In this document: positions 1 through 64,000 of the stretch, one piece after another
How positions within the stretch are numbered: position 1 is the stretch's first letter
How the letters are laid out: every line of letters starts with the position of its first letter
Source: a virus
Strand: one strand, 5' to 3'
DNA length: 64,000 bases
Virus record (IMG/VR): IMGVR_UViG_3300021962_006679
Location: 17,329 to 81,328 of that record
Made by a program: the position numbers and the translations under genes
The notes under the pieces: generated by a model
Databases searched by the model: none
What the model saw: only the letters and a program-made list of their open reading frames with translations
What the model was told of the DNA's origin: nothing

Positions 1-9
1 CGCAATGAC

Positions 10-390
10 ATGTATGAGCGTAGGTTTGAGGCTAGCCAAGAACTAGCACTAGAAGCATATGACATGCTCAATCAGTATGTGTTTGATAACGGATTAGACC
101 CCTGTCCTATTACGGTGCGACGCACAAGAGGGTATTGGGGTCTATGCGACGGCCGCATTGTGGACGACGAATGCCGTGTAAAGGAAATTACCCTTACCAA
201 ACGGTATCCATTTAAAGCGATGTTCATTAACACTCTAGCACATGAAATGGTGCATCAGTTTCAGTGGGAAGTATTAAGCAACGAGCGCATGGAACAGGGC
301 AAAGCACCTATTATGAGCCATGGCCCTAGTTTTTATTGCTGGAAACCTGCCCTAAAAGAATACAATATTATATTGACTCGAGAGTACTAA
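10..390 (+). CDS. SprT-like zinc metallopeptidase
   Basis: A 126-residue SprT-like protein. The zinc-binding HExxH motif is visible as AHEMVHQ near residue 78, followed by a downstream H (SHGPSF) that fits the third ligand. SprT-like proteins are common in T4-like marine phages, and their substrate there is unknown; cellular relatives cleave DNA-protein crosslinks. The frame is open to the left window edge (R-N-D precede the ATG at 10), so the true start could lie upstream. Confidence 0.8.
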   Translation: MYERRFEASQELALEAYDMLNQYVFDNGLDPCPITVRRTRGYWGLCDGRIVDDECRVKEITLTKRYPFKAMFINTLAHEMVHQFQWEVLSNERMEQGKAPIMSHGPSFYCWKPALKEYNIILTREY

Positions 391-402
391 TACTAGTATT
401 AT
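373..402 (+). promoter_or_regulatory. sigma70-like promoter upstream of tRNA-Glu
   Basis: TTGACT at 373-378 and TATTAT at 397-402, separated by 18 bp, sit just upstream of the tRNA-Glu gene and overlap the end of the SprT-like gene. Confidence 0.45.
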
Positions 403-411
403 TAACAATAC

Positions 412-486
412 GGCCCCATCGTCTAGCGGTTAGGACGCTGGCCTTTCACGCCGGAAACACGGGTTCGATTCCCGTTGGGGTCACCA
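412..486 (+). tRNA. tRNA-Glu (TTC)
   Basis: Complete cloverleaf with encoded CCA. The 7-bp acceptor stem pairs 412-418 with 476-482 (one G-U), and the anticodon stem 438-442 pairs with 450-454. The loop CTTTCAC carries anticodon TTC (445-447). T-arm GTTCGATTC is present. Confidence 0.95.
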
Positions 487-500
487 ATTCAGGTATTGTT

Positions 501-755
501 ATGAGCGAATTTAAACTTGGTATATTTAGACTATTAAAACGCATCATAGGTGGCAGCAGTGTCCTCCTTGCAGTTGTTTATACCATAGGACATATTTTTA
601 TTGCCATGCTCTGCAACAATTTAATTACTGGAGCAGAGTTTACACTAGCAGCACTAGATGCGATTATAGAGCCCTGCATTAACGGTGTATGGTTTTATGT
701 TCTCCATAAATTATGGAGATCATTTTATAAAGATGCTACTGTATTCGAAAAATAA
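501..755 (+). CDS. DUF2061-like small membrane protein
   Basis: An 84-residue protein with two hydrophobic segments (about residues 17-40 and 48-68). Its architecture matches DUF2061 proteins: basic N-terminus, central acidic E before the second helix, and a C-terminal Y-x-L-H-x-L-W motif. Such proteins occur in marine T4-like phages; function unknown. The start at 501 is the first ATG after tRNA-Glu; a longer in-frame reading would run through the tRNA and is unlikely. Confidence 0.65.
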   Translation: MSEFKLGIFRLLKRIIGGSSVLLAVVYTIGHIFIAMLCNNLITGAEFTLAALDAIIEPCINGVWFYVLHKLWRSFYKDATVFEK

Positions 756-758
756 ATA
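751..758 (+). promoter_or_regulatory. T4-late-like octamer, leaderless geometry
   Basis: AATAAATA followed by 5 nt and the ATG of the HNH gene at 764. In T4 late promoters the octamer covers about -13 to -6, which would put +1 on the A of this ATG. Confidence 0.4.
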
Positions 759-763
759 TTTGC

Positions 764-1318
764 ATGATTGGCTTACGAACTCTAGTCCTCAGCGCAAACT
801 ATATGCCGGTGAGTATATTTCCACTGCATACTGTACCTGTAGAAGATGCTATAACAAGAATTTTTAACGGCAACATGCATGCCGTGTTTAATTACGATCG
901 CAAAATTGGACACCCATTGCTAGATATGTACTGGCCCAGTGTAGTTGCTCGTAACAAGAGCACCCGCATAAAAGAGAGTGTCAGGTTTGCTAGAGACACT
1001 GTGTATTACAGAGACCATGGCATTTGTCAGTACTGTGAAACTCCACTTGATATAAAGGAAACTACATATGATCATGTTATTCCCCGCAGTCGTGGTGGCG
1101 AGCATGTCTGGGAGAATGTAGTTATGAGTTGCCGTAGTTGTAACACTGCAAAGGGAAATAAGATGCCCCGGGATACCTTTGTTCCACGGCAAAGACCGTT
1201 TAAGCCTACCTATTGGCAGTTGTTAAACAATCGTCGTAAATTTCCTATCATGCTTGATCACCCTAGTTGGGTGAATTTCTTTGGCGATTGGGAAGCAGAG
1301 ATATTAATATCAAAATGA
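764..1318 (+). CDS. HNH endonuclease
   Basis: 184 residues. The N-terminus (RTLVLSANYMPVSIFPL) and the C-terminal HNH domain match stand-alone phage HNH nucleases: zinc-type CQYC, then YDHVIPRSRGG, then N and CRSCN. It is probably a homing or DNA-processing nuclease. No Shine-Dalgarno is visible; AATAAATA (751-758) lies exactly 5 nt before the ATG, which predicts a leaderless late transcript. The stop overlaps the next ATG (ATGA). Confidence 0.8.
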   Translation: MIGLRTLVLSANYMPVSIFPLHTVPVEDAITRIFNGNMHAVFNYDRKIGHPLLDMYWPSVVARNKSTRIKESVRFARDTVYYRDHGICQYCETPLDIKETTYDHVIPRSRGGEHVWENVVMSCRSCNTAKGNKMPRDTFVPRQRPFKPTYWQLLNNRRKFPIMLDHPSWVNFFGDWEAEILISK

Positions 1319-2766
1319 AATTTGAATGTTTAGAAAACATCAATGATGAAACACGCGATGTTGTTATAGTCACAGTTCCATGGACTGACAGTAGTATTCC
1401 ACTAATGGCACCAGCACAACTTAAACCTATTGTTGAAAGTGCTGGCATGAGTTGCTTGGCAACCGATATAAATGCTGAAGTGTTTAGATGGACACAGACA
1501 CACGAGAACGTTACTCCGTTATTGGATTTTTTCTTTAATGAAAAATTAAGTGATGTTGTTAAAGATGACTTGTTTAATTTATTTAAAAATATAGCAGAGC
1601 AAATACTCGCTTGGAAGCCCAAGATAGTTGGACTTAGTTTGTTCAGTTATGTTTGTCAAACAAGTGCAAAATGGATATCATGGTTTATAAAAAAAATAGA
1701 TCCCAATGTAAAAATTATTATTGGTGGCGCAGGATGTCTTCCAACTTTTACAGGCCCTAGTGAGTTTGCAAAAAACACAATCGCAGCAGGATTAGTTGAC
1801 TACCATATCCGTGGTGATGGTGAGCATGCACTATATCAATTTCTAATAGATAACAAACAATACATTGGAATCAATAGCCTTGAATGGCGTGAATTGTCTA
1901 TAGATGAGATGCGACAATTGCCAATGCCAGATTATGATAATTATAAATTTGATGTGTATAATAAAAAAGCGTTACCGTTAGTTGGTAGTCGTGGCTGTGT
2001 ACGAAAATGTACATTCTGTGATTATATTGCTAATTGGAAAAAATTTAATTGGCGAATGGCTGATGATATTTTTGCTGAAATGCAGAGTCAATATAAAAAA
2101 TATGGGATACGATATTTTAAGTTTCAAGACAGTTTAACAAACGGAAATATGAAAGAGTTTACAAAACTAACCCAATTGCTTAGTGAATACAATAGGACAA
2201 ATCCTAATGAAAGTTTTAGGTGGAGTGGGTACTATATTTTTAGAGAACACAATGCAAATACTGCAAACGAATGGAAATTGGTATATGAAAGTGGTGCTGA
2301 AAATTTAGCAGTTGGCATTGAAAATCTTAATCAACGTATACGCTTTAATATTGGTAAAAAATTTAGTAATGAAGCCATTGATGTACACTTATCCTATGCA
2401 AAGAAATATAACATTACTTTGCAGTTATTAAACATTGTTGGTTATGTAGATGAAACTCAAGACGATATAGACTATATTAAACAATGGTTGGTTAACCATG
2501 TTGAATACAAAGACACCTTGTTTATACAATGGGGAGGCACTTTAGGCATCTTTCCTAATACCTGGTTAGAACGCAATTTTGATAATCTAGGTATAGAAAA
2601 AATAGACGAATCGCCACAAGGATGGATAAACAAAAGTATAGACAGTACACCAGCAAAAAGAGCACAATGGGCAAAAGATCTAAATGAATTAAGCACTAGT
2701 TTAGGGTATAAAGTTGCTGATAACCTTGACAATCATTATCTTTTAGAGTTATTGATAAATGACTAA
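1315..2766 (+). CDS. B12-binding-type radical SAM protein
   Basis: 483 residues. The N-terminal half resembles a cobalamin-binding Rossmann domain (VVIVTVPWTDSS at the start; IIIGGAGC near residue 135), but no clear DxHxxG is seen. The radical SAM core has the cluster motif CVRKCTFC (CxxxCxxC) near residue 227. Such enzymes perform radical methylations or rearrangements; the substrate is unknown. The start at 1315 overlaps the HNH stop by 4 nt. It heads a three-gene overlapping operon with a beta-rich protein and an SGNH protein, suggesting modification of a glycan or surface molecule. Confidence 0.8.
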   Translation: MKFECLENINDETRDVVIVTVPWTDSSIPLMAPAQLKPIVESAGMSCLATDINAEVFRWTQTHENVTPLLDFFFNEKLSDVVKDDLFNLFKNIAEQILAWKPKIVGLSLFSYVCQTSAKWISWFIKKIDPNVKIIIGGAGCLPTFTGPSEFAKNTIAAGLVDYHIRGDGEHALYQFLIDNKQYIGINSLEWRELSIDEMRQLPMPDYDNYKFDVYNKKALPLVGSRGCVRKCTFCDYIANWKKFNWRMADDIFAEMQSQYKKYGIRYFKFQDSLTNGNMKEFTKLTQLLSEYNRTNPNESFRWSGYYIFREHNANTANEWKLVYESGAENLAVGIENLNQRIRFNIGKKFSNEAIDVHLSYAKKYNITLQLLNIVGYVDETQDDIDYIKQWLVNHVEYKDTLFIQWGGTLGIFPNTWLERNFDNLGIEKIDESPQGWINKSIDSTPAKRAQWAKDLNELSTSLGYKVADNLDNHYLLELLIND

Positions 2767-3181
2767 TTTCAATGAATGTAAAGTTAAAATTATTTTCAAA
2801 TATCACAGTTGTAATAACAAACTTATGACTGTATTAGTCGATGATATACTTCTCAAACCATCTGATGATAATTATGCCATTTTTGAAAAAGAGATAAATT
2901 TGCCAACAGAACTAGTTATAAAAACTGCTGGCAAGAATCACAAATACGATACAAAAATTGATGCGGCAGGGAACATATACGAGGATCTGGCTGTACAAAT
3001 AGAAAGTATATCGCTGGACTCGTTTGAATTATCTGATGTGTATCTTCATCAAAAAATAAAAATTTTAACCGAATCTGGAGATGAATATACTACAAGTTAT
3101 TTTGGATTCAATGGCACTATAATGTTAAATTTTTCAGAAAGCAATGTCTTTTCACAAGTTTTAAAGGAAAACACACAATGA
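2759..3181 (+). CDS. Hypothetical beta-rich protein
   Basis: 140 residues, no recognised family. The alternating hydrophobic pattern suggests a beta-sandwich (possible carbohydrate-binding fold). Its organisation resembles two other proteins here, at 43596-44054 and 48809-49072: an initial x-V-K-x-x-x strand, a short loop, then a segment on 'SLDSFELSDVYLHQKI' comparable to 'SMDGIELEHLPYMHSYQE'. It overlaps the radical SAM gene by 8 nt and the SGNH gene by 4 nt, so it is probably co-translated with them. Confidence 0.55.
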   Translation: MTNFNECKVKIIFKYHSCNNKLMTVLVDDILLKPSDDNYAIFEKEINLPTELVIKTAGKNHKYDTKIDAAGNIYEDLAVQIESISLDSFELSDVYLHQKIKILTESGDEYTTSYFGFNGTIMLNFSESNVFSQVLKENTQ

Positions 3182-3969
3182 ATAAAAATATATTAATTAG
3201 TGGATGTTCGTTGGCAATGGGATATGGTCTTCCTGAAACTAGAAATAATCCAAAAAATTGGCCTAATCAAGTAGTAAATACAATTTACCCGGAAGCACAC
3301 ATAACCAATATTGCAGAGCCTGGGTACAACAACGACACAATATTTCTCAAAACATCAGAAGAACTTTTAAAAAACAAATATGATTGTGTTATTGTAGAAT
3401 GGTCAGAAACTACACGGTTAAATTTTAACATAGGATTAGAAATATATAATACATTATCTAGGGTTGCTAATGACCATGACTTTAATTTAGTAAATGGACA
3501 AACAATTAAAGCAGACTGGTTGTATAAAAATATTAAACAAAATATAGTTAGAATTTCTAACGATCATTGGTTCATTTTGAACATGGTAAGATATTTAAAT
3601 ATCTTAATCAGATTACAAAAGCCACATGGTGAAATATTTTTTGTAAACGGCGGCGGCCATTGGCCTGACAATTATTTTAATAGACAGAAGTCCTGGTTCG
3701 ATGCTGATGATGCTTATACAAAAAAAGAAATCCTACAAATGGATTTCAGAGATGATGAAGATATAGCAAAACTTTATAACAAAATACATGATGATTATGA
3801 AAATGCTGGCGGAATCCATGAAGATCTTTGGCTTAATTTATATTGGTCATTGCATAGATCAAAAATAGATACAATATCTGATACAGATCTGCATCCAGGA
3901 TTATTATCGCAAGATAAATTTGCCAAAGAGTTTATTTTAAAAATTCAAAATATTTACCAAAATATTTGA
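3178..3969 (+). CDS. SGNH-hydrolase-like protein (copy 1)
   Basis: 263 residues. Block I is GCSLAMGYG (S at about residue 12 as nucleophile), a GxxND-like block is GYNNDT, and the C-terminal D-L-H-P supplies the likely catalytic Asp/His. SGNH enzymes are usually esterases acting on acylated glycans or lipids. One of five SGNH-type proteins in the window; only distantly similar to the tandem pair at 25.5-27.2 kb. Shine-Dalgarno AAGGA precedes ATG 3178. Confidence 0.65.
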   Translation: MNKNILISGCSLAMGYGLPETRNNPKNWPNQVVNTIYPEAHITNIAEPGYNNDTIFLKTSEELLKNKYDCVIVEWSETTRLNFNIGLEIYNTLSRVANDHDFNLVNGQTIKADWLYKNIKQNIVRISNDHWFILNMVRYLNILIRLQKPHGEIFFVNGGGHWPDNYFNRQKSWFDADDAYTKKEILQMDFRDDEDIAKLYNKIHDDYENAGGIHEDLWLNLYWSLHRSKIDTISDTDLHPGLLSQDKFAKEFILKIQNIYQNI

Positions 3970-3994
3970 CAGGTAGTAAATAATATAGTATTAT
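3966..3994 (+). promoter_or_regulatory. sigma70-like promoter for tRNA-Thr
   Basis: TTGACA (3966-3971), 17-bp spacer, TATTAT (3989-3994). It ends 10 nt before the tRNA-Thr gene and overlaps the stop of the SGNH gene. Confidence 0.65.
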
Positions 3995-4003
3995 TATAAC
4001 AAT

Positions 4004-4079
4004 GCTGGCGTAGCTCAGTTGGTAGAGCAGGGGTTTTGTAAACCTCAGGTCCGCGGTTCAAGTCCGTGTGCCAGCACCA
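4004..4079 (+). tRNA. tRNA-Thr (TGT)
   Basis: Complete cloverleaf with encoded CCA. Acceptor GCTGGCG (4004-4010) pairs with TGCCAGC (4069-4075). The anticodon stem GGGGT/ACCTC encloses TTTGTAA, anticodon TGT. Confidence 0.95.
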
Positions 4080-4105
4080 CTTTTTTAACTTAATAGGCTT
4101 GTACT

Positions 4106-4309
4106 ATGGAAGATGTAGTAAAAGGTGAGTTAGGCGACCTTATGGACGATAACGATTGGGCTATTATCTTTGACAAAGAAGGTAATGTTAGAGGTCTTTT
4201 TATTCCTGACGGAATGCCTAATGGTGCAGTAGTTCCTGAAAACATTCTTAAAATTTTAGAAGAGGTTGGGATAGGTGAAGATGACTTTGCAGACCCTGTT
4301 GTGCACTGA
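4106..4309 (+). CDS. Small acidic hypothetical protein
   Basis: 67 residues, strongly acidic, with a core reading IIFDKEGNVRGLFIPDG. No family recognised; the composition suggests a small phage regulator or DNA mimic, but that is a guess. Its stop overlaps the start of the following secreted protein by 1 nt. Confidence 0.6.
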   Translation: MEDVVKGELGDLMDDNDWAIIFDKEGNVRGLFIPDGMPNGAVVPENILKILEEVGIGEDDFADPVVH

Positions 4310-4749
4310 TGCGTAAAATTGTTCTTGCTTTTTTAGCATTATTTTTTATTAGTACTACTCCTGGATACAGTTTTGAAGTTATGGGTAGTAAGCGTGTGCC
4401 AACTGTTGTTCCAAGAGATACCTACCTTAGAGATCCACAATATGTAAGTGCTCCAGTCGTTAGTGCAGATCGTGCTTATGAAGTAACTTACTTTGATCAA
4501 ATGGGGCATATTTGTGCTCATGAGCAAGTTCCTATTAACCCTGTAGACTATAGAAACTTTTGGGACCAATTGTTTAATCCCAGAGGCCCTGTATATACCG
4601 AGCCACAGTACAACTGTTATGATACAGCAGAAAGACAAGAGCAACGAGTCTTTGTAGGGTATATGGTTACATTTGAATATCTTGGCGAATACTATACTAA
4701 ACTAGTAGACTATCGCCCAGGAAAATATATTAGAGTTTTAATAAAATAG
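4309..4749 (+). CDS. Secreted protein, 17-kDa-antigen-like C-terminus
   Basis: 146 residues with an N-terminal signal peptide (MRKIVLAFLALFFISTTPGYS). The C-terminus (GYMVTFEYLGEYYTKLVDY then PGKYIRV) resembles the last segment of the surface-antigen/glycine-zipper 2TM family of Proteobacteria, although the glycine zipper itself is absent. Two Cys (about residues 65 and 103) could form a disulfide. Probably exported to the periplasm; role unknown. Confidence 0.6.
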   Translation: MRKIVLAFLALFFISTTPGYSFEVMGSKRVPTVVPRDTYLRDPQYVSAPVVSADRAYEVTYFDQMGHICAHEQVPINPVDYRNFWDQLFNPRGPVYTEPQYNCYDTAERQEQRVFVGYMVTFEYLGEYYTKLVDYRPGKYIRVLIK

Positions 4750-4750
4750 G

Positions 4751-4778
4751 TTGACGCATTCATAAAATTTGCTATAAT
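4751..4778 (+). promoter_or_regulatory. Extended -10 sigma70-like promoter
   Basis: TTGACG (4751-4756), 16-bp spacer ending TGC, TATAAT (4773-4778). Transcription from here would run into the small genes at 4812 and 4987 and the tRNA-Ser/Gly cluster. Confidence 0.75.
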
Positions 4779-4811
4779 AGGTATATTGTTAAAAACAAAC
4801 ATGGAAGGACC

Positions 4812-4994
4812 ATGACGATGTTAGCGAATGATTTGGATTATGCAGCGAATGAGGCAATTCATGGCTTGCAACTTAACTGGAATGATGCAGTAAAGTTTGT
4901 TTGCCGTAATGCAAAAGTTGACCAGCGTGAGGCATCAAAAGCCCTAGAGTCTATTTTAACTGGTTACAAGCGGAAAGAATACGCAATTGACTAG
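4812..4994 (+). CDS. Small hypothetical protein
   Basis: 60 residues, helical, no recognised family. The Shine-Dalgarno (GGAAGGAC) is 4-6 nt before ATG 4812, directly downstream of a strong promoter, so early expression is likely. The last 8 nt overlap the next gene. Confidence 0.6.
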   Translation: MTMLANDLDYAANEAIHGLQLNWNDAVKFVCRNAKVDQREASKALESILTGYKRKEYAID

Positions 4995-5220
4995 TCTTGA
5001 TAATGTTATCAATGCACGGGTTGACTTTTTAGCCCGTGCAGTAATAGCAAAAATCGAAAGAATTTTAGACAAGCATGGAGATCTAGATAGATACGATGTC
5101 TATTGTGAATGGTATGAAGACGATGCTACAGAGGATGATATTGAAATATGGCTACGTGATCGCAGCGATGATAGCCGTATCGGTCCTCTTGATCTTGCGT
5201 CCATGATGAGTAAACAATAA
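4987..5220 (+). CDS. Small acidic hypothetical protein, TTG start
   Basis: 77 residues, acidic, predicted helical, no recognised family. No in-frame ATG exists near the 5' end; TTG at 4987, overlapping the upstream stop by 8 nt, is the best start and implies translational coupling. The gene ends 10 nt before tRNA-Ser. Confidence 0.55.
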   Translation: MTSLDNVINARVDFLARAVIAKIERILDKHGDLDRYDVYCEWYEDDATEDDIEIWLRDRSDDSRIGPLDLASMMSKQ

Positions 5221-5230
5221 GAGTTAAATT

Positions 5231-5322
5231 GGATGGTTACCCAAGAGGCTGAAGGGGCGGGATTGCTAATCCTGTAGGGCGGTTTTGCTGTCGCGAGAGT
5301 TCGAATCTCTCACCATCCGCCA
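5231..5322 (+). tRNA. tRNA-Ser (GCT)
   Basis: Class II tRNA with a long variable arm. Acceptor GGATGGT (5231-5237) pairs with ACCATCC (5312-5318), discriminator G, encoded CCA. The loop TTGCTAA gives anticodon GCT, which reads AGC/AGT, the Ser codons that appear preferred in this phage's genes. Confidence 0.95.
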
Positions 5323-5330
5323 TATTTTGA

Positions 5331-5405
5331 GCGGGCATCGTATAATGGCCATTACGTGGCGTTGCCAACGCTAGGATAGGAGTTCGATTCTCCTTGCCCG
5401 CTCCA
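5331..5405 (+). tRNA. tRNA-Gly (GCC)
   Basis: Acceptor GCGGGCA (5331-5337) pairs with TGCCCGC (5395-5401), discriminator T, encoded CCA. Anticodon loop TTGCCAA gives GCC. It lies 8 nt after tRNA-Ser. Confidence 0.95.
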
Positions 5406-5422
5406 AAAAAATTGGTTAGACT

Positions 5423-5430
5423 GCTAAATA
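5423..5430 (+). promoter_or_regulatory. T4-late-like promoter octamer
   Basis: GCTAAATA, 20 nt upstream of the HNH gene at 5451, leaving room for the Shine-Dalgarno (ATAGGAGG). Confidence 0.4.
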
Positions 5431-5450
5431 AAATATAGGAGGTCTAACCA

Positions 5451-5882
5451 ATGCCAAAGAGTAATTGTTTAAATTGTAATAAGGAAATTCATTACAATCC
5501 CAGCCAAAGAAGGGGATTATATTGTTCTAATGTTTGTCAACAAGAGTATCGTATAAACGAAGCAGTTGCCACTGGAACTTATACTAAAGCAAACGGATAT
5601 AGTTGGTTCAAGAAGAATACAAAATATGAATGTAGTTGTTGCGGCATAAGTGAATGGCAAGGTAAAGAACTTCGTTTACAGATAGATCATATTGACGGCA
5701 ACAATAAGAACAATGTAATAGAAAACTTTAGATACCTTTGTCCTAACTGTCATACACAGACAGAAACATGGGGTGTCAAAAGTGCTAGTGATGAAGGTAA
5801 ACAAAGAATTAAAGAGGCAGCCAAACTAGGGAGAGCAATACAACTTGGTAGGGTGCCAGAAGGAACAAAATTGGGGGTGTAG
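5451..5882 (+). CDS. HNH homing endonuclease inserted in tRNA cluster
   Basis: 143 residues. N-terminal zinc-ribbon-like cysteines (CLNCN then CSNVCQQEY), a second CSCC pair, then the HNH core QIDHIDGNNKNN and CPNCHTQTETWG: the layout of free-standing phage HNH homing nucleases. It has a strong Shine-Dalgarno (AGGAGG). It lies between tRNA-Gly and tRNA-Asp, and its last codons and stop (5880-5882) fall inside the tRNA-Asp acceptor/D-arm region, an overlap suggesting recent insertion next to a conserved tRNA target. Confidence 0.85.
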   Translation: MPKSNCLNCNKEIHYNPSQRRGLYCSNVCQQEYRINEAVATGTYTKANGYSWFKKNTKYECSCCGISEWQGKELRLQIDHIDGNNKNNVIENFRYLCPNCHTQTETWGVKSASDEGKQRIKEAAKLGRAIQLGRVPEGTKLGV

Positions 5883-5949
5883 CTCAGTTGGTCAGAGCGC
5901 GAGCCTGTCACGTTCGAGGTCGCGGGTTCGAGCCCCGTCACTCCCGCCA
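5873..5949 (+). tRNA. tRNA-Asp (GTC)
   Basis: Acceptor GGGGGTG (5873-5879) pairs with CACTCCC (5939-5945, one G-U), discriminator G, encoded CCA. The loop CTGTCAC gives anticodon GTC. The first 10 nt overlap the end of the HNH gene. Confidence 0.95.
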
Positions 5950-5960
5950 GTTAGTTAAGG

Positions 5961-6008
5961 GATCACCGCCTAATAGGTGCACGACAGGCAACTGTTAGCC
6001 TGAGGATC
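5961..6008 (+). other. Possible small three-way-junction RNA fold
   Basis: Between tRNA-Asp and the winged-helix gene, GATC (5961-5964) can pair with GATC (6005-6008). This encloses hairpin CACC/GGTG (5964-5979) and a stronger hairpin CAGGC/GCCTG (5985-6002). The stems are short; it could be a tRNA remnant, a processing signal or chance. Confidence 0.25.
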
Positions 6009-6028
6009 AAAAAAAGTTGAAAATAATA

Positions 6029-6055
6029 TTGACTTAACAAGTAAGTTAATATAGA
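6029..6055 (+). promoter_or_regulatory. Possible promoter of winged-helix gene
   Basis: TTGACT (6029-6034) and TATAGA (6050-6055) with a 15-bp spacer, upstream of a gene with Shine-Dalgarno AAAGGAG. The spacing is short and the -10 imperfect. Confidence 0.35.
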
Positions 6056-6098
6056 CTTTAAAATGTAGTAACAATCGATTACAAAAAAGGAGATATCA

Positions 6099-6362
6099 AT
6101 GACGACTACAGTATCAACCAAGCAGGACCGCGTTCTTGCCGCTCTTCGTAACGGTGAAGAACTCACCGGCAAGCAAATTCGTGCTCGCTTTGGCGTTGGC
6201 AATCCACGTGCCACCGTTTCAGCACTTCGCATGAAGGGCTTTGCTATCTATGCTAACGAGCGTACCGATAGCAAGGGCCGTACCAAGAGCTTTTATCGCC
6301 TTGGCACACCAAGCCGCGCAGTAGTTGCTGCTGGTTATCGTGCACTTGCTGCTAGCAAGTGA
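6099..6362 (+). CDS. Winged helix-turn-helix DNA-binding protein
   Basis: 87 residues. The helix-turn-helix (ELTGKQIRARFGVGNPRAT then VSALR, about residues 20-45) is followed by a wing-like hairpin (ANERTDSKGRTKSFYRLG) and a conserved tail (PSRAVVAAGYRALA). Close relatives are found in marine T4-like phages. The gene is monocistronic: its own Shine-Dalgarno and a strong terminator right after it. It is visibly more GC-rich than its neighbours, suggesting high expression. Probably a small, abundant DNA-binding regulator. Confidence 0.8.
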   Translation: MTTTVSTKQDRVLAALRNGEELTGKQIRARFGVGNPRATVSALRMKGFAIYANERTDSKGRTKSFYRLGTPSRAVVAAGYRALAASK

Positions 6363-6384
6363 TCACAAATAACTGTAACTTGTG

Positions 6385-6420
6385 GGAGAAGGGGGCTTTA
6401 TGTCCCCTTCTCCTTTTTTT
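6385..6420 (+). terminator. Strong rho-independent terminator
   Basis: A perfect 10-bp GC-rich stem (6385-6394 with 6404-6413, GGAGAAGGGG arm) followed by seven T's (6414-6420), 22 nt after the winged-helix stop. Confidence 0.93.
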
Positions 6421-6425
6421 GTATG

Positions 6426-6433
6426 TATAAATA
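6426..6433 (+). promoter_or_regulatory. T4-late-like octamer, leaderless geometry, before IF-1
   Basis: A perfect TATAAATA, 6 nt before the IF-1 ATG at 6440, directly after a terminator. With T4 late geometry the transcript would start at or one base before the ATG. No Shine-Dalgarno is visible. Confidence 0.55.
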
Positions 6434-6439
6434 ACACTG

Positions 6440-6670
6440 ATGCCCAAAACAGACTTTACAGAATATGCCGGTTTAGTTACCAAGGTTGTACCCGGCGGTA
6501 AATTTTTAGTGAATTTACAGATAGATGAAAAAACCGTACACCCAATAACCGCTCATCTTAGCGGAAAAATGCGTATGCATAAGATAAACGTATTGGAGGG
6601 AGATCAGGTTACTGTGGAGGTACCTCCAAATGAGGTTACACAGGGCAGGATCACTTACAGAAAAAAATGA
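6440..6670 (+). CDS. infA: Phage-encoded translation initiation factor IF-1
   Basis: 76 residues (bacterial IF-1 is about 72) covering the whole S1/OB fold. Recognisable are the first strands (GLVTKVVPGGKFLVNL), the hallmark TAHLSGKMR, then INVLEGDQVTVEV and the C-terminal GRITYRKK. An extra 3-4 residues occur in the loop before PITAHLSG. IF-1 binds the A site of the 30S subunit and assists IF-2/IF-3 in start selection. It has its own late-like promoter with no leader, and its stop overlaps the next gene (ATGA). Confidence 0.9.
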   Translation: MPKTDFTEYAGLVTKVVPGGKFLVNLQIDEKTVHPITAHLSGKMRMHKINVLEGDQVTVEVPPNEVTQGRITYRKK

Positions 6671-6852
6671 ATAAAGACACACAGTTTGTTTGTAAAAAAA
6701 CTAATAGAATTTACGGATACGAAAATTGTACTAGCTTCGTAGATCCAGATTTTGTGCCCGGTTGCGGATGCGTAGGATACTGTATGGAAAGCAAAGAAGA
6801 ACTACAAAAACGTGAGCAAAAAGTAGAACAAGCAATTAGGGCTTTAAGTTAA
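6667..6852 (+). CDS. Small Cys-rich hypothetical protein
   Basis: 61 residues with Cys at about positions 9, 21, 33, 35 and 39 (CxCxxxC: GCGCVGYC) and a charged C-terminal helix. Possible metal binding. It overlaps IF-1 by 4 nt and precedes the Fe-S carrier by 1 nt, so it may be part of a small Fe-S or translation operon. No family recognised. Confidence 0.6.
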   Translation: MNKDTQFVCKKTNRIYGYENCTSFVDPDFVPGCGCVGYCMESKEELQKREQKVEQAIRALS

Positions 6853-6853
6853 T

Positions 6854-7174
6854 ATGAATACTATTAAACTTACGGATAGTGCCAAAGGATATCTAGTTCA
6901 GATAACAAAAAAAGAAAACAAACCCTATGTGTCACTAGCAATTAAGGGCGGCGGGTGCAGTGGATTTCAATATGTTTGGGGATTGTCAGCTGATTATCCT
7001 GACGTAACATGGAGCGATCCAATTGACGACTGCCTTGTTGTAGATCCTATGGCAGAGTTAATGCTGTTTGGGTGCACTATCGATTATGTAACTGAACTTG
7101 GTGGTAGTTTTCTAAAAGTAATAAATCCAAACGCAACTGCATCCTGCGGTTGTGGGGAAAGTTTTAGCGTATAA
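6854..7174 (+). CDS. HesB/IscA A-type Fe-S cluster carrier
   Basis: 106 residues, the usual length. The three cluster-binding cysteines are present in family positions: GGGCSGFQY (about residue 35) and the C-terminal SCGCGESF. A-type carriers pass Fe-S clusters to apo-proteins. A phage copy could supply host or phage Fe-S enzymes, including the three radical SAM proteins in this window (inference). HesB-like genes are known from marine T4-like phages. Confidence 0.9.
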   Translation: MNTIKLTDSAKGYLVQITKKENKPYVSLAIKGGGCSGFQYVWGLSADYPDVTWSDPIDDCLVVDPMAELMLFGCTIDYVTELGGSFLKVINPNATASCGCGESFSV

Positions 7175-7178
7175 TTCT

Positions 7179-7186
7179 AATAAATA
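7179..7186 (+). promoter_or_regulatory. T4-late-like promoter octamer
   Basis: AATAAATA, 21 nt before the start at 7208 of the large Ig-repeat virion protein. Confidence 0.5.
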
Positions 7187-7207
7187 CCATAAACACAAGG
7201 AATGTTT

Positions 7208-9703
7208 ATGGTAGCACCAGTATGGGTAACTCCCCCAGGGACACTAGGCACTATTGTTGAAGAAGAGTTTTATCAGATTCAACTAGATGCTACAAATGCA
7301 GCAACATACGAGCATTTGAGCGGTTTTTTACCAGACGGAATTCGCATTACAATCTATGGGCAATGCGAAGGTTTTCCAAAAAATATAGATTACATTCAGG
7401 GTGTGCCTAAATCAGTAACAACTGACACTGTAAATCAGTTCACTGTTAGAGCTACTAGTGAGGATGGTTTAGTGGCTGACCGTGTTTTTACTTTAACAGT
7501 AACTGGTCCAGACGCTCCCATTATTAATGCACTACCAGCCAGTAACCTAGGTAGTTATTTTGATGGTGACCAAATAAATGTTCAACTTACAGCAACAGAC
7601 GCTGATACAGCAGACACCCAAACATGGAAACTAATATCAGGGGAATTACCTGACGGAGTTACACTTAGTACATCAGGACTTTTAAGTGGTTGGATCACTC
7701 CTATGCCAACAGAAACTGGGGACAGTGGCTGGGACGAAAATAACTTTGACATTGGAAGTTTTGACTTTACTACAGTAAGCACCAATGTAACATACAAGTT
7801 TAAGGTGCAGGTTAGCGATAGCGGCGGTCTAACAAGTAGTAAAGAATACACATTATTTGTTGCCAGTAGAAACACACTAACTGCTGATAGCACGGTATTC
7901 ACAGCAGACACTTATGCACCTACAGCAAGTTCAACTAGTATTGAGAGTAAGATTACTGCTGATTTAAATGATAAAAGAACACCATATTTAAAAACACAAC
8001 CAGCAGACTTTGGTGAAATTTTACATGACAATTATTACAGTTTCCAGTTTGTTGGTGTAGATTTTGATGCAGACATTTTAGAATATAGTATAACGACTGG
8101 TGCTGGATTAGGGTACGACGCTGATGGAGTAGGATATGATGCAGCAGCATTAGATAGAGGTGATTTAGAATTGCCTCCTGGTATGACATTAGATCCTAAC
8201 TCAGGCTGGCTTACAGGTTACATACCTTCGCAGGCAGCAACTAAAAAAGACTATAAATTTGGTATACAAGTCCGTAAAAAAAATTATCCAGAGTATATAA
8301 GTGACATAACATTTTTTACACTTACAATTATAGGAAATATAGCAGGAACAGTTACTTGGCCAGCAGCAGACCTAGGAACTATTGACACTGGAGCAATAAG
8401 CGAACTAGATGTTCGTGCAACTATTAGCAATAACAAGAGTGTAAAATACGTTCTTAAAACAACGTATTCCAATAATCTCCCACAAGGATTGAGATTGGAA
8501 CAAAATGGACTAATTACAGGCCGTGTAAGTTTTAACCATCTTATGTTTGATACTGGATCTACTAGTTTTGACAAAAACAGTACACAGGTATCTGAAACAA
8601 CCTTCGAAAGAAAGCATACATTTACTGTAAGAGTCTTTAGTGACGACCTAACAATAGATACTTTTCAAACATTTAATATTGTAATTAAACCAAGCAGTTT
8701 TAAACCTTATGAGGCACTTTATGCTAAAGCACTAATAAGCAGTGGACAAAAAGACATTCATAGCATTCTTATTAACAACAGTGATGATATCGACCCTAAC
8801 AGTGTTTACAGACTTGGCGATCTAAACTTTGGCATACAGCAAAATATTAGAGCACTTGTTACAAGCGGACTTAATCCTGCTCTGTTAACTGATTATGTTG
8901 AAGCCATGGCTTATAATCATCACAATAATATTTTAAGATTTGGTGATATTAAAGTTGCTACAGCATATGAATCCGACGGAACTACAAAAAAGTATGAAGT
9001 TGTCTATGTTACACTAGTTGACAAGAGCCTGGGTATAGATCCTACAACTAAACTCCCCAGTGCACCCAAGCAACAAATCGATTTAGCAAAACAACAGAGT
9101 GTAACTGCTATGAGCGGATTTAATAGACGTCTTAGTGTAGACAGTTTGGGGCTAAGTGCTGACAGCGGCGGGTTTACTGGTGATGAACACAATTACAGAT
9201 ATGCCTATCCAAACAGTATAGAAAATATGCGATCACGCATTAAGGATGGCATAGGATATGCTGTACTAGAAAGATTAACTTTACCACAGTGGATGCAGGA
9301 CAAACAAATAGACACTGGCGGCAATATATTAGGTTATACACTTGCGGTGCCATTGGTATTTTGTAAACCTGGATCTGGCAAAAAAGTTGCATATCTTATT
9401 GGCCAACGAATTAGTAGTAGTAATATAGATCTAAAGAAAATAAGTTTTGAAGTTGATAGATTTATTCTTGATAATAATTTAAGTCAGTACTATAATAAGA
9501 CTACAGGTGCATGGTCAAGTGCAGGACAAACTACATTTGATGTTGCTACAACTGAAATGACATTAGATGGAGATGGAACCAGGTTTTTTGCAAATGCAGA
9601 CCAATATGCAGATCCAGACCAAAATGACCAATATATCAAGTTCCCCAAACGAGACATCTTCCGCTATGATCGTGCCAGTTCAGGATTTGAATACAATATT
9701 TAA
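7208..9703 (+). CDS. Virion protein with putative Ig (He_PIG) repeats
   Basis: 831 residues from ATG 7208, preferred over ATG 7202 because the Shine-Dalgarno AAGGAA (7197-7202) is then correctly spaced. At least three He_PIG-type motifs are visible (LPDGVTLSTSGLLSG, LPPGMTLDPNSGWLTG, LPQGLRLEQNGLITG) within cadherin/Ig-like beta domains. The C-terminal 300 residues are not Ig-like. Probably a tail- or neck-associated surface protein that binds host glycans. A late promoter octamer precedes it. Confidence 0.75.
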   Translation: MVAPVWVTPPGTLGTIVEEEFYQIQLDATNAATYEHLSGFLPDGIRITIYGQCEGFPKNIDYIQGVPKSVTTDTVNQFTVRATSEDGLVADRVFTLTVTGPDAPIINALPASNLGSYFDGDQINVQLTATDADTADTQTWKLISGELPDGVTLSTSGLLSGWITPMPTETGDSGWDENNFDIGSFDFTTVSTNVTYKFKVQVSDSGGLTSSKEYTLFVASRNTLTADSTVFTADTYAPTASSTSIESKITADLNDKRTPYLKTQPADFGEILHDNYYSFQFVGVDFDADILEYSITTGAGLGYDADGVGYDAAALDRGDLELPPGMTLDPNSGWLTGYIPSQAATKKDYKFGIQVRKKNYPEYISDITFFTLTIIGNIAGTVTWPAADLGTIDTGAISELDVRATISNNKSVKYVLKTTYSNNLPQGLRLEQNGLITGRVSFNHLMFDTGSTSFDKNSTQVSETTFERKHTFTVRVFSDDLTIDTFQTFNIVIKPSSFKPYEALYAKALISSGQKDIHSILINNSDDIDPNSVYRLGDLNFGIQQNIRALVTSGLNPALLTDYVEAMAYNHHNNILRFGDIKVATAYESDGTTKKYEVVYVTLVDKSLGIDPTTKLPSAPKQQIDLAKQQSVTAMSGFNRRLSVDSLGLSADSGGFTGDEHNYRYAYPNSIENMRSRIKDGIGYAVLERLTLPQWMQDKQIDTGGNILGYTLAVPLVFCKPGSGKKVAYLIGQRISSSNIDLKKISFEVDRFILDNNLSQYYNKTTGAWSSAGQTTFDVATTEMTLDGDGTRFFANADQYADPDQNDQYIKFPKRDIFRYDRASSGFEYNI

Positions 9704-9705
9704 TT

Positions 9706-9713
9706 GATAAATA
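9706..9713 (+). promoter_or_regulatory. T4-late-like promoter octamer
   Basis: GATAAATA, 27 nt before the virion protein gene at 9741. Confidence 0.45.
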
Positions 9714-9740
9714 ATAATGTTCCCATGGAGTTAACATAGT

Positions 9741-10472
9741 ATGGCTAGTAATATCAATGCAAATAATATAGACGGTACTTATCCTATCGCGGGTCAGGAC
9801 AACGATAGTCAAGGCTTCAGAGATAATTTTACTAATATCAAAACAAACTTCACAAATGCAAAATCTGAAATAGAAGACCTCCAAAGCAAAGTTGTTCTTA
9901 AAAGCGCACTTATAGGCACAAGTTTAAGCAATGCCGGCGGTGGCTCTATTATGAGCGATTTCCAACTCCAGGACATGAGCGAAACCCGTGTGGCAAAGGG
10001 AACAACTAGCGGCACAGTAACTATTGAATATACTAGTGGTGGGTATCAGACAGTAACAACTAGCGGAAATATTAGTCTTGAGTTTACTAATTTCAGCGCA
10101 AGTGGAACACTTAGCAGAGTAAGAGTAGAAATTACAATTGCAAGTGCTAGCCACACAGTGACACTTCCAAGTGCAGTCACAATTGGCGCTAACACACTAC
10201 AAGGTATTGTTCCAGCAACCAAAGTTATTACCTTTGATGCTGCTGGTACATACATTTTCGAATTTACGACAGATGACTCGGGTACAACTATTGCAGTAAA
10301 TGATCTTACCCGTAACCGCACCCAAATGGATGTACGCACACCAGCAAACACTGGACAGAGCGGCGATGTTGCAGGCATGGCAGTAGTTGATAGCAGTTAC
10401 ATTTATGTTTGCACAGGAACATATGATGGATCTACAGTTATCTGGAAGCGTGTAGGTATTAGTGCCTACTAA
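9741..10472 (+). CDS. Conserved virion structural protein
   Basis: 243 residues. The N-terminus (INANNIDGTYPIAGQDNDSQGF) with the following helix FRDNFTNIKTNF is a hallmark of a structural protein found in many marine T4-like myoviruses. The rest is beta-rich with many T/S/G residues, as in fibre or baseplate-attached proteins. It follows the Ig-repeat protein and has its own late octamer. Exact position in the particle unknown. Confidence 0.7.
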   Translation: MASNINANNIDGTYPIAGQDNDSQGFRDNFTNIKTNFTNAKSEIEDLQSKVVLKSALIGTSLSNAGGGSIMSDFQLQDMSETRVAKGTTSGTVTIEYTSGGYQTVTTSGNISLEFTNFSASGTLSRVRVEITIASASHTVTLPSAVTIGANTLQGIVPATKVITFDAAGTYIFEFTTDDSGTTIAVNDLTRNRTQMDVRTPANTGQSGDVAGMAVVDSSYIYVCTGTYDGSTVIWKRVGISAY

Positions 10473-10492
10473 GTTATACTAAGGTATAAACA

Positions 10493-11260
10493 ATGCAAGA
10501 CGCAGAATTTGTTGTTAGTGCAGCTCAAGGCTGTTTTGGCAATCATTTGAGATGGCTGTTGTTACTTGACCCAAAATTTAATTTTAAATTTACTGACTTT
10601 AATTTACAACCTAGTAAATTTTATACATATCAAGATATGTATTTCCACAAGTATGGTCATCTAAACTACAATGACTTTAAAAATTTAAATCCTGATTCGA
10701 TAGACCAAAAGTTGTTAACGGATTATGTTAATGATTTTGATTTACCTACACTAGACTTTACTTCAACCGAATCAAAAATTAAATCTATTGAAAATTATGT
10801 ATATCCTAAAAGTAGAACTTGGCACAATTGGTTATACTTTGAATTTAAATTTAGGGAGATTATACAATGTATAACTTTTGACCATTTTATTCCAGATTTT
10901 AAATCAAATATAAAATATTTAAGCCTAGTTCCAGACAATGTACATAATGCTTTTAAATGGTATGTAAAGTGGAATAGTGGCTTAAATGCTATATCTAAAG
11001 ATGAACTGTTATGGGACATTAATAACTTTAAAAATAATACCGTCAAATCAATGTCTACTAACCCAAATGTATGTATGTTAAATTCTGATATTTTGTATAA
11101 TCATACATTAGATAAGGATATATACAAAAAGGCAATTAATCATTTTGGACTATCAGACTGTTATAATCAAGCAAATTATGTCCATGGTCTTTGGTATGAG
11201 TTGCATAAAAACTCAGAAAGACAAATGATAAGTGACTTAAAAGAGTTGTTTGAATTATAA
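10493..11260 (+). CDS. Hypothetical protein, possibly sulfotransferase-like
   Basis: 255 residues, AT-rich codon use. The N-terminus VVSAAQGCFGNHLRWLLLL resembles the phosphosulfate-binding start of some phage sulfotransferase-like proteins, and YPKSRTWHNWLYFEFKFREI could be the second anion site. These matches are weak and no family can be assigned with confidence. It lies among virion genes but is not obviously structural. Confidence 0.5.
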   Translation: MQDAEFVVSAAQGCFGNHLRWLLLLDPKFNFKFTDFNLQPSKFYTYQDMYFHKYGHLNYNDFKNLNPDSIDQKLLTDYVNDFDLPTLDFTSTESKIKSIENYVYPKSRTWHNWLYFEFKFREIIQCITFDHFIPDFKSNIKYLSLVPDNVHNAFKWYVKWNSGLNAISKDELLWDINNFKNNTVKSMSTNPNVCMLNSDILYNHTLDKDIYKKAINHFGLSDCYNQANYVHGLWYELHKNSERQMISDLKELFEL

Positions 11261-11263
11261 ATA
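11256..11263 (+). promoter_or_regulatory. T4-late-like promoter octamer
   Basis: A perfect TATAAATA overlapping the stop codon of the upstream gene, 23 nt before the gene at 11287. Confidence 0.5.
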
Positions 11264-11286
11264 AGTACATAACAGGAAACAAAACA

Positions 11287-11622
11287 ATGAATAATGATGA
11301 ATTTAGATCACTGCAAAATAAACTAGCAAGCATCCAAGCACTAGGCGACATGCGTTTGTCTACACAACCAATTGTGGAAGACAAAGAAAATGCAAAAAGC
11401 GAACTATTAGCAATTCTTCATCAACTTGAAGATTTAAGCCGTGAAGCTTCTGCTATTATGCAGTCTAATTTCCCAAATTCTTATCGCCAAGCTCAAGCAT
11501 ATGGCTCACTACTATTTGGTAAGAGCAAGAATCCATACGATACAACATTTGAACAACTTATTCTAAACCTAGATCAAGAAGATACAGACTTTGCTGACGA
11601 CGACTACAGAGAAGAAGACTGA
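11287..11622 (+). CDS. Hypothetical protein
   Basis: 111 residues, mostly helical, with an acidic tail (DQEDTDFADDDYREED). No family recognised. Preceded by a perfect late octamer and Shine-Dalgarno AGGA. Confidence 0.6.
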   Translation: MNNDEFRSLQNKLASIQALGDMRLSTQPIVEDKENAKSELLAILHQLEDLSREASAIMQSNFPNSYRQAQAYGSLLFGKSKNPYDTTFEQLILNLDQEDTDFADDDYREED

Positions 11623-11637
11623 GACCTATTATATAAA

Positions 11638-11665
11638 TTGACTTAATGAACTCCTGTAGTATAAT
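11638..11665 (+). promoter_or_regulatory. sigma70-like promoter for mazG operon
   Basis: TTGACT (11638-11643), 16-bp spacer containing TGTAG, consensus TATAAT (11660-11665). Followed after 20 nt by the mazG start with Shine-Dalgarno AGGAG. Confidence 0.8.
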
Positions 11666-11684
11666 AAACTATAGGAGTTTTTTA

Positions 11685-12089
11685 ATGACGCAAATCGACT
11701 TGAACAAGTATGCAGTATTTGTGACTGCTGTTACCAGCAACGAAAGTAAAAACAGTGCCGCTCTCGAGGCTAGCATCCGTGAATTGTCCAAACATGTTAT
11801 TGTACCGCGGTTGCTTACAGCAAGTATTGGTCTAGCAAGTGAGACCGGTGAATTTAGCGAAATTGTGAAAAAGTGTTTATTTCAAGGCAAACCTGTAAAT
11901 GAGGAAACATTATTTCACATGAAGCGTGAGTTGGGTGATATTATCTGGTATTGGATTCAGGGATGCTATGCATTGAACCTAGATCCTAACGATGTAATTG
12001 CAGAGAATGTAAATAAACTGAAAGCCCGTTATCCAGGCGGAGAATTCGACGCTTATTACAGCGAAAACAGAAAAGATGGAGATCTATGA
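11685..12089 (+). CDS. mazG: MazG-type nucleotide pyrophosphohydrolase
   Basis: 134 residues from ATG 11685. The all-alpha NTP-PPase metal-binding motif is visible as SETGEFSEIVKK followed by KRELGDIIWYW (ExxE...ExxD), and the family tail NKLKARYPGGEFD is present. MazG hydrolyses nucleoside triphosphates; in marine phages it was proposed to alter (p)ppGpp or to recycle host nucleotides. First gene of an early-type operon; the stop overlaps the APS-kinase ATG. Confidence 0.9.
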   Translation: MTQIDLNKYAVFVTAVTSNESKNSAALEASIRELSKHVIVPRLLTASIGLASETGEFSEIVKKCLFQGKPVNEETLFHMKRELGDIIWYWIQGCYALNLDPNDVIAENVNKLKARYPGGEFDAYYSENRKDGDL

Positions 12090-12514
12090 AAGTACTAATT
12101 TACGGATTACCCGGTGCTGGTAAAAGCACCCTTGCAGAACCTTTCGCTAAACTAATTGGTGGTGTTTGGATCAATGCAGATAAAGTTAGAGAACGATATA
12201 ATGACTGGGACTTTAGCCCAGAGGGTAGAATTCGTCAAGCACAACGCATGCGTCATCTGGCAGATGGTGTAGTAATGGCTGGCAAAACTGCTGTTGCTGA
12301 TTTTGTTTGCCCAACAGAACGAGCTCGTAAAGAGTTCGGTGCAGACTTTACTGTATGGATGGATACTATAGAAGCTGGCAGATTTGAAGATACTAATGCA
12401 ATGTTTGAAAAGCCAGCCAAAGTAGACTACCATGTTAAGGCTTGGTTCGATGACACCCCGCAACAACTAATAGATGTTGTTAAAGTATGGATGGAGAGAA
12501 ACGATGAGCTTTGA
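12086..12514 (+). CDS. Adenylylsulfate (APS) kinase-like protein
   Basis: 142 residues. The P-loop is GLPGAGKSTLA (residues 7-17), followed by NADKVRERYNDWDFS, GRIRQAQRM and DFVCPTERARKEF, the layout of APS kinases. The enzyme would phosphorylate APS to PAPS, the sulfate donor for sulfotransferases such as those at 27232 and 60178. It sits in the MazG operon and overlaps the following nucleotidyltransferase. A different small-substrate kinase is possible. Confidence 0.75.
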   Translation: MKVLIYGLPGAGKSTLAEPFAKLIGGVWINADKVRERYNDWDFSPEGRIRQAQRMRHLADGVVMAGKTAVADFVCPTERARKEFGADFTVWMDTIEAGRFEDTNAMFEKPAKVDYHVKAWFDDTPQQLIDVVKVWMERNDEL

Positions 12515-12977
12515 CTTCCAAAAACCAACCGTCCAAATGCTGGGCCGCTGGCAACCCTGGCACGATGGACATACGGCTCTGTTTAAGAAAGCATTAGCTA
12601 TAACAGGTCAAGTATGTATCATGGTGCGAGATGTAGGTGGTATTGTTGGTTCTGATGCCGGTGCCGGGCGCACCGCAACCGTACAAAGTGATAATCCTTT
12701 TGATTTTAAAACTGTAGTTGAGAACATTAAAATTGGTTTAGGCAAACATGGTTTTGCCTATTATGAAGAATATACAGTTATGCTAGTGCCTAATATTGTT
12801 GATATTAGTTATGGTCGCGGAGTAGGTTATACATTTACTGAACATGATCTAGGCGCAGCCGTACACGATATTAGTGCAACAAAGATTCGTGCTCGGATGC
12901 GTGAAGAAGGTACTCTTGCTAAAGTAGAAACACTACAAGTTGATCATGTAGCTGTAGTTGGCGGTGCTAACGATTAG
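12504..12977 (+). CDS. Cytidylyltransferase-like nucleotidyltransferase
   Basis: 157 residues from ATG 12504. The HxGH motif is in GRWQPWHDGHTALF (residues 17-30) and the C-terminal ISATKIRARM is the ISxTxxR motif of the nucleotidylyltransferase superfamily (NMN adenylyltransferase, cytidylyltransferases). It transfers NMP to a small substrate; which one cannot be told. Tight coupling to the APS kinase suggests a shared pathway, though an NAD role is equally plausible. Confidence 0.75.
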   Translation: MSFDFQKPTVQMLGRWQPWHDGHTALFKKALAITGQVCIMVRDVGGIVGSDAGAGRTATVQSDNPFDFKTVVENIKIGLGKHGFAYYEEYTVMLVPNIVDISYGRGVGYTFTEHDLGAAVHDISATKIRARMREEGTLAKVETLQVDHVAVVGGAND

Positions 12978-12985
12978 GAAATGTT

Positions 12986-13231
12986 ATGCATCCACTAGCA
13001 CCAAACTTTTCAGACATGTCAGACGCTGATTTAAATGAAAATATTAAAAAACTTCAAACTAGGTTAAGTCATGCTTATAGAACTAGTTCTAGTGTGGTGC
13101 CTCAAATTCAAATGTTATTGCAAGATTACATTGAAGAACGTGGACGCAGAGATAAAGAATCATTAGATAAACTCATGCAAAAAAGCAAGGACTCAGGAAA
13201 TGACTGGGACGACATTATTGACATTGGATAA
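12986..13231 (+). CDS. Conserved phage hypothetical protein
   Basis: 81 residues, helical. Starts MHPLAPNFSDMSD and resembles a small protein conserved in marine T4-like phages; function unknown. A mid-protein segment (AYRTSSSVVPQIQMLLQDYIEE) could form a coiled coil. Confidence 0.6.
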   Translation: MHPLAPNFSDMSDADLNENIKKLQTRLSHAYRTSSSVVPQIQMLLQDYIEERGRRDKESLDKLMQKSKDSGNDWDDIIDIG

Positions 13232-13234
13232 GTC

Positions 13235-13861
13235 ATGATTACACTTAAACATAAATTTTTAGCTACTATAATTATTGATGGACAAATTCTTCCCAACAGT
13301 TGGGACCTAAACATAGACATGGTTCCTAATCCTAGTGAGTCTACTCACGATATTAGTGTAGTTACTGATCGTGTAAATGTTTGGATAGAAAGTATGCTAG
13401 ACAACAGTATGCTTGTTGGGCCTGGCGATATGCATTTGTTAAAAGAAATGGAATGTCCATTTAGCATAGGTGTTCATCCATTGCCTGATGAACCCTACGA
13501 TAGAATGATTGCAATTTGCTTATACACCAAGTTAAGTGCTATAATGGAAAAAAAGATGTTTATTAATAGCATCTGGTTAGAAAGTTATCAAAGTGAAGGC
13601 ATCAGCCACACTTACACTAGTGAAGAAGGCGACGGCGATTTACTCAAGGCTCTAGCAGAACCTGGCAATGAAGAGTTTGCAAGTTATTGGTACAGAAAAG
13701 ATCCAGTATTCTTTAGAGTAGACGCAGATGGTATGGAACTAAAAGAACAAACCTGGGGAGAACTAGGGCTGGCATTGAAGTCTGAAGAAGATGGCAAAGT
13801 TATTCCAATGCGGTTCAAGCCAAGAATAATTCCTGGTGACAAGGGAGATGATATTGCTTAG
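13235..13861 (+). CDS. Conserved phage hypothetical protein
   Basis: 208 residues. Mixed alpha/beta, rich in acidic residues; no catalytic motif seen. It follows the previous gene by 3 nt and overlaps the DnaE-like fragment by 14 nt, placing it in the mazG-to-dnaE-like operon. Confidence 0.6.
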   Translation: MITLKHKFLATIIIDGQILPNSWDLNIDMVPNPSESTHDISVVTDRVNVWIESMLDNSMLVGPGDMHLLKEMECPFSIGVHPLPDEPYDRMIAICLYTKLSAIMEKKMFINSIWLESYQSEGISHTYTSEEGDGDLLKALAEPGNEEFASYWYRKDPVFFRVDADGMELKEQTWGELGLALKSEEDGKVIPMRFKPRIIPGDKGDDIA

Positions 13862-14366
13862 TCTAGACAGTTATGGCAGACAAGTTTATAAAGAGCAGGA
13901 TGCTATAAATTTACTGTATAGAAATCCAAATGTGGACTTACAGAGTCTAAACATAAAAGATGTAGAACAATTTAATCGCGCAAGTGAAATACTGTACGCT
14001 GGTTATAGACTAGAGAAGACAGCAGATTTGGATTGTACACCTGTAGAATATCATAAACAAAACCAACAAAACTGGCATATGCCACAAGAATATAAAGATC
14101 TAGATATAGCAAAATGGTGTTTAGATCGTTGTACACACGCAGAACAGTTGCAAAGAGTTGGAACTGAACTATTACTGTATCAAGAACGGGACTTATTTCC
14201 CCTATTACAATTCCTACTTTATATGGTTGACACCATGCGAGCAAATAGTATAATATGGGGAGTAGGACGTGGTAGTAGTGTAGCAAGTTATGTATTGTAT
14301 CTTATCGGAGTACACAAAGTAGACAGTTTGTATTACGATTTAGATATCACAGAATTTTTACGATAA
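13848..14366 (+). CDS. DnaE (DNA polymerase III alpha)-like fragment
   Basis: About 172 residues. The C-terminal half (GVGRGSSVASYVLYLIGVHKVDSLYYDL then EFLR) matches the bacterial DnaE segment GPGRGSGAGS...LEYDL..ERFL, but the protein stops just before the position where DnaE has the catalytic PDxDxD motif. It therefore cannot be a polymerase by itself. The start is uncertain: GTG 13836, ATG 13848 or TTG 13854; the last has the best spacing to AAGGGAG at 13841-13847. It may bind DNA, nucleotides or the host replisome. Confidence 0.75.
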   Translation: MILLSLDSYGRQVYKEQDAINLLYRNPNVDLQSLNIKDVEQFNRASEILYAGYRLEKTADLDCTPVEYHKQNQQNWHMPQEYKDLDIAKWCLDRCTHAEQLQRVGTELLLYQERDLFPLLQFLLYMVDTMRANSIIWGVGRGSSVASYVLYLIGVHKVDSLYYDLDITEFLR

Positions 14367-14369
14367 ATA
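14362..14369 (+). promoter_or_regulatory. T4-late-like promoter octamer
   Basis: GATAAATA overlapping the DnaE-like stop, 25 nt before the gene at 14395, which has Shine-Dalgarno TAGGAG. Confidence 0.45.
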
Positions 14370-14394
14370 TATGCGTATATTATAGGAGTTAATT

Positions 14395-14859
14395 ATGGCA
14401 AAAAGAACATATCGATCAGCAAACGGAAAAATAGTTGATTTTGGCGGCTTGTTAAGTCAAAACGAAACTGTTCCTGCCCTGGGCAATATGAATGTAAATG
14501 CAAGAGGAGACGAAATTACTCCAGACGGCACAATTACAAGAACTCGCGAACAAGTTATGCGTGAGTATCATCAAATGAGCAATGCTCAAGTGCCACAGGA
14601 TGATCGCATACCTGAAAGTGCTGATGATACCTGGAGTGACTGGGAACCACGAGTAGAACCAGAACTAGTCAAAACTAGCGAGCCTGCTGTAGAAGATGTA
14701 GCAGATGAGCCAGTTACTGAAGCAGCACCAAAACCAGCGGCTGCTGAGCCTAGGCCAAGTGCTGGACTTGCTAGTGCAGTAGCAGCAGCGAGAACAGTTA
14801 CACCAACTGTAACTACAAAACCCGACGCAAAAACAACCGCAGGAGTAACCAGATTATAA
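14395..14859 (+). CDS. Conserved phage hypothetical protein
   Basis: 154 residues. Ordered N-terminal half (KRTYRSANGKIVDFGGLL) and a low-complexity Ala/Pro/Glu-rich C-terminal half (from about residue 90). Similar proteins occur upstream of the co-chaperonin in marine T4-like phages. Function unknown; a virion or assembly role is plausible given the late octamer. Confidence 0.6.
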   Translation: MAKRTYRSANGKIVDFGGLLSQNETVPALGNMNVNARGDEITPDGTITRTREQVMREYHQMSNAQVPQDDRIPESADDTWSDWEPRVEPELVKTSEPAVEDVADEPVTEAAPKPAAAEPRPSAGLASAVAAARTVTPTVTTKPDAKTTAGVTRL

Positions 14860-14860
14860 T

Positions 14861-15223
14861 ATGCCAATATCAATTACAAATGTAACAGGAACATTTAAGC
14901 CATTACATGCTGGCGTTCTTGTAAGACAGATGAAATTCGATCAAATTACCACCAGTGGTGGAATTATTATTCCTGGCGATGATGGAGAGCTTAGAGGCAT
15001 TCATCCACGCTGGGCAGAAGTTATTGCTATTGGTCCAGAGCAGACTGATGTAGTAATTGGCCAATGGGTATTAGTAGCACATGGTCGCTGGAGTAGGGGA
15101 TTTACTCTCAATGGCGAAACATGTAGAACTGTAGACCCCAAGGACATATTAGGCGTAAGCGACGAAAAGCCTGTGGAAGATTTTGCACCTCCAACTATGG
15201 GACATGCGAGAGATGAGCACTGA
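14861..15223 (+). CDS. GroES/gp31-like co-chaperonin
   Basis: 120 residues. The GroES beta-barrel core is visible: PLHAGVLVRQ, a mobile-loop-like ITTSGGIIIPGDD, then WAEVIAIGPEQTD and a C-terminal VDPKDILGV. T4 gp31 replaces host GroES to fold the major capsid protein inside GroEL; the same role is likely here. It is longer than GroES (about 97) because of an acidic tail. Its end overlaps a 40-residue ORF. Confidence 0.85.
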   Translation: MPISITNVTGTFKPLHAGVLVRQMKFDQITTSGGIIIPGDDGELRGIHPRWAEVIAIGPEQTDVVIGQWVLVAHGRWSRGFTLNGETCRTVDPKDILGVSDEKPVEDFAPPTMGHARDEH

Positions 15224-15335
15224 AGAAATTCTTAAACACAATGTAAGAGAATTACAAGAGCAACTCCAAAAAGCATATATTAGAATTAAAGAACTAAACG
15301 AAGAATTAGAACTTGAGAGAAACAAAACTCGTTAA
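15213..15335 (+). CDS. 40-residue coiled-coil miniprotein
   Basis: ATG 15213 to TAA 15335. The product is almost entirely one heptad-patterned helix (VRELQEQLQKAYIRIKELN). It overlaps the co-chaperonin end (11 nt) and the methyltransferase start (23 nt), filling the only gap between them in a third frame. AGAG-type Shine-Dalgarno only. No family recognised. Confidence 0.5.
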   Translation: MSTEEILKHNVRELQEQLQKAYIRIKELNEELELERNKTR

Positions 15336-16080
15336 TACCAGACATGGTAACATGTTTATTTACAGTAATGATCCAACTATCGGCAAGAGTTTGGAGCATT
15401 ATGGCGAGTATTGCTATCCTGAAATAGAATTGTTATTGCCATTTTTAAACTCTGAAAGTTTTGTAATAGACATTGGGGCTAATATCGGCACTCATACAGT
15501 TGCACTTGCACCACATGTAAGCAGACTAGTAGCCTTTGAGCCTGATCCTGAAAATCTAGATTTATTACAAAAAAATTGTGCTATGCAAGATAGCAAGGTA
15601 GCCAAGCGAATTAGTGTTAATCCTTTTGCTCTTAGCAATGAACAATTAATGGTTTCTACACAATTTGATTATGGAAAGACTAAAATAGTTCCTGGTGGCG
15701 ATATTGTTACGGTGCCATTGGACGATATCAAAGGCTTCCCTCGTATTGATTTGATTAAGATAGATGTTGAGGGTATGGAATACAATGTACTGCTTGGTGC
15801 TAAAAATACACTAATGTATTTTAGGCCAATACTGTTTATTGAAATGCAAGATGCCAGTATGAACAGCCTTGTGTTTGACTTTTTGGACAGTTTAGGCTAT
15901 AATATGTTTTGGGCTCCATGTGCTACATATAATCCAAATAATCACAAAGGTAACACTGAAGATATATTTGGCAAGCAGCATGGCGTCCTCAACTGGCTTT
16001 GTACACCATATCAGGTTAGTACCGGGCTAGTGCCAGTAACAGACAGAACAGACACTATAGAGAAAGCAGTGCTTAGATGA
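15313..16080 (+). CDS. FkbM-family methyltransferase
   Basis: 255 residues from TTG 15313 (next in-frame ATG is 15352). SAM-binding motif FVIDIGANIGTHTVAL near residue 53, acidic post-motif FEPDPENL, and the FkbM-family IDLIKIDVEGMEYNVL near residue 150. FkbM enzymes O-methylate sugars or polyketides; in phages they are associated with glycan or surface modification. The stop overlaps gp44 (ATGA). Confidence 0.85.
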   Translation: MRETKLVNTRHGNMFIYSNDPTIGKSLEHYGEYCYPEIELLLPFLNSESFVIDIGANIGTHTVALAPHVSRLVAFEPDPENLDLLQKNCAMQDSKVAKRISVNPFALSNEQLMVSTQFDYGKTKIVPGGDIVTVPLDDIKGFPRIDLIKIDVEGMEYNVLLGAKNTLMYFRPILFIEMQDASMNSLVFDFLDSLGYNMFWAPCATYNPNNHKGNTEDIFGKQHGVLNWLCTPYQVSTGLVPVTDRTDTIEKAVLR

Positions 16081-16994
16081 AAGAACTTTGGACAGAGAAG
16101 TACAGGCCAGACAATCTAGAAGGGTATGTGTTTAGAGATGATGCTCAAAAGCACCAGGTAGAAGGCTGGATCAAAGCAGGTGCTATTCCACACTTGCTGT
16201 TTAGCGGTGCACCTGGCGTGGGCAAGACTACGCTAGCAAAGATTCTTATCAAACAACTACAAGTAAACGATCTGGATGTGTTAGAGATTAATGCAAGCCG
16301 TGAGAATAGTGTTGACGCTGTTAGGGAAAAGATTACCAACTTCGTAGCAACTATGCCCTTTGGTGACTTTAAAGTTGTGCTACTTGATGAAGCAGACTAT
16401 ATCAGTCCAAACGGACAGGCAGCATTGCGTGGTGTTATGGAAACCTATTCAAGCACTGCAAGGTTTATCCTAACTTGTAACTATCCAAACAAAGTTATTC
16501 CTGCACTGCATAGCAGATGCCAGGGCTTTCACATTGAGAAGATTGATACAACAGAGTTTACTGCTCGCATTGCAACAGTGCTCGTAACAGAAGGCGTGGA
16601 AATTGATATTGATACACTGGACAGTTATGTAAAGGCTACCTATCCAGACTTGCGTAAGTGTATCAATCTTGTACAGATGAACACTGTAGACGGCAAACTA
16701 GTACGCCCGCAGGAATCAGACAGTGCAATGGCTGACTATAGGCTGGCAGTTGTAGACCTGTTTAAGGAAGGTAAACTACTTGAGGCTCGCAAACTCCTAT
16801 GTAGCCAGGTTCGTGCAGATGAAATGGATGAACTGTTCCGCTGGATGTATGACAATCTGGAACTGTGGAGTAGCACACAAGAAGGACAGGATCAGGCAGT
16901 GTTGATTATTGCAAAAGGGTTGCGTAACATTCCGCTTGTAGCAGATCAAGAGATTAACTTGGCTGCTACTCTTGTTGAACTATGTCAGATATAA
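16077..16994 (+). CDS. 44: Sliding clamp loader large subunit (gp44)
   Basis: 305 residues, AAA+ clamp loader. Characteristic start LWTEKYRP, Walker A GAPGVGKTTLAK (about residue 45), Walker B LLDEADYIS, sensor TCNYPNKV and the SRC arginine-finger motif HSRCQGF. It loads gp45 with gp62 in T4. Unlike T4, it is far from gp43/gp45 (55.8-60.2 kb), and no gp62 is recognisable next to it. It overlaps the next gene by 13 nt. Confidence 0.95.
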   Translation: MKELWTEKYRPDNLEGYVFRDDAQKHQVEGWIKAGAIPHLLFSGAPGVGKTTLAKILIKQLQVNDLDVLEINASRENSVDAVREKITNFVATMPFGDFKVVLLDEADYISPNGQAALRGVMETYSSTARFILTCNYPNKVIPALHSRCQGFHIEKIDTTEFTARIATVLVTEGVEIDIDTLDSYVKATYPDLRKCINLVQMNTVDGKLVRPQESDSAMADYRLAVVDLFKEGKLLEARKLLCSQVRADEMDELFRWMYDNLELWSSTQEGQDQAVLIIAKGLRNIPLVADQEINLAATLVELCQI

Positions 16995-17950
16995 ATCTTT
17001 TTAATAGACTTAAATTTGGTGATAGTTTTTGTGTATTGCCTTTCATTCATAAGCATGTGGATACAGGAGGTGAACGACGTTTATGTTGTAATTCTGAACA
17101 ATCTGTAACACAAGATAGAATAAACAAAGTACGTCAGTTGATGTTAGCAGGTAATCCAGTAAGTGAATGTGAAAATTGCGTAGATTGTGAATCCACAAAT
17201 AAAATAAGTGAAAGACAAAATCAGTCTAAAGATTGGTTAAAAAATACAGATATTAAAAACTGGATCCAAAATTGCACTGAGGTAAGTTACGATTTCAGAT
17301 ATAGTAATCTTTGCAACCTAAGATGTCAAACATGCGGCCCCCGTGCTAGCAGTGCTTGGGCGGAATTTTTGCAAAAAAATGATGTGTATAAAAATTGGGA
17401 ACCGGATAGTATTGATATAAATCCAGATGCTAAACGCATCTATCTCGCCGGAGGTGAACCCTTTCTTATTAAGTCTTTTAGTAGAGCTCTAGATAGTGTT
17501 ACTAATACCAATTGTGAAATAGTAGTAAACACAAATGCTACTATTTTAACAAATCATATGATTGAAGCATTATCTAGATTTACAAATGTTTGCTTTGTGT
17601 TAAGCATAGATGGCATAGGGCCTGTAATAGAACAAATACGCACCGGCTGTAATTGGAAAACAATACAGGATAATATAGTTAAACTCAGGAATAGACTTAA
17701 TCCTAGTTTTATGGTCAACACGGTTTTACAAAAAGATAACATAGACGATATACCTAATATTGCAAATTGGATTGACAGTCAAAATTTATCTAATTGGCAC
17801 GTAACTGTTTTAACTAATCCTAAGCAGTATCATTATAGTCTTTATAAAGGTATACCAAATTGGGATGAATTATGGTCAAAACACTGTGTACAAGCTAATC
17901 AGCAAGCACAGTCTGCTCTTAAAACAGTCTATAAAAATTTGTACATATAG
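16982..17950 (+). CDS. Twitch-type radical SAM protein
   Basis: 322 residues. The radical SAM motif is CNLRCQTCG near residue 112, with a GGEP motif (LAGGEPFL) after it. N-terminal extra cysteines (RRLCC then CENCVDC) may hold an auxiliary Fe-S cluster. Such phage twitch-domain radical SAM proteins are common in marine myoviruses and have unknown substrates. The end overlaps the convergent oxygenase gene by 22 nt, with no terminator visible between them. Confidence 0.8.
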   Translation: MSDINLFNRLKFGDSFCVLPFIHKHVDTGGERRLCCNSEQSVTQDRINKVRQLMLAGNPVSECENCVDCESTNKISERQNQSKDWLKNTDIKNWIQNCTEVSYDFRYSNLCNLRCQTCGPRASSAWAEFLQKNDVYKNWEPDSIDINPDAKRIYLAGGEPFLIKSFSRALDSVTNTNCEIVVNTNATILTNHMIEALSRFTNVCFVLSIDGIGPVIEQIRTGCNWKTIQDNIVKLRNRLNPSFMVNTVLQKDNIDDIPNIANWIDSQNLSNWHVTVLTNPKQYHYSLYKGIPNWDELWSKHCVQANQQAQSALKTVYKNLYI

Positions 17951-18543
17951 CGGCCCATTATACTCTGGCGTAGGTTACAAGGTATAGGATCACATCTATG
18001 CCAAGCAAATGCATCCACACGCATTATCCAACTGAAGTTTGGACGAAACGGAAACCGTTTTATTTCGTTATTTTGTTCGTCTGTTATACTTGTTCCCCAT
18101 TGTTCACCACCGTCACAGAACATATATATCTGCCAGGCAGTATCTATCGTATGAGCATCATAGTGATTGTTAACACCATAACCTTTATAGTCTTCCCATA
18201 AACTAGCAGTGGTCCAGCGATCTCCCTTGTACTCAAGTCCTTCTAAACCATATACTGCCTGTTGTATGTCTGTATGCTCCATAAAGTTATGAAAGTAATC
18301 CATCCAAAACTCTATGTCTCCGCTCTCAGGTATGTATATTGCTCTATTTTGATTAAAGCCTTCTGGGTTTTTGCGTGTCATTTGTGTAGCCATATCTGGC
18401 CAGTTTTGCATACAAAGCTCGTACAGTTCAGGATGCAGTGTGTCCTCAATAACTACATGCCAATAGGGTTCCCATTCCACAGTGGCTTGTTGTAGTTTTG
18501 CAACAGTATATTTTCTATATTTTTCCCAAGAAATGGTAGACAA
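17929..18543 (-). CDS. 2OG-Fe(II) oxygenase-like protein
   Basis: 204 residues from TTG (18543-18541 on the minus strand), chosen because AGGAT lies 7 nt upstream; an open frame continues further up but overlaps the divergent gene. The double-stranded beta-helix iron site is visible as NNHYDAHT (HxD), with a distal H in FAWHRCDP and a C-terminal R (NLRQSIMGRYMYKF) to bind 2-oxoglutarate. 2OG oxygenases are abundant in marine T4-like phages; they may hydroxylate proteins or sugars. Confidence 0.7.
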   Translation of the reverse strand: MSTISWEKYRKYTVAKLQQATVEWEPYWHVVIEDTLHPELYELCMQNWPDMATQMTRKNPEGFNQNRAIYIPESGDIEFWMDYFHNFMEHTDIQQAVYGLEGLEYKGDRWTTASLWEDYKGYGVNNHYDAHTIDTAWQIYMFCDGGEQWGTSITDEQNNEIKRFPFRPNFSWIMRVDAFAWHRCDPIPCNLRQSIMGRYMYKFL

Positions 18544-18564
18544 ATTTATATCCTGTGTTATTAT
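18537..18564 (+). promoter_or_regulatory. sigma70-like promoter for 18600 gene
   Basis: TAGACA (18537-18542), 16-bp spacer with TGTGT, TATTAT (18559-18564). It lies between the divergent oxygenase and the + strand gene at 18600; the leader contains AAGGACC and AAAGGAT, which can serve as ribosome-binding sites. Confidence 0.5.
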
Positions 18565-18599
18565 AAGTGAATTGTTAACAAGGACCAAAAGGATCGAAC

Positions 18600-19340
18600 A
18601 TGGCCCGTAATGATTACAATAGTACTTATGATGTCCGCGACGTAATGGCAGCGAGTGTGATGGCATATCGCATCAATGGTGATGAATACTGTGCTTTTAC
18701 AGTAGGTGATGACGTTTGGACTGGCAGGGAATCGACTGAATACCGTATTGTTAAACAGGCAAACAAGCATCTGATGCAGTATAGTATGACAGATATGCAA
18801 GTGCCGGTAACTATTAGTTATCCAGTGGGCAACTATTATTTTGATATTGAAGCTGATGAGGAAGACTATGCTGTAGCAGACGAAATGATCAGCTACTACA
18901 GTGGGCTTATGCTCAAGGCAATTAGCGGTAAAATTAACGAGTTTGAAGAGCGTGTACTGGGACTTATAAAGACCGGCACAGTTTCTGTTAAAGACTTTGG
19001 TATTATTGCAAGTCTTCCCAAGAGTTATTTCCGTAGTTTGGAACGGGATGAGGTAGAAGAAAAGCAACGCCAGTTAAGTGACACTAGCGAGTTTATAGGA
19101 CAAATTGGTCACACTGTTGATTTGATTATTAGAGTATTGCGGTGTAATTATATACAGAAACTGAGCTGCTATGTTGTTAATGCAGTCCATAACGGCAACC
19201 TAGTTGTATTTTTTACCAGTACTGGAGAGTTTGAAAACATAGATAGTGTTAGGGTTAGGGCTCGTATAAAGCGGCACCAAACCAGTTCATATCATGGTGG
19301 TAAAGAAACTGTTTTAAATTATGTCAAAAAGATGGCATAA
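18600..19340 (+). CDS. Conserved phage hypothetical protein
   Basis: 246 residues, acidic N-terminal half and basic C-terminal third (VRVRARIKRHQ). Similar proteins occur in marine T4-like phages without a known function. Transcription starts from a sigma70-like promoter, so early or middle expression is likely; the message probably runs into the structured RNA and terminator at 19347-19486. Confidence 0.6.
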   Translation: MARNDYNSTYDVRDVMAASVMAYRINGDEYCAFTVGDDVWTGRESTEYRIVKQANKHLMQYSMTDMQVPVTISYPVGNYYFDIEADEEDYAVADEMISYYSGLMLKAISGKINEFEERVLGLIKTGTVSVKDFGIIASLPKSYFRSLERDEVEEKQRQLSDTSEFIGQIGHTVDLIIRVLRCNYIQKLSCYVVNAVHNGNLVVFFTSTGEFENIDSVRVRARIKRHQTSSYHGGKETVLNYVKKMA

Positions 19341-19346
19341 AAGTTA

Positions 19347-19486
19347 TTAATACCAATCTCGGTATTAACACAAGGGTAGCTATGCCCGCTGACGGCCAGC
19401 CCAGAGGGTCAAACACTAAGAGGGTGTGAGGGCGAAAATAGCAATTACGATAAACGGAAAAAAGCTCGTTTAGGCGGGCTTTTTTC
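19347..19486 (+). ncRNA. Candidate structured RNA ending in terminator
   Basis: A 217-nt gap between genes holds an ordered fold. There is a perfect 8-bp hairpin (19347-19354 with 19361-19368). Then a long-range stem pairs GCTAT-GCCC (19379-19387) with GGGC (19430-19433) and ATAGC (19438-19442), with GAAA bulged out. Inside it are hairpins CCC/GGG (19400-19408) and ACAC/GTGT (19413-19427). The element ends in a terminator (19460-19485). No known RNA family recognised. It could be a phage sRNA or the 3' UTR of the upstream gene. Confidence 0.55.
19460..19485 (+). terminator. Rho-independent terminator of structured RNA
   Basis: A 9-bp stem 19460-19468/19475-19483 (AAAAGCTCG with CGGGCTTTT) and a T-run to 19485, just upstream of the next promoter. 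Confidence 0.85.
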
Positions 19487-19497
19487 ATCTTAAATGG

Positions 19498-19525
19498 TTG
19501 ACGTTATCGTATTCTATGCTAATAT
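19498..19525 (+). promoter_or_regulatory. Extended -10 sigma70-like promoter
   Basis: TTGACG (19498-19503), 16-bp spacer ending TGC, TAATAT (19520-19525). It would transcribe the small gene at 19558 and the coupled nuclease and methyltransferase genes. Confidence 0.6.
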
Positions 19526-19557
19526 GATAATATAGAAACTAAACAAGGACCAGACAA

Positions 19558-19815
19558 ATGCTCGGAATGAAATTTACAAATTCTAAAGACCTAGACTTTG
19601 ATGTCCTAATGCCAGGGATTGTTGATGCTTGGTTTTCCTCTAACACTCCAGATGACATTGTTAGGATTTTTGAAACTGCAAGTGGCGATTTCGACTTATG
19701 GATAGGCCGCCAACAGTTTGCCGCTTTCGAAACATTTGAAGACGCCAAGCGTCATGCAGAGTGTTTCGTTACCGTAGAAATTACAGCAGAAGATTTAGGA
19801 GTTAAATTGATATGA
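19558..19815 (+). CDS. Small hypothetical protein, host gene of the cassette
   Basis: 85 residues, acidic, no recognised family. Shine-Dalgarno AAGGACC. Its last codons (VTVEITAEDLGV, from 19768) are encoded within a 35-bp sequence repeated exactly at 21291-21325, where the same reading frame ends VSPI-stop instead of KLI-stop. The gene was therefore probably invaded at its 3' end and restored. The stop overlaps the ATG of the nuclease gene. Confidence 0.7.
   Translation: MLGMKFTNSKDLDFDVLMPGIVDAWFSSNTPDDIVRIFETASGDFDLWIGRQQFAAFETFEDAKRHAECFVTVEITAEDLGVKLI
19768..19802 (+). repeat. 35-bp direct repeat, left copy
   Basis: Exact match to 21291-21325. It begins GTTACCGTAG and ends TTTAGGAGT, and encodes VTVEITAEDLGV at the 3' end of the 85-residue gene. 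The two copies bracket 1488 bp holding the nuclease and methyltransferase genes. Confidence 0.95.
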
Positions 19816-20390
19816 ACGAAATTCAAAAAGTAGCAGATTACATTAATACTCATATGGACTTTCCTAGATTTGCAAGATTATGTGTTGCTTTAGGAAGTCA
19901 AGTAAATGATGCCCAATTACGTTTTATAAAAGCATTGGTTTTTGAACGTAGTATGGAACAATATTCTAAAGGTAAAATTAAGTTTGTAGGTGAAGAAGGG
20001 TGTGACCTTATTATACCAGAGTTAAATGTAAGAGTAGAACAAAAGTATACTGAAGACGCTTTGTTTACGCCTAAAAAAAAGACTCTCAGAGAAAACACTA
20101 AGAGTATTAAACTTATGAACAGTATGGGGACCAATACCCATAATAAGTTGCCGGAAACCTATGCTGATTATTTAATTTTTATTGGGAACCAGGCAGCAAT
20201 GTTATTCTCTAAACAAGATTTAGAGCAACATTTACAGGTTGGAGGAGATGGCATAAGTGCTAATATCCCGACACGCAAAGGAATCCTACTTGCATCGCCT
20301 ATAGACATGGATGCTAACAATCAGACTCAAATAGATTTTATTTCAGGATTTATGAAGTATATTGACAGTTACATACAATCTGTTAAATAA
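19812..20390 (+). CDS. PD-(D/E)XK nuclease, probable type II restriction enzyme
   Basis: 192 residues. A PD-(D/E)XK-type active site is readable as GCDLIIPELNVRVEQK: D65, then E76-x-K78 on the next strand, with E61/E62 upstream. Short stand-alone size, a predicted alpha/beta core and a location immediately before a DNA methyltransferase fit a type II restriction endonuclease. It overlaps the upstream stop (ATGA) and so depends on that gene's promoter. Recognition site unknown; a non-restriction nuclease is the alternative. Confidence 0.65.
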   Translation: MNEIQKVADYINTHMDFPRFARLCVALGSQVNDAQLRFIKALVFERSMEQYSKGKIKFVGEEGCDLIIPELNVRVEQKYTEDALFTPKKKTLRENTKSIKLMNSMGTNTHNKLPETYADYLIFIGNQAAMLFSKQDLEQHLQVGGDGISANIPTRKGILLASPIDMDANNQTQIDFISGFMKYIDSYIQSVK

Positions 20391-20397
20391 TATAGAT

Positions 20398-21264
20398 ATG
20401 TATAAAGTAGAAAACAAAGATTGCATTCAAGGCCTTAAAGATCTTGGAGATGGATCAATTGATTTAATATTCACTGATCCTCCATATGGAATTGACGGTG
20501 ATAAATTAGATGCACACTACAACCGAGACGAAAGCAATGTAGTTCCTGGTTATGTTGAAGTGGCTCTCGAAACTTATGGAGAATTTAGTAAAAACTGGAT
20601 TACAGAATGTGCTCGTGTTTTAAGGCCAGGCGGCAGTATGTACATAGTCAGTGGATATACTAATTTACATCATGTGCTAAATGCACTACATAGTACAGAT
20701 TTACAAGAAGTTAATCATATAATTGCAAAATATACATTTGCTGTTAGTACTACAAAAAAATGGGTTAGTAGTCATTATCATGTATTATTTTGGGCAAAGC
20801 CTGATAAGGGAAAACAAAAGAGAACATTTAACACGAACGTTTTCTATACAGACCAAAAAGACAGTTATCATGATAGACTTACAGTCCAGGACTTGCCACG
20901 AGATTATAAACCTGGCCAGATAAAAAACAAAAACCAATTAAGTGAAGAGTTTATCAAGAAATTTATTTTATACAGTTCTAACAGAGGCGACACTGTACTA
21001 GATCCTTTTTGTGGAGGATTTACTACAGCACGTACAGCATTAAGGTATGGACGCAAATTTGTAGGTTTTGAATTAAATAGCAATGCGTATAATGCATTTT
21101 TACCTACCCTAGATAATGTAATATCTATGGAAGATCCTATACCTGAACAACCAAATCCAGAAGAACTAGCAAGAAGAGAAAAGATGCGAGAAGGTTGGCG
21201 GGCTGATAGACGTAAGCGTAAGGAAAACCCTGTATATGATCCTGGAGGCGTTTTTAAAACTTAA
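20398..21264 (+). CDS. Beta-class adenine/cytosine-N4 DNA methyltransferase
   Basis: 288 residues from ATG 20398. Catalytic motif IV TDPPYGID is near the N-terminus (residues 26-33) and the SAM-binding motif I (DTVLDPFCGGFTTA) is in the C-terminal third, the beta-class order of many type II enzymes. It follows the nuclease by 7 nt, so the pair looks like a complete restriction-modification unit; the methylase would protect phage DNA. No Shine-Dalgarno is visible; translation may be coupled. Confidence 0.88.
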   Translation: MYKVENKDCIQGLKDLGDGSIDLIFTDPPYGIDGDKLDAHYNRDESNVVPGYVEVALETYGEFSKNWITECARVLRPGGSMYIVSGYTNLHHVLNALHSTDLQEVNHIIAKYTFAVSTTKKWVSSHYHVLFWAKPDKGKQKRTFNTNVFYTDQKDSYHDRLTVQDLPRDYKPGQIKNKNQLSEEFIKKFILYSSNRGDTVLDPFCGGFTTARTALRYGRKFVGFELNSNAYNAFLPTLDNVISMEDPIPEQPNPEELARREKMREGWRADRRKRKENPVYDPGGVFKT

Positions 21265-21270
21265 AATTGG

Positions 21271-21325
21271 TTGACAATACACATAAACATGTTACCGTAG
21301 AAATTACAGCAGAAGATTTAGGAGT
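21271..21325 (+). pseudogene. 3'-end remnant of the 19558 gene behind a TTGACA
   Basis: After the methyltransferase, a TTGACA (21271-21276) is followed by the right copy of the 35-bp repeat. Its frame reads VTVEITAEDLGV then SPI-stop (stop at 21336-21338), i.e. the C-terminus of the 85-residue gene without its body. It is either the original 3' end displaced by cassette insertion or the remains of a duplicated gene. A convincing -10 is not present at the right distance. Confidence 0.7.
21291..21325 (+). repeat. 35-bp direct repeat, right copy
   Basis: Exact copy of 19768-19802; see the left copy. Followed by 36 nt and an HNH/NUMOD3 nuclease gene. Confidence 0.95.
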
Positions 21326-21348
21326 AAGCCCAATTTAGTAGCACCTTA

Positions 21349-21356
21349 GATAAATA
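21349..21356 (+). promoter_or_regulatory. T4-late-like octamer, leaderless geometry
   Basis: GATAAATA followed by 5 nt and the ATG of the HNH/NUMOD3 gene at 21362; no Shine-Dalgarno. Confidence 0.45.
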
Positions 21357-21361
21357 GATGC

Positions 21362-21883
21362 ATGAAACACATGCATCATATTATCCCAAAACACGCAGGT
21401 GGCACTGACGATTCTAGTAATTTAATAGAACTTACTATAGAAGAACATTCAGAAGCACATCGTAACTTGTATGAACAGTATGGCAGACAAGAAGATTATC
21501 TTGCCTGGAAAGGACTTGCTGGATTAATAGGCAAGGAAGAAATGTTAAAAGCAAAACTTTCGTTAAACTCGTCTCGTCCTGGAAAATTAAATACCTTTTA
21601 TGGCATGAAACACACAGAAGAAACCAAACGCAAAATATCAGAGAAGAAAAAAGGCGTTAGTATTAAAATGCCTCCAAAGTCTAAAGCACACAAGAAGAAA
21701 CTTTCTGAGGCCAGACGTGCAATGGCTAAACGCTATGTTTTTGAGCATAAGGATGGCAGCACATTTACGGGCACGACTCGTGAACTTTCTGAGATCACCG
21801 GCTCAAATCCAGCAGAACCATGGAAGTTAGTTGTTGGGCAATATAAGACACACAAGGGCTGGAAACTGATTGACTCATTGTAG
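21362..21883 (+). CDS. HNH homing endonuclease with NUMOD3 repeats
   Basis: 173 residues. The N-terminal HNH-type core reads HHIIPKHAGGTDDSSNLI then EEHSEAH. Two NUMOD3-type DNA-binding segments follow (TEETKRKISEKKKG, SKAHKKKLSEARRAM), then a C-terminal helix-turn-helix-like part. The layout matches modular phage homing endonucleases. It lies directly beside the right repeat of the nuclease/methyltransferase cassette and could have mobilised it. Confidence 0.85.
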   Translation: MKHMHHIIPKHAGGTDDSSNLIELTIEEHSEAHRNLYEQYGRQEDYLAWKGLAGLIGKEEMLKAKLSLNSSRPGKLNTFYGMKHTEETKRKISEKKKGVSIKMPPKSKAHKKKLSEARRAMAKRYVFEHKDGSTFTGTTRELSEITGSNPAEPWKLVVGQYKTHKGWKLIDSL

Positions 21884-21897
21884 ATTCATGCTATTAT
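21870..21897 (+). promoter_or_regulatory. Extended -10 promoter, leaderless geometry
   Basis: TTGACT (21870-21875), 16-bp spacer ending TGC, TATTAT (21892-21897), then 5 nt and ATG 21903. A sigma70 start 6-8 nt after the -10 would fall on or in the start codon. Confidence 0.65.
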
Positions 21898-21902
21898 AAA
21901 GT

Positions 21903-22487
21903 ATGATAGAAAATAAGACAAAAATAATACTAACCGATTGTGATGGCGTACTTTTGAACTGGGAGTACGCCTTTAATATTTGGATGGAAGGTCATGGATA
22001 TTCCATGGTCGAGAACGGAAAGTTCATTTATAACATAGCAAAACGCTATGGCATAGAGCCTGAAGAAGGTGTTAAATGCATCCGCTTTTTTAATGAAAGT
22101 GCTACTATAGGCTTTCTACCAGCATTACGAGACGCAGAACATTATGTGCGTTTACTAGGTAACCTGGGATATAGATTCCATGTTATTACAAGTTTGAGCA
22201 AAGATCCCAACGCACAGAGATTGCGTACACGCAACCTAGAAAAACTGTTTGGTAATGTGTTTGATAAGTTCATATACCTTGATACTGGTGAAGACAAAGA
22301 TACTGTCCTAGCAGAGTATAAGGATAGTGGATTGTTATGGGTAGAAGACAAACCTGCAAATGCTGAAGTTGGTCTCGAAATGGGATTGCGGAGTGTGGTC
22401 ATGGAACACGCCTTCAATTTACATTATGAAGGCGTGGCTCCGTTTGTTAAGAATTGGGCTGATGTATATAAACTAATTACTAATTAG
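21903..22487 (+). CDS. HAD-family phosphatase
   Basis: 194 residues. HAD motif I is LTDCDGVLLNW (residues 10-20, DxDG), motif II is the T/S of VITSLS, and motif IV-like acidic residues are in WVEDKPAN. Probably a nucleotidase-like phosphatase of the 5'-nucleotidase group, perhaps in nucleotide salvage. Its own promoter starts within the upstream HNH gene. Tail-to-tail overlap of 4 nt with the minus-strand virion gene. Confidence 0.8.
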   Translation: MIENKTKIILTDCDGVLLNWEYAFNIWMEGHGYSMVENGKFIYNIAKRYGIEPEEGVKCIRFFNESATIGFLPALRDAEHYVRLLGNLGYRFHVITSLSKDPNAQRLRTRNLEKLFGNVFDKFIYLDTGEDKDTVLAEYKDSGLLWVEDKPANAEVGLEMGLRSVVMEHAFNLHYEGVAPFVKNWADVYKLITN

Positions 22488-23098
22488 GGATTATCACCAA
22501 ATGTACTGTAACTAATCTGTTCGTTAGGTACATGACTACGGAATTTTTCGGCTTCTGTAAATGCTATTTCATATTCAGCAAAACTACAAGTGATCTGCTG
22601 AGAAACTACTCCGCCTTCAATTGTGACACCAACATTATTACCATTAGTTTCATTTTCAGCAGTACTTGTATACTTGAAATTAAAAACAGTATTAAAATTT
22701 GTAATATCAGTAAAATCTGTTATAGTTCCAGCTGGAGTTAAGTTTGGGCCATCAGTTGAACCCTCAGGTATGGGAGTGTTATATGCTGCACTAATAAAAG
22801 TATTGCTACTTGGATTCTTATAAAGATATCCAATACGATGCAAACATAGGTTACGATCATCATCAGCATCTACATAGTTGTCGTTTAACAATTCTACTTT
22901 GATTGTATGCCAAGCATCTGCTGCTGGAGTAACACTACTTGTTACATCATATACAAATAAATGTGGGGTAGTGTGATCATTGCTAGTAATTTCTACATTA
23001 TCAGCAATTACAGCACCGTTAAATGAAAATCTTGCAAGTGCATTTTCAGAACCATTTGAATCCTGGTGTAATTGGAAAGCAATTTTATAGTCTGCCAT
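22484..23098 (-). CDS. Virion protein with xylan-binding-like module
   Basis: 204 residues, minus strand, Shine-Dalgarno GGAG. The N-terminal 110 residues (ARFSFNGAVIADNVEIT, then VELLNDNYVDADDDRNL) resemble calcium-dependent carbohydrate-binding modules (CBM36/60 type), where NDxY and DRNL residues bind Ca and sugar. The C-terminal half is beta-rich. Likely a tail-fibre or decoration protein that touches host glycans. A GATAAATA late octamer precedes it on the minus strand. Confidence 0.6.
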   Translation of the reverse strand: MADYKIAFQLHQDSNGSENALARFSFNGAVIADNVEITSNDHTTPHLFVYDVTSSVTPAADAWHTIKVELLNDNYVDADDDRNLCLHRIGYLYKNPSSNTFISAAYNTPIPEGSTDGPNLTPAGTITDFTDITNFNTVFNFKYTSTAENETNGNNVGVTIEGGVVSQQITCSFAEYEIAFTEAEKFRSHVPNEQISYSTFGDNP

Positions 23099-23130
23099 GT
23101 TATGACTCCATTTTTAAACTAGTTTATATG

Positions 23131-23847
23131 TTATTTATCGCCATATATAGACAATACTTCACTTACAACTGGGTGTCTTTCTATATCAGTGTAGTTAAAT
23201 TTAACAAACTGAATATATTGACTATTGGAATAGTTGTTAAACAAATTGCCAAAGTCTATAAGTCCATTCTGTGCTTCTCGGCGATCAGTTTGCTGAATAT
23301 CACCAGTAACAGCCATACGACTGCCTTCACCAATACGAGTTAACAGCATTTTCATCTGATTGGGCGTAGCATTCTGCATTTCATCAGCAATAATAAAAGC
23401 ATTCTTAAATGTGCGACCACGCATAAAGGCTAAGGGTGAAATTTCGATAACCATTTCTTCAATCATATGTTTGATTTCTTTAGGAGAAAAATACTCCTGT
23501 ATAACGTCAAATATAGGACGAGTCCAGGGTTCCATTTTACTGTTTAAGTCTCCAGGTAGAAAGCCATGTTTTTCATCATCAACACCCACTGCTGGGCGTG
23601 TGATAACAATTTTGTCTATTGTGCGTTCTTTCAATTCTTTTATAGCAGTCAGTACTGCAAGCATTGTTTTACCAGTACCGGCAGGGCCCACTCCGAAGAC
23701 TATTACATTATTTGGATCTAATAGTTTGGATATGTAGGTTTCCTGATTAAGGCTTCTAGGTACCAGCAGCACTTTACCCTTGCGCTGGATATATTCGTCG
23801 ATATTAATAATGTTAGTGTTTGGCTTTTGTCTGGTCTTGCGACTCAT
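23131..23847 (-). CDS. phoH: PhoH-like P-loop ATPase
   Basis: 238 residues. Walker A GPAGTGKTMLA near residue 55 and Walker B IIADEMQNATPNQMKMLL near residue 152, with TGDIQQTD after it, as in PhoH proteins. PhoH is one of the commonest genes of marine phages; the biochemical role is unsettled (RNA-related helicase/ATPase has been proposed). Shine-Dalgarno GGAGGA. A 35-residue ORF with its own strong ribosome-binding site overlaps its start. Confidence 0.93.
   Translation of the reverse strand: MSRKTRQKPNTNIINIDEYIQRKGKVLLVPRSLNQETYISKLLDPNNVIVFGVGPAGTGKTMLAVLTAIKELKERTIDKIVITRPAVGVDDEKHGFLPGDLNSKMEPWTRPIFDVIQEYFSPKEIKHMIEEMVIEISPLAFMRGRTFKNAFIIADEMQNATPNQMKMLLTRIGEGSRMAVTGDIQQTDRREAQNGLIDFGNLFNNYSNSQYIQFVKFNYTDIERHPVVSEVLSIYGDK
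23132..23139 (-). promoter_or_regulatory. T4-late-like octamer, minus strand
   Basis: GATAAATA on the minus strand (TATTTATC on +), 33 nt before the carbohydrate-binding virion gene and overlapping the phoH stop. Confidence 0.45.
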
Positions 23848-23920
23848 TAAGTTGTCCTCCGTTTGGAAATTGAGGACAAATGATCTCTGTAATGTAACAA
23901 TAATAACGATCTGAGAGCAT
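23813..23920 (-). CDS. 35-residue ORF overlapping phoH start
   Basis: Minus strand, ATG at 23920-23918, stop at 23815-23813. A near-perfect Shine-Dalgarno (AAAGGAGGGC) precedes the ATG by 4-5 nt. The peptide (starting MLSDRYYCYITEIICPQF) matches nothing recognised. It ends 35 nt inside phoH in another frame, so its translation would uncover or compete with the phoH start. It could be a leader peptide or an attenuating upstream ORF. Confidence 0.4.
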   Translation of the reverse strand: MLSDRYYCYITEIICPQFPNGGQLNESQDQTKAKH

Positions 23921-23972
23921 ATGCCCTCCTTTCGCCAAATATTTAACGCTGTAGATTAGGAATTATATGGTG

Positions 23973-24749
23973 TTATTTGAGTTTCTTGTTGGCAAATGTA
24001 TACAAATAACTGTCCACAAAATCCTGATGGGCTATTTCCTTAGGGTGTGTAGTGTAAAATGGATAGCCAGTGTCATGTGCCCATTTAAAAAATCCTGGAA
24101 AATGATAAAAGTTATCATGATCTAGACTATCATATAAGTTTTGAATACTGGCGTCCCAGGCAACATTTTTGTTGAAGATACATTCATCTACATAGGTAAA
24201 AATATACTTCTTATTTTTTTGTTTTAGCCAGTTCTGTAGGTAAATCATTTCTTTGAGTGTAGAATAGACTTCCCAGTATTCGTTATCTCCAACATGTTTA
24301 AAATACATTTCACTAAAGTCTGCAAGTCCAGTACTCTGTGCTATTAACTGGCTCTTTTTATAATGATTAAAAATATTTTCCTTAAAGTTTTGAAATGCTT
24401 CTAGGATTACATTCTGGTCTCGCTCATGCGTCCATGGACTAATACTGTACCAGGGACTGTCTTTTTCTAGCGTATCATAGTTAAATCGAAACTCAAATCT
24501 AGTAGGAAAACTCCACATAACTGCTACTACACTGTCAATGTTGCGTTTGTCCAGCTCACTGACTGTGTTAATAATATTTCTAGCAATAGCCGGATTACTC
24601 CATCCGCCTTGCGCTACACAAATAAATTTCATTTTTAATTTGGCAGCTAAATACCCAGCCCAGGTTAACTCACTAGGAGACTGCGGCGTGCAATCCATAA
24701 GTTCATTGCCGTAGGTAAAACTATCCCCACCTGCTACAAAAATTGTCAT
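23973..24749 (-). CDS. SGNH-hydrolase-like protein (copy 2)
   Basis: 258 residues, minus strand. Block I is AGGDSFTYGNE (S10), an oxyanion-type GGWSNPAIARN follows, and a C-terminal THPKEIAHQDF supplies a His. The fold and the central VVAVMWSFPTRFEFR resemble copies 1 and 5. Esterase activity on acylated glycans is the family expectation. Divergent from the methyltransferase at 24801. Confidence 0.65.
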   Translation of the reverse strand: MTIFVAGGDSFTYGNELMDCTPQSPSELTWAGYLAAKLKMKFICVAQGGWSNPAIARNIINTVSELDKRNIDSVVAVMWSFPTRFEFRFNYDTLEKDSPWYSISPWTHERDQNVILEAFQNFKENIFNHYKKSQLIAQSTGLADFSEMYFKHVGDNEYWEVYSTLKEMIYLQNWLKQKNKKYIFTYVDECIFNKNVAWDASIQNLYDSLDHDNFYHFPGFFKWAHDTGYPFYTTHPKEIAHQDFVDSYLYTFANKKLK

Positions 24750-24777
24750 TGATTCTTCAGTTATTATATGCTATTAT

Positions 24778-24785
24778 TATAAATA
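24778..24785 (+). promoter_or_regulatory. T4-late-like octamer in divergent gap
   Basis: A perfect TATAAATA, 15 nt before the methyltransferase ATG at 24801. On the opposite strand ACTAAATA (24791-24784) could serve the divergent SGNH gene. Confidence 0.5.
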
Positions 24786-24800
24786 TTTAGTGGAGTTGCC

Positions 24801-25478
24801 ATGAACCTAAAAATTCTTAATGAAGTAGAACATATGTTACAGACTAGCCCACAGGCTGTTCGTAATCATCAAAAACTTAAACAATTAGTGCGTGGTATAT
24901 TTGATGTAGAGTTAGAAAGCTCTATGTTTACCACTGTATATGATCTAACAGAAGAAATTGATAGACTTGTATTACACAAGTACTTTGGTGAAGTATGGCA
25001 GCCTGAAACTAAAAAGTTTAAGTATAGTGGCTTAAAAGTTGTAGAGGAAGTAAACAGTTTAAATCCTCGTGCGGTACTGGATATTGGTTGTGGTTATAAC
25101 GAGTTTAAAACACAGATTCCTAATTTGATAGGTATTGATCCCTATAATACAGCAGCAGATCTACAAGTTGATCTATTAAGTTTTAAAACCGATACGAAGT
25201 TCGATGTAGTAATAGCACTAGGTAGTATTAACTTTGGCAGCACAGACAAAGTGTTTGCTGAGTTAGAAAAAGCAGTAAGTCTATGTGCGCCAGGCGCTGT
25301 AATGTTCTTTAGAGTGAATCCAGGCCATCAGCACGACAAGCCTGAAGCCAAGTGGATTACATTTTATCCCTGGAACTCTAACTTTATTGTTAACTGTGCA
25401 GATCATTTCAATGTAGATGTGCTAGACCTTCGTAACGATTCAAATAATAGAATGTATTTTGTTTGGCGTACAAGGTAA
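24801..25478 (+). CDS. Class I SAM-dependent methyltransferase
   Basis: 225 residues. An N-terminal helical part (about 75 residues) precedes the Rossmann core: motif I AVLDIGCGYNEF, IGIDPYN, and motif IV-like FDVVIALGSINF. Substrate unknown. It lies at the head of a run with two SGNH proteins and a sulfotransferase-like protein, suggesting small-molecule or glycan decoration. Confidence 0.8.
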   Translation: MNLKILNEVEHMLQTSPQAVRNHQKLKQLVRGIFDVELESSMFTTVYDLTEEIDRLVLHKYFGEVWQPETKKFKYSGLKVVEEVNSLNPRAVLDIGCGYNEFKTQIPNLIGIDPYNTAADLQVDLLSFKTDTKFDVVIALGSINFGSTDKVFAELEKAVSLCAPGAVMFFRVNPGHQHDKPEAKWITFYPWNSNFIVNCADHFNVDVLDLRNDSNNRMYFVWRTR

Positions 25479-25484
25479 TATTGA

Positions 25485-26339
25485 ATGGTATTTAAAAGAA
25501 AGTCACAAAATTTAAAATTATTAGTTGATCCTGTGCCGTTGCTAGAATTTAAAAAAAATCTAGTTACTAACTATTGCGGCTCTGACACATCTACTACATG
25601 TTTGGAACCGGATTGGTGGAAAACATGTCCTGTACAAGATTTTAATTATCAATTTAATAGTTGGGGATTTAGAGGACCTGAATATGACCAATATTTAGGA
25701 AAGCCAGTGAACATATGCTTGGGGGATAGTGCTACCGTAAACATTGGTGGCCCAGTAGAACATAGCTGGCCTAGTCTACTACAGAAGCATTACGATATTC
25801 CATGTTTGAATTTTGGGATGGAGGCAGCAGGTAATGATGCAATAAAACTGGTTTATGATAGAGCTTGCCAGATATTTGATGTTAAAAAAACTTTTGTTGT
25901 TTATTCCTTCTTTCATAGAAGACTAGAAAATAATATTTTTATTAGTGAACCACATAACCATGTAGATAACATAGCCCATTTTAAAAAACATTTTATTAAG
26001 GACGCCTATTATAATTTTTTACCTTATTGGTTTTATAATGAAGAAGAATTAAATTATATTGGTAACTTATCACAGTCTTATTTAAGTATAGAAGAACAAT
26101 ATTGGGAGGACAGTATTCCTAGAAGTTTTTGTCTAAAGAAACAGTATAATATTTTAAAAGGAAATGACTGGCCTTCTTATGAAGATTTTATTTTAGGAGC
26201 CACCCCACATCCTGATATTTACACTACAGAATGTAGGTTGTTAACTTATTATTTAAGGAACAGGGACGGCGTCCATCTTAGTCTGTATGCAAACCATAAA
26301 TTGGCAGACAACTTATACGAGCAAAGTAAATTATGCTAA
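25485..26339 (+). CDS. SGNH-hydrolase-like protein (copy 3, tandem)
   Basis: 284 residues. Conserved pieces: NSWGFRGPEY, block I LGDSATVNIGG (nucleophile S retained, the usual F of GDSF is A), AAGNDAIKLVYD (GxND) and the C-terminal RDGVHLSLYAN (DxxH). It is about three-quarters identical to copy 4 across the 95-residue core, showing tandem duplication. It starts 6 nt after the methyltransferase and overlaps copy 4. Confidence 0.7.
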   Translation: MVFKRKSQNLKLLVDPVPLLEFKKNLVTNYCGSDTSTTCLEPDWWKTCPVQDFNYQFNSWGFRGPEYDQYLGKPVNICLGDSATVNIGGPVEHSWPSLLQKHYDIPCLNFGMEAAGNDAIKLVYDRACQIFDVKKTFVVYSFFHRRLENNIFISEPHNHVDNIAHFKKHFIKDAYYNFLPYWFYNEEELNYIGNLSQSYLSIEEQYWEDSIPRSFCLKKQYNILKGNDWPSYEDFILGATPHPDIYTTECRLLTYYLRNRDGVHLSLYANHKLADNLYEQSKLC

Positions 26340-27175
26340 TCAATGATTTAGAATGTTTTGAAAGAGCATCACACTATATAAAAAAATATAGTCTATCAGA
26401 CACCATCGATGGATGTATGGATAAGTATTGGTTTAAGAACTATCCTGTCCAAAACTATGATTACTATTATAACAGTTGGGGTTTTAGGGGACCAGAATAT
26501 ATTCAACATATAGGAAAACCAGTCAACTTATGTTTAGGAGACAGTTTTACAGTTAATATAGGCGGCCCTATAGAGCATAGTTGGCCCAGTTTGTTACAAG
26601 AAAAATATGACATACCTTGTTTAAACTTAGGCATGGATGGCGCTGGAAATGACGCTATAAGATTAGTTTATAATAGAGCATGTAAGATATTCGATGTAAA
26701 GGAAACATTTGTAGTTTATAGTTTTTTTCACAGACGTTTAAAAAAATGTTTTTGGCAGCCATATGAATATAAGTTTTCAAGCCAACCTCATGATCATGAA
26801 GAAAATATTAAACACTTTGAAACAAATTTTATTGATGAAGCACATTTTAATTTTGTACCTCCTTGGGGTTGGACAGAGGAAGAGTTACAGTATATTGAAA
26901 AACTATCTGAATGGTACATTGAAGACCTTGTTAAAGACACTTACTGGAACAATGATCTGCCTAGAAAATATTGTTCAAAAGAGCATTATGATAATCTAAA
27001 AGGTGAAAATTGGCCGTCATATGAGAAATTTATTTTAGGTGCAGACCCACATCCAGATATATATGTTGAACCCTATAGAGTAAGATATCTAGAGCATTGT
27101 AATAGAGATGGATATCATTTAAGTTTAGCGGCGAATCAAAAATTAGCCGACAACTTATACAACCAAACTAAATAA
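26333..27175 (+). CDS. SGNH-hydrolase-like protein (copy 4, tandem)
   Basis: 280 residues, the tandem paralogue of copy 3, with canonical LGDSFTVNIGG, GAGNDAIRLVYN and RDGYHLSLAAN. The two diverge mostly in the middle and C-terminal thirds, which suggests retention for different substrates. Overlaps the previous gene by 7 nt. A possible late octamer ACTAAATA lies at its 3' end (27167-27174). Confidence 0.7.
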   Translation: MLINDLECFERASHYIKKYSLSDTIDGCMDKYWFKNYPVQNYDYYYNSWGFRGPEYIQHIGKPVNLCLGDSFTVNIGGPIEHSWPSLLQEKYDIPCLNLGMDGAGNDAIRLVYNRACKIFDVKETFVVYSFFHRRLKKCFWQPYEYKFSSQPHDHEENIKHFETNFIDEAHFNFVPPWGWTEEELQYIEKLSEWYIEDLVKDTYWNNDLPRKYCSKEHYDNLKGENWPSYEKFILGADPHPDIYVEPYRVRYLEHCNRDGYHLSLAANQKLADNLYNQTK

Positions 27176-27231
27176 AGACGGTAACGCTGACTGTGGTCAA
27201 GTTCACCGACTATCTCAAAAAGGAAAAAATC

Positions 27232-27759
27232 ATGTTACCCCGAAGACATTTCTTCACGGGGGTGCCTGGTAGTCGCTGGAGTGGCGTTAGCCAAGAAATA
27301 GAGTCCAACGACCTCTACGACACATCAGACCGCACACCCGAACGCACTTATTCACATAGCGAATATTCAGGACATGTTGGAGCATACTTTGGCACTGGCA
27401 TGGAATTTCCTGCAGACCTCTCTCCGGAAAACTTGGACGCACCCTACACTGGCACTGGCTGTAGGTTGCATAAAAGTCATGAGTGGGCGTATAAACTCAA
27501 CAAGATAGTAAAAATGTATCCTGACTCCTGGATTACACTTGTATACAGACCAAACGAAGCAAGTTTTGATTGGTGGAAACAAGCAGGAGGATGGAATATT
27601 ACATACCCCAATTATGATTTTTATGTGGATGATGCAGGCATGCGTAGACACATAGCAATTATGAATGATTGTATTGCAAAGTTTGCGGGCAAGCACCATT
27701 TAAAATGGAAGCAAATATTAAAACACAAGGATGTTTATGTAGCAACATGGAAACCCTAG
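27232..27759 (+). CDS. Sulfotransferase-like protein
   Basis: 175 residues from ATG 27232 (Shine-Dalgarno AAGGA; an upstream GTG is less likely). The N-terminal FFTGVPGSRWSGV resembles the 5'-phosphosulfate loop, and LVYRPNEASFDWW resembles the 3'-phosphate site (R...S) of PAPS-dependent sulfotransferases. The central SHEWAYKL may hold the catalytic H. It would use PAPS from the phage APS kinase (inference). It overlaps TctA by 13 nt. Confidence 0.6.
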   Translation: MLPRRHFFTGVPGSRWSGVSQEIESNDLYDTSDRTPERTYSHSEYSGHVGAYFGTGMEFPADLSPENLDAPYTGTGCRLHKSHEWAYKLNKIVKMYPDSWITLVYRPNEASFDWWKQAGGWNITYPNYDFYVDDAGMRRHIAIMNDCIAKFAGKHHLKWKQILKHKDVYVATWKP

Positions 27760-29171
27760 TAGCACTCATAGCCGGAACCCTATACGGACTTGTAATTGGT
27801 ATTATACCCAGTGCAGGTGCCACTACGGGTTTGGTTGCACTATTTGGGGTAATACATTACTTTGTTAGTGAGCCCTATTTGGGTGTAGTGTTTCTAATGG
27901 CAGTTGTTGCTGCAAGTACAACAGGTGATAGTTTTACAGGTATACTGCTGGGCATACCAGGTGCTAATAGTGCTGCTGCAACAATGGTAGATGGGTTTCC
28001 ACTAGCACAACAGGGCAGAGCAAGTTATGCTATTAGTGCCGCAGTCACTACAAGCACTGTAAATGGTTTACTCTGGGGATGTTTGGTGTTCCTATTACTC
28101 CCCTGGTATAGCAACTTACTAATGATATTAGGCATACCTGAATTGTGGGCATTTGTAGTTCTTGCACTTGCCACAGTAGGGTTTGTTAGTAATAGTTTTT
28201 GGATAAGAAGTTTAGTAGCAATAGGTGCTGGTATATTTTTAGGGCTAGTAGGTGTAGATCCAGAAACAAACGCTCCTCGTTTTACTCTGGGTTGGTTTTA
28301 TCTACAGGATGGACTACAGTTAATGCCGGTAGTTGCTGGACTTTTTGCTATACCAGAATTAGTAGCAGGACTACAGCGTACAAGTACGGCTAGAATTGTT
28401 CACAGTGAAATTTGGTTAGGAATGCGAGTAACCTGGGAAAACCGTTGGTTAGCCTTGCGTGGCGGCTTTATTGGTGCCTTTATTGGACTACTACCAGGAC
28501 TAGGCGGCGCAATGGCGGACTGGATGGCATATGGTAGCGCAGTTGCAGCAAACCCTAAAGAACATTTTGGCCATGGAAATATCAAAGGTGTTATAGGACC
28601 AGAAGGTGCTAACAATGCACAAAAAGCCACAAGTATGATACCTACAGTGTTATTTGGTATTCCTGGCGCACCATTTGCTGCGGTACTGATGTCATTGTTT
28701 ATGTACTTAAACTTTGAACTAGGCACACCCGACATTGCTCAGGATATAGAATTTTTTACTAGTATGAGTTTTGGTTTCCTAGCAGCAACAGTACTAGTAG
28801 CAGTACTGTGTATAATACTAATGAAACCAATTACAAGAATCTGCACAGTGCCCTACAAGTATTATTTTCCAGTGCTGCTACTGGTAATAGTTTGGGCAAG
28901 TATGCAGTATACAGGCGGATGGGAAGATTTTGCAATATTAGCAGCATTTAGTGTATTAGGTATATTATGTAAACATTATAAGTTTAGTAGGCCTGCACTT
29001 TTACTGGCTTTTATACTTGCAGACAAGATTGAGAGTTTTACCCTACAACTCACAAGTCTTTACACGGTAGGGGATTTAATTACAAGGCCCGTGTTCCTAG
29101 TTATTATGCTGGCAACCCTGGGCATCTTTGCATACAGTTTGAAGAGAAAAGGATCAATCAATTATGCGTAA
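27747..29171 (+). CDS. tctA: Tripartite tricarboxylate transporter permease TctA
   Basis: 474 residues from ATG 27747. A polytopic membrane protein with the TctA signatures: GLVIGIIPSAGATTG at the start, PGANSAAATMVDGFPLAQQG near residue 75, and the second-half repeat GLLPGLGGAMADWMAYG. About 10-12 hydrophobic segments. TctA is the large permease of TTT systems that take up citrate and other carboxylates with a periplasmic TctC. Followed immediately by tctC. Codon use resembles its neighbours, so the acquisition is not recent. Confidence 0.95.
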   Translation: METLVALIAGTLYGLVIGIIPSAGATTGLVALFGVIHYFVSEPYLGVVFLMAVVAASTTGDSFTGILLGIPGANSAAATMVDGFPLAQQGRASYAISAAVTTSTVNGLLWGCLVFLLLPWYSNLLMILGIPELWAFVVLALATVGFVSNSFWIRSLVAIGAGIFLGLVGVDPETNAPRFTLGWFYLQDGLQLMPVVAGLFAIPELVAGLQRTSTARIVHSEIWLGMRVTWENRWLALRGGFIGAFIGLLPGLGGAMADWMAYGSAVAANPKEHFGHGNIKGVIGPEGANNAQKATSMIPTVLFGIPGAPFAAVLMSLFMYLNFELGTPDIAQDIEFFTSMSFGFLAATVLVAVLCIILMKPITRICTVPYKYYFPVLLLVIVWASMQYTGGWEDFAILAAFSVLGILCKHYKFSRPALLLAFILADKIESFTLQLTSLYTVGDLITRPVFLVIMLATLGIFAYSLKRKGSINYA

Positions 29172-30207
29172 ATTATTATTAACACTAGCACTAGTGTTTG
29201 GTGTCTCACCAGCACTAGCAGATTATACACTCGTTGTACCACAAAAGCCAGGTGGCGGTACAAGTGTCTGGGCACAAATTGTTGCCACAGAATGGGAAAA
29301 GCATCTAGGCGAAAAGATTGTTATTAAGCACATTCCAGGTGCTAGAGACATTCCAGGCTTTAATGAGTTCCATAACGAACTACAAAAAGACCCAAAGACT
29401 ATTATGGTATCACATGGGGGTAATGGCGTAAGTTTTCTACAGGAAAAAGTAGACTACAATTATGCTGAGTATGACAGCGTAGGTTTAATGAACTTGGATA
29501 TTATTTCCGGTATTCGTAAAGACTACAAGGCTGGCGAAAAGATTAAGTTTGCGGCTGGATCAGGTATGGTACCAGAAGGACTTGCTATTGCACAGTTACT
29601 TTGTGGCAACTTGGATAGTTTAGACGCATACACAGCCTGCTTTAACGAAAAAGTTACCTGGGTTCCAGGTATGAGTGGCGGAGAGCGTAGACTAGCATTC
29701 AAGCGTGGAGAACTAAACGGCACAAGAGAAAATCCAGCAGCATACAAGAAGCATGTAGAGTCCAACGCAGATGCACAACTTTGGTTTACACATGGCATTC
29801 TACAAAAAGATGGGTCACATGCTGATGACCCTAACTATCCAGGATACCAGTTTGAGATCTTATTTGAAAAGCAATGGGGAGAAAAGCCCAACAATGTGCT
29901 TTATCCTGCTTACAAACTAGTTAAAAGTTTCCGTGATGGTTTACAAAAAGCATTTTGGGTTAGTAAAGACAATCCCAATTTGGACCATTTGCGTAAGACA
30001 CTTACAGCAATGACTCGTGATCCTGCAAGTGCTGCCGCTATCCAAAAGAATGTTGGCAATTATGAATGGCTAGTTGGTGATGCTGGTAACAAACAGCGTG
30101 ACACTCTAATGACATTTATTACAGCAGATGCACTAAAAACACTAGTAGATTTTAACACCAGTGCTTTTGGTTTAGAAAGTGTTTACAAGCCAGAACTAGT
30201 TCAGTAA
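29164..30207 (+). CDS. tctC: TctC-like periplasmic substrate-binding protein
   Basis: 347 residues with a signal peptide (MRKLLLTLALVFGVSPALA). Bug/TctC family features: VPQKPGGGTSVWAQIV, the carboxylate-binding first loop, and GAGSGM-like FAAGSGMVPEGLA. It overlaps tctA by 8 nt, giving a receptor plus permease. It should bind a carboxylate in the periplasm during infection; the ligand cannot be read from sequence. Confidence 0.88.
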   Translation: MRKLLLTLALVFGVSPALADYTLVVPQKPGGGTSVWAQIVATEWEKHLGEKIVIKHIPGARDIPGFNEFHNELQKDPKTIMVSHGGNGVSFLQEKVDYNYAEYDSVGLMNLDIISGIRKDYKAGEKIKFAAGSGMVPEGLAIAQLLCGNLDSLDAYTACFNEKVTWVPGMSGGERRLAFKRGELNGTRENPAAYKKHVESNADAQLWFTHGILQKDGSHADDPNYPGYQFEILFEKQWGEKPNNVLYPAYKLVKSFRDGLQKAFWVSKDNPNLDHLRKTLTAMTRDPASAAAIQKNVGNYEWLVGDAGNKQRDTLMTFITADALKTLVDFNTSAFGLESVYKPELVQ

Positions 30208-30425
30208 TGGTAGTATATATCAAGTATGCCAGTGCAGTGACCATCCTTTGTGCGATGGTCCTGCATGTTTCTGGTATTACACCCTGGAACAGCGTCCTAC
30301 AAATGATAGGCGCAAGTGGTTGGATATATGTAGGCTGGCGCTGGAACGAAAAAGCAATTATTCTTAACTTCCTGCCACAGTTCTTCATTATAATTCCTAT
30401 GCTGGTATACCTTTACTGGGCATAA
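30207..30425 (+). CDS. Small membrane protein, possible TctB stand-in
   Basis: 72 residues with two to three transmembrane segments (about 4-22, 28-46, 50-70). It shares one base with the tctC stop (TAATGG), so it is part of the transporter operon. Classical TctB has four helices and about 150 residues, so this may be a reduced small subunit. Confidence 0.6.
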   Translation: MVVYIKYASAVTILCAMVLHVSGITPWNSVLQMIGASGWIYVGWRWNEKAIILNFLPQFFIIIPMLVYLYWA

Positions 30426-30428
30426 ATA
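30421..30428 (+). promoter_or_regulatory. T4-late-like promoter octamer
   Basis: CATAAATA overlapping the end of the transporter operon, 24 nt before the gene at 30453. Confidence 0.45.
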
Positions 30429-30452
30429 CACTTATAAGGCAGGTACATTACT

Positions 30453-30980
30453 ATGGACATTAAACAAGTTGTAGAAAACACCAAGAAAATATATATGAGT
30501 GAAAGTAGTCTTGAATTGCTCATGGACTTTGAGCGTGTTCTTGACGAAGTAGACCTGTATGCGTTTAAAAACTGGAAGCGTGGAGAACTTGTTGAAGGGC
30601 CAATCAAAACTAAACACTGGGTAGAATGTACCTTTATGTACCCACAAAAGTTTATGCCTGATCCAGATGGTGGCAAGCGTTTATTGGGCTATCATGCTAT
30701 TGTAGAGTACAGGAAAGATAAACTTACAACACCAGTAAAAGTTGAAGATTATAGTGATTTTAGACCTGGAACTAAAAAACCAAAACTAAAGGAAGATCCT
30801 GTTTGGTTAGTTAAGATCCGTATGCCAGCAGAACTAGTAAAAGACGCACAAGAGGGCTTTGTAGAACTAGAGGGCAAAGAAATAGACTTGAGCGAACTAG
30901 ACCAAGCATATGATGAGGGTGTTCAGGACAGTGGTGATATTATGAATCAACAACAAGTTACACCTGGAGTACCACAATGA
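30453..30980 (+). CDS. Conserved phage protein, probable virion-associated
   Basis: 175 residues. Similar proteins (ending in low-complexity Q/P-rich tails) lie in structural regions of marine T4-like phages. No enzymatic motif. It has a late octamer and overlaps the following gene by 4 nt. Confidence 0.6.
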   Translation: MDIKQVVENTKKIYMSESSLELLMDFERVLDEVDLYAFKNWKRGELVEGPIKTKHWVECTFMYPQKFMPDPDGGKRLLGYHAIVEYRKDKLTTPVKVEDYSDFRPGTKKPKLKEDPVWLVKIRMPAELVKDAQEGFVELEGKEIDLSELDQAYDEGVQDSGDIMNQQQVTPGVPQ

Positions 30981-31525
30981 CCCAGATCACTGAAGGTTTA
31001 GAGCGTGATGATCTAGTAGACAGAGTGCAACCTAAAGTGCACTTTGACGAATTTGCTCCTAAAATGGGCAGTGATGATCAGGTTATTGTAAGCAGTTTTA
31101 TGGTATTGGGCCAGGATGCTGCATATGATTTAGAAAACTTTTTAGAAAAAGGTTATCCATGGATATTGGACGCCGAGACCAGTGCTGGCGAAAAAGAACC
31201 AGGTTACTATATTGTGTTTGTAGAAGCAGAGCGTAGAACCGGGTTTCCAGAAAAGTTCATGAGTTTAATAGGCGATTTACAAAACATTACTGGCATTAAA
31301 CCTAGTGATTGGATTATGAAATACTATCAGGGCACAAGACGTGATCCCAAGTATAAACTTACAAGCCAGAATATTATTACACACGTACCGCTAAGTCCGA
31401 GAAAATATAGACAAAACAAAGAATCAGAAAACATGCTAGAGAGCATGCTAAACATAGCAAGAGTTCCACGAAAACAAGGTGATACACATGAATTTAGACA
31501 ATCTCAGAAAACAGCTAGAAATTGA
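30977..31525 (+). CDS. Conserved phage protein, probable virion-associated
   Basis: 182 residues, acidic N-terminus and basic C-terminus. Conserved with its upstream neighbour in marine T4-like phages; function unknown. The last 38 nt overlap the lysozyme gene. Confidence 0.6.
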   Translation: MTQITEGLERDDLVDRVQPKVHFDEFAPKMGSDDQVIVSSFMVLGQDAAYDLENFLEKGYPWILDAETSAGEKEPGYYIVFVEAERRTGFPEKFMSLIGDLQNITGIKPSDWIMKYYQGTRRDPKYKLTSQNIITHVPLSPRKYRQNKESENMLESMLNIARVPRKQGDTHEFRQSQKTARN

Positions 31526-31928
31526 TGAAGGAGTAGTATACAAAGTATATTTAGACCACCTAGGGTATCCAACATTTGGCATAGGACATTTGATTAGGGA
31601 ATCAGATCCAGAACATGGCGAACCAGTAGATACTCCAGTAAGTGAAGACAGAGTTGTAGAGGCATTTGAACAGGATGTGCAATCAGTATTATCAGACTGT
31701 AATAAACTTTACGGAGACTTTGAAGACTTACCAGAGGAAGCCCAGGAAATAATTGCTAATATGATGTTTAACCTTGGATATCCAAGATTGTCCAAGTTTA
31801 AAGGAATGAAACAAGGAGTTGATACTAGAGACTGGAATAAGGCAGCAGATGAAATGATAGACAGTAACTGGTATCGTCAAGTGGGCGCAAGGGCCCAAAG
31901 ACTCGTAGATAGAATGAGAGCCATTTAA
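31488..31928 (+). CDS. T4-type lysozyme (GH24)
   Basis: 146 residues from ATG 31488 (Shine-Dalgarno AAGG; an in-frame GTG lies 9 nt upstream). The catalytic triad of T4 lysozyme is in place: DEG (E about 13), YLDHLGYPTFGIGH (D and T). The C-terminal WYRQVGARAQRLVDRMR matches the family. T4 e is 164 residues. It degrades the peptidoglycan at lysis or is virion-borne; spanins follow at 32.8-33.7 kb. Confidence 0.93.
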   Translation: MNLDNLRKQLEIDEGVVYKVYLDHLGYPTFGIGHLIRESDPEHGEPVDTPVSEDRVVEAFEQDVQSVLSDCNKLYGDFEDLPEEAQEIIANMMFNLGYPRLSKFKGMKQGVDTRDWNKAADEMIDSNWYRQVGARAQRLVDRMRAI

Positions 31929-31939
31929 GGAGCATAAAC

Positions 31940-32182
31940 ATGGCCACATGGAGAAAAGGACACGGCGTTGACCCTGTCGGAAACATTACTGAAGCAGACA
32001 TTGATACATGGTATGCTAGTAAAGATCGCACTATAGTAGCAGGGCATGACGATGCTGACAGTTATGTTAGAAAAGTAATTGTTGCTGGCATTGGTGTAGG
32101 CCACACAGTAAAAAACAAAGTTAAAGCAGGTAAGTTTTGGCTACAAATTTCAGGACCAACTATTAACAAAATTTGGCAGTGA
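31940..32182 (+). CDS. Small hypothetical protein
   Basis: 80 residues, basic, starting MATWRKGHGVDP. No family recognised; it lies between lysozyme and a protein with the capsid-targeting-like N-terminus. Shine-Dalgarno AAGGAG. Confidence 0.55.
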   Translation: MATWRKGHGVDPVGNITEADIDTWYASKDRTIVAGHDDADSYVRKVIVAGIGVGHTVKNKVKAGKFWLQISGPTINKIWQ

Positions 32183-32186
32183 GACA

Positions 32187-32798
32187 ATGCGAATTAAAGA
32201 AATTTTAGAAGCAGTAGCCCAGGGCACAATTCCCCCTCAAGCTCAAAGAAAAGTACCACAAGGCACTGGCGCAATGCCAGACGAGTTTGGCGCAAGAACT
32301 ATGGGTCAGGGCACAGAAGTTAGTGCTAGTGGTAGACAAACTACCTATAACAAGGATGGTTCCAGTGTTAACACTAGTGCACAAGGTCAGTTTACTAGAG
32401 ATAAACTTGGTCGTGTTACTCAGGTTCAAACTCCTCGTATAGCTGGTCTTCAACAAACAAACAAGTACGATCCGGGATCAATTGGCAATAAGCCTACTAG
32501 TCAGTCAACTAATTTTAATTATAAGTTGGGTAAAGCTGAAATAGACGCTACTATGCCTGGACCTGCTAGCCAGGCTGATATCAATAAAGCTACTGATATA
32601 AAAGTTAAGTATGGTAATGCTGGAATGCAAGCAACTAGAGGGCCTGATGGTAAACTTACTACTAGTACAAGTTATGATTTTGGGCCCAATAAAGTCTCTG
32701 CAAAAGACGATGGCAGTATTGACGTTCTTAATAAAAAAACAGGCCAAACTTATAAGACATCAACTGCCGCAATGGCGGCCGGTAAAGACGGAATTTAG
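32187..32798 (+). CDS. Hypothetical protein with capsid-targeting-like N-terminus
   Basis: 203 residues, G/Q/T/S-rich and probably disordered beyond the first 15 residues. The N-terminus MRIKEILEAV resembles those of a group of genes at 44-55 kb and the T4 internal-protein targeting peptide (MKTYQEFIAE). It may be packaged inside the capsid and trimmed after the E. No domain recognised. Confidence 0.55.
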   Translation: MRIKEILEAVAQGTIPPQAQRKVPQGTGAMPDEFGARTMGQGTEVSASGRQTTYNKDGSSVNTSAQGQFTRDKLGRVTQVQTPRIAGLQQTNKYDPGSIGNKPTSQSTNFNYKLGKAEIDATMPGPASQADINKATDIKVKYGNAGMQATRGPDGKLTTSTSYDFGPNKVSAKDDGSIDVLNKKTGQTYKTSTAAMAAGKDGI

Positions 32799-32800
32799 GC

Positions 32801-33262
32801 ATGGGATTTAAATTAGCAGCAATTATGTTCGTTCTTATGCTCGCAATGGGTGGCGGTGCGTATTGGTATTATAATGATACACAAGAGCGCATGGCTATCC
32901 TTGCTGCTAACGAAGCAAAGGCTACTATGGCTGCCCAAACAGCAGAAGCAGCCACAAAAGCCTTGCAGGAAAGTTATCAGCGTATGAGTCAAGAACTTGA
33001 CCGTATAAACACACAGTTTGCAGCAGCAAGAGCAAACAATCAAGTACTCTCAGATAAACTTGCTAGACATGATCTAGCAGTGCTTGGGGAGAAAAAACCC
33101 GATACAGTTCAACGCATGATTAACAATGCAAGTGCAAAAGTATTAAGATGCTTTGAAATAGAAAGTGGTTCAAAATTAACGGAGGCAGAAACAAATGCTA
33201 CGTCAGGTAAAGCGTTCAATAGTGAGTGTCCTTGGCTGTGGCCTGGTACTCCTAGCCCTTAG
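32801..33262 (+). CDS. Putative inner-membrane spanin (i-spanin, Rz-like)
   Basis: 153 residues: one N-terminal transmembrane helix (about residues 4-24), then a long periplasmic coiled coil (about 28-95), ending in two Cys. This is the Rz-type architecture. The o-spanin gene begins inside it in another frame (68-nt overlap). With lysozyme upstream, it forms the lysis module that disrupts the outer membrane. Confidence 0.7.
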   Translation: MGFKLAAIMFVLMLAMGGGAYWYYNDTQERMAILAANEAKATMAAQTAEAATKALQESYQRMSQELDRINTQFAAARANNQVLSDKLARHDLAVLGEKKPDTVQRMINNASAKVLRCFEIESGSKLTEAETNATSGKAFNSECPWLWPGTPSP

Positions 33263-33674
33263 TGGATGTGGAAGTAAGCCCAAGGTCCTAGAGGTTAGTG
33301 CCAAGCCAGTCGAAATTCCAAAATTAGTTCTGCCCAAAGCAGATGTTCTAAATTTACAAAGCAAACAAGTAACATGGCATGTAGTTACACTTGAAAACTA
33401 TCAACAAGTATTTGATATGATCCAAAAGTCTGGCAGACCCATGACGCTGTTTGCAATTACAGATAAAGGTTATAGCAACCTTGGCGAAAATTTAAGTGCT
33501 ATTAGAGCATTTATCGAGCAGCAAAAGGCAATTATTGTTGCTTATGAAAATTATTACCAACAGAGTGATAAAGCTATCAAAGACGCCAATAAAGAAATAG
33601 AACAAACTAACGAAAACATTAAGAAAAACAGAGAAGCATCCGAAGGCTTCGACTGGAAAGGATTATTGAAATGA
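33195..33674 (+). CDS. Putative outer-membrane spanin lipoprotein (o-spanin)
   Basis: 159 residues. A signal sequence ends in the lipobox LALSGC (Cys about 25), so the mature protein is a lipoprotein; the C-terminal half is helical/coiled. Start ATG 33195 has Shine-Dalgarno GGAGG inside the i-spanin gene. It is larger than classical Rz1, so an unrelated lipoprotein is possible, but the overlap with an Rz-like gene argues for a spanin pair. Confidence 0.65.
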   Translation: MLRQVKRSIVSVLGCGLVLLALSGCGSKPKVLEVSAKPVEIPKLVLPKADVLNLQSKQVTWHVVTLENYQQVFDMIQKSGRPMTLFAITDKGYSNLGENLSAIRAFIEQQKAIIVAYENYYQQSDKAIKDANKEIEQTNENIKKNREASEGFDWKGLLK

Positions 33675-34135
33675 AGAAATACCTAGTAGCCGGAATTGCA
33701 GTAGTAGCACTTTTAGCAGCAGGTGGCGTTGGTTACGCAACAGTTAGCAACGATTGTGGTTATGACGAAAAAGGTCAATTCCACAAGGGAGGCAAAGTGT
33801 ATGCATACGGTACAATGGCTGATGCAAAGAAGTGTGCTGAAAAAGGTATACTTCCTGAAGTAATAGCCAAGCGTTTAGGCGCATGGGGCAATGCAAAAAC
33901 AAAAGCAGAAGCTCAAGCAATTAAAGATTTAAATGCAAAAGTAATTGCAGATAAGAAAGCAGCAGAAGAAGCAGCAAGAGCCAAAGCAGAAGCTGAAGCA
34001 GCAGCAAAAAAGGCAGCTGAAGAAGAAGCAGCCCGTCAAGCGGCTGAGGCAGAAGCAGCTAAAAAAGCAGCAGCATTACTACTACTTCAAGAAGCAGCCA
34101 AAGCAAAGGCAGCAGCACCAGCAGAGGTAAAATAG
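33671..34135 (+). CDS. Membrane-anchored protein with TolA-like helix
   Basis: 154 residues: N-terminal transmembrane anchor (about 4-24), a small domain with two Cys (C29, C56), then an Ala/Glu/Lys-rich helix (about 78-150) like TolA domain II. Predicted to span part of the periplasm. It is coupled to the o-spanin gene (ATG overlaps its stop), so a role in the lysis complex or envelope is likely. Confidence 0.55.
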   Translation: MKKYLVAGIAVVALLAAGGVGYATVSNDCGYDEKGQFHKGGKVYAYGTMADAKKCAEKGILPEVIAKRLGAWGNAKTKAEAQAIKDLNAKVIADKKAAEEAARAKAEAEAAAKKAAEEEAARQAAEAEAAKKAAALLLLQEAAKAKAAAPAEVK

Positions 34136-34139
34136 ACTA

Positions 34140-34328
34140 ATGACAGGATATTTTTGTAATAATTGTGGACGCCCAAGTCATTGTAGTGCCCCTTTATATG
34201 AAGATTATCGTAATTGGAAAATGGAGTACATGGGACAACTAAGAGTATGTGATAATTGTAGTTGTCCAGCATGTACACAAAAACTGGATGATCTAGAACT
34301 TCCTCATCCAGGAGATATAGGTTGTTAA
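34140..34328 (+). CDS. Cys-rich zinc-ribbon-like miniprotein
   Basis: 62 residues. CNNCGRPSHC near the start and CDNCSCPAC later give two zinc-binding-like clusters. A shorter gene with the same pattern follows in a 7-nt overlap (34322-34459), indicating duplication. Function unknown. Confidence 0.6.
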   Translation: MTGYFCNNCGRPSHCSAPLYEDYRNWKMEYMGQLRVCDNCSCPACTQKLDDLELPHPGDIGC

Positions 34329-34459
34329 CACAGGAAACAAAACCTGTGTGTCAGAATTGCGGTCACCCCTGTCATTGTGATACACTAGTTTGTGTTGAGT
34401 GTCATTGTATAGCATGTTTGCACAATGACGAGGAGACAAATCATGTTAGACATGATTGA
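34322..34459 (+). CDS. 45-residue Cys/His-rich miniprotein, TTG start
   Basis: Starts at TTG 34322, 7 nt after GGAG (34311-34314), overlapping the previous stop; GTG 34346 is an alternative. The product has CQNCGHPCHC and CVECHCIAC clusters (nine Cys in 45 residues) parallel to those of the preceding miniprotein. The stop at 34457-34459 overlaps the next gene. Probably a zinc-binding paralogue. Confidence 0.6.
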   Translation: MLTQETKPVCQNCGHPCHCDTLVCVECHCIACLHNDEETNHVRHD

Positions 34460-34742
34460 GCGTATGGCGAGCGATCGCCTCTGGATTTATACAAGTATTG
34501 CGGGTAGTATTGCAGGTGCTGCCTGTTTAGCCTATTTAAGCACTACACGCATAGGCTTGTGGGGATATGCACAGTTTGATAAACTTGTGGATTATCTTGT
34601 TGCTCGTTGGGGACTTACATGGCTAGAACAGCCCGACGATGCTTGGCGTAAACGCTATCCAAAAATTACTGCTAAGATTGATGAACTTGAAGCTCGTCTT
34701 GCTAGCCTCGAAAGACCCCCAAAAACAACTAAGAAAAAATAA
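34443..34742 (+). CDS. Small membrane protein
   Basis: 99 residues from ATG 34443 (Shine-Dalgarno GAGGAG). One hydrophobic segment (about residues 14-32) and a basic C-terminal coiled coil ending PKTTKKK. No family assigned; a holin-like or accessory lysis role is possible from context only. Confidence 0.55.
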   Translation: MLDMIERMASDRLWIYTSIAGSIAGAACLAYLSTTRIGLWGYAQFDKLVDYLVARWGLTWLEQPDDAWRKRYPKITAKIDELEARLASLERPPKTTKKK

Positions 34743-34747
34743 CATAA

Positions 34748-34780
34748 CTTTAACAAAAGTGTAACAGGAATGTAACATAC
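34748..34780 (+). promoter_or_regulatory. Pho-box-like direct repeats upstream of pstS
   Basis: Three units at exact 11-bp spacing: TTTAAC (34749), TGTAAC (34760), TGTAAC (34771), each followed by an AT-rich linker. PhoB binds 11-bp repeats with half-site CTGT(A/C)A(C/T). A possible -10 TATCAT (34798-34803) lies 17 bp downstream, the arrangement of PhoB-activated promoters. This suggests host PhoB control of phage pstS. Confidence 0.65.
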
Positions 34781-34822
34781 TCGTGTTTAAATAGTGGTAT
34801 CATACACACAGGGAGACACAGT

Positions 34823-35833
34823 ATGAAAAACATTTTAATAACCTTAGCAGCCCTTGTATTGGCTGCAACAACAACACAAGCAGTTGCAAGAGATCAAATC
34901 AAGACCGTAGGCTCATCTACGGTTTTTCCTTTTGCAACTGTAGCTGCTGAAACATTTGCCAAAAACGGCAACAAAGCACCTATTATTGAATCAACTGGCA
35001 CAGGTGGTGGCATGAAGCTATTTTGTGCTGGCATAGGCGTACAGCACCCAGACTTGACAAACGCAAGTCGTGCAATTAAAAAGAACGAAGTTGAAACTTG
35101 TAAAAAAAATGGCGTTACTCCATTAGAAGTTAAGATAGGTTTTGATGGCATTGCAATTGCAAACTCTAAAGAAGGTGCAAAAGTTTCATTGACCCTTAAA
35201 GATGTATTCCTAGCACTAGCAAAGAATGTGCCAGATGGTAAGGGCGGAATGATACCAAATCCATACAAAACATGGAAAGACGTGCGTAGCGATCTCCCCA
35301 ACCAGCAGATCGAAGTTTTAGGGCCACCACCAACATCAGGTACAAGAGATGCATTTGTAGAAATTGCAATGGAAGGTGGAGCAAAGCAAATTCCAGAATT
35401 AGCAGAACTTCGCAAGTCCAAGAAAAAAGTATTTCAAGCAATAGCACACACACTTCGTGAAGATGGTGCTTTTATTGAAGCAGGCGAAAACGATAACCTG
35501 ATTGTCCAAAAACTAGTGGCTAACCCAAAAGCATTTGGTGTTTTTGGTTTTAGTTTCTTAGACGCTAACGGTGACAAGATTCAAGGTGCAACTGTAGAAG
35601 GTGCACAACCAACATTTGAAAACATTGCAAGTGGCAAATACAAAGTAAGCCGTTCACTTTACTTTTATGTAAAGAAAGAACACTTAGCCAGCATTCCAAA
35701 CCTAAAAGAATATGTACAATGGTTTGTAAGCGAAAGAACTATTGGTGAAGAAGGTACAGCGGTCGATAAGGGACTTATTCCTTTACCAGCAGCAGATCTT
35801 AAAAAACTTCAACAAACAGTTGACGCAATGTAA
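34823..35833 (+). CDS. pstS: Phosphate-binding protein PstS
   Basis: 336 residues with a signal peptide (cleavage after about residue 22). Phosphate-site motifs: VGSSTVFPFA at the mature N-terminus, ESTGTGGGMKLFC, and PPPTSGTRDAFVE. The periplasmic receptor of the Pst ABC transporter would boost phosphate uptake by the host permease during infection. It has Shine-Dalgarno GGGAG, its own Pho-box-like promoter and a hairpin after the stop, so it is an isolated transcription unit. Confidence 0.95.
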   Translation: MKNILITLAALVLAATTTQAVARDQIKTVGSSTVFPFATVAAETFAKNGNKAPIIESTGTGGGMKLFCAGIGVQHPDLTNASRAIKKNEVETCKKNGVTPLEVKIGFDGIAIANSKEGAKVSLTLKDVFLALAKNVPDGKGGMIPNPYKTWKDVRSDLPNQQIEVLGPPPTSGTRDAFVEIAMEGGAKQIPELAELRKSKKKVFQAIAHTLREDGAFIEAGENDNLIVQKLVANPKAFGVFGFSFLDANGDKIQGATVEGAQPTFENIASGKYKVSRSLYFYVKKEHLASIPNLKEYVQWFVSERTIGEEGTAVDKGLIPLPAADLKKLQQTVDAM

Positions 35834-35860
35834 AACTTGTGTTACATTGATACATAAGGA

Positions 35861-35883
35861 TAGGGAGGAACCATTCCTCCCTA
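35861..35883 (+). terminator. Probable terminator after pstS
   Basis: A perfect 10-bp stem (35861-35870 with 35874-35883, TAGGGAGGAA arm) with a 3-nt loop, 28 nt after pstS. The T-tract is weak (TTTCCTT). Confidence 0.6.
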
Positions 35884-35902
35884 TTTCCTTAAGGAATATT
35901 CG

Positions 35903-36205
35903 ATGAGCACAGACAAAGTCAAAACCAGATACATCACCGCATTTTACACAGTATTTTTAGCAAAACTAAAGCGCATTGAAGAACGCATAGAAGCAGGCAC
36001 TGCAGACGACGAAGACCTTAAAGATCATCAAAGTCTAACCAAGACACTAGCAAAAATTGAAGCACAGGAAAACGGCGTAGAGGCAGGTGACAAAGATGAT
36101 AAAACACTTGCTCGTGAACTACTAAAACAGGCAGAAAAACTCACTGCACAAGCATATAGATTAGATCCGTCCTTAGACCCGGCAAATAAACTTAAGGTAG
36201 CTTAG
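35903..36205 (+). CDS. Small conserved hypothetical protein
   Basis: 100 residues, highly charged and helical (coiled-coil-like). Shine-Dalgarno AAGGA. The last 14 nt overlap the convergent lipase-like gene. No family recognised. Confidence 0.55.
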   Translation: MSTDKVKTRYITAFYTVFLAKLKRIEERIEAGTADDEDLKDHQSLTKTLAKIEAQENGVEAGDKDDKTLARELLKQAEKLTAQAYRLDPSLDPANKLKVA

Positions 36206-36767
36206 ATTTAATTAAGTCAACAACTCTTTGGCTTTGAACAATCTCATAGTGGTTACGATCTATTTCAACATGATCCATATCACTACGAGATTTCATACTT
36301 GCATGTGTGCAAATACCATCGTTTCTACCCGTTAACCAACTAACATCTCCAGCAGTTGATACTACCTGTGTCCAGGGAACATCAATTTTAATAGTCCTGC
36401 TGTCTCTTATAAAACTACTCTGAGGTGTAATGTCTCTAAAAAGTTGAACGCCGGGATTCATAAATCTACCCCAGGTTGCTATTTCACTACCATTATATGG
36501 TGTACTTAAAGTTATGCCTCCTATAACTTTATGTCTGTATTCTCTTAAAAGGTATAGGCTATAAATACCGCCCAAACTATGTCCCACAAAGAAGAAGTCT
36601 TCTTCGTATTCTCGCAACTCATCTATAAATCTCTCTATATTTCGGTGTGCACTGCATTCATTACTGTCGTATATGCAGTAATGTATTTTATCAAACTGTA
36701 AGCTCTGCTGTATAAATGCAAAACTACGCTCGCTTGCATTTGCTCCGTGTGTGTATATGATTCTCAT
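36192..36767 (-). CDS. Alpha/beta hydrolase (lipase-like)
   Basis: 191 residues, minus strand, from ATG 36767; an in-frame ATG 7 codons upstream overlaps the promoter. Nucleophile elbow GHSLGG near residue 70, catalytic D in RNDGICTH or SDMDH, and a C-terminal H (DRNHYEI). The N-terminal IIYTHGAN supplies the oxyanion loop. Lipase or esterase; substrate unknown. No Shine-Dalgarno; TATAAATA on the minus strand lies 4 nt before the ATG. Confidence 0.75.
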   Translation of the reverse strand: MRIIYTHGANASERSFAFIQQSLQFDKIHYCIYDSNECSAHRNIERFIDELREYEEDFFFVGHSLGGIYSLYLLREYRHKVIGGITLSTPYNGSEIATWGRFMNPGVQLFRDITPQSSFIRDSRTIKIDVPWTQVVSTAGDVSWLTGRNDGICTHASMKSRSDMDHVEIDRNHYEIVQSQRVVDLIKSKLP

Positions 36768-36771
36768 CAAA

Positions 36772-36783
36772 TATTTATAAATA
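36772..36783. promoter_or_regulatory. Bidirectional T4-late-like promoter
   Basis: The palindromic core contains TATAAATA on both strands (36776-36783 on +, 36779-36772 on -), between the divergent lipase-like and holin-like genes. The + gene keeps a leader with Shine-Dalgarno; the - gene does not. Confidence 0.5.
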
Positions 36784-36810
36784 TGCAAAGTAAAGTTGAG
36801 GAGTGCTGAT

Positions 36811-37146
36811 ATGTCAGACGAAGAAAGAGCCCCAATACGTCAAAAGATAGAACTAGAAGTTGAACTAGACACTAGTGAAAAGGTTGTCCTACCAAACAAA
36901 TATCAGAATGTTATTGATCTTGCTAAAGCAGTTGATGCATGGAGAATTTTCCCAAGATTGTTCCTAACAGTTTATATTATTCTACTGTACAAGACCGTTA
37001 TTTGGTTCATGGCATTGCAAGATCCAAATGTAAACCAAGCAGGGTTAATCTCTGTTGTAGTTGGAGCAGGCGCAGCATGGTTTGGTTTGTATACTGGCAG
37101 CAGCAAAAAGTTTGACGGTGCACCACCAGCAGCACCCAAAAAATAA
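36811..37146 (+). CDS. Small membrane protein, holin candidate
   Basis: 111 residues from ATG 36811 (Shine-Dalgarno GAGGAG). A charged N-terminal half is followed by two transmembrane helices (about 52-73 and 82-100) joined by a short loop, and a Lys/Pro tail. Two-TM proteins like this are frequent holin candidates in marine myoviruses; no direct evidence of lysis function. Confidence 0.5.
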   Translation: MSDEERAPIRQKIELEVELDTSEKVVLPNKYQNVIDLAKAVDAWRIFPRLFLTVYIILLYKTVIWFMALQDPNVNQAGLISVVVGAGAAWFGLYTGSSKKFDGAPPAAPKK

Positions 37147-37152
37147 TAACTA

Positions 37153-37180
37153 TTGACAACTAGATTTCTGCATGTATAAT
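37153..37180 (+). promoter_or_regulatory. sigma70 promoter, leaderless geometry, for dnaJ
   Basis: TTGACA (37153-37158), 16-bp spacer ending in CATG (TG adjacent to the -10), consensus TATAAT (37175-37180). The dnaJ ATG (37188) is 7 nt after the -10, where a sigma70 transcript normally starts; no Shine-Dalgarno. Confidence 0.8.
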
Positions 37181-37187
37181 TATATGT

Positions 37188-38045
37188 ATGAACTACTATG
37201 ATCTCCTTGGTGTAGAGAAATCTGCATCCGCTGACCAGATTAAAAGTGCTTTTAGGACCAAAGCCAGAAGCACTCATCCTGATGCGGGCGGAGATCCTGA
37301 GGATTTTAAGCGTCTAAATGAAGCATACGAAACACTTAAAGATCCAGGCAAACGTGCTGAATATGACCACGCTAGTAGTGGTGCTGGGCGTATACATGTA
37401 AACATTAACGGCAGTCATCATGACATTTTTAGTAATATTTTTAGAGACATGCACAATGTTTTTGGACAGGAACAGGGACCTTTTGCTGGAACAAGAACAT
37501 ACAGGCGCCAACAACGCAATAAAGATTTAAGTATAGAGTACACTTGCAAATTAGAAGACACACTTGCAGAGCAGGTAAAGCAAGTTAGTGTAAAACAAAT
37601 AAGCGGCGATCGTAGATTAGTAGAAATAAAAATACCAATTGGTGTAAAAAATGGTCAGACAATAAGGTATCATAAACTTGGTGACAATACATTTAAGGAG
37701 TTGACGCCAGGCGATTTACATGTTAAAATTAATATTATTCCAACAAGATTTGAAATTGAAGGGAATAATTTACACTTAAATCATACTATAGACTGTTTTG
37801 AAGCAATACTGGGCACAACTATACAGGTTAGGACACTGGAAGGCAAAACTCTAAATACAAACATTCCGCCTGGCATACAGCATGGTATGAGCATGGGATT
37901 AAAAGGTCATGGGTTGTATGAGTTTAACAACCCTGGTAACAGAGGCGCATTGCTGGTAAAAGTAAACATCAAAATACCTGAGAACCTAACTCAAGAACAA
38001 TTAAATATGATTAGAGCCATTAAGGAAGTTACAGTTGAAACATAG
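37188..38045 (+). CDS. DnaJ/CbpA-type co-chaperone
   Basis: 285 residues. J domain with the HPD motif (STHPDAGGD, about residues 27-37), a G-rich linker and two CbpA-type substrate-binding beta domains; no zinc-finger domain (CbpA/DjlA class B organisation). It would recruit host DnaK. Coupled to the ClpA-type gene, whose start overlaps its end, giving a phage proteostasis operon from a strong promoter. Confidence 0.92.
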   Translation: MNYYDLLGVEKSASADQIKSAFRTKARSTHPDAGGDPEDFKRLNEAYETLKDPGKRAEYDHASSGAGRIHVNINGSHHDIFSNIFRDMHNVFGQEQGPFAGTRTYRRQQRNKDLSIEYTCKLEDTLAEQVKQVSVKQISGDRRLVEIKIPIGVKNGQTIRYHKLGDNTFKELTPGDLHVKINIIPTRFEIEGNNLHLNHTIDCFEAILGTTIQVRTLEGKTLNTNIPPGIQHGMSMGLKGHGLYEFNNPGNRGALLVKVNIKIPENLTQEQLNMIRAIKEVTVET

Positions 38046-40302
38046 TCCTCAAATTGACAAAATTGTAGAAATTACAATGAAGGAAGCAAAAAAACGCAAT
38101 CACAAATATGTGACTAGCGAACACTTGCTTTATGTACTACTGGGCAACGAACATATATCCGGAATTCTTATAAAATTTGGTGTCCAATTGGACTTGTTTA
38201 TTGCAGAAGTTCAGGAATATCTGGACAATAAACTAAAGCCAGAAGAGCAACCTGTAAACGAACCTAAAAAAACACATACTATTGACAGAGTATTCAACCG
38301 TGCGTATTCACAAGTATTGTTTAGTGGACGCAATGAACTATTAGTAATGGATGTATTAATTAGTTTACTTGCTGAAGCAAACACTATGAGCAGTTATTTT
38401 CTACTCAAATACAATGTTAACAAAGAAGAACTAATAGAATTTATTACTGTAAATTTTGCCAAAGACTTGTATAATGATCAGGCAAGCAAGTATTATGAAA
38501 AGTTATTAGAAGAATATACAACTGACTTTACTAAACTAGCAAAAGATGGTAGTATAGATCCTGCTATTGGTAGAGATTCAATAATAGATGACATTTGCCA
38601 GACTATGGCTAGACGCAACAAAAGTAATGTATTAATGGTTGGAGATCCTGGTGTAGGTAAAACTGCTATAGCAGAAGGTTTGGCAATTAAAATAGTAGAA
38701 GATGATGTTCCTGTATACCTCAAGGATCATAAAGTTTACAACTTGGATATTGGCGTGTTACTTGCTGGTACTCAGTATAGGGGTCAGTTCGAAGAGCGTG
38801 TAAAAGAAGTAATGGAAGCGTTAATGAACGAGGGTAAATGTATCTTGTTTATTGACGAAGCACATACAATGAAGGGTGCTGGTGCTGGATCCAGCGGCGG
38901 TACTGACTTTGCAAACATGCTCAAACCATATTTGGGCCGTGGTAAACTTAAAGTTATTGCAAGCACTACCTGGGAAGAATACACAGAGTCATTTGAAAAA
39001 GACCGTGCTCTAATGCGACGCTTCTATCGTGTTACTGTAGATGAGCCAACACCTGCACTAGCAAAGCAAATACTTAATGGTACAGTAAAGTACTATGAAG
39101 ATTTCCATAATATGGATATTTCACCTGACAGTATTGACAGTGCTGTAGATTTAAGTGTCAGATTTATGACTGACAAGCGTTTACCTGACAAGGCATTTGA
39201 TCTAATTGACAGTGCCTGTGCAAGACAGAGACTACTGGGTGTAGAACAACCTACAATTACCAAGGAACTTATTGAACTAGAGTGCAGTAAAATTACTGGT
39301 ATCCCATTGGATCAATTAAGCGATACAGTGACTAAAAGCGTAAACCTCATAAAGGTTGAGGAAAAGATCAAGAGCAAAGTTTATGGTCAGGACGAAACTG
39401 TAGAAAAGGTAATGGAAAAAGTTTATGTTAGTAAAGCAGGGCTTGCTCCTAATGATAAACCAATTGGCGTATTCCTTTTCCTAGGCCCAACTGGCACTGG
39501 TAAAACAGAACTTGCTAAACAACTTAGCCAAAGACTTACAATGCAACTGTTACGCTATGACATGAGTGAATATCAGGAACGTCACAGCGTTGCCAGATTT
39601 ATAGGCGCACCTCCTGGCTATGTTGGATATGATGATAGCAGTTTAGGCGGCGGGTTATTAATTAGAGATATAGAGCGCAATCCTAACAGCGTTGTCCTGT
39701 TTGACGAAATAGAAAAAGCACACCCTGATGTAACAAATGTTCTCTTACAACTTATGGATGAAGGGTTTATTACTGCTACAAACGGCAAGCGTGTAGACTG
39801 TCGTAACACAATTGTTATTATGACTAGTAACCTGGGTGCACAGGAAATGGAACGCGAGCCCATTGGTTTTGGTAGAACTTCTCGTTCAGGCGAAGATGAC
39901 AAAGCAATGCAAGAGTTTTTTAGACCAGAGTTTAGAAACCGCATTGATGCTGTTTGCAAGTTTAACAAACTTGATGCACTTACAAAACGCAAGATTGTTA
40001 TAAAGTTCGTACAGGACTTTACCGACCAATTACAGGAAAAAGGCATCAGTTTACATATAGACGAACCAAGTGTAGATTATATCCTAGATAGAGGATTCGA
40101 TGAAAAGATGGGTGCAAGACCTGTTGCTAGAACTGTAGACAAATTACTAAGAGTTCCAGTTAGTAAGGAGTTAGTGGTTGACAACTCGCTAAAAGGCTGT
40201 AAAATAAAGGTTAGAGTTAATAAACATGGTTTACTCCTTAAATTTGTAAGGCAAAATGATGACGAATCTAAGTCAGTTAGAGAAATTAACGTCAAAGTAT
40301 AA
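38035..40302 (+). CDS. clpA: ClpA-type AAA+ unfoldase
   Basis: 755 residues from TTG 38035 (E. coli ClpA is 758). Clp N-domain (KYVTSEHLLYVLLG), first AAA module (Walker A GDPGVGKTAIAE, B LFIDEAHTMKGAGA) and second AAA module (GPTGTGKTELAK, VLFDEIEKAHPDV). There is no ClpB middle domain. The tripeptide IGF in REPIGFGRTSR lies where ClpA has its IGL loop for ClpP, so docking to host ClpP is plausible. No phage ClpP in the window. Confidence 0.93.
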   Translation: MKHSPQIDKIVEITMKEAKKRNHKYVTSEHLLYVLLGNEHISGILIKFGVQLDLFIAEVQEYLDNKLKPEEQPVNEPKKTHTIDRVFNRAYSQVLFSGRNELLVMDVLISLLAEANTMSSYFLLKYNVNKEELIEFITVNFAKDLYNDQASKYYEKLLEEYTTDFTKLAKDGSIDPAIGRDSIIDDICQTMARRNKSNVLMVGDPGVGKTAIAEGLAIKIVEDDVPVYLKDHKVYNLDIGVLLAGTQYRGQFEERVKEVMEALMNEGKCILFIDEAHTMKGAGAGSSGGTDFANMLKPYLGRGKLKVIASTTWEEYTESFEKDRALMRRFYRVTVDEPTPALAKQILNGTVKYYEDFHNMDISPDSIDSAVDLSVRFMTDKRLPDKAFDLIDSACARQRLLGVEQPTITKELIELECSKITGIPLDQLSDTVTKSVNLIKVEEKIKSKVYGQDETVEKVMEKVYVSKAGLAPNDKPIGVFLFLGPTGTGKTELAKQLSQRLTMQLLRYDMSEYQERHSVARFIGAPPGYVGYDDSSLGGGLLIRDIERNPNSVVLFDEIEKAHPDVTNVLLQLMDEGFITATNGKRVDCRNTIVIMTSNLGAQEMEREPIGFGRTSRSGEDDKAMQEFFRPEFRNRIDAVCKFNKLDALTKRKIVIKFVQDFTDQLQEKGISLHIDEPSVDYILDRGFDEKMGARPVARTVDKLLRVPVSKELVVDNSLKGCKIKVRVNKHGLLLKFVRQNDDESKSVREINVKV

Positions 40303-40897
40303 TCTACGCCTAATTAAAAGCGATAGAAAATTCTATAAAAAATATTGTTACAAATTAGCCTATTATGTGTATAGTGCAAAGTATCCAAACATGGATTACT
40401 TTGACAAAATACTGGACAAACGAGTATATGCATTCCGTAACAACATGCACATTAGACGAGAGCAGGGCAAGATCAATGTGTATGCTACTAACATTGAAGA
40501 TTTACAACAGTACATTAACGAATTTTCCGAAATGGATTATGTAGAATTAGCATACTTCCCTGAAGATGTTCCAGTAAATGTTAAACTACGAAAAACCCAA
40601 CCAGAGTATCCGTATGAAGTAAAGTTACGCCGGCATGTTAAAAAAGAAACATTACAAACATTCTGGCAAACACATTGTGATAAAATGTGGATCAATAAAG
40701 ACAGTAAGTATGAATTGGATTTAGCGCCAGAACTTAAACAGTTTATCCTATGGATACCAAAAGTAACCCGTACTAAAACTTGGCTAAGTACAACCTGGCG
40801 ATTTAATGATGAGGATGTAAAAAACTTATTTGTGTTCACATTTGGCGAGCATGTACAGCAAGAAACCCTATACAAAAAGGAAAGCACAGATGAATAA
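40256..40897 (+). CDS. Hypothetical protein
   Basis: 213 residues, basic, rich in aromatic residues. No family recognised. The start at 40256 overlaps ClpA by 47 nt, with AAGG upstream. Sequence features (KYCYKLAYYVYS; an R-rich middle) suggest nucleic-acid binding, but only by composition. Confidence 0.5.
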   Translation: MMTNLSQLEKLTSKYNLRLIKSDRKFYKKYCYKLAYYVYSAKYPNMDYFDKILDKRVYAFRNNMHIRREQGKINVYATNIEDLQQYINEFSEMDYVELAYFPEDVPVNVKLRKTQPEYPYEVKLRRHVKKETLQTFWQTHCDKMWINKDSKYELDLAPELKQFILWIPKVTRTKTWLSTTWRFNDEDVKNLFVFTFGEHVQQETLYKKESTDE

Positions 40898-41159
40898 AAA
40901 TCTATTGAATACCCTTGTAGAGCGTAAACTTGTTACTACAGAGACTGTAGTTAAGGCACGAGTACCAACTCGTGGTTTCCATACTGGTGTGTTTATGAGT
41001 GTAAAAAACATTCACTGGGATCCACGAATGAGTGCAGATAACATAATTGATATTGAAGGTATGGAACCAGAACGGTTTGCTAAAAGTTATGACATTAAGC
41101 CTGATGGTACTGCAAAAGTATACAAAAAACGCGGCAGAAAGCCTAAACTTAACGCATAA
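40890..41159 (+). CDS. Hypothetical protein
   Basis: 89 residues from ATG 40890 (Shine-Dalgarno AAGGAAAG). Basic C-terminal tail KKRGRKPKLNA like an AT-hook (RGRKP), which may bind AT-rich DNA. Overlaps the previous stop by 8 nt. Confidence 0.55.
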   Translation: MNKNLLNTLVERKLVTTETVVKARVPTRGFHTGVFMSVKNIHWDPRMSADNIIDIEGMEPERFAKSYDIKPDGTAKVYKKRGRKPKLNA

Positions 41160-41162
41160 ATA
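41155..41162 (+). promoter_or_regulatory. T4-late-like promoter octamer
   Basis: CATAAATA, 20 nt before the 54-residue gene at 41183. Confidence 0.45.
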
Positions 41163-41182
41163 CTCCTATAAGGAGTATACCT

Positions 41183-41347
41183 ATGGCCAAACTCAATGAA
41201 GAAATGGTTGTTATCAAGATTAGTAAACTCTGTAGAGACAATGAAGAAATTGTAACTATGCTTGATGATGATATGACAGCCAGTTTAGAAGCAGTAATTC
41301 AAGAACTAGCAGGTCCTGATAAACTTGTAGAAGTGATTAAAGAATAA
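41183..41347 (+). CDS. 54-residue acidic hypothetical protein
   Basis: ATG 41183 with Shine-Dalgarno AAGGAG (7 nt). Helical and acidic (starts MAKLNEEMVVIKISKL). It fills the gap before the virion protein and shares its stop with that gene's ATG (TAATGA), so co-translation is likely. Confidence 0.6.
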   Translation: MAKLNEEMVVIKISKLCRDNEEIVTMLDDDMTASLEAVIQELAGPDKLVEVIKE

Positions 41348-41721
41348 TGACAGCAACAACCACAGTAACACTATTACCAACAACAACATTTGGCACTGCT
41401 ACAGGAAATTATGATGGTAGCAGCAGTTCCTTTAACAGCGACAAAGTTAAGGGAGATGGTTACTATGGTTTCGCAGACGGTGTTCATACTATCCAGACAC
41501 GAGTAACAGGATTGATTGGAACAGTAAAAATTCAGGCAACACTCGCAACAGACCCCGCTAGCACAGACTGGGTAGACATTAGTAGTGTAGTTACAAGTGA
41601 TGGAAGTACAACAGTAACCAACAGTTACTTTACTAACTTTACTGGCAACTATACCTGGATCAGAATTGCTGTAAGTTCATTTACAGCAGGAACTATAAAC
41701 AACATTTACCTAGCACACTAG
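41347..41721 (+). CDS. Conserved small virion protein
   Basis: 124 residues, T/S/G-rich beta protein. The segment GYYGFADGVHTIQTRVTGLIGTVKIQATLA is characteristic of a small structural protein in marine T4-like phages (decoration or fibre-associated). Location downstream of a late octamer supports this. Confidence 0.65.
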   Translation: MTATTTVTLLPTTTFGTATGNYDGSSSSFNSDKVKGDGYYGFADGVHTIQTRVTGLIGTVKIQATLATDPASTDWVDISSVVTSDGSTTVTNSYFTNFTGNYTWIRIAVSSFTAGTINNIYLAH

Positions 41722-41729
41722 GGCATAAC

Positions 41730-42944
41730 ATGATAACATGGTTATTTGATAACCGTAATCAGTATGGCTATTTGCCAAATCTTGTAAAAGATAATACACT
41801 TCAGCCAGGTACTGATGCCTGGTATGATCTGTGTATTAAAGAGCCCTACAGTTACGAGTTTAGATTTTTAAAATACTGCATACTAGATAGAGTACCATTT
41901 AAATGTGCTCTTGTTAACAGTGAAATCTGGGAAGGGCCTGCTTACTATCCCGTAAATCTAAACTTTTTTGATCCTGAAATAGATTACTTTAGCCTAATGG
42001 ATCCACAAAGCCTTGCAAAATTACAGCAGGGCAGATTTAAGTTTTTGTTTTATTACAGTGAAGGTGATGACATTCACGCTAGTGGTATAGAGTATGCCAT
42101 AAAAACAATGATGACCCGGCATTCAGTAAGTTTAGAAAATGTTGTTTTTATTACTGCAAATGCTAGGATAGGTGGGAAATATCCTTATTTTTATTTCCCG
42201 GACGACGAACTTTATTATAGATACCTGCACATTAGAAATAAGGATTGGGTACAACAAGTACAACTAGAAACTAAACCCTACAAATTTACATACCTAAACC
42301 GTGCAGATAAAGTATGGCGCAGAGTATTAGCAAGTAGGTTGCAAGCATTGGGTTGCTTAAAGGATGCACAATTTAGTTATACTGGATATCAGTATGAAAC
42401 AAGTAGCGTAGAAGAAGACTCGCCAGAAAATTGGAGTCGTAATTTAAACAGTGAAATATTTAATAGTGTGTATTCTGCATTTGGATTAAGAATACCCTAT
42501 ACATGTGATGACTTGAGTTTAACAGAACACAATGATCACAAAATTATACATAAACCTCATTTTACTGACAGTTACTGGCAGCTAGTGGCAGAAACACACT
42601 TTCATCAAGATACAGTGTTCTTGACAGAAAAGACATTTAAGTGTATATTAAACTTACAACCTTTCGTAATAGCTGGCAATCCACGGAGTATGCTGCTATT
42701 AAGAAAACTTGGTTATCAGACATTTGACAGTATAGTGAATGAAAGTTACGATAAAATGGAGGATCCCTTTAGGCGTATGGATGAAATTATAAACATCGTT
42801 TACAGTTTAAATGATAGATCTCACGAAGACCATGTAAAAATTTTAACGGTTGCTAGACCAATTATTGAGCATAACCAAAGACATTTTCTTGCCCCCAAAG
42901 TAGGCAGAATTCAAGGCTTACTTAAAAGATTGGATTATACATGA
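41730..42944 (+). CDS. Putative glycosyltransferase (GT10-like C-terminus)
   Basis: 404 residues. The C-terminal part (FLTEKTFKCILNLQPFVI, GNPRSMLLLRKLGYQTF, NESYD) resembles fucosyltransferase-type GT10 and related phage proteins (TEKxxK...P...G...LG..TF..DE.YD). The N-terminal half is unassigned. It overlaps the GT-A enzyme downstream, so the two may act together on host or virion glycans. Confidence 0.6.
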   Translation: MITWLFDNRNQYGYLPNLVKDNTLQPGTDAWYDLCIKEPYSYEFRFLKYCILDRVPFKCALVNSEIWEGPAYYPVNLNFFDPEIDYFSLMDPQSLAKLQQGRFKFLFYYSEGDDIHASGIEYAIKTMMTRHSVSLENVVFITANARIGGKYPYFYFPDDELYYRYLHIRNKDWVQQVQLETKPYKFTYLNRADKVWRRVLASRLQALGCLKDAQFSYTGYQYETSSVEEDSPENWSRNLNSEIFNSVYSAFGLRIPYTCDDLSLTEHNDHKIIHKPHFTDSYWQLVAETHFHQDTVFLTEKTFKCILNLQPFVIAGNPRSMLLLRKLGYQTFDSIVNESYDKMEDPFRRMDEIINIVYSLNDRSHEDHVKILTVARPIIEHNQRHFLAPKVGRIQGLLKRLDYT

Positions 42945-43609
42945 TACATTTTTTTACGCCTTGCTATGGGGGACAAATTAGCGAAGTCACATTCCAAGGA
43001 TATATCCAATGGACCGTGATGGCTGTACAACACGACATACCATCTAAAATAGATACACTTAGTAACGAAAGTAATGTAAATCGTGCCCGCAATAGTTGTG
43101 TCGCTAAATTTTTAGCAGGCAGTGGTAGTCATCTTATGTTCGTTGATGCTGACATAAAATGGCGACCTGAACAAGTTGTTAAACTTGCAAGTGCAGACAA
43201 AGACATAATTGGGGGTCTATATCCTCAAAAAATAATTCCTCCTCGTTTAGTGGTTAATACAATACCCGATGCAGAGCGTGAAGGTGACCTACTAGAAGTA
43301 GGCACTATTGGCACAGGTTTTATGCTTATTAAGCGCACAGTATTTGAGCAAATGATAGAAAATGGTGCACCAAAATATACAGATAACATAGGGCTTGGCA
43401 GTGAGTTTAGCGATTATCAGTATGATTTCTTTAACTGCACTATAGATCCTAAAGGTAGATACTTAACAGAAGACTGGAGTTTTTGTTATAATTGGCGCAG
43501 CATGGGCGGCAAGATCTGGGCAGATACTAGTATAGAACTAGGACATGTAGGGTACCATAGGTTTATGCCAGATATGGAAGCATTTAGGAAAGAATATGGA
43601 ATCAGTTGA
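42941..43609 (+). CDS. GT-A-type glycosyltransferase
   Basis: 222 residues. DxD-type metal/nucleotide-sugar motif in LMFVDADIKW (about residue 70), early R-x-x-N (NVNRARNSCV), and the acceptor-side EDWSFCYNWRSMGGKIW. Resembles the phage GT2-like family of short glycosyltransferases. Overlaps both neighbours. Confidence 0.75.
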   Translation: MIHFFTPCYGGQISEVTFQGYIQWTVMAVQHDIPSKIDTLSNESNVNRARNSCVAKFLAGSGSHLMFVDADIKWRPEQVVKLASADKDIIGGLYPQKIIPPRLVVNTIPDAEREGDLLEVGTIGTGFMLIKRTVFEQMIENGAPKYTDNIGLGSEFSDYQYDFFNCTIDPKGRYLTEDWSFCYNWRSMGGKIWADTSIELGHVGYHRFMPDMEAFRKEYGIS

Positions 43610-44054
43610 AGTTAAACTTGAATTAACTGGTGTAGGTTTTGATAATCGCTGGCCCAGATGCAGAGTTCTAGTAAATGAAACATTATACTTTGATGATGTT
43701 GTGCAAGGTACAAAAGAAATAGTATTCAATGCCGATCTTGAAGATGACACTCAGAATAAACTAATAGTAGATTATTATAATAGAGATTTCAGAAAAGATG
43801 TTATTTTAGGTCCAGATGGCCTGCCTGAAAAGGCTACTTCTGTTACAGTACAAAATTTATCCATGGATGGTATTGAACTTGAACACCTCCCATATATGCA
43901 CTCATATCAAGAAATATACGAGCCCTGGTATTTAGATCAGGATAGAGAAGAGTTTCCTAATCCTCGTAGAGAAGATATGCAACTTAGTTGGAATGGACGT
44001 TGGACACTTGATTTTACAACACCATTTTACATCTGGTTATTAGAAAATTTGTAA
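43596..44054 (+). CDS. Hypothetical beta-rich protein
   Basis: 152 residues. Strand-rich N-terminal part (VEVKLELTGVGF, CRVLVNETLYFDD) and a C-terminal part with aromatic acidic motifs (HSYQEIYEPWYLDQ). The organisation is comparable to the proteins at 2759 and 48809, each beside SGNH or glycosyltransferase genes. A ligand-binding beta-sandwich is a guess. Confidence 0.55.
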   Translation: MESVEVKLELTGVGFDNRWPRCRVLVNETLYFDDVVQGTKEIVFNADLEDDTQNKLIVDYYNRDFRKDVILGPDGLPEKATSVTVQNLSMDGIELEHLPYMHSYQEIYEPWYLDQDREEFPNPRREDMQLSWNGRWTLDFTTPFYIWLLENL

Positions 44055-44056
44055 CA

Positions 44057-44064
44057 AATAAATA
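44057..44064 (+). promoter_or_regulatory. T4-late-like octamer, leaderless geometry
   Basis: AATAAATA followed by 5 nt and ATG 44070 of the multi-domain gene; no Shine-Dalgarno. An earlier ATG at 44066 is out of frame. Confidence 0.5.
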
Positions 44065-44069
44065 CATGT

Positions 44070-47024
44070 ATGAAAATAAATGAAGCAGTTCAGCAGGTTG
44101 TAGCCATATATCCTGGCAGATTTCACCCTTTCCATAAGGGTCACGCCAGCGTCTACAACTATCTTCGCAACAAGTTCGACACTGTTTTCATTGCTACAAG
44201 TGATAAAGTAGACCCGCCACGCAGTCCTTTTAGTTTTGCTGAAAAGCGAGAAATGATGATTGCTGCTGGTATTCCGCCCAGTGCTATTGTCCAAACTAAA
44301 AATCCTTATCAAGCACAAGAAATACTACAAGCATACGACCCAGCAACAACCGCAGTTGTGTTTGCTGTTAGCGAAAAGGATATGGCTGAAGATCCTAGAT
44401 TTAGTTTTGCTAATAAGAAAGACGGGTCCCCAAGTTATTTCCAGCCTATGGCGCCAAACGCAAAACAAATGCAGTCCTTTGACAAGCATGGTTATATTAC
44501 TACAGTGCCTACACTAGATTTTACTGTAGCAGGCGAACCCATGCGTAGTGCTACAGAGCTACGCCGCAACTTTGCAAATGCTGATCCCGAAACTCAAAAG
44601 ACAATGGTCAATGATTTGTATGGTGCGTATAATGATAGAGTTTACCAAATACTAAGCAGCAAACTTGCAGAAAGTTTAATGTTAGAAGACTATGCTAAAC
44701 TAACCAATATTATAAATCGTATCTGGCAACTAGACCTAGAACGTCCACTAAACGAAGAAGTTAAACGCAAAGTTCTAGCAAACATAAAGTTGGCTACAGA
44801 AGCCTGGAGCGAAAAGTACAAGCGTAGCATAAACTGCAACAATCCAAAAGGATTTAGCCAACGAGCTCATTGTCAGGGTCGCAAAAAGAACGAAGACATA
44901 AATGAAGCATTTGATAGTCCTTATCCACTGGAATGGCAAGTCGAAGCACCCAATGAGTATAGTGCTTGGGCAAAAATTCCTTTTCAAGGTGGCGATTTTA
45001 GCTGGTTAAATGTGGACTTTGATCAACCAACACAGGGCAATTTTGCTATTGAATTTACACTAGGCGGCAGAACCAAAGCATCAGGGAAAGGAGATGAGTT
45101 TAGGATTTTCGCTACTGTTATAGAAGCAATTAAGCAGTGGTGGAAAAAAATAGATCAACGATTTGTTGATAGCATATACTTTAGTGCATCAAAAGATCCT
45201 AACGACAGCGAACGCAGACATGTATTATATTCAAGATTTGCTAAACAACTTGCTAGCCAGATTGGTTATACACTTGACGTAACAGATAAAGGCAGATCAG
45301 TATCATTTCTTTTAACCGCACCAAAGAGAACGTATCAAGTTAAAGAAGAGAGCGGACCTGAGGTCACAATGTGGACTAACCCAGACTGGTTTGGTGCAGA
45401 TGTAGACACTGACTATTGGAATAAACAGCCTGTTAAAGTAATAGACATAGACAAGCTCGTCCCTTATGAACCAGAAGATAAGATGCAGGATCCCAAGTCT
45501 GCTGCTAATATGCAGGCTATTGCTAAAAGGATTCAAGCAGGCGAAAAGATAGATCCTATTGTTATCAGCAAACATGAAGGCAAATGGTTGATACTAGATG
45601 GGCATCATAGATACTTTGCTAGTAAATTAGCTGGTGCTAAAAAAGTAAGAGTGGTAGTAGTAGATCCTAAATATATCACATGGCGTGATGATGTGCCAGA
45701 TGAGGATTATTATAACGAAGTATTAGAGAACCAATACAGCGACCTGGAACTAGCAATCATGGAAGGCGGCCACAGTCTAGAAGAAGGTGTTGGGCGTGAT
45801 GTTGCTAACTGGGCAAAGAGACAGTATAGAAAAGTAGTACCCTTTACACAAGCAGATACAAAAGACATGATTGACAACATTGCTAAAGAAAAGGGTATAG
45901 ATCCTCGTGTTATGCAAGCAATGGCAGACAAAGAATCTTCTTATAATACTGGCGCAATTGGCGACAAGGGCAAGTCACATGGGTTATTCCAGTTACAAAA
46001 TATTGCAGTAAAAGACATCAATGACTGGTATAAAACAGATTATACTGACAGTGATAGAATGGATCCTGAGACCAATGCTCGTATGGCTGCTATGTATTTA
46101 CAATTAGCAAAAGACAAATACGGTGCTAAAAATGATGCGGAAGCTATCGCTATGTTTAATGGCGGACCCAAGGCCTTAACTAACCGAAATGCAATAAATT
46201 ATGCCAGAGATGTTGTAAGCAGAATGAAACGCAACCAACAACGAGTGGTTAGAGAAGCAGGCGTAGGCAAGATTACCAAACAAAATGCAACCAAAGACGC
46301 TCCTATTGGCAGCGAGTTTGCTAATGTTAAAAAGTTAGGTTTGGGTAGCGGCAAGCCACCTGAACTACACAAAAAGGCTCGTAAGAACAGCGACCCAAAT
46401 ACATTATTCAATATTGGATTGGCGGAAGGCAAAGAAGGCAGTTACCTACTACAACTAGAGCGTGACGATGATCTGCTAGTATTACACATTACACATAGCA
46501 GAACAGGCAAGCGCACCGAAGTGCGTGGCAAACCAGATTACGAGGGTGATGGATACGATCCCAATGATCAACTGCACCAATTGCTTGACAAGATTGGTAA
46601 GGCAGCAAGCATTAGCGACTTAATGAATGGCGAACTAGTAAGCATCAACCCTGTTCATCCACAGGGCCCAAGTGCTAAAGCACATGCTGAAAAAGCATTT
46701 GTAAGTGAGGACTTTGCTCAAGACCTAGAAGCAGAATTTCCTGGATTAGACTTAGATTTGTATACGACACGATCAGGTTACATATTGAGCAAGATTGTTC
46801 TTCCAGTAGGTGAACGCAACGAAGGCACTGGCAGCAAAGTAATGCAACGAATTGTTGACATGGCTGATCAGGAAGGAAAACTTATTGCACTAACACCTGA
46901 TACTGCATTTGGTGGCACAAAGAGTAGACTAATAAAGTTCTACAAGCGTTTTGGTTTTGTGCCCAACAAGGGACGCAACAAGACTTTTGATTTTAGAGAA
47001 ATAATGGTTCGCTATCCAAATTAA
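44070..47024 (+). CDS. Multi-domain putative internal virion polyprotein
   Basis: 984 residues. Residues 11-190: nucleotidyltransferase (GRFHPFHKGH, SATELRR). 256-272: Cys/basic motif (C-N-N-P-K-G-F...HCQGRK). 285-420: unassigned. 453-535: ParB/Srx-like domain (ILDGHHRY). 596-720: SLT lytic transglycosylase (ADKESSYN, catalytic E622). 785-870: unassigned. 895-975: GNAT-like acetyltransferase. N-terminus MKINEAVQQ resembles T4 capsid-targeting peptides, and possible gp21-type sites (L/I-x-E) lie between domains near 200-206, 279, 564-572 and 786. A packaged, cleaved, injected protein is inferred. Confidence 0.7.
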   Translation: MKINEAVQQVVAIYPGRFHPFHKGHASVYNYLRNKFDTVFIATSDKVDPPRSPFSFAEKREMMIAAGIPPSAIVQTKNPYQAQEILQAYDPATTAVVFAVSEKDMAEDPRFSFANKKDGSPSYFQPMAPNAKQMQSFDKHGYITTVPTLDFTVAGEPMRSATELRRNFANADPETQKTMVNDLYGAYNDRVYQILSSKLAESLMLEDYAKLTNIINRIWQLDLERPLNEEVKRKVLANIKLATEAWSEKYKRSINCNNPKGFSQRAHCQGRKKNEDINEAFDSPYPLEWQVEAPNEYSAWAKIPFQGGDFSWLNVDFDQPTQGNFAIEFTLGGRTKASGKGDEFRIFATVIEAIKQWWKKIDQRFVDSIYFSASKDPNDSERRHVLYSRFAKQLASQIGYTLDVTDKGRSVSFLLTAPKRTYQVKEESGPEVTMWTNPDWFGADVDTDYWNKQPVKVIDIDKLVPYEPEDKMQDPKSAANMQAIAKRIQAGEKIDPIVISKHEGKWLILDGHHRYFASKLAGAKKVRVVVVDPKYITWRDDVPDEDYYNEVLENQYSDLELAIMEGGHSLEEGVGRDVANWAKRQYRKVVPFTQADTKDMIDNIAKEKGIDPRVMQAMADKESSYNTGAIGDKGKSHGLFQLQNIAVKDINDWYKTDYTDSDRMDPETNARMAAMYLQLAKDKYGAKNDAEAIAMFNGGPKALTNRNAINYARDVVSRMKRNQQRVVREAGVGKITKQNATKDAPIGSEFANVKKLGLGSGKPPELHKKARKNSDPNTLFNIGLAEGKEGSYLLQLERDDDLLVLHITHSRTGKRTEVRGKPDYEGDGYDPNDQLHQLLDKIGKAASISDLMNGELVSINPVHPQGPSAKAHAEKAFVSEDFAQDLEAEFPGLDLDLYTTRSGYILSKIVLPVGERNEGTGSKVMQRIVDMADQEGKLIALTPDTAFGGTKSRLIKFYKRFGFVPNKGRNKTFDFREIMVRYPN

Positions 47025-47039
47025 AAAAAGAGACCATCA

Positions 47040-48038
47040 ATGAAAAAAACATTGTTAATTACATTTGGTTGTAGTTGGGTCTACGGCGTTGGCGTTAATT
47101 ATGAAGAAGGCATGTCCCGGGAAGATTATCAGCTGAATGCGTGGAATCCTGAACTATGTGATGAATACAGTTTTAGAGGTTTAATTAAAAAAAATTTAAA
47201 TATTGATACTAAGAATTTTTCCTTAGGTGGCAGTAGCAATCAAATGCAATTTAGAGAGGCAAAACAATATTTTTTCTCTCAACAATTTATAGACCACAAA
47301 GATAGTTACGATAACATTATTGTTTTATGGGGTATTACCTCAACTGCCAGAAATGAGTTTTATTCTGTAGAGGACAAAACATTCCTAAACGTCCTTTACA
47401 ATACATTTTTTGATAAATTTGACCCACTTGCTAAAAGCATAACGAAAAAAAATTATGACCTTATAAAACGTCCTAACTGGCCTTCGTGGGAAGATTATAA
47501 TAATCTTAACCTAGACAATATTGATTTAGAAACTTTAAAACAAATTGTTATATCTGAAAAATTACATTTACGAGATATGCAAAAATCTACTACTTTTAGA
47601 CATCTGTTGGAACACATATTAGGAAAATTTTCCTGGGACGTGGATGCAGCAATATATGAACTTTCGCTAGAGATTAAACTTTTTAATAGTTTTTTCGAAA
47701 GTAGTAACATAAAATTTTTATGGTATGATTTGTTTAATCACCATGATTATAAAAAAAGTTTTAAAAAATTTGTTGATCCAAGGGCAGAGTGGTTCGAACT
47801 AAAAAATTTTTTACAGTATGATAACAAATCAAGAGACATATTATCCTTAATATTAAAAAATAATAATAGTTTTGTAAAGGACATAGCATATCATTTATCT
47901 GAGTGGAAAGATGACAATAAAAAAATAAATATGGGTGTAAAGAAAAAGTTATTAAATCCAATTAGTTTTCATCCTACTAAATTGGGGCACGTAGAGATAG
48001 CAAAAGTCTTACAACCAGAAATAGAAAGGTTTGTTTGA
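47040..48038 (+). CDS. SGNH-hydrolase-like protein (copy 5)
   Basis: 332 residues, the longest of the five. Block I FGCSWVYGVG (S12), SLGGSSNQMQF as the Gly/Asn block, and C-terminal SFHPTKLGHVEIA supplying His. Very AT-rich compared with the preceding gene, which may point to a separate origin. Shine-Dalgarno is weak (AGAGA). Confidence 0.65.
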   Translation: MKKTLLITFGCSWVYGVGVNYEEGMSREDYQLNAWNPELCDEYSFRGLIKKNLNIDTKNFSLGGSSNQMQFREAKQYFFSQQFIDHKDSYDNIIVLWGITSTARNEFYSVEDKTFLNVLYNTFFDKFDPLAKSITKKNYDLIKRPNWPSWEDYNNLNLDNIDLETLKQIVISEKLHLRDMQKSTTFRHLLEHILGKFSWDVDAAIYELSLEIKLFNSFFESSNIKFLWYDLFNHHDYKKSFKKFVDPRAEWFELKNFLQYDNKSRDILSLILKNNNSFVKDIAYHLSEWKDDNKKINMGVKKKLLNPISFHPTKLGHVEIAKVLQPEIERFV

Positions 48039-48523
48039 TGTCCAAAGAAAAAGATGTAATAATACACTTTGTACGATTCTGCAAAGACCAACTAAAATTG
48101 CCTACAGTGCCCAAAATTATTATTAAAGACAAAATTGACGACACAACATTTGGCCAATACAATACGCTAAAGAAAGACATTAGTATACGCACTGGCGACA
48201 GACATATTATGGATGTCTTGAGAACCCTAGCACACGAGCTAGTGCACCATGGCCAGAGACTAATTACACCAGACCTAGATGGAAGCGATGGAAGCGCACA
48301 TGAAAATCAAGCCAATGCTATCGCTGGAGTATTACTTCGTAAATATGGTGAGGACAATCCCAAACTCTACGAACATCTAGAAGAAAGAGCAAGCATAGGA
48401 GTACCATTAAGTAGTGGACTTACGGTAACTATTGCGCCACACAGAGCTCTGAAAGTTAAAAAATCCACACCGGGGAGGCATAGCTATGGAAACCCTAAAC
48501 CTAAAAGAAAAAATTCTAAATGA
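48038..48523 (+). CDS. Zinc metallopeptidase (HExxH)
   Basis: 161 residues from ATG 48038 (TGATG overlap with the SGNH stop). LAHELVHHGQ carries HExxH near residue 67 and an E/H downstream (SAHENQANA) completes a gluzincin-like site. Short phage metallopeptidases of this kind are common in marine T4-like phages; substrate unknown. Basic C-terminal tail. Confidence 0.75.
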   Translation: MSKEKDVIIHFVRFCKDQLKLPTVPKIIIKDKIDDTTFGQYNTLKKDISIRTGDRHIMDVLRTLAHELVHHGQRLITPDLDGSDGSAHENQANAIAGVLLRKYGEDNPKLYEHLEERASIGVPLSSGLTVTIAPHRALKVKKSTPGRHSYGNPKPKRKNSK

Positions 48524-48809
48524 GGAGAAACTATATGAAAACAAACTACAACAGTGTCTTGAAGAACTTGAACAACTCATTGAAGATTTTAAAGGTCGTG
48601 CCAAACCAGGTAGTAGACCAGGCAGTCTAAAGCGTAAAGCAAGTCAGTATCTGGGCAAAGGAGTAGGCAATAAATTAAGTAAAAGTGAACTAAGACGACT
48701 AAGAGCAAAGGCAAACAAGATGCGTACCAGTGGTAATAAAGCTGAACGCAAGCGTGGCATACAGCTAGGTCGTCAAGTAAGTTTTGCTTTCAATATGCGG
48801 AAAGAATAA
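48486..48809 (+). CDS. Conserved basic hypothetical protein
   Basis: 107 residues: N-terminal coiled coil (about 5-38), then a strongly basic R/K/G-rich region (KPGSRPGSLKRKASQYLGKG). Resembles a conserved marine T4-like phage protein. DNA binding is plausible from charge. It overlaps the metallopeptidase by 38 nt. Confidence 0.55.
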   Translation: METLNLKEKILNEEKLYENKLQQCLEELEQLIEDFKGRAKPGSRPGSLKRKASQYLGKGVGNKLSKSELRRLRAKANKMRTSGNKAERKRGIQLGRQVSFAFNMRKE

Positions 48810-49072
48810 TGAAACTAGAGTGTGAGATATTAACAGAAGACTATAGTAACACCCCTGCTTACAGGGTATTTGTTAATGGCGAGCTAATGACTGAACGTGA
48901 TTATGTTGTACCACCAGGCGAAGTAGGACATTACAATTTTATGTGTTACTTAACTTTGCCCGGTGGTGAAAATAAACTTGAAATTCAAGGAATAGGTCAT
49001 AAGTTTAATATAGGCACGATGTGGTTAGATGACAAACAAATAGCTCACAACCAAGGAGTATTTCAGATATGA
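48809..49072 (+). CDS. Small hypothetical beta-rich protein
   Basis: 87 residues. YRVFVNGELMTERDYVV and a C-terminal KLEIQGIGHKFN strand pattern. Its first half is comparable to the proteins at 2759 and 43596 (RV-x-V-N/D-x-x-L). Coupled to both neighbours by 1-4 nt overlaps. Confidence 0.5.
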   Translation: MKLECEILTEDYSNTPAYRVFVNGELMTERDYVVPPGEVGHYNFMCYLTLPGGENKLEIQGIGHKFNIGTMWLDDKQIAHNQGVFQI

Positions 49073-49275
49073 GAATAGACGAATTATTAGAAACAGCAAG
49101 CGCAGGTGCTACAAGCAGCGGCAATATTGCCACTGTGGCAAACCCTACAGTTGCTAGAGGCAAAGGCAAACCAAAAATGCAAAAACCTACTGATAATGCT
49201 CTGGATATGGATGCTAATTTGTTTAGTGGCGGTGCTATTAAGAGAAACACTTCAAAGCCATTAGGTGCTTTGTAG
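49069..49275 (+). CDS. Small protein with capsid-targeting-like N-terminus
   Basis: 68 residues, Ala/Gly/Thr-rich and disordered-looking. N-terminus MRIDELLETA resembles the T4 internal-protein targeting peptide, with a possible gp21-type cleavage after LLE. No other feature. Confidence 0.5.
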   Translation: MRIDELLETASAGATSSGNIATVANPTVARGKGKPKMQKPTDNALDMDANLFSGGAIKRNTSKPLGAL

Positions 49276-49283
49276 CATAAATA
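49276..49283 (+). promoter_or_regulatory. T4-late-like promoter octamer
   Basis: CATAAATA overlapping the upstream stop region, 27 nt before ATG 49311, which has Shine-Dalgarno AAAGG. It would drive the row of capsid-targeting-like genes. Confidence 0.5.
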
Positions 49284-49310
49284 CATATATAATCTTTTAA
49301 AGGTACAACT

Positions 49311-50405
49311 ATGAGATTCCGCGATTTTAAACCAGTTGTTAAAGAGAGCAAAACTCCAGAGCAAATTAAACTTGACTACTGTAGAGGGCTTATTACAAAA
49401 GAAGACGCGGTTTCTAGTCTTAAAAAGTTAGCGGAAGAAACTGACGCTGAAAAAGAATTTAATGCAGCATTTGATAAAGAATACAAAAAAGCATTTGGCG
49501 ACAAAAAGCCAGCACAATCTAAAAGAGAGCCTGAAAAATTTGGTGGTCTCGGAAGCCAGCAAGCATACGACGAATATAAACAAGATTTAGAAAAAAGACA
49601 AGCATCTATGCTTATGCGCCGTGCCAAACCAGGCGACGCAATGGATCCTTGGGATCCAGATGATGGTAATGTATATAAAGACGAAACAACATGGCATTTA
49701 GATCCGAATTTTTCAGGATCACCAGGCGACTTTGAGCAACCTTGGATGAAAGTAAACACAAAATATACAGTAGGCCCAGATGGTCGTATAGATTTTGGGC
49801 AGCGTAAACCCTACAAAGACGACAGACCTCCTCAATACCAAGAATTATCAGATAAAGAATGGGCTGCATTTAAAAAATCTCAACTAAGAGTAGATTATCC
49901 AAATACTCCTAATGACAAATTGCCATGGTACTTAAGAAAGGACGATCCAGATTTTGTACCATATATGAGCGGCAAAAAACCATCAGGTGGTGATGCAGAT
50001 CCAGCTGGTATGACTGGTGCTACTGCCGCTGGTACTCCATCAAGGGGTGGTGATGCAGATCCAGGCGGTATGACTGGTGCTGATGCTGCTGGTACTCCAG
50101 CAAAACCATCAGGCAAAGGACCTAACTTACAAACTAATTTAGGTAGAAGTAGAACTGACAAATCAAATCAGTCTGACGATACTGGGCCAGATGATAAAGA
50201 AGCAGCCCGTATTGCAAAAAGATCAGAAAAAAGACAAGCAGCGAAACAAGATAGTTTAGACGACTTGAGTTTTGGCAACGCATTTAAAAGAGCCCGTAAA
50301 GCACATGGCGGCGCCGGCGGCATATTTACTTGGCGTGGTAGAAGATACCAAACAAATATAAAAGGCGAACGATATGTTAAGAATCCAACGCCGGTACAAA
50401 TATAA
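49311..50405 (+). CDS. Hypothetical internal-protein candidate with tandem repeat
   Basis: 364 residues, low complexity. N-terminus MRFRDFKPVVKES resembles the capsid-targeting group. Contains a 2x18-residue tandem repeat (GGDADPxGMTGAxAAGTP, DNA at 49986-50099) and a basic C-terminal domain (GGIFTWRGRRYQTNIKGERY). Probably packaged or scaffold-associated; no enzymatic domain recognised. Confidence 0.55.
   Translation: MRFRDFKPVVKESKTPEQIKLDYCRGLITKEDAVSSLKKLAEETDAEKEFNAAFDKEYKKAFGDKKPAQSKREPEKFGGLGSQQAYDEYKQDLEKRQASMLMRRAKPGDAMDPWDPDDGNVYKDETTWHLDPNFSGSPGDFEQPWMKVNTKYTVGPDGRIDFGQRKPYKDDRPPQYQELSDKEWAAFKKSQLRVDYPNTPNDKLPWYLRKDDPDFVPYMSGKKPSGGDADPAGMTGATAAGTPSRGGDADPGGMTGADAAGTPAKPSGKGPNLQTNLGRSRTDKSNQSDDTGPDDKEAARIAKRSEKRQAAKQDSLDDLSFGNAFKRARKAHGGAGGIFTWRGRRYQTNIKGERYVKNPTPVQI
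49986..50099 (+). repeat. Two 54-bp in-frame tandem repeats
   Basis: Units 49986-50039 and 50046-50099 (60-bp period), nearly identical, both starting GGTGGTGATGCAGATCCAG and ending GGTACTCCA. They lie within the low-complexity part of the 49311 gene. Confidence 0.9.
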
Positions 50406-50417
50406 CTAGGAAAAAAC

Positions 50418-50963
50418 ATGAAAGACATACTTAACAAACTTGATAAAATCTTAAATGAAGGCATGCTAGGCGACATGGCACATGCCTGTGAAGCAGATCA
50501 TGAAGTTCAGATGGCTCGTGCAGATCTTTTCAAGATTGCAAAGTATGCTATTAAACTACATGACATGATGAAAAATGTTAGCGAAATGGAAGGCATCCAG
50601 GGCTGGCAGCAAGCAAAGATTACAAAGGCTGCTGATTATTTAAGCAGCGTTTATCACAATTTAGACTATGAAATGAGTCCACTTAACCAAGCTCCAGAAG
50701 GTTCAGACACTGATGAAGTTATGGCACAGATGGCTTATGATCTTGCCGCTGATGATGAAATTGAAGAAGATAAAGTTCCATTGCCACCAAAGCGTCCAGA
50801 ACCAAAGGCAGCGTCATACACTGATGCACAGAGAAAATCAATGGACGATGCAGTAGACGTAATTACAAAGTCAGCAGAAGAAGAAGATGCAAAAAAGCGT
50901 AGAAACGAATCTACAGACTTAGGTAGAGCAACTAGAAAATTCAGCGATTGGGGAAAAAGATGA
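50418..50963 (+). CDS. Hypothetical protein, capsid-targeting-like group
   Basis: 181 residues. Starts MKDILNKLDKILNEG (possible cleavage after ILNE). A helical core (about 20-90) is followed by an acidic, Pro-rich, disordered C-terminus. Similar proteins occur in marine T4-like phages. It overlaps the next gene by 4 nt. Confidence 0.55.
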   Translation: MKDILNKLDKILNEGMLGDMAHACEADHEVQMARADLFKIAKYAIKLHDMMKNVSEMEGIQGWQQAKITKAADYLSSVYHNLDYEMSPLNQAPEGSDTDEVMAQMAYDLAADDEIEEDKVPLPPKRPEPKAASYTDAQRKSMDDAVDVITKSAEEEDAKKRRNESTDLGRATRKFSDWGKR

Positions 50964-51478
50964 ACGACTTTACAAGCCTAGTTAAAAAACTAAACGAGAT
51001 TAGTGACAGAGCAGAAGTTACTACAATTAATGAAAGTGTAGAACAGCCTGTAGCACGAACATCTAGTGATGTGAAGTCAACAGCAAAAATCCTACGCAAG
51101 TTTAGTGAAATTGAATCTGAAATCGTTGCTGAAGAAGCTCAAGCAAAAGAAGATGTTACTAGCGATATCAGCAATCGTTTTAGAGAGTTTATGAAAAGCG
51201 AAGTTGGTCAGGGTAATGACCTTGAATCAGTAAACACTGCTGTTCACGAAGCCCACACAACTGCAACTATTTTATCAGGAAGCATAGGTGTACTAGCTGA
51301 CAGTTTAAAGCGTCAACTAGAAGCTACAAAAGAAGGTGGCGTATTACAACGCATGGTAGAACGTGAAGGTGGCGATACAACTCACATTGCAAAGGCATAC
51401 GAAGCTCTCCAATTGGCCGCAGAGGCTCTTGACGCAGCACATATGTATGCAGTAAAATTAGACGACCAAAAGAAGTAG
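50960..51478 (+). CDS. Hypothetical helical protein, capsid-targeting-like group
   Basis: 172 residues from ATG 50960 (an in-frame TTG lies 12 nt upstream). Starts MNDFTSLVKKLNEIS. Almost entirely alpha-helical with acidic surface, resembling prohead-core-like proteins, but no family recognised. Confidence 0.5.
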   Translation: MNDFTSLVKKLNEISDRAEVTTINESVEQPVARTSSDVKSTAKILRKFSEIESEIVAEEAQAKEDVTSDISNRFREFMKSEVGQGNDLESVNTAVHEAHTTATILSGSIGVLADSLKRQLEATKEGGVLQRMVEREGGDTTHIAKAYEALQLAAEALDAAHMYAVKLDDQKK

Positions 51479-51488
51479 AGAAAAAATT

Positions 51489-52142
51489 ATGAGAGCATTT
51501 GAGTTTACCAACGAACAAACAAAAGTTGCCCCGTTAACCAGAGTTGCACCACTCACTAGAGTTGCTCCTGGTACCCGTGTTACAGGAAGTGAACCTAGTA
51601 GATGGGCAAAAAGTATGGGTAGCGATGCTGCTGCTAATGAAAAGAAACGAGCAGAAATATTAGCTCGTATGGAACGAGAACGCCCTGATTTCGAAAGAGC
51701 TGTACAAGGTCTGTCTGATACAGAATTAGCTGCTGCCAGAGAAAAGTATGCACAAAGTTTAGGACTAAGAAATGCACAGGCTATGATAAACCTAGCAACA
51801 GGTTATGAAGCAGGCACAGGACAAATTAATCCAGATTACGACAAAGAACTACAAGCAAACAAAGCAGCCAATACTCAGGATATGACACAATATGGTGCTG
51901 CCAGAAGAGGTAACGCAAGTGTGCAATCTCCTTTTATAAGTTCACAACCTAAAAAGGCTGAGCCTGCACCTACACCAGCAGCACCTACACCTGCTCCGAA
52001 AGCAGATGCAGATGATAACCAAGGCCAATCTCAGGTTGATGCTGTTGCTAAACAAGGACGTTCACAAGTTAATGCTGTTGCCAAATCAGGCATGGATGCT
52101 GTAAATGCATTAATGAGGAACGCTGGTTTAAGAGTAAGATAA
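51489..52142 (+). CDS. Hypothetical low-complexity internal-protein candidate
   Basis: 217 residues. N-terminus MRAFEFTNEQTK, then three 6-residue repeats (VAPLTR, VAPLTR, VAPGTR; DNA 51525-51578) whose codons differ, indicating selection on the peptide. A helical middle and Ala/Pro-rich and SQVxAVAK-repeat C-terminus follow. Coupled to the next gene (TAATG). Confidence 0.55.
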   Translation: MRAFEFTNEQTKVAPLTRVAPLTRVAPGTRVTGSEPSRWAKSMGSDAAANEKKRAEILARMERERPDFERAVQGLSDTELAAAREKYAQSLGLRNAQAMINLATGYEAGTGQINPDYDKELQANKAANTQDMTQYGAARRGNASVQSPFISSQPKKAEPAPTPAAPTPAPKADADDNQGQSQVDAVAKQGRSQVNAVAKSGMDAVNALMRNAGLRVR

Positions 52143-52333
52143 TGCGAGCAAAAGAGTTTCAACCTAAAGCATTGACTGAAGCAGAATTTGACGAAGCAGC
52201 AGGTGAAAAGGATGCTTGCTATCGTAAAGTTAAAGCTCGTTACAAAGTATGGCCCAGTGCATATGCTAGTGGTGCTCTAGTAAAGTGTCGCAAAGTGGGT
52301 GCTGCCAACTGGGGAAACAAGAGTAAAAAGTAA
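52142..52333 (+). CDS. Small basic DUF5872-like protein
   Basis: 63 residues. N-terminus MRAKEFQPKALTEAEF resembles the capsid-targeting group; the body (CYRKVKARYKVWPSAYASGA, then LVKCRKVGAANW) is a conserved Cys/basic motif seen in many phage proteins. Possibly packaged with DNA. Overlaps both neighbours by 1 nt. Confidence 0.65.
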   Translation: MRAKEFQPKALTEAEFDEAAGEKDACYRKVKARYKVWPSAYASGALVKCRKVGAANWGNKSKK

Positions 52334-52587
52334 TGCTTATTACAGAAGTAGTACAAGAGGATCTACGAAAATGGTTCAAAGAGAAATGGGTTCGCTTTGG
52401 TCCTGACGGTAAGATACGTGGAGATTGTGCTAGAGGTAGTGAAAGCGAAGGTAAGCCTAAATGTTTGCCACAAAAGAAAGCACACGCATTAGGTAAAAAA
52501 GGGCGCAAGACGGCAGCAAGTCGTAAACGCAGGGAAGATCCCGATAAAAACAGACGCGGCAAAGCAAAAAACGTCGCTACAAAGTAG
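52333..52587 (+). CDS. Small basic conserved phage protein
   Basis: 84 residues. N-terminus MLITEVVQED; body FGPDGKIRGDCARGS, KPKCLPQKKAHALG, ASRKRREDPDKNRRGKAKN is a strongly conserved basic domain in marine T4-like phages. Related in composition to residues 256-272 of the 984-residue protein. DNA or RNA binding likely by charge. Confidence 0.65.
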   Translation: MLITEVVQEDLRKWFKEKWVRFGPDGKIRGDCARGSESEGKPKCLPQKKAHALGKKGRKTAASRKRREDPDKNRRGKAKNVATK

Positions 52588-52596
52588 AAATAAACT

Positions 52597-53502
52597 ATGC
52601 TATTTTTAAATTACGCTGAGTTTTATTTAACCAACGTATGTAATTTGTCATGTCCAGGCTGTAACAGGTTTAACAGTTTTAATTTTAAAGGGCATCAACG
52701 TTGGTCAGATTTAAAAGACACTTATACTAAATGGGCTAAAGTTTTACACCTAGGCAATTTTGGGATTTTGGGCGGAGAACCATTACTAAATCCTAATTTT
52801 ATGGATTGGTTAATTGGAACAACTGACTTATGGCCCAAATCAACATGTAGGTTAACTACAAATGGTTTTAGACTTAATAAAGTCAAAGGCTTGTACGATG
52901 TATTAAAAAGTCGTCCTAAAATTCAAATGTCAGTTGGTATTCATAATAAAATGCACAAGCGGGAAATAATGAATATTTTAGAAGAATTCCTTGCTGGGCC
53001 GCTTAAAATAGAACACGATAATTCTAATAAATATCAGCAAAAGTTGTATATCACCGATTCTAATGATGTAAAAGTTAGAGTAGAATATAATTGGTGGTTT
53101 CATCAGGGAGCAATCATTCCTAACGATCAAGGAAAGTTAACTTTGCATAACAGTGATCCAGATAAAGCGCATAGTATTTGCCACAGTTCAGAATGTCATC
53201 ATTTTGCATATGGCAAATTATACAAATGCGGCGCCAGTGCGCTGTTTTCAGAGTTTGACGAACAGATAGGTTTAGAACTAGATTCTAAAGATAGAGAATT
53301 AATTAATAATGTAAATTCATTATCAGTGGATGACGATTTAGAAACACAAAAACTGTTTATAGAAAATATAAAAAACCCTATACCACAATGTAAATTTTGT
53401 CCTGAAGTTTATATTGGAGATCAAATTTTTGCCTTAAAGAAAAAGGATATATTGGCCCAGCAACGAGAGAGTACAAATGAGATTTTCCGAGTTAACACAT
53501 AA
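52597..53502 (+). CDS. Radical SAM/SPASM-like protein
   Basis: 301 residues. Cluster motif CNLSCPGCNRF (CxxxCxxC, about residues 16-23), GGEP motif (ILGGEPLL), and C-terminal extra cysteines (CHSSECHHF, CGAS, CKFC) suggesting a SPASM/twitch auxiliary cluster. Third radical SAM protein of the window; much more AT-rich than the flanking structural-type genes, hinting at separate acquisition. Substrate unknown. Confidence 0.78.
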   Translation: MLFLNYAEFYLTNVCNLSCPGCNRFNSFNFKGHQRWSDLKDTYTKWAKVLHLGNFGILGGEPLLNPNFMDWLIGTTDLWPKSTCRLTTNGFRLNKVKGLYDVLKSRPKIQMSVGIHNKMHKREIMNILEEFLAGPLKIEHDNSNKYQQKLYITDSNDVKVRVEYNWWFHQGAIIPNDQGKLTLHNSDPDKAHSICHSSECHHFAYGKLYKCGASALFSEFDEQIGLELDSKDRELINNVNSLSVDDDLETQKLFIENIKNPIPQCKFCPEVYIGDQIFALKKKDILAQQRESTNEIFRVNT

Positions 53503-54034
53503 ACCTACACCAGTAGAATTAGCAATTAAAGAACATATTGCAAGAGGCGTTCCTTTTAGCGAATGCATGTTTCGTCCAGGTAGTAAAGCGTTTACAGAGT
53601 TCTATAACACCCTAAGAGAAATGCGTGATACTCTAGAGTTAGATTGGCAGGATCAGGAACTACTTGATACAGATATTGGCGAATGTGTTGTTATTGAAGG
53701 TGAACGTGTTCCTCTTGATGTTCCTATTGAAGAAGAAGTTGAACTTGATGAAGCAGAATATCAGGGCAAGCAAGTTAAACTTAATTCTCCAAAGCGTGGC
53801 GGAAGCAAAAAGTTCTATGTATATGTAAAGAACCCAAAGACTGATCGTGTTAAAAAAATTAGTTGGGGTGACACAACGGGCCTAAGTGTAAAGGCCAAAA
53901 ACCGCGGCGCAGTTCGTAGTTTTGTTGCACGACATAAATGTATGCAAGCCAATGACAAACTTACTGCAAGATACTGGAGTTGCCGCACACCACGCTATAA
54001 AGCACTTGGTGTTAAAGGCGGAGCTTGGTGGTGA
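53477..54034 (+). CDS. Conserved virion-associated protein, capsid-targeting-like group
   Basis: 185 residues. N-terminus MRFSELTHKP. The C-terminal domain (KKFYVYVKNPKTDRVKKISWGD, then SFVARHKC and ARYWSCRT) is conserved across marine T4-like phages, often at the ends of capsid or prohead-core-associated proteins. Overlaps radical SAM by 26 nt. Confidence 0.65.
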   Translation: MRFSELTHKPTPVELAIKEHIARGVPFSECMFRPGSKAFTEFYNTLREMRDTLELDWQDQELLDTDIGECVVIEGERVPLDVPIEEEVELDEAEYQGKQVKLNSPKRGGSKKFYVYVKNPKTDRVKKISWGDTTGLSVKAKNRGAVRSFVARHKCMQANDKLTARYWSCRTPRYKALGVKGGAWW

Positions 54035-54294
54035 GCCCTTATACAGAGTCCCGCAAAGACAATGTAATTACAAGAAAATTTTCCCCTAGCGTTGACAGTG
54101 ACGAACTTGTCTGGCACAGAGACAGGCGTGACCGTAGCATTACTATAGTTGAAGGTACTGACTGGAAACTACAAATGGATAATGAACTTCCAGTAACATT
54201 AAAGCCTGGTGATAGTTTTAATATACCCAAAAACACCTATCACAGAGTAATAAAAGGCACATCTGACCTTGTTGTTACAATACGAGAACACTAG
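54031..54294 (+). CDS. Small cupin-fold protein
   Basis: 87 residues from GTG 54031 (7 nt after GGAG, overlapping the upstream stop). Cupin-like second motif: LKPGDSFNIPKNTYHRV with the metal-type H; the first motif is weak (WHRDRRDRSITIVEG). Could bind a sugar or metal. Minimal single-domain cupin; function unknown. Confidence 0.65.
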   Translation: MSPYTESRKDNVITRKFSPSVDSDELVWHRDRRDRSITIVEGTDWKLQMDNELPVTLKPGDSFNIPKNTYHRVIKGTSDLVVTIREH

Positions 54295-54301
54295 ATAAAT
54301 A
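54294..54301 (+). promoter_or_regulatory. T4-late-like promoter octamer
   Basis: GATAAATA overlapping the cupin stop codon, 22 nt before the gene at 54324. Confidence 0.45.
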
Positions 54302-54323
54302 TCATATATTTGCGGGAATTGCT

Positions 54324-54917
54324 ATGAGAGACCTTATTGACAGATTAAAACTAATCGAAAATTTAGAAAAAGGCGTACAGCCAGACTTTCACTTTATGAT
54401 ATTAGAGGATGGCGAAATCTTTATAATGGAAGGTGATGCAGAAATACAAGCAGTTGTTGATGCAATTAGATCACTAGCAAAGACAGGTGAAGGTAGACAA
54501 ATTTCTCAAAATGTATTTGGTAAAGACCCAGATGATGTAACAGATGAAGAAATTTTCAACACACTAATTGCTCCAGGTTATCAAGCATTAAAGCCATTTA
54601 CTGGAATGATGAAACAAGGTTTAGACTCAGTACCTAGTGGCTACACCCCAAGTCAGATAGCAAAAGCTGGCACAACTCCTTTTGTTGGAGGCTTTGTACG
54701 AGACCAGATCAGAAAACAGATACCTAACCAGAAAGTTGATACAGGCCCAAATAATCTAGGAACAGTAGACATTGATGCTAGTGATCGTGATATTGAACGT
54801 GTATTACAAGCCTATAACAAATTGGGTAATACATTTCCTAAAGCAAAAGACATGTTAGACCAAAAAGATGTTGATGGTGCACTAAGGCAAGTTTACTCAA
54901 GAATGAAAGCAGACTAA
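54324..54917 (+). CDS. Hypothetical protein, capsid-targeting-like group
   Basis: 197 residues. N-terminus MRDLIDRLKLIENLEKG with potential L-I-E cleavage. Helical; no enzymatic motif. Shares one base with the next gene (TAATG). Confidence 0.5.
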   Translation: MRDLIDRLKLIENLEKGVQPDFHFMILEDGEIFIMEGDAEIQAVVDAIRSLAKTGEGRQISQNVFGKDPDDVTDEEIFNTLIAPGYQALKPFTGMMKQGLDSVPSGYTPSQIAKAGTTPFVGGFVRDQIRKQIPNQKVDTGPNNLGTVDIDASDRDIERVLQAYNKLGNTFPKAKDMLDQKDVDGALRQVYSRMKAD

Positions 54918-55234
54918 TGACTAGCTTAAGAAGAATTATAGATATTGTTGAACGTGCAGGCATGGAGTATGTTGCTAACCGTGACTTTACACTTGTAGCA
55001 AAAACTGTTAAGGATGATGTAACATATGCCTTAGGCAGAGTTGATCATGATTACGATGACAACCGCAAAGCTGATTATAGCATTTATAAGTTAGTACGAA
55101 CAGGTGGTTACGAATTCAAGGGTACCTTTTATCCTCAAGATTTCTACACAGAAGTGGAAAGTCTAGACCTAAGTCCATATGTAAAACCAACTGAAGCACA
55201 CAAAGCATTTAAATCCTGGGTAGAGCAACACTAA
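54917..55234 (+). CDS. Hypothetical protein
   Basis: 105 residues, starting MTSLRRIIDIVERAG (a possible further member of the targeting-peptide group). Mixed alpha/beta, no family recognised. Last gene before an early-type promoter. Confidence 0.5.
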   Translation: MTSLRRIIDIVERAGMEYVANRDFTLVAKTVKDDVTYALGRVDHDYDDNRKADYSIYKLVRTGGYEFKGTFYPQDFYTEVESLDLSPYVKPTEAHKAFKSWVEQH

Positions 55235-55237
55235 CGG

Positions 55238-55266
55238 TTGACACATTAGCACTAGAGTAGTATAAT
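55238..55266 (+). promoter_or_regulatory. Consensus sigma70-like promoter for dsbA
   Basis: Consensus TTGACA (55238-55243), 17-bp spacer, consensus TATAAT (55261-55266); the best promoter in the window. Drives dsbA and probably gp43. Confidence 0.88.
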
Positions 55267-55289
55267 TACACTATTATAAGGAGATGTCA

Positions 55290-55553
55290 ATGAGCTCAGA
55301 TAGAGTCTTTAACAGCGAAGAAAAAGCAAAACTTACCCAACTTATTAATGAAGGTCTTACTGTATTACAAGAAGTAGATGATCTTACAGAAGGTTTAAAC
55401 GATACTGTAAAGGCAATTGCAGAAGAAATGCAGATTAAGCCAGCAGTACTTAAGAAAGCAGTGCGTACAGCATACAAGTCAGACTTTGCTAAACATAGCG
55501 AAGATTTAGCATCTCTAGAAAACATCCTAGCAACGGTCGGCAAACTTCAGTGA
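55290..55553 (+). CDS. dsbA: DsbA-like double-stranded-DNA-binding late regulator
   Basis: 87 residues from ATG 55290 (AAGGAG 6 nt upstream; ATG 55284 is too close). The helical pattern (LINEGLTVLQEVDDLTEGL, TVKAIAEEMQIKPAVLKKAV, TAYKSDF) matches T4 DsbA, which binds late promoter DNA. Here it would work with the xATAAATA late promoters. Transcribed from the consensus promoter at 55238, ahead of gp43. Confidence 0.8.
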   Translation: MSSDRVFNSEEKAKLTQLINEGLTVLQEVDDLTEGLNDTVKAIAEEMQIKPAVLKKAVRTAYKSDFAKHSEDLASLENILATVGKLQ

Positions 55554-55774
55554 ACCAAAACAAACCTTACCAGCCCCTGGCATGGTTAGGAACTGCTGCA
55601 ATATTATGCGGATCAGTTCTTGCAGCCTTTAACGTTTTTCCTGTATACTTATATGTATTCCTTGTAGCAAATGCTATATGGGCTACAGTAGGTTGGTTGT
55701 GGCGTGAGTACAGTTTAGTTGTACTCAACGCCGGAATAACAGTAGTTTATCTTGCAGGATTGTTTTTTAAATAA
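55550..55774 (+). CDS. Small membrane protein, GTG start
   Basis: 74 residues from GTG 55550, overlapping the dsbA stop by 4 nt. Two to three hydrophobic segments (about 10-24, 27-44, 52-72). No family recognised; lies between dsbA and gp43. Confidence 0.6.
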   Translation: MNQNKPYQPLAWLGTAAILCGSVLAAFNVFPVYLYVFLVANAIWATVGWLWREYSLVVLNAGITVVYLAGLFFK

Positions 55775-55790
55775 TTGTATAGGATTGTAA

Positions 55791-58442
55791 ATGTACGTTG
55801 ACGCTTATTTTGATAGAGAACATGACAGGATCAATGTTGTAGAACGTGTAAACGGCAGGAGAGAATATCGTGAATTTCCTGTCAACTACATCTTTTATTA
55901 CAACGATCCACGTGGCAAGCATCAGACTATCTATGGCAACAGAGTAAGCAGATTTAGTACCAGAAACGGTAAAGAGTTCCAGAAGGAACTTAAAATACAC
56001 GGCAATCATGGCCTTTGGGAAAGTGATATCAATCCAGTATTTCGTTGTTTAGCAGAGAACTATCTGGGCGTTGATGCTCCTAAACTACAAACAGCGTTTT
56101 TTGATATTGAGGTTGACTTTGACCCAGAACGTGGCTACAGTTCGCCGGATGATCCGTTTAACGCAATTACAGCAATTACAGTGTACATGGACTGGCTAGG
56201 ACAACTAGTCACACTTGCTATTCCTCCCAAGAGCATGAGTATGGAAACTGCAAAGGAAACTGTTGCAGAGTTTGATAACATGTTCTTGTTTGATAGAGAA
56301 GATAGGCTGCTAGAAGCATTCCTGGATCTCATAGAGGATGCGGATATCCTAAGTGGTTGGAACAGTGAGGGTTATGATATTCCCTACACAGTAAATCGTA
56401 TCACTAGAGTACTGAGCAAGGACGATACTAGGCGTTTTTGTTTATGGGGTCAACTGCCCAAGCAACGCACATTTGAGCGTTTTGGCAAAGAAGATAGTAC
56501 ATACGATATTATCGGCAGACAGCACTTGGATTACATGCAGTTGTATCGCAAGTACACCTATCATGAAATGCACAGTTACAGTTTGGATGCCATTGGCGAG
56601 TATGAACTTAATGAGCGTAAGGTTGCATATGAGGGCACACTGGACCAACTATACAACCAGGACTTTTACACATTTATTGACTATAACAGACAGGACACTA
56701 TGCTCCTGTACAAACTGGATCAAAAGTTAAAGTTTATTGATCTAGCAAACGAACTTGCTCATGCAAACACAGTGCTACTACCTACTACAATGGGCGCGGT
56801 TGCTGTTACAGAACAAGCAATTATTAACCACGCTCATGAGCAAGGGCTTGTTGTGCCCAACAAGAAAAAGCCAGACGAAGAACATAACAAAGCAGCAGGT
56901 GCGTATGTTGCAAAGCCCAAAGTAGGACTACATGACTGGATAGGCAGTATTGACTTGAACAGTCTGTATCCTAGTGTTATTAGGGCACTAAACATGGCAC
57001 CAGAAACCATTGTAGGACAACTGCGCCCTATCATAACTAACCAAGCCATACAAACAATCTTATCCCAGAAGGGCACATTTAGTGATGCTTGGGACGGCGA
57101 GTTTGGTAGCAAAGAATACCAAGCAGTTATGAACATGGAGGTGGGCACTGAAATTACTATTGACTGGGAAAGTGGTGACAGTGACACACTTAGCGCAGCA
57201 GATGTATGGCGTCTAGTTTTTGATAGTAACAACCCCTGGATACTAAGCGCAAACGGTACTATCCTAACCTATGAAAAGAAGGGCATTGTTCCTGGATTGC
57301 TTGAACGCTGGTACGCAGAGCGTAAAGAACTACAAGCAAAGATGCGCGGTGCTGAAGGTGAAGAACGAGCGTTCTGGGACAAGCGACAACTTGTTAAGAA
57401 GATTAACTTGAACAGTTTGTATGGTGCTATCCTTAATCCATACTGCCGCTTCTTTGACCATCGCATTGGACAGTCCACTACACTTACTGGCAGATGTATT
57501 GCCAAGCACATGAGTGCACAGGTAAACAAACTGCTAACTGACAAGTATGATCACTTGGGTGATTGTGTTATATATGGTGACACAGATAGTGTGTACTTTA
57601 GTGCTTGGCCAGTTATTAAAGAGCAAGTAGACGCTGGTAAGATGAAGTGGGGAAAGGATGAATGCATCGCACTCTATGACCAACTTGGTGAAGCAGTAAA
57701 CGAAACCTTTGCTGGTTTTATGGAACGGGCATTCCATTGTCCAAGAAGCTATGGCGAGATTGTTGCAGCAGCAAGAGAAATTGTAGCACTTAAAGGTTTG
57801 TTTATTACAAAGAAGCGTTATGCTGCACTTGTAATTGATACTGAAGGTTACCGCAGTGATACAGATGGCAAGCCCGGTAAAGTAAAAGCAATGGGATTGG
57901 ATCTCAAGCGCAGCGACACACCCAAATACATGCAGGACTTTTTAAGTGAACTGCTACTGGATGTGCTTACAGGTAAAGATAGCGAACATGTCGTAGAGCG
58001 TATTAAAGACTTCAAGTATCAGTTCAAGGACAAGCCAGGCTGGGAAAAGGGTACACCCAAGCGTGTAAACAACCTAACTATGTACACTGCACGAGAACGA
58101 GCAGAGGGCAAGGCTAATATGCCCGGGCATGTTAGAGCAGCAATGAACTGGAACTACTTACGGGCACTACACAATGATAACTACAGTCAACAAATTGTTG
58201 ATGGAATGAAGACCATTGTATGCAAACTTAAAGACAATCCACTGGGCTACACAAGCGTGGGCTATCCCACAGACGAAACCACACTTCCTAAATGGTTCAA
58301 GGAACTGCCCTTTGATGATGGCGCAATGGAAGATGCTATCGTGGACCAGAAGATCGATAACCTTCTCAGTGAACTAAACTGGAATCTTAAAGAAAAGACA
58401 CAAACTAAAAATACTTTTGACAGTTTATTCTCATTTGAGTAA
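55791..58442 (+). CDS. 43: Family-B DNA polymerase (gp43)
   Basis: 883 residues (T4: 898). Exonuclease sites FFDIEVDFD (Exo I), SGWNSEGYDIPY (Exo II) and DYNRQDTML (Exo III); polymerase motif A DLNSLYPSVIR, motif B KKINLNSLYGAI, motif C YGDTDSVYFS. C-terminal tail ends FDSLFSFE, like the clamp-binding peptide of T4 gp43, so it should bind gp45. Main replicative polymerase with proofreading. Downstream, a late-like octamer starts the next gene. Confidence 0.98.
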   Translation: MYVDAYFDREHDRINVVERVNGRREYREFPVNYIFYYNDPRGKHQTIYGNRVSRFSTRNGKEFQKELKIHGNHGLWESDINPVFRCLAENYLGVDAPKLQTAFFDIEVDFDPERGYSSPDDPFNAITAITVYMDWLGQLVTLAIPPKSMSMETAKETVAEFDNMFLFDREDRLLEAFLDLIEDADILSGWNSEGYDIPYTVNRITRVLSKDDTRRFCLWGQLPKQRTFERFGKEDSTYDIIGRQHLDYMQLYRKYTYHEMHSYSLDAIGEYELNERKVAYEGTLDQLYNQDFYTFIDYNRQDTMLLYKLDQKLKFIDLANELAHANTVLLPTTMGAVAVTEQAIINHAHEQGLVVPNKKKPDEEHNKAAGAYVAKPKVGLHDWIGSIDLNSLYPSVIRALNMAPETIVGQLRPIITNQAIQTILSQKGTFSDAWDGEFGSKEYQAVMNMEVGTEITIDWESGDSDTLSAADVWRLVFDSNNPWILSANGTILTYEKKGIVPGLLERWYAERKELQAKMRGAEGEERAFWDKRQLVKKINLNSLYGAILNPYCRFFDHRIGQSTTLTGRCIAKHMSAQVNKLLTDKYDHLGDCVIYGDTDSVYFSAWPVIKEQVDAGKMKWGKDECIALYDQLGEAVNETFAGFMERAFHCPRSYGEIVAAAREIVALKGLFITKKRYAALVIDTEGYRSDTDGKPGKVKAMGLDLKRSDTPKYMQDFLSELLLDVLTGKDSEHVVERIKDFKYQFKDKPGWEKGTPKRVNNLTMYTARERAEGKANMPGHVRAAMNWNYLRALHNDNYSQQIVDGMKTIVCKLKDNPLGYTSVGYPTDETTLPKWFKELPFDDGAMEDAIVDQKIDNLLSELNWNLKEKTQTKNTFDSLFSFE

Positions 58443-58450
58443 TATGCGTA

Positions 58451-58458
58451 TATAAATA
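58451..58458 (+). promoter_or_regulatory. T4-late-like octamer, leaderless geometry
   Basis: A perfect TATAAATA followed by 5 nt and ATG 58464; no Shine-Dalgarno. Placed 8 nt after the gp43 stop. Confidence 0.55.
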
Positions 58459-58463
58459 TATGC

Positions 58464-59393
58464 ATGAGCCGGCTTCTTAAAAATCATAGTTTACTAGACG
58501 AATATAAAAGAAGAATTGCGCTGTTGCCTGTTGATATTACCGGGCAATTGGAAATTATTGAACAAACTATCAAGTCTCAGTTACCAAGGTGGAAAAATAC
58601 TGATAAGCATAATGCTATACTTCAAAGAGTGCAAGAGTTAGCAACTGCTCAGAATAATTTAAATTCTGCAATCCAAGATTTAACTCAAGAAATCCATAAT
58701 CTTTTAGTTGGAAAAGAAAAAAGAATAATTCAAAGAGACTATCAAAGAGTAGAAAAGCAGGTTGTTGAAGATGAAGACTTCATAATACGAAATAGTTGGC
58801 TTACTAACGAAATTAAAGATAAGTTAATGGGTTATATACATAACCATAGTGCTATTTGGCAACATGGTAGTTTGGAAATCAATCCAGGCGATGGATATTT
58901 TAGCACTATAATGAATGCAGCAGATCCCCAATACTGTATAGTTGCTAATAAACAAGTAGAACAAGTAATAAAAAGTAAATTTAATGAGTTTTACAGCAAT
59001 AGACGATTAAGATGCTATACCGATGTAGCACAGTTACCAGATAATGGTATAGGATTTTCTACATGTATAAATTTGTATGAGTATTTGCCTGTGGACAATA
59101 TAAAAGATATTAGTATGGCTACTTTTAATAAATTAAAGCCAGGTGGCAAATTTTTAATTACCTATAACGACTGCGAGCAGCGTTACAGTTTAGAAATGCT
59201 TGGCAACGATGCAAGATGTTTGGCTACCAAAAGTTTAATAGAAGGTTTACACTATGGCATAGGATATGACATATTAGAAGCAGGCAACACAAACGATGGT
59301 GTCTGGAGTTATATGTTATTACAAAAGCCAGGAACACTTACAAGCCAAAAAATGAATGCTCCTGCTATAGAATTTGTTGAAGAAAAAGTTTGA
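58464..59393 (+). CDS. Coiled-coil plus methyltransferase-like protein
   Basis: 309 residues. The N-terminal third (about 1-100) is helical/coiled-coil; the rest resembles a SAM methyltransferase: GSLEINPGDGYFSTI as motif I and FNKLKPGGKFLITYND as the late motif. The acidic D/E after motif I is less clear, so catalytic activity is uncertain. Lies between gp43 and gp45, where some marine T4-like phages have a similar protein. Confidence 0.65.
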   Translation: MSRLLKNHSLLDEYKRRIALLPVDITGQLEIIEQTIKSQLPRWKNTDKHNAILQRVQELATAQNNLNSAIQDLTQEIHNLLVGKEKRIIQRDYQRVEKQVVEDEDFIIRNSWLTNEIKDKLMGYIHNHSAIWQHGSLEINPGDGYFSTIMNAADPQYCIVANKQVEQVIKSKFNEFYSNRRLRCYTDVAQLPDNGIGFSTCINLYEYLPVDNIKDISMATFNKLKPGGKFLITYNDCEQRYSLEMLGNDARCLATKSLIEGLHYGIGYDILEAGNTNDGVWSYMLLQKPGTLTSQKMNAPAIEFVEEKV

Positions 59394-59418
59394 CTCAACC
59401 CCTTTAACCAAGTATAAT
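59390..59418 (+). promoter_or_regulatory. sigma70-like promoter for gp45
   Basis: TTGACT (59390-59395), 17-bp spacer, TATAAT (59413-59418); a 28-nt leader contains Shine-Dalgarno AAAGGA. Separate early promoter for the sliding clamp. Confidence 0.8.
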
Positions 59419-59446
59419 AATCATATTATAAGCAAAGGATTTATCT

Positions 59447-60178
59447 ATGAAAGATTATCTATTAGATATTGTTAAGCATACACATAGTTTGGGTATTATT
59501 GATCTAGTAAAGATTACCGGAGACGATTCAAAGACAAGTATTGAAGGACTTGCAGAAGACCGTAGTGTAATTTTACAGGGCGAGTTCCATACGCCAGTTG
59601 CTGATTTTATTGGCACATTTGGTATGCCCAACCTAGACAAACTGGGCATTATACTACGCATTCCTGAATATGCAGATGATGCAAAGATTACTATCAATAC
59701 GCAAGAGCGTAACGGCGAAACAGTACCAGTAGGTGTTCATTTTGAGAACAAGGCTGGTGACTTCCAGAACACATACAGATTTATGAGCAGCGACATTGTA
59801 AACGATAAGCTCAAAAGTGTTACAATGAAACCGGTAAATTGGGGTGTAAATTTCCAACCCAGCATCGCAGGCATCCAACGCCTTAAGATGATGATTAGTG
59901 CTAACAGTGAGCAAAGCGTGTTCACTGCAAGAACAACTGGCAAAGATTTAACATTTGCATTTGGCGATGCTAGCACCCATGCTGGTGAGTTTGTGTTCCA
60001 ACCTGATGTTGGTGGCAGCCTTAGCAAAGCCTGGAGTTGGCCAGTGGATAGCATTAGCAAGATTCTAAGCCTAAGTGGCGACATCAGCTACAAGATAAGC
60101 GATGATGGCGTTAGCCAGATTACAGTTGATAGTGGTCTTGGTGTTTACAACTACCTACTTCCTGCTCAGACCAAGTAA
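59447..60178 (+). CDS. 45: Sliding clamp (gp45)
   Basis: 243 residues (T4: 228). Overall match to T4-type clamps: N-terminal helix MKDYLLDIVKHTHS, FMSSDIVNDKL, and the C-terminal VYNYLLP. It forms the trimeric ring that tethers gp43 and, in T4, activates late transcription by sliding to the gp55/gp33 polymerase. That second role would fit the many late octamers here. Loaded by gp44 (16077), which is not adjacent as it is in T4. Confidence 0.92.
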   Translation: MKDYLLDIVKHTHSLGIIDLVKITGDDSKTSIEGLAEDRSVILQGEFHTPVADFIGTFGMPNLDKLGIILRIPEYADDAKITINTQERNGETVPVGVHFENKAGDFQNTYRFMSSDIVNDKLKSVTMKPVNWGVNFQPSIAGIQRLKMMISANSEQSVFTARTTGKDLTFAFGDASTHAGEFVFQPDVGGSLSKAWSWPVDSISKILSLSGDISYKISDDGVSQITVDSGLGVYNYLLPAQTK

Positions 60179-60804
60179 TGCATTTTGATGTAAAACTACT
60201 ACCGGTGTTAATTAATCCAGAACTAAATTGTATCTGGATTAATATACCCAAAAATGCTAGTAGTTTTATGCAAAAGATGTTACAGGATAATGGTTGGCGA
60301 GAACCAGATTCTAGTATTACTTCAAGTCTACTAAACAGTAATATCCGTAAATTTGCAATTTTACGCAATCCTGTAAAGAGATGGATCAGTGGATTTGCTG
60401 AGTGTTTTATGGATATGCCAGAGATGGTAAACATGTTAGATAATCCCGCATTCATAGAGGTTGTCCAGCGTTCACCAGTGTTTGATAATCATACTGAATT
60501 GCAGTGTACATTCATTCCTGATAGTAGGAATCTAGAGTACATTTTTATGGATAGTGATAGGCAACCTCAAGTCTTTTTTTCTACAGTAGACACATGGTTT
60601 AAAAATAATGGATACCAAAGTGATTGTCATTTCTGGCGAGATCCTGTCAATCCCAGTAGTAATGATCCGGTTAAAAAAGAAATAAACCGTATACTACAAA
60701 ACATGCATCAAAACAAACATTCATTATTTGATAGTTTGGATACCTTTTACCAATCTGATTATAACTTAATGAATGCTAGTAAGAGAATAAATTACGAATT
60801 ATAG
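60178..60804 (+). CDS. Sulfotransferase family protein
   Basis: 208 residues. IWINIPKNASSFMQKML near residue 20 is the 5'-phosphosulfate loop (PKxxSxx), and AILRNPVKRWISGFAE near residue 60 is the 3'-phosphate-binding RxxxxxxxSG motif, the two hallmarks of Sulfotransfer_2-type enzymes. It transfers sulfate from PAPS to a glycan or protein, complementing the APS kinase at 12086. It overlaps the gp45 stop by 1 nt. Confidence 0.83.
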   Translation: MHFDVKLLPVLINPELNCIWINIPKNASSFMQKMLQDNGWREPDSSITSSLLNSNIRKFAILRNPVKRWISGFAECFMDMPEMVNMLDNPAFIEVVQRSPVFDNHTELQCTFIPDSRNLEYIFMDSDRQPQVFFSTVDTWFKNNGYQSDCHFWRDPVNPSSNDPVKKEINRILQNMHQNKHSLFDSLDTFYQSDYNLMNASKRINYEL

Positions 60805-60815
60805 AAAGTGTAACA

Positions 60816-61004
60816 ATGGAAATTAAAGATCGTATTGCTATACTAGAAGAACAACATAGTAGATTAGCAACAGCCTGCGAAGAGTTAGAAAAATCAAGAC
60901 AATCTGATCGCAGAGAAGAAACAAAATTAAAGTTGTTAGATTTAAAGAAAAAGAAACTATCAGTCAAGGATGAGATAGCAGTTCTAAGAGGCAGTAATGG
61001 CTGA
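60816..61004 (+). CDS. Small coiled-coil protein
   Basis: 62 residues, nearly all heptad-patterned helix with alternating K/E; no family recognised. Overlaps the next gene by 8 nt. Confidence 0.55.
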   Translation: MEIKDRIAILEEQHSRLATACEELEKSRQSDRREETKLKLLDLKKKKLSVKDEIAVLRGSNG

Positions 61005-61632
61005 AAGGTATTTTAGAGTTTACTTGTGGGGCTATGGTGGCGAACAGGTAGTAGGCTCAATTACTAAAGAGCAGTATGAATTTTGGAAGGATATTGATGA
61101 AGAATATCTAATCTCTCATGCTTTTTGGGATCCTTGGGATGCTGGCGATGATAATCCTGTATATGATGACACTGATCCAAGGTGGCTAGGTCAGTGGTAT
61201 GAACTAGATGACATCTTACATGAAAATGGTGTTAATGTTTCTACAGCACAGGTAACAATTGATGAATTGGAAGACGATGACTATGGTAGCAGAATCATTG
61301 ACACTGTTATAGCCAACATGGATTGGCAGCGGTTTGTTGATGAGTACTATATACAACTTCCAGAGCCCGACAATCAAGAAGACGCAATCTACGACGCTGA
61401 GTATACTTTTCACGGCACAAGCGTAGAAAAGGGCTGTTTTGGTGAATATTATATAAAAACTGATGGTGAAGATCTAAATATTAGTAAACTAGGTTTTTCC
61501 TTGACAATGACGCCAAATGAGGATATAATATTACAATTAACTGATTATGCAGGACAAGAGGTTGACAATGTTGGTGGTGATTCCAACGGAAAAGGTTATT
61601 ATGCTAATGTTTACTCAAGGGACGAAGATTAA
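60997..61632 (+). CDS. Conserved hypothetical protein
   Basis: 211 residues, strongly acidic and W/Y-rich (WYELDDILHENGVNV). Resembles hypothetical proteins of marine T4-like phages; no active-site motif seen. Shares its stop with the start of the next gene. Confidence 0.55.
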   Translation: MAERYFRVYLWGYGGEQVVGSITKEQYEFWKDIDEEYLISHAFWDPWDAGDDNPVYDDTDPRWLGQWYELDDILHENGVNVSTAQVTIDELEDDDYGSRIIDTVIANMDWQRFVDEYYIQLPEPDNQEDAIYDAEYTFHGTSVEKGCFGEYYIKTDGEDLNISKLGFSLTMTPNEDIILQLTDYAGQEVDNVGGDSNGKGYYANVYSRDED

Positions 61633-62084
61633 TGGCTGAAAGAGAAACCAACGACCAATATATGTTGCGTATGTTGCGTGAAGAGGGTTTAAAGCAACGA
61701 CTACGCACATCTAAAAAAATGATTTGGGTTACATTTCAAAAGGAAGGTATACACAAGTATCCTGCTGCACTGGAAGATCCTAAACTAGCAACCGGTGACG
61801 AATATGATGTAAGTTTCCTGGGTTATCCACACCGTCATATATTCCACTTCAAAGTTGCTATTGAAGTATTCCATGATGATAGAGATATTGAATTTATTCA
61901 GTTTAAAAGGTGGTTGACAAAATTATATGATCAGCGTACACTAGAACTTGATTATAAGTCATGCGAAATGATTAGTGATGACTTATATTTGCAGATACAG
62001 GAACGTTATCCTGGCCGTAATGTTGAAATTGAAGTTAGTGAAGACGGCGAAAACGGTAGTATAACTTTTTATAACAAGGACTAA
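61632..62084 (+). CDS. Conserved phage hypothetical protein
   Basis: 150 residues. The middle and C-terminus (HRHIFHFKVAIEVFHDDR, YKSCEMISDDLYLQIQERYPGR, EVSEDGENG) are highly conserved across marine T4-like phages. The H-x-H and the Cys could form an active site, but no family with known function can be named. Confidence 0.65.
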   Translation: MAERETNDQYMLRMLREEGLKQRLRTSKKMIWVTFQKEGIHKYPAALEDPKLATGDEYDVSFLGYPHRHIFHFKVAIEVFHDDRDIEFIQFKRWLTKLYDQRTLELDYKSCEMISDDLYLQIQERYPGRNVEIEVSEDGENGSITFYNKD

Positions 62085-62091
62085 AATTAAA

Positions 62092-62304
62092 ATGAAACCA
62101 CAAGTTTCAAAAGTATTTGACGATTTAGACGATTTCCTACGTTTTTGTAAGACGTTTGGACACCCTTATAACGAGGCTGACCTATACAACAACGATAGCG
62201 AAATATATCAGCAGTACCGTATGCTTAAAGAAGGCAAACGCATAAGTAATAATTGGATGCGTGATGCAAAGATTCATGGACACAGGATCTTTGGTAACCG
62301 TTAA
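62092..62304 (+). CDS. Small conserved phage hypothetical protein
   Basis: 70 residues, helical, ending NNWMRDAKIHGHRIF. A small conserved gene in marine T4-like phages; function unknown. Stop overlaps the next start. Confidence 0.6.
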   Translation: MKPQVSKVFDDLDDFLRFCKTFGHPYNEADLYNNDSEIYQQYRMLKEGKRISNNWMRDAKIHGHRIFGNR

Positions 62305-62609
62305 TGTCGGATCCAAGTCTTAAGTTTCCCAATGCAATTACAGTAAACGCCTCCAACTACACCGACAGGAAAAATCATCTTCCTGGCGAAGGTGGTGCTC
62401 TTAATGCTGGCTATACGCCCGTAGATGCATTATGTATGGTTAGCAATTTACTTGGCAGTCATGGTCTACGATATAATGTAGATTGGTGGTGGGATGGATT
62501 TGGTTACGGTGATTATACCATTAATGGTCCATCTTACACACTAAATTTAATGTTTGCTAAAGAAGAGCATCGTTTACTACTTGATTTGGGACTTAAGAAT
62601 GCAGGTTAG
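62304..62609 (+). CDS. Hypothetical protein
   Basis: 101 residues, G/Y/W-rich (WWWDGFGYGDY), no family recognised. Its last 11 nt overlap the UDP-glucose dehydrogenase-like gene. Confidence 0.55.
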   Translation: MSDPSLKFPNAITVNASNYTDRKNHLPGEGGALNAGYTPVDALCMVSNLLGSHGLRYNVDWWWDGFGYGDYTINGPSYTLNLMFAKEEHRLLLDLGLKNAG

Positions 62610-63822
62610 TTTTATAGGGTTGGGCAAACTTGGTTTGCCATGTGCAGAGGAAATAGCAAAAAAAGGACACACTGTTCTGGGTTACGATGTAGCACCGGTA
62701 ACAAGCGAACTTGTAGACATCAAAGACACATTAGCGGAAGCAATAAAGTTTTCTAAGATTGTTTTTGTTGCTGTTCCTACTCCACACGAAGCCAATTATG
62801 ATGGCCGTGTACCAACGGCACATTTAGAACCCAAAGACTTCAACTACGACATTGTAAAACAAGTATTGCGTGAGTGTAATGAACTCATGTACTCTGCACA
62901 AATGATTGTGTTAATTTCTACAGTGCTTCCTGGCACAGTGCGTAGAGAATTCGTTCCATTAATTACAAATACACGTTTTGCGTACAACCCATATCTGATC
63001 GCAATGGGCAGCGTTGCCTGGGATTTTTTAAATCCTGAGATGGTTATGATTGGCACAGAGGGTGGCGATACTACATGGGATGCACAACTACTAGTAGACT
63101 TCTACAAAACAGTTATTGATAATGATCCACGCTTTGTAGTTGGTACTTGGGACGAATGCGAATGTATCAAAGTGTTTTACAACACATTTATCAGTACCAA
63201 AATTGGACTGGCAAATATGATACAGGATGTTGCAGTAAGGCAGGGCAATATCAATGTTGATGTGGTTACCCAGGCACTAGCAGAGTCAACTAAACGAATC
63301 ATGGGCCCGCAGTATATGACTGCAGGAATGGGTGATGGTGGTGCTTGCCATCCACGGGACAATATTGCCCTGCGCTACATGGCACAAGAACTAGATCTAG
63401 GTTATGATTTGTTTGATGCTATAATGAATGCAAGAGAAAAGCAAGCACACAACCTTGCAAAACATTTAGTGGATTTAGCAAACGAAAATGAGATGGAAAT
63501 CTATATACACGGCAAAGCATACAAGCCAGGTGTAGAATACATTGACGGAAGTTATAGTTTATTAATTGGACATTATGTACAAGAAATGGGCAAAAGTGTA
63601 ACATACATTGATCCATTGACTGGTGATAATAACGAACCCAAGCAACCTTGTGTAGTATTGTTAGCCCATAGTGCAAGTACAACATACAAATATATGCACC
63701 AGGAAAGCAATACAGATAAATTATATTGTGTGATACCCATGGGAAGCATAGTCGTAGACCCATGGCGCAAGTTCCAAAGTCACGCAAGCAAGGTAATACA
63801 TTATGGCAATACGCGAGTCTAA
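62599..63822 (+). CDS. UDP-glucose/GDP-mannose dehydrogenase family protein
   Basis: 407 residues from ATG 62599. NAD-binding Rossmann motif FIGLGKLGLP at the start, STVLPGTVRREF typical of the family near residue 110, catalytic Cys in GGACHPRDN (consensus GGSCFPKD; Cys and Asp kept), and a C-terminal UDP-binding-type domain. Oxidises a sugar nucleotide to its uronate, supplying acidic sugars for glycan building with the glycosyltransferases here. Shorter than some homologues but complete. Confidence 0.88.
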   Translation: MQVSFIGLGKLGLPCAEEIAKKGHTVLGYDVAPVTSELVDIKDTLAEAIKFSKIVFVAVPTPHEANYDGRVPTAHLEPKDFNYDIVKQVLRECNELMYSAQMIVLISTVLPGTVRREFVPLITNTRFAYNPYLIAMGSVAWDFLNPEMVMIGTEGGDTTWDAQLLVDFYKTVIDNDPRFVVGTWDECECIKVFYNTFISTKIGLANMIQDVAVRQGNINVDVVTQALAESTKRIMGPQYMTAGMGDGGACHPRDNIALRYMAQELDLGYDLFDAIMNAREKQAHNLAKHLVDLANENEMEIYIHGKAYKPGVEYIDGSYSLLIGHYVQEMGKSVTYIDPLTGDNNEPKQPCVVLLAHSASTTYKYMHQESNTDKLYCVIPMGSIVVDPWRKFQSHASKVIHYGNTRV

Positions 63823-64000
63823 GTGGCACATAGGCTATATAGATCCCTTTTGGGATAATGCACATCATATTTTAGATTATGAGTCTGAAACGTTTAACAA
63901 TTCAGACGACATTATAAGTTGGATGGAAAAAGGGTATACTGCACCGTATGTAGGTGATTTATGCGACATGCGTAAACTACAAACATGGTATGCTACAGAC
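63803..64000 (+). CDS. Partial hypothetical protein, runs off window
   Basis: At least 66 residues from ATG 63803, overlapping the dehydrogenase end by 20 nt; the frame is open to the window edge. Aromatic and acidic (HIGYIDPFWDNAHHILDYES). No family recognised from this fragment. Confidence 0.55.
   Translation, partial: MAIRESKWHIGYIDPFWDNAHHILDYESETFNNSDDIISWMEKGYTAPYVGDLCDMRKLQTWYATD

What the first reader, a model, noticed from the sequence alone, without database searches (positions are those of the whole stretch)
19768..21883. Restriction-modification-like cassette between 35-bp repeats that both encode the same gene 3' end, next to a homing nuclease
A PD-(D/E)XK nuclease (D65, E76-x-K78) and a beta-class DNA methyltransferase occupy 1488 bp between two exact 35-bp copies. 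In both copies the sequence reads VTVEITAEDLGV in frame and then stops a few codons later (KLI versus SPI). So the invader appears to have restored the C-terminus of the small gene at 19558, leaving the original 3' end behind. An HNH/NUMOD3 homing nuclease starts 36 nt past the right copy. This looks like a mobile R-M island that enters a gene 3' end without breaking it, possibly moved by the neighbouring homing enzyme. It could protect the phage from competitors or degrade host or rival DNA.
Basis: partly seen in the sequence, partly recalled or inferred. Interest (0 to 1): 0.88.

Follow-up and report, generated by a model that had tools for sequence, protein, structure and literature searches.

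The report
Phage-carried DNA-cutting and protecting gene pair
This phage carries a restriction-type nuclease gene next to a DNA methylase gene, set between two copies of a 35-letter repeat, and most related phages that carry either gene have lost most of the four-letter word AGCT from their genomes, which suggests that AGCT is what the enzymes recognise.

Summary
Two exact 35-bp copies (19768-19802, 21291-21325) flank 1488 bp holding a nuclease and a beta-class amino-methyltransferase; an HNH/NUMOD3 gene starts 36 nt further on. The repeat is the only exact direct repeat of 20 bp or more in the 64 kb.

The nuclease matches no curated family. Its model (pLDDT 87) resembles PD-(D/E)XK restriction enzymes, with moderate scores. 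A scan of IMG/VR returned 33 loci of this family; 17 also hold the MTase.

New result: phages carrying the nuclease or MTase are depleted in AGCT. Among 63 dereplicated phages found through a neighbouring gene, 7 carriers have pooled AGCT O/E 0.06 against 0.67 in 56 others; the next most different of 136 tetramers has ratio 0.89. The predicted target therefore contains AGCT. Some phages carry the nuclease with no detected MTase. Exceptions exist, and this window itself is only partly depleted.

The gene beside a 96-97% identical MTase was replaced in place in two pairs of phages.

The mobility story is only partly supported. None of 14 other cassettes tested has comparable repeats, this HNH gene lies beside none of them (one has a different HNH gene), and no empty allele was found.

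The parts
19498..19525 (+). sigma-70-like promoter match (TTGACG-16-TAATAT) upstream of the small gene; small gene, nuclease and MTase may be one transcription unit
   Evidence: promoter-like sites in the region are no more frequent than in shuffles (10 found, 11.2 expected), so weak
19558..19815 (+). 85-aa orphan gene; its 12 codons before KLI-stop lie in the left repeat
   Evidence: no relative confirmed in viral contigs, phages or 332 loci held (best E 0.18)
19768..19802 (+). left copy of the exact 35-bp direct repeat
19812..20390 (+). restriction-type PD-(D/E)XK nuclease, 192 aa; start overlaps the small gene's stop (ATGA)
   Evidence: alignment A1, model pLDDT 87; PDB matches NaeI Z 10.2, 3ndh Z 9.4, DpnI Z 8.3, PvuII Z 5.9; no Foldseek match at E 0.001 or better
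20398..21264 (+). beta-class N6/N4 DNA methyltransferase, 288 aa (DPPY at residues 27-30); 7 nt after the nuclease's stop
   Evidence: PF01555 2.7e-31; CcrM 6pbd 4.4e-22; 12 IMG/VR loci at 70-76% identity
21291..21325 (+). right copy of the 35-bp direct repeat, reading VTVEITAEDLGV-SPI-stop
21362..21883 (+). HNH/NUMOD3 homing-type endonuclease, 173 aa; a neighbour, not shown to be part of the cassette
   Evidence: PF01844 2.3e-4, PF07460 1.3e-4; phrog_655 homing endonuclease 3.6e-19; no relative beside other cassettes

Best explanation
It is a phage-borne two-gene Type II-like restriction-modification cassette. The first gene makes a PD-(D/E)XK endonuclease, the second an amino-methyltransferase; both most likely recognise a site containing AGCT. 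During infection the nuclease would cut unmethylated AGCT in host or rival-phage DNA, while the phage's own DNA is spared by methylation and, in many relatives, by having lost AGCT. The MTase is the constant part; the nuclease beside it is repeatedly exchanged. The cassette has entered many sites in different phages. In this phage it sits at the 3' end of a small gene between 35-bp direct repeats, best explained as a recent insertion with long target duplication that leaves the small gene's C-terminus readable. Shown: anatomy, fold class of the nuclease model, co-occurrence, AGCT depletion, in-place replacement of the upstream gene. Inferred: cleavage, methylation, exact target, timing, purpose, and insertion mechanism.
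For: Nuclease fold. MTase family. Pairing: all 12 close MTase loci (7 distinct phages after merging near-identical ones) have an ORF directly upstream; 17 of 33 nuclease loci, not dereplicated, hold the MTase. AGCT, first test: 26 dereplicated carriers pooled O/E 0.19 (138/738) against 0.78 in 48 HAD-gene relatives; 21 of 26 against 3 of 48 below 0.25; lowest of 136 tetramers. Clade-matched test: 7 of 7 carriers against 2 of 56 non-carriers below 0.25, Fisher P 6.5e-8; AGCT ratio 0.09, next 0.89. GANTC, the CcrM site (recalled), shows nothing: 0.98 against 0.95. Follow-up: of four low-AGCT loci without the cassette nearby, whole-contig searches found the nuclease for one and the MTase for another. 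Longer stretches: eight carrier contigs 12/190, 21/144, 1/44, 70/266, 3/158, 0/50, 1/52, 2/38; three non-carriers 242/298, 306/375, 60/127. Replacement: L007/L010 and L011/L012. Insertion: exact repeats; GC of the two genes 0.335 and 0.354 against 0.378-0.403 for five neighbouring genes.
Against: The window's own depletion is partial (79/227), and its nearest relative L016, without the cassette on its 10.9-kb fragment, is as low (12/35), so this phage's value cannot be credited to the cassette. Five of 26 carriers lie above 0.25: the window, L007, L112 (15/30, with both genes), L117 and L122. The nuclease-only L118 contig keeps 70 of 266 sites in 100 kb with no PF01555 or PF00145 MTase found, which a plain AGCT cutter should not tolerate. 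Low-AGCT L272 and L286 have neither gene on their 13.6- and 15-kb contigs. MTase-only loci are depleted on average (0.28) but L150 is not (14/16), so the pressure on AGCT may come from elsewhere. Fold scores are moderate: no Foldseek match at E 0.001 or better. In chloroviruses the restriction enzymes were found not to cause exclusion of rivals (PMC7019647, passage). No empty allele of the window site was found.
Confidence: 0.72

Rival explanations
1. Anti-restriction reading: hosts of these phages carry AGCT-cutting systems. AGCT loss and the MTase are counter-defences, and the nuclease is a passenger or breaks down host DNA without sharing the MTase's target.
For: MTases without a nuclease of this family occur in low-AGCT phages (L149 0/22, L151 2/19, L153 2/16, L282 5/27), though not in all (L150 14/16, L154 8/23). 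Site avoidance against host R-M is widespread in phages (PMC6286503, title and passages).
Against: Several nuclease-bearing contigs without a detected MTase show the strongest depletion (3/158, 0/50, 1/52, 2/38), which links the nuclease itself to AGCT; but others do not (70/266, 21/144). 54 of 56 clade-mates without the nuclease are not strongly depleted (35 of the 56 were also searched for the MTase).
Confidence: 0.2
2. The HNH neighbour is the engine: it cut the small gene's 3' end and the R-M pair was carried in with it by homing-type repair.
For: An intact HNH/NUMOD3 ORF starts 36 nt past the right repeat. A different HNH gene (PF14279 8e-14) lies 51 bp upstream of the L013 cassette. Relative L026 has another two-gene insert at the window's site whose second gene looks HNH-like by eye (no Pfam match).
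Against: No relative of this HNH protein lies beside any other cassette among 332 loci held; its only matches at E 1e-4 or better are in two named phages and, weakly, in L271 and L311, away from a cassette. A motif scan found an HNH-like ORF within 2 kb of 1 of 14 other cassettes. Homing does not normally leave a 35-bp target duplication (general knowledge).
Confidence: 0.12
3. The 35-bp pair is a by-product of assembly or strain mixing in the metagenome rather than a true insertion scar.
For: The record is an IMG/VR contig of 81,328 bases; this arrangement was seen once and no reads are available.
Against: Both copies have different, coherent flanks in frame, and both R-M genes are intact.
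Confidence: 0.08

Closest known systems
Chlorovirus restriction-modification pairs (such as CviJI)
   Same: Virus-encoded short-site restriction endonuclease gene adjacent to its DNA methyltransferase gene; orphan methyltransferases also occur (PMC7019647, passages seen).
   Different: Those infect algae; these are phage-like contigs. Nuclease-only carriers with purged sites, and nuclease replacement beside a constant MTase, are not described in the passages seen. The review says the nucleases are packaged and thought to degrade host DNA, and were found not to cause mutual exclusion; neither was tested here.
Nitratiruptor phage NRS3 R-M system (R.Nph3I and partner MTase)
   Same: A Type II R-M pair of a phage, characterised biochemically (PMC10734518, passages seen).
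   Different: Temperate deep-sea phage with RGATCY methylation; the present enzymes are predicted to see AGCT.
AluI R-M (AGCT)
   Same: Same predicted core site.
   Different: [quoted passage not shown] that it is a C5-MTase is recalled. The window MTase is an amino-MTase of PF01555 without a PF00145 match.
Insertion with long target duplication (Nobusato et al. 2000)
   Same: R-M genes flanked by long direct repeats of target sequence.
   Different: Described from a comparison of two bacterial genomes (seen only as cited in PMC3031569); here a phage contig, a 35-bp repeat and no empty allele.
CcrM-type beta-class adenine methyltransferases
   Same: Best solved relative is CcrM 6pbd, E 4.4e-22; NCBIfam CcrM E 5.9e-30, far below its cut-off (104 of 830 bits).
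   Different: 288 aa against 366 for the solved chain; GANTC is not depleted in carriers (0.98 against 0.95 in non-carriers).

Membership tests
Type II restriction-modification system | Endonuclease with a restriction-type catalytic fold | tested here: met
   PD-(D/E)XK-like model; the eight best-ranked rows are restriction enzymes, with moderate scores
Type II restriction-modification system | DNA methyltransferase encoded beside it | tested here: met
   PF01555 MTase begins 7 nt after the nuclease's stop; pairing repeated in other phages
Type II restriction-modification system | Nuclease and MTase share one recognition site | tested here: inconclusive
   AGCT depletion goes with either gene, which is indirect; some carriers keep many AGCT sites
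Type II restriction-modification system | Cuts unmethylated but not methylated DNA | not testable with these tools
   needs purified proteins
AluI family | Recognition of AGCT | tested here: inconclusive
   inferred from genome composition only
AluI family | C5-cytosine MTase (PF00145; recalled) | tested here: not met
   window MTase matches PF01555; PF00145 is not among its Pfam hits
Insertion with long target duplication | Long direct repeats of target sequence at both borders | tested here: met
   exact 35 bp
Insertion with long target duplication | Relative with a single copy and no insert | tested here: inconclusive
   small gene has no detected relative; nine syntenic relatives have other content there
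HNH/NUMOD3 homing endonuclease (21362-21883) | HNH and NUMOD3 domains | tested here: met
   PF01844 21.7 bits against cut-off 21.4; PF07460 22.3 against 20.4
HNH/NUMOD3 homing endonuclease (21362-21883) | Cuts an allele lacking the insert and is copied into it | not testable with these tools
   no such allele found; needs an assay

The most novel reading that the evidence does not exclude
A set of uncultivated phages wages AGCT-directed DNA warfare. Exchangeable restriction nucleases act on host or rival genomes, and immunity is obtained in three ways: a conserved MTase; purging AGCT from the genome, so that the nuclease can be carried without an MTase; or a solitary MTase as an antidote. Restriction without modification, made safe by genome-wide site loss, would be a distinct viral strategy.
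Probability: 0.36. Interest if true: 0.85.

Novelty: new variant of a known kind. Interest (0 to 1): 0.68.

Why it matters
R-M systems were reported as rare in phages: nine in 831 phage genomes (PMC4176335, passages seen). Here one nuclease/MTase set recurs in many phage contigs, its likely target can be read from genome composition and tested quickly, and the nuclease changes while the MTase stays. Two questions become testable: how restriction enzymes are exchanged without killing the carrier, and whether a virus can carry a restriction enzyme safely by purging its own sites. The nuclease matches no Pfam, PHROGs, NCBIfam or PADLOC model convincingly.

Tried and rejected
Empty allele of the window site: sought through the small gene, the upstream gene and the HAD gene. 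Only the HAD gene gave relatives; nine share the gene order, and none has the small gene, nuclease, MTase or this HNH gene there. Rejected: that the repeats are a general feature of these cassettes. In one search, 14 others gave longest direct matches of 8-12 bp (searching 400 bp on each side and 60 bp inside the genes); two, L005 (11) and L279 (12), exceed their own maximum of 15 shuffles (10), but each has one end inside a gene of the cassette. Rejected: GANTC as target by analogy with CcrM.

Led nowhere: the model of the unrelated upstream ORF of L007 (pLDDT 42) and its profile comparison, so its identity as a nuclease is unproven; Rfam on the possible RNA upstream; the nuclease in bacterial and archaeal genomes (one pattern, 31 matches, none confirmed), phages and plasmids.

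Choices that affect counts. In one search, L007 (MTase with the unrelated ORF) was counted among the 26 carriers, and L098, whose contig ends inside the MTase, among the nuclease-only rows; the six MTase-only rows include L145, which has a nuclease remnant. Near-identical loci were merged at 90% identity. Of the 80 loci, the contigs of 70 were searched for the nuclease (the other ten were judged near-duplicates) and 39 for the MTase; 35 of the 56 non-carriers had the MTase search. Some loci lie on the contigs of the query rows; leaving out L210, L228 and L231, P is 8.2e-6. (80 contigs, no nuclease) had no positive control inside the call; rang in 10 of 16 with the same profile. Other MTase families than PF01555 and PF00145 were not sought in nuclease-only contigs.
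Full report
WHAT IS THERE. The window lies in an 81,328-base IMG/VR virus record. In 64 kb the only other exact direct repeat of at least 18 bp is one of 19 bp. The nuclease's ATG at 19812 overlaps the small gene's stop; 7 nt separate the nuclease's stop from the MTase's ATG. Nuclease and MTase have GC 0.335 and 0.354; five neighbouring genes have 0.378-0.403.

THE NUCLEASE. No Pfam, PHROGs, NCBIfam or PADLOC model matches it convincingly, and its profile finds no convincing PDB sequence (best E 0.13). AlphaFold on an alignment of seven sequences (its own and six relatives) gives pLDDT 87. Foldseek's first hits are DpnI (E 1.5e-3), 3ndh (E 1.1e-2) and NhoI; none reaches E 0.001. The second aligner gives NaeI Z 10.2 (138 residues, 3.2 A), 3ndh Z 9.4 (164, 3.8 A), DpnI Z 8.3, PvuII 5.9; its first eight rows are restriction enzymes. 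The list titles 3ndh only as a restriction endonuclease; that it is ThaI is recalled. D65, E76 and K78 lie on successive strands, as a PD-(D/E)XK site requires.

THE METHYLTRANSFERASE. PF01555, E 2.7e-31; best solved relative CcrM. Nine relatives are 68-75% identical to it along the alignment, from which I infer one shared target.

RELATIVES. The MTase found 13 loci; 12 are 70-76% identical, and all 12 (7 distinct phages after merging near-identical ones) have an ORF directly upstream. The nuclease profile found 33 viral loci: 17 hold the MTase too, 16 do not (not dereplicated). A whole-record search of these 16 and two of the 17 found the MTase only in the two; many records are short fragments. 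In 12 nuclease-only contigs no PF01555 match above cut-off and no PF00145 match was found; two, those of L127 and L128, have weak partial PF01555 matches (family controls rang). In L145 only a C-terminal remnant of the nuclease stands beside the MTase (E 6.8e-6). The nuclease was not confirmed in bacterial genomes, phage records or plasmids.

EXCHANGE OF THE NUCLEASE. L007 and L010 share flanks and a 96% identical MTase. Their DNA similarity stops at L007 4307 and resumes at 4997, almost exactly the span of the upstream gene (4373-5005), and the two upstream proteins are not similar. L011 and L012 share 84-90% identical flanks and a 97% identical MTase, but their nucleases are 23% identical. 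On trees L011 and L012 are sisters for the MTase (100/100), whereas the nuclease of L012 lies in a fully supported clade without L011. The window groups with L110 and L142 by MTase (94/99, with L142 90/80) and with L010, L279 and L096 by nuclease (83/87); several forks are weak.

THE TARGET. A scan of under-represented palindromes showed AGCT at 3 of 158 expected in one nuclease-only phage. Over dereplicated loci, 26 carriers have 138 of 738 (0.19) against 0.78 in 48 HAD-gene relatives, the lowest of 136 tetramers; next is CGCG 0.54, low in controls too (0.68). Because those controls are another clade, I used the last viral scan on a neighbouring gene, a dexA-like exonuclease (name recalled) that adjoins three cassettes. 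Of 80 loci, six had the nuclease nearby, with AGCT O/E at most 0.16; four without it were also very low, and most others lay between 0.4 and 1. Whole-contig searches then found the nuclease in the contig of L263 and the MTase in that of L282; L272 and L286, on 13.6- and 15-kb contigs, had neither. Across 63 representatives, 7 of 7 carriers and 2 of 56 non-carriers lie below 0.25 (Fisher P 6.5e-8); the AGCT ratio is 0.09 and every other tetramer is at 0.89 or more. GANTC is unaffected: 0.98 against 0.95, and no gapped 5-mer palindrome has a ratio below 0.93. Longer stretches, all that were counted: carriers 12/190, 21/144, 1/44, 70/266, 3/158, 0/50, 1/52, 2/38; non-carriers 242/298, 306/375, 60/127. 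The 70/266 is the L118 contig, nuclease only.

WHAT THIS DOES NOT SHOW. The window keeps 79 of 227, and its nearest relative without the cassette is as low (12/35), so this phage's own value is no evidence for the cassette. Five of 26 carriers are above 0.25. Nuclease-only phages still keep a few AGCT sites, so the true site may be longer, or another protection may exist. Host systems or rivals as the source of pressure are not excluded. The modified base is unknown.

THE SITE AND THE REPEATS. Nine HAD-gene relatives share the order of flanking genes and none has the cassette or the small gene there; the place varies: a 57-63-aa ORF, RNA-like stretches, or a two-gene insert in L026. At the dexA site L228 has 671 bp between conserved flanks where L232 has 30, and L279 has 1521 where L256 has 259, so there the genes slot between genes; L108, L216 and L279 have no comparable repeats (L228 was not tested). 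Deleting one copy plus the insert would leave the same 85-aa length with SPI instead of KLI (by reading), which fits insertion with long target duplication, known for R-M genes (cited in PMC3031569, passages). Exact identity suggests a recent event (inference). The direction is not proven.

THE HNH GENE. It matches a phage homing-nuclease group; its first 77 residues are 64% identical to one in Synechococcus phage S-SKS1. No relative of it lies beside another cassette, but an unrelated HNH gene lies 51 bp upstream of the L013 cassette.

LITERATURE. Passages of PMC7019647, PMC10734518, PMC12707154, PMC3031569, PMC6286503 and PMC4176335 were seen. Searches for AGCT avoidance in phages and for phage-encoded restriction with host DNA degradation listed two papers and none; only open-licence papers are held, so this is no proof of absence.

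VERDICT. A real phage R-M-like cassette with a legible predicted target and an exchangeable nuclease; a new variant of a known kind. The mobility claim at this site is plausible and unproven.

Noticed in passing
L026 3841-5645; L214 3205-4979; L258 3290-4941; L235 3351-4999; L212 3337-4963: At the dexA site, and at the window's own site in relative L026, an alternative occupant is a two-gene pair: a 355-432-aa protein plus a small nuclease-like gene (weak HNH match in L258, GIY-YIG-type T5orf172 in L235; the other genes of the pairs that were scanned have no Pfam match). By eye, similar large proteins lie beside the MTase in L129 and between nuclease and MTase in L142.
   Followed up: partly
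window 19341-19490: Possible structured non-coding RNA between the gene ending at 19340 and the small gene; syntenic relatives have other RNA-like stretches there. No Rfam match.
   Followed up: partly
L153 4745-5311: A 188-aa ORF with a possible E-x-K motif (by eye) directly follows a 64% identical MTase: perhaps another nuclease type with the same MTase family. No Pfam match.
   Followed up: partly
L319-L322 (G143); L120: Other palindromes look purged in single phages: AATT 117 of 471 expected in G143, GTAC 0 of 13 in L120.
   Followed up: no
window 20362-20391: Promoter-like match (TTGACA-18-AATAAT, 11 of 12) at the nuclease's 3' end, placed to express the MTase on its own; promoter-like sites are not above chance in the region.
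   Followed up: no
L013 3842-4351: HNH gene (PF14279 8e-14, PF01844 1e-12), unrelated to the window's, 51 bp upstream of the L013 nuclease.
   Followed up: partly
window 412-5949: Five tRNA genes (Glu, Thr, Ser, Gly, Asp).
   Followed up: no

Follow-up and report, generated by a model that had tools for sequence, protein, structure and literature searches.

Unrelated genes in a row of a marine giant phage have a T4-like short N-terminal tag in common

A close described counterpart of the locus reported here is the capsid-targeting sequence (CTS) of phage T4 (IPI, IPII, IPIII, and Alt), a short N-terminal tag that is exchangeable among unrelated bodies and ends in an I/L-x-E cut. The T4 tag has 10 residues (MKTYQEFIAE/, the slash marking the cut), and Alt starts MELITELFDED. 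Within the CTS, residues 4 and 7 serve targeting, and residues 8 and 10 serve processing (PMC9026906). Propeptides of phiKZ-like phages mostly exceed 100 residues and have an AxE-type cut; in one such phage, SPN3US, N-terminal propeptides have been proposed to target ejection proteins and to be removed by the prohead protease (PMC5694885).

We analyzed a 64,000-nucleotide window (IMG/VR record IMGVR_UViG_3300021962_006679, positions 17,329 to 81,328) of a marine giant phage, in which a row of unrelated genes shares a T4-like N-terminal tag. As in T4, the tag is short and appears exchangeable among unrelated bodies; a predicted I/L-x-E cut goes with it in part of the set, and most relatives with head genes encode an S77 protease like gp21. 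It differs from the T4 tag in having 8 to 9 residues with the pattern M[RK]xx[ED][LFI], and the tagged set, here read from sequence, is larger and enzyme-rich. Compared to phiKZ-like propeptides, the tags described here are far shorter (8 to 10 residues), with a cut of the L/I-x-E type. The genes concerned are as follows.

49069..49275, + strand: tagged key gene, 68 aa; tag MRIDELLE (residues 1 to 8), then a mimic of the major capsid protein (MCP) N-arm, TASAGATSSGNIATVANP (residues 9 to 26)
49069..49092, + strand: the tag MRIDELLE, with a predicted protease cut after E8; L-L-E fits the T4 gp21 rule
49311..50405, + strand: tagged protein MRFRDFKPVVKES, 364 aa; strict tag; weak cut motif VVKE at residues 8 to 11
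50418..50963, + strand: doubtful row member with another N-terminus, MKDILNKLDKILNEG; no tag match; conserved in relatives
50960..51478, + strand: row member MNDFTSLVKKLNEIS, not a tag; its own family keeps the N-terminus M.DF..LV.KLN.I
51489..52142, + strand: tagged protein MRAFEFTNE, 217 aa; strict tag
52142..52333, + strand: tagged small basic protein MRAKEFQPKALTE with a CYRKVK domain; phrog_727, 3.9e-25
52333..52587, + strand: tag variant MLITEVVQE with basic domain DLRKWFKEKWVRFG; tagged orthologues
52597..53502, + strand: untagged gene within the row; radical-SAM-like CNLSCPGC, a motif spotted by eye only
53477..54034, + strand: tagged protein MRFSELTHKP with a phrog_7595 C-terminal domain; strict tag
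54324..54917, + strand: row member MRDLIDRLKLIENLE; no tag match
32187..32798, + strand: separate tagged gene, 203 aa, MRIKEILE/AVAQG; strict tag with an L-x-E type end
44070..47024, + strand: loosely tagged (MKINEA) multidomain protein, 984 aa; PF01467, PF01464, phrog_395, phrog_10691

All 10 open reading frames that a first-pass annotation had listed as sharing this N-terminus were present where it placed them, and 8 of them fit the pattern, either strictly (32187 MRIKEI, 49069 MRIDEL, 49311 MRFRDF, 51489 MRAFEF, 52142 MRAKEF, and 53477 MRFSEL) or loosely (44070 MKINEA and 52333 MLITEV). The remaining two, 50418 (MKDILNKL) and 54324 (MRDLIDRL), do not fit; judged by their N-termini they are not clear members, and the list should be pruned of them. 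The tagged proteins share a brief N-terminal stretch that carries hydrophobic residues of the targeting type. The same annotation had called the bodies unrelated, and this held: pairwise BLASTP among the window bodies gave a best E of 0.02. Bodies of 49311, 51489, and 32187 matched no family (Pfam and PHROG for the first two), and neither 51489 nor 32187 had a homologue in the loci compared. Other bodies recur behind different tags: the CYRKVK domain of 52142 behind MRSSEFIS, MRFTEIIE, MRADEFITE, MRINELFE, and MRFSQFVTE; the body of 52333 behind MRAHEFINE, MRVHEFTTNE, and MRADEFITE; and the C-terminal domain of 53477 behind MRANEFILE, MRASDFITE, MRASEFITE, MRASDFIVE, and others. Conversely, similar tags were seen on differing bodies. 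Diverged duplication, with the shared N-termini as ordinary homology, does describe the row gp53 to gp63 of Atu_ph07, whose bodies are paralogous, and several tagged proteins of the relative G004 are also alike. However, the window bodies lack mutual similarity and 32 tagged families are left after clustering by body, making duplication a very unlikely account of the row.

The tag pattern occurred in 5 of 12 genes between 49060 and 55240 and in none of the 118 genes on the rest of the contig (Fisher P = 2.8 × 10−6, an optimistic value because the pattern was picked from these same genes); 32187 is outside this count because the gene caller gave it a later start. With one representative per family, 32 of 1,010 were tagged compared to 7.8 expected (about 4-fold), and the pattern ranked first among 60 position permutations. 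When N-termini were dereplicated and analyzed by unsupervised EM, the motif re-emerged in related jumbo phages, both in the marine set, of which the window is a part (LLR 154; shuffled maximum, 122.6), and in Atu_ph07 (LLR 137.7; shuffled maximum, 119.7); T4, P-SSM2, and RaK2 were near null. In a random-start comparison, the tag was commoner than at internal-Met starts in G001, G002, G003, G004, and Atu_ph07, with no such enrichment in P-SSM2 or RaK2. P-SSM2 still has a few longer MKSF.QFL.E tags. A translation-initiation or codon bias after ATG, carrying no protein signal, would agree with the second codons of tagged representatives, which are most often AAA and AGA. Yet R2 is also encoded by CGT or CGA, the acid at position 5 by synonymous GAA, GAG, GAC, and GAT, and L/F/I at position 6 by TTT, ATA, ATT, TTA, ATC, TTG, and CTG, while E8 of the 49069 family is invariant though its distance from Met varies; we regard codon bias as extremely improbable.

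A glutamate soon after a hydrophobic residue had also been remarked on, and hydrophobic-x-E ended at residues 7 to 11 in 15 of 32 tagged families (only about half) and in 112 of 978 others (P = 1.2 × 10−6). Within the window, the (L/I)-x-E end is present in 49069, 32187, and 52333; 53477 has no hydrophobic-x-E cut near the tag. In hand-picked examples aligned on the cut, I/L/V occupies position −2 in T4, cyanophage, marine, and Atu tags, and T4 and cyanophage tags, like many marine ones, have F at position −3. The proposed co-occurrence with a gp21-like protease was seen among relatives, most of which, where they have head genes, encode a gp21-type S77 protease: it was found in 6 of 9 records and in T4, P-SSM2, RaK2, and Phosso, and among the small-gene contigs in exactly the three holding an MCP. 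The window's own contig, an 81-kb fragment, has no S77 match and no head genes, and G004 has an MCP and tags with no S77 match on its 213-kb contig.

Gene 49069 combines the tag with a second feature. Its protein, MRIDELLE/TASAGATSSGNIATV, resembles the Atu_ph07 capsid protein, LME/NATAGATSSGNVAV, just after the maturation cut, and its tag end aligns with MCP propeptide ends; behind this mimic of the MCP N-arm lie a basic stretch and a conserved NALD..F..IKR tail. The family has 161 relatives in marine viral contigs, and an alignment of 18 relatives shows E8 invariant despite varying tag length, together with A10, G13, T15, G18, N19, A21, and V23. A search against "phages" at E ≤ 10 returned only 12 records, all weak (E of 2 to 9), of which 9 are annotated major capsid or head genes and 3 hypothetical proteins. 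The window mimic scored 50 to 73 against jumbo MCP arms and ≤24 against T4-group arms. The structure model has low confidence (pLDDT 55; helix at residues 3 to 12).

The same design of tag plus mimic is found in T4 gp61.1, a so far unstudied gene. Further MCP mimics occur in the cyanophage gene next to gp61, in a RaK2 ORF that lacks annotation, and in about 160 marine contigs. T4 gp61.1 scored 77 against the gp23 arm (shuffled-arm maximum, 51), and its top PDB match was gp23 residues 58 to 94 (E = 0.0067); a full gp23 search found gp61.1 homologues at gp23 residues 61 to 110, mostly 62 to 100 (E = 6 × 10−6 to 2 × 10−4). MCP-arm scores were 54 for the RaK2 ORF (shuffled maximum, 42), 57 for Atu gp53 (45), and 50 for G002 (44). 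Mimics matched the MCP arms of their own group (61 to 106 for T4-group mimics, ≤35 across groups; 42 to 77 for jumbo-group mimics, ≤45 across groups) in a comparison that left out the G009, G011, and G014 mimic rows (wrong gene) and used a partial Ah1 MCP arm. No convincing mimic came from the MCP-arm search in G001, G003, G004, or P-SSM2; the top match in G005 was a long protein, probably unrelated. In a search with full-length cyanophage MCP, S-CAM9 alone yielded a mimic; P-SSM2, S-SM2, and S-SRM01 yielded none.

Like 49069, T4 gp61.1 (phrog_1823/2086) and cyanophage T4-GC 426 (phrog_696) carry a copy of the N-arm of their own lineage's MCP; in most cases a predicted E cut precedes the copy, and a basic stretch follows it. 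Gene position differs: the T4 and cyanophage mimics lie beside gp61 or gp41, whereas 49069 is next to neither this primase nor this helicase and lies upstream of DNA polymerase as part of the tagged row. Gene 49069 looks like gp61.1 in design, not in position. In many Straboviridae, unlike in 49069, longer proteins carry the mimic segment at their C-end. The small RaK2 ORF shares phrog_17311 and the MCP-arm mimic with 49069 but has a very short pre-cut part (MKKTINE), in a phage without general tag enrichment. For 49069 and gp61.1, the MCP-like segment might instead be a chance likeness or a vestigial MCP fragment with no role: small ORFs in G001, Phosso, and Ah1 have a different MCP segment, and NCBI and PHROGs call the cyanophage form "major head protein." Against this, the gene is kept beside gp61/gp41 in Straboviridae, near gp41 in RaK2, beside gp61 in cyanophages S-CAM9, Syn19, P-SSM7, S-SM1, and ACG-2014d, and in the 161 marine contigs, and each mimic matches MCP arms of its own group; we hold a fragment without a role to be a minor possibility. 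We give roughly even credence to the proposal that gp61.1, T4-GC 426, the RaK2 ORF, and the 49069 family represent a small head gene of the T4 superfamily, with its own post-cut MCP N-arm copy and basic stretch, often tagged, that would serve either as a decoy of the capsid arm inside the head or as a gp21-released DNA-to-capsid linker. T4 gp61.1 is still listed as "hypothetical protein."

Published virion data support packaging of homologues of tagged proteins. T4-GC190, the tagged cytidylyltransferase of S-SM1 (MKKFSAFLNE/A), was detected in purified virions (PMC3037559). It and 44070 both match phrog_395; the pairwise likeness of their nucleotidyltransferase domains is at superfamily level only (56 and 45; shuffled, 53 to 54). 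In Atu_ph07, mass spectrometry found 29 proteins of the cluster CDS 31 to 76, a cluster-level count, and the tagged row gp53 to gp63 falls inside it (PMC6102473). Tagged bodies include deaminase, GP88, amidoligase, nucleotidyltransferase, and zeta-toxin-type kinase, and are effector-like by these matches. An ADP-ribosyltransferase assignment for the Atu row (look LYRGM/NEIMISG) was unconfirmed by Pfam or PDB sequence search and stands as a motif-level remark. The tag could also be a docking or sorting signal for a target outside the head (membrane, replication compartment, chaperone, or other protease), since a short helix such as the modeled one could bind many partners and the evidence for this clade comes from sequence. 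The T4 CTS match, the MCP propeptide-like cut sites, the MCP mimicry, the protease co-occurrence, and the detection of tagged T4-GC190 in virions all speak for the head, and a target outside it seems unlikely.

The T4-like sorting tag suggested by the first-pass annotation gained support from the search of relatives, the random-start comparison, and the protease co-occurrence, all positive. We consider it likely that the shared N-termini are a T4-type CTS with a gp21-type cut, by which enzymes and small basic proteins are packaged and delivered to the host, 49069 being a special member. For this phage we infer targeting, cutting, and injection, as well as the docking role of the mimic. During head assembly, the 8- to 10-residue tag would dock each protein to the prohead core; a gp21-type S77 protease would then cleave after hydrophobic-x-E, and the freed enzymes and small basic proteins would remain with the DNA and enter the next host with it. 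Because 49069 copies, behind its tag, the MCP region after the MCP's cut, its protein probably shares either the protease or the capsid docking site of the MCP N-arm. A readable targeting code would allow phage proteins shipped into the host to be listed from sequence alone, including counter-defense candidates in never-cultured marine jumbo phages. For T4 gp61.1 and its counterparts, the capsid-arm mimic suggests a concrete role that can be tested quickly, and it opens a new way into cargo selection by the prohead protease and capsid.

The largest tagged protein listed, 44070, combines several conflict-type domains, namely an HxGH nucleotidyltransferase (PF01467, 5.5e-8; phrog_395, 7.9e-8), a ParB-like domain (match below the Pfam cutoff), an SLT transglycosylase (PF01464, 1.7e-13), and a DarB-like/PLxRFG-like C-terminus with DarB-like matches; the protein also matches phrog_10691 (8e-30). 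It resembles polyvalent, DarB-like injected proteins in being multidomain with DarB-like C-terminal matches, although it is far shorter than DarB. It differs from them in its tag-like start, and its orthologues start MRIHEA and MRISEA.

The source contig is an 81,328-base IMG/VR phage fragment, of which the window covers positions 17329 to 81328. Its DNA polymerase (55791 to 58442) grouped the phage with many related contigs, mostly uncultured (G001 to G008 are long contigs among them); by this comparison, the nearest named relatives were Sinorhizobium phage Phosso, a Vibrio phage, and Agrobacterium phage Atu_ph07. At the window's left end (412 to 5949) are five tRNA genes, for Glu, Thr, Ser, Gly, and Asp.

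The first-pass annotation had described genes at 49069 to 55234, plus 32187 and 44070, as sharing M-(R/K)-x-x-(E/D)-(L/F/I)-like starts ahead of unrelated bodies, and had taken these starts for possible capsid-targeting tags of the T4 kind. All of these ORFs were found and the window bodies were indeed unrelated. Six of the ten starts matched strictly and two loosely; 50418 and 54324 did not match. With starts predicted by a simple gene caller, this tag pattern occurred in 5 of 12 genes in the row and 0 of 118 elsewhere on the contig (P = 2.8 × 10−6). Because the pattern was derived post hoc from these same genes, independent replication weighs more than this P value. An anchored mixture model, given 751 dereplicated families from five contigs (including that of the window) and no prior knowledge of the pattern, recovered M-R-[LAY]-x-[ED]-[IFL]-[LI]-x-E (LLR 154, against at most 122.6 after shuffling); in Atu_ph07 it gave a comparable motif of the M[KR]Lx[ED]LLE type (137.7 versus 119.7). 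In the random-start comparison, tags were enriched over internal-Met starts in G001 to G004 and Atu_ph07 but not in P-SSM2 or RaK2. Among 1010 body families, 32 representatives were tagged (7.8 predicted under independence), and the true arrangement ranked best of 60 permutations. The cut motif was present in only half of the tagged families.

Bodies recurred behind different tags: a DLRKWFKxKWVRFG body followed MLITEVVQE, MRVHEFTTNE, MRAHEFINE, and MRADEFITE, and the 53477 C-terminal domain followed MRASDFITE, MRANEFILE, MRASEFITE, and others. In relatives, tags were found on a deaminase, GP88, an amidoligase, and a nucleotidyltransferase, among others, and Atu_ph07 gp53 carries a zeta-toxin-type kinase domain. 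The tagged proteins in a row of Atu_ph07 (NC_042013, 39484 to 50592 and 304780) are paralogues of one another and have motifs of the LYRG(M/I) and (N)EIMISG types; their likeness to ADP-ribosyltransferases was seen by eye only and was unconfirmed by Pfam. An HELVH metallopeptidase-like protein in the window (48038 to 48523) lacks a tag, but a similar protein in G001 (104141 to 104824) starts with MRARDFLNE.

The anticipated co-occurrence with a gp21-like protease held in most relatives bearing head genes. An S77 (gp21-type) protease was found in G001, G002, G003, G005, G006, Atu_ph07, T4, P-SSM2, RaK2, Phosso, and all three small-gene contigs holding a major capsid protein (MCP); G004 was an exception, with none on its contig. 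In the T4 capsid-targeting sequence (MKTYQEFIAE), residues 4 and 7 act in targeting and 8 and 10 in processing (PMC9026906), and the cyanophage T4-GC190 tags share this spacing (MKSFSQFLTE in P-SSM2; MKKFSAFLNE in S-SM1). In purified virions of S-SM1, T4-GC190 was among the proteins detected (PMC3037559); it and window 44070 both match phrog_395. In Atu_ph07, 29 virion proteins were identified among CDS 31 to 76, against only two predicted (PMC6102473), in a range that includes the tagged row gp53 to gp63. Given T4 genetics and the homologues, the best reading is that the tag would dock cargo to the prohead core, a gp21-type protease would then remove it, and the cargo would be injected together with the DNA.

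Behind its predicted cut (slash), 49069 (MRIDELLE/TASAGATSSGNIATV) resembles the MCP N-arm, the region just after the maturation cut (LME/NATAGATSSGNVAV in Atu_ph07, LFE/SATAGATTAGNIAS in RaK2, and LAE/NASGGATQAGNVAT in G001, with all of these cuts predicted). Across the genomes and polymerase loci searched, the sole matches to an N-arm regex were MCPs, small 49069-like proteins, and the Atu_ph07 gp53 C terminus. We compared each MCP arm with the proteins of the genome that encodes it and ranked the scores, which are given here with the shuffled-arm maximum. Top matches were gp61.1 in T4 (77 versus 51), gp53 in Atu_ph07 (57 versus 45), a 51-aa ORF in RaK2 (54 versus 42), and 126299 in G002 (50 versus 44); nothing exceeded noise in G001, G003, G004, or P-SSM2. 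The G005 top match was a long protein judged unrelated. Within each lineage group, mimics resembled that group's MCPs. The RaK2 ORF combines the PHROG of 49069 with the arm mimic:

NC_019526, 120706 to 120861: unannotated 51-aa ORF, near gp41 and adjoining virion structural genes

In some marine contigs (loci L286, L287, L310, L318, and L327), a longer ORF ends in the 49069-type mimic, an arrangement shared with many gp61.1 proteins of Straboviridae.

A search with whole gp23, the T4 MCP, retrieved gp61.1 homologues in five Straboviridae (E = 6 × 10−6 to 2 × 10−4), with matches beginning at gp23 61 to 63, just ahead of the cut at E65; against PDB, the first match of gp61.1 was gp23 58 to 94 (E = 0.0067). 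Both of the papers found to use the name gp61.1 give it as hypothetical only. The equivalent cyanophage gene, T4-GC 426, lies beside gp61 and begins MINESPTMSAGTGGFSGSSAATGPVAGFDPVL, which scored 105 against the S-SRM01 MCP arm (SEASPTNSAGTGGFGGSAANTTGSPVAGFDPVL; shuffled maximum, 41). This family (phrog_696; e.g., S-SM1 152805 to 153353) is named "major head protein" in databases; it is a separate protein of 180 to 275 aa, and the name apparently stems from the short arm mimic. We propose that, after the cut, the MCP-like arm of 49069 might fill MCP N-arm sites or guide the protease, and that its basic part might meet DNA.

Three small proteins match an MCP segment (VILPVIRRVMP..GVQPM) different from the N-arm mimicked by 49069:

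G001, 160311 to 160631: small protein matching this segment (E = 6.7 × 10−4)
Phosso, 182277 to 182405: small protein matching this segment (E = 4 × 10−6)
Ah1, 97034 to 97135: small protein matching this segment (E = 8.7 × 10−4)
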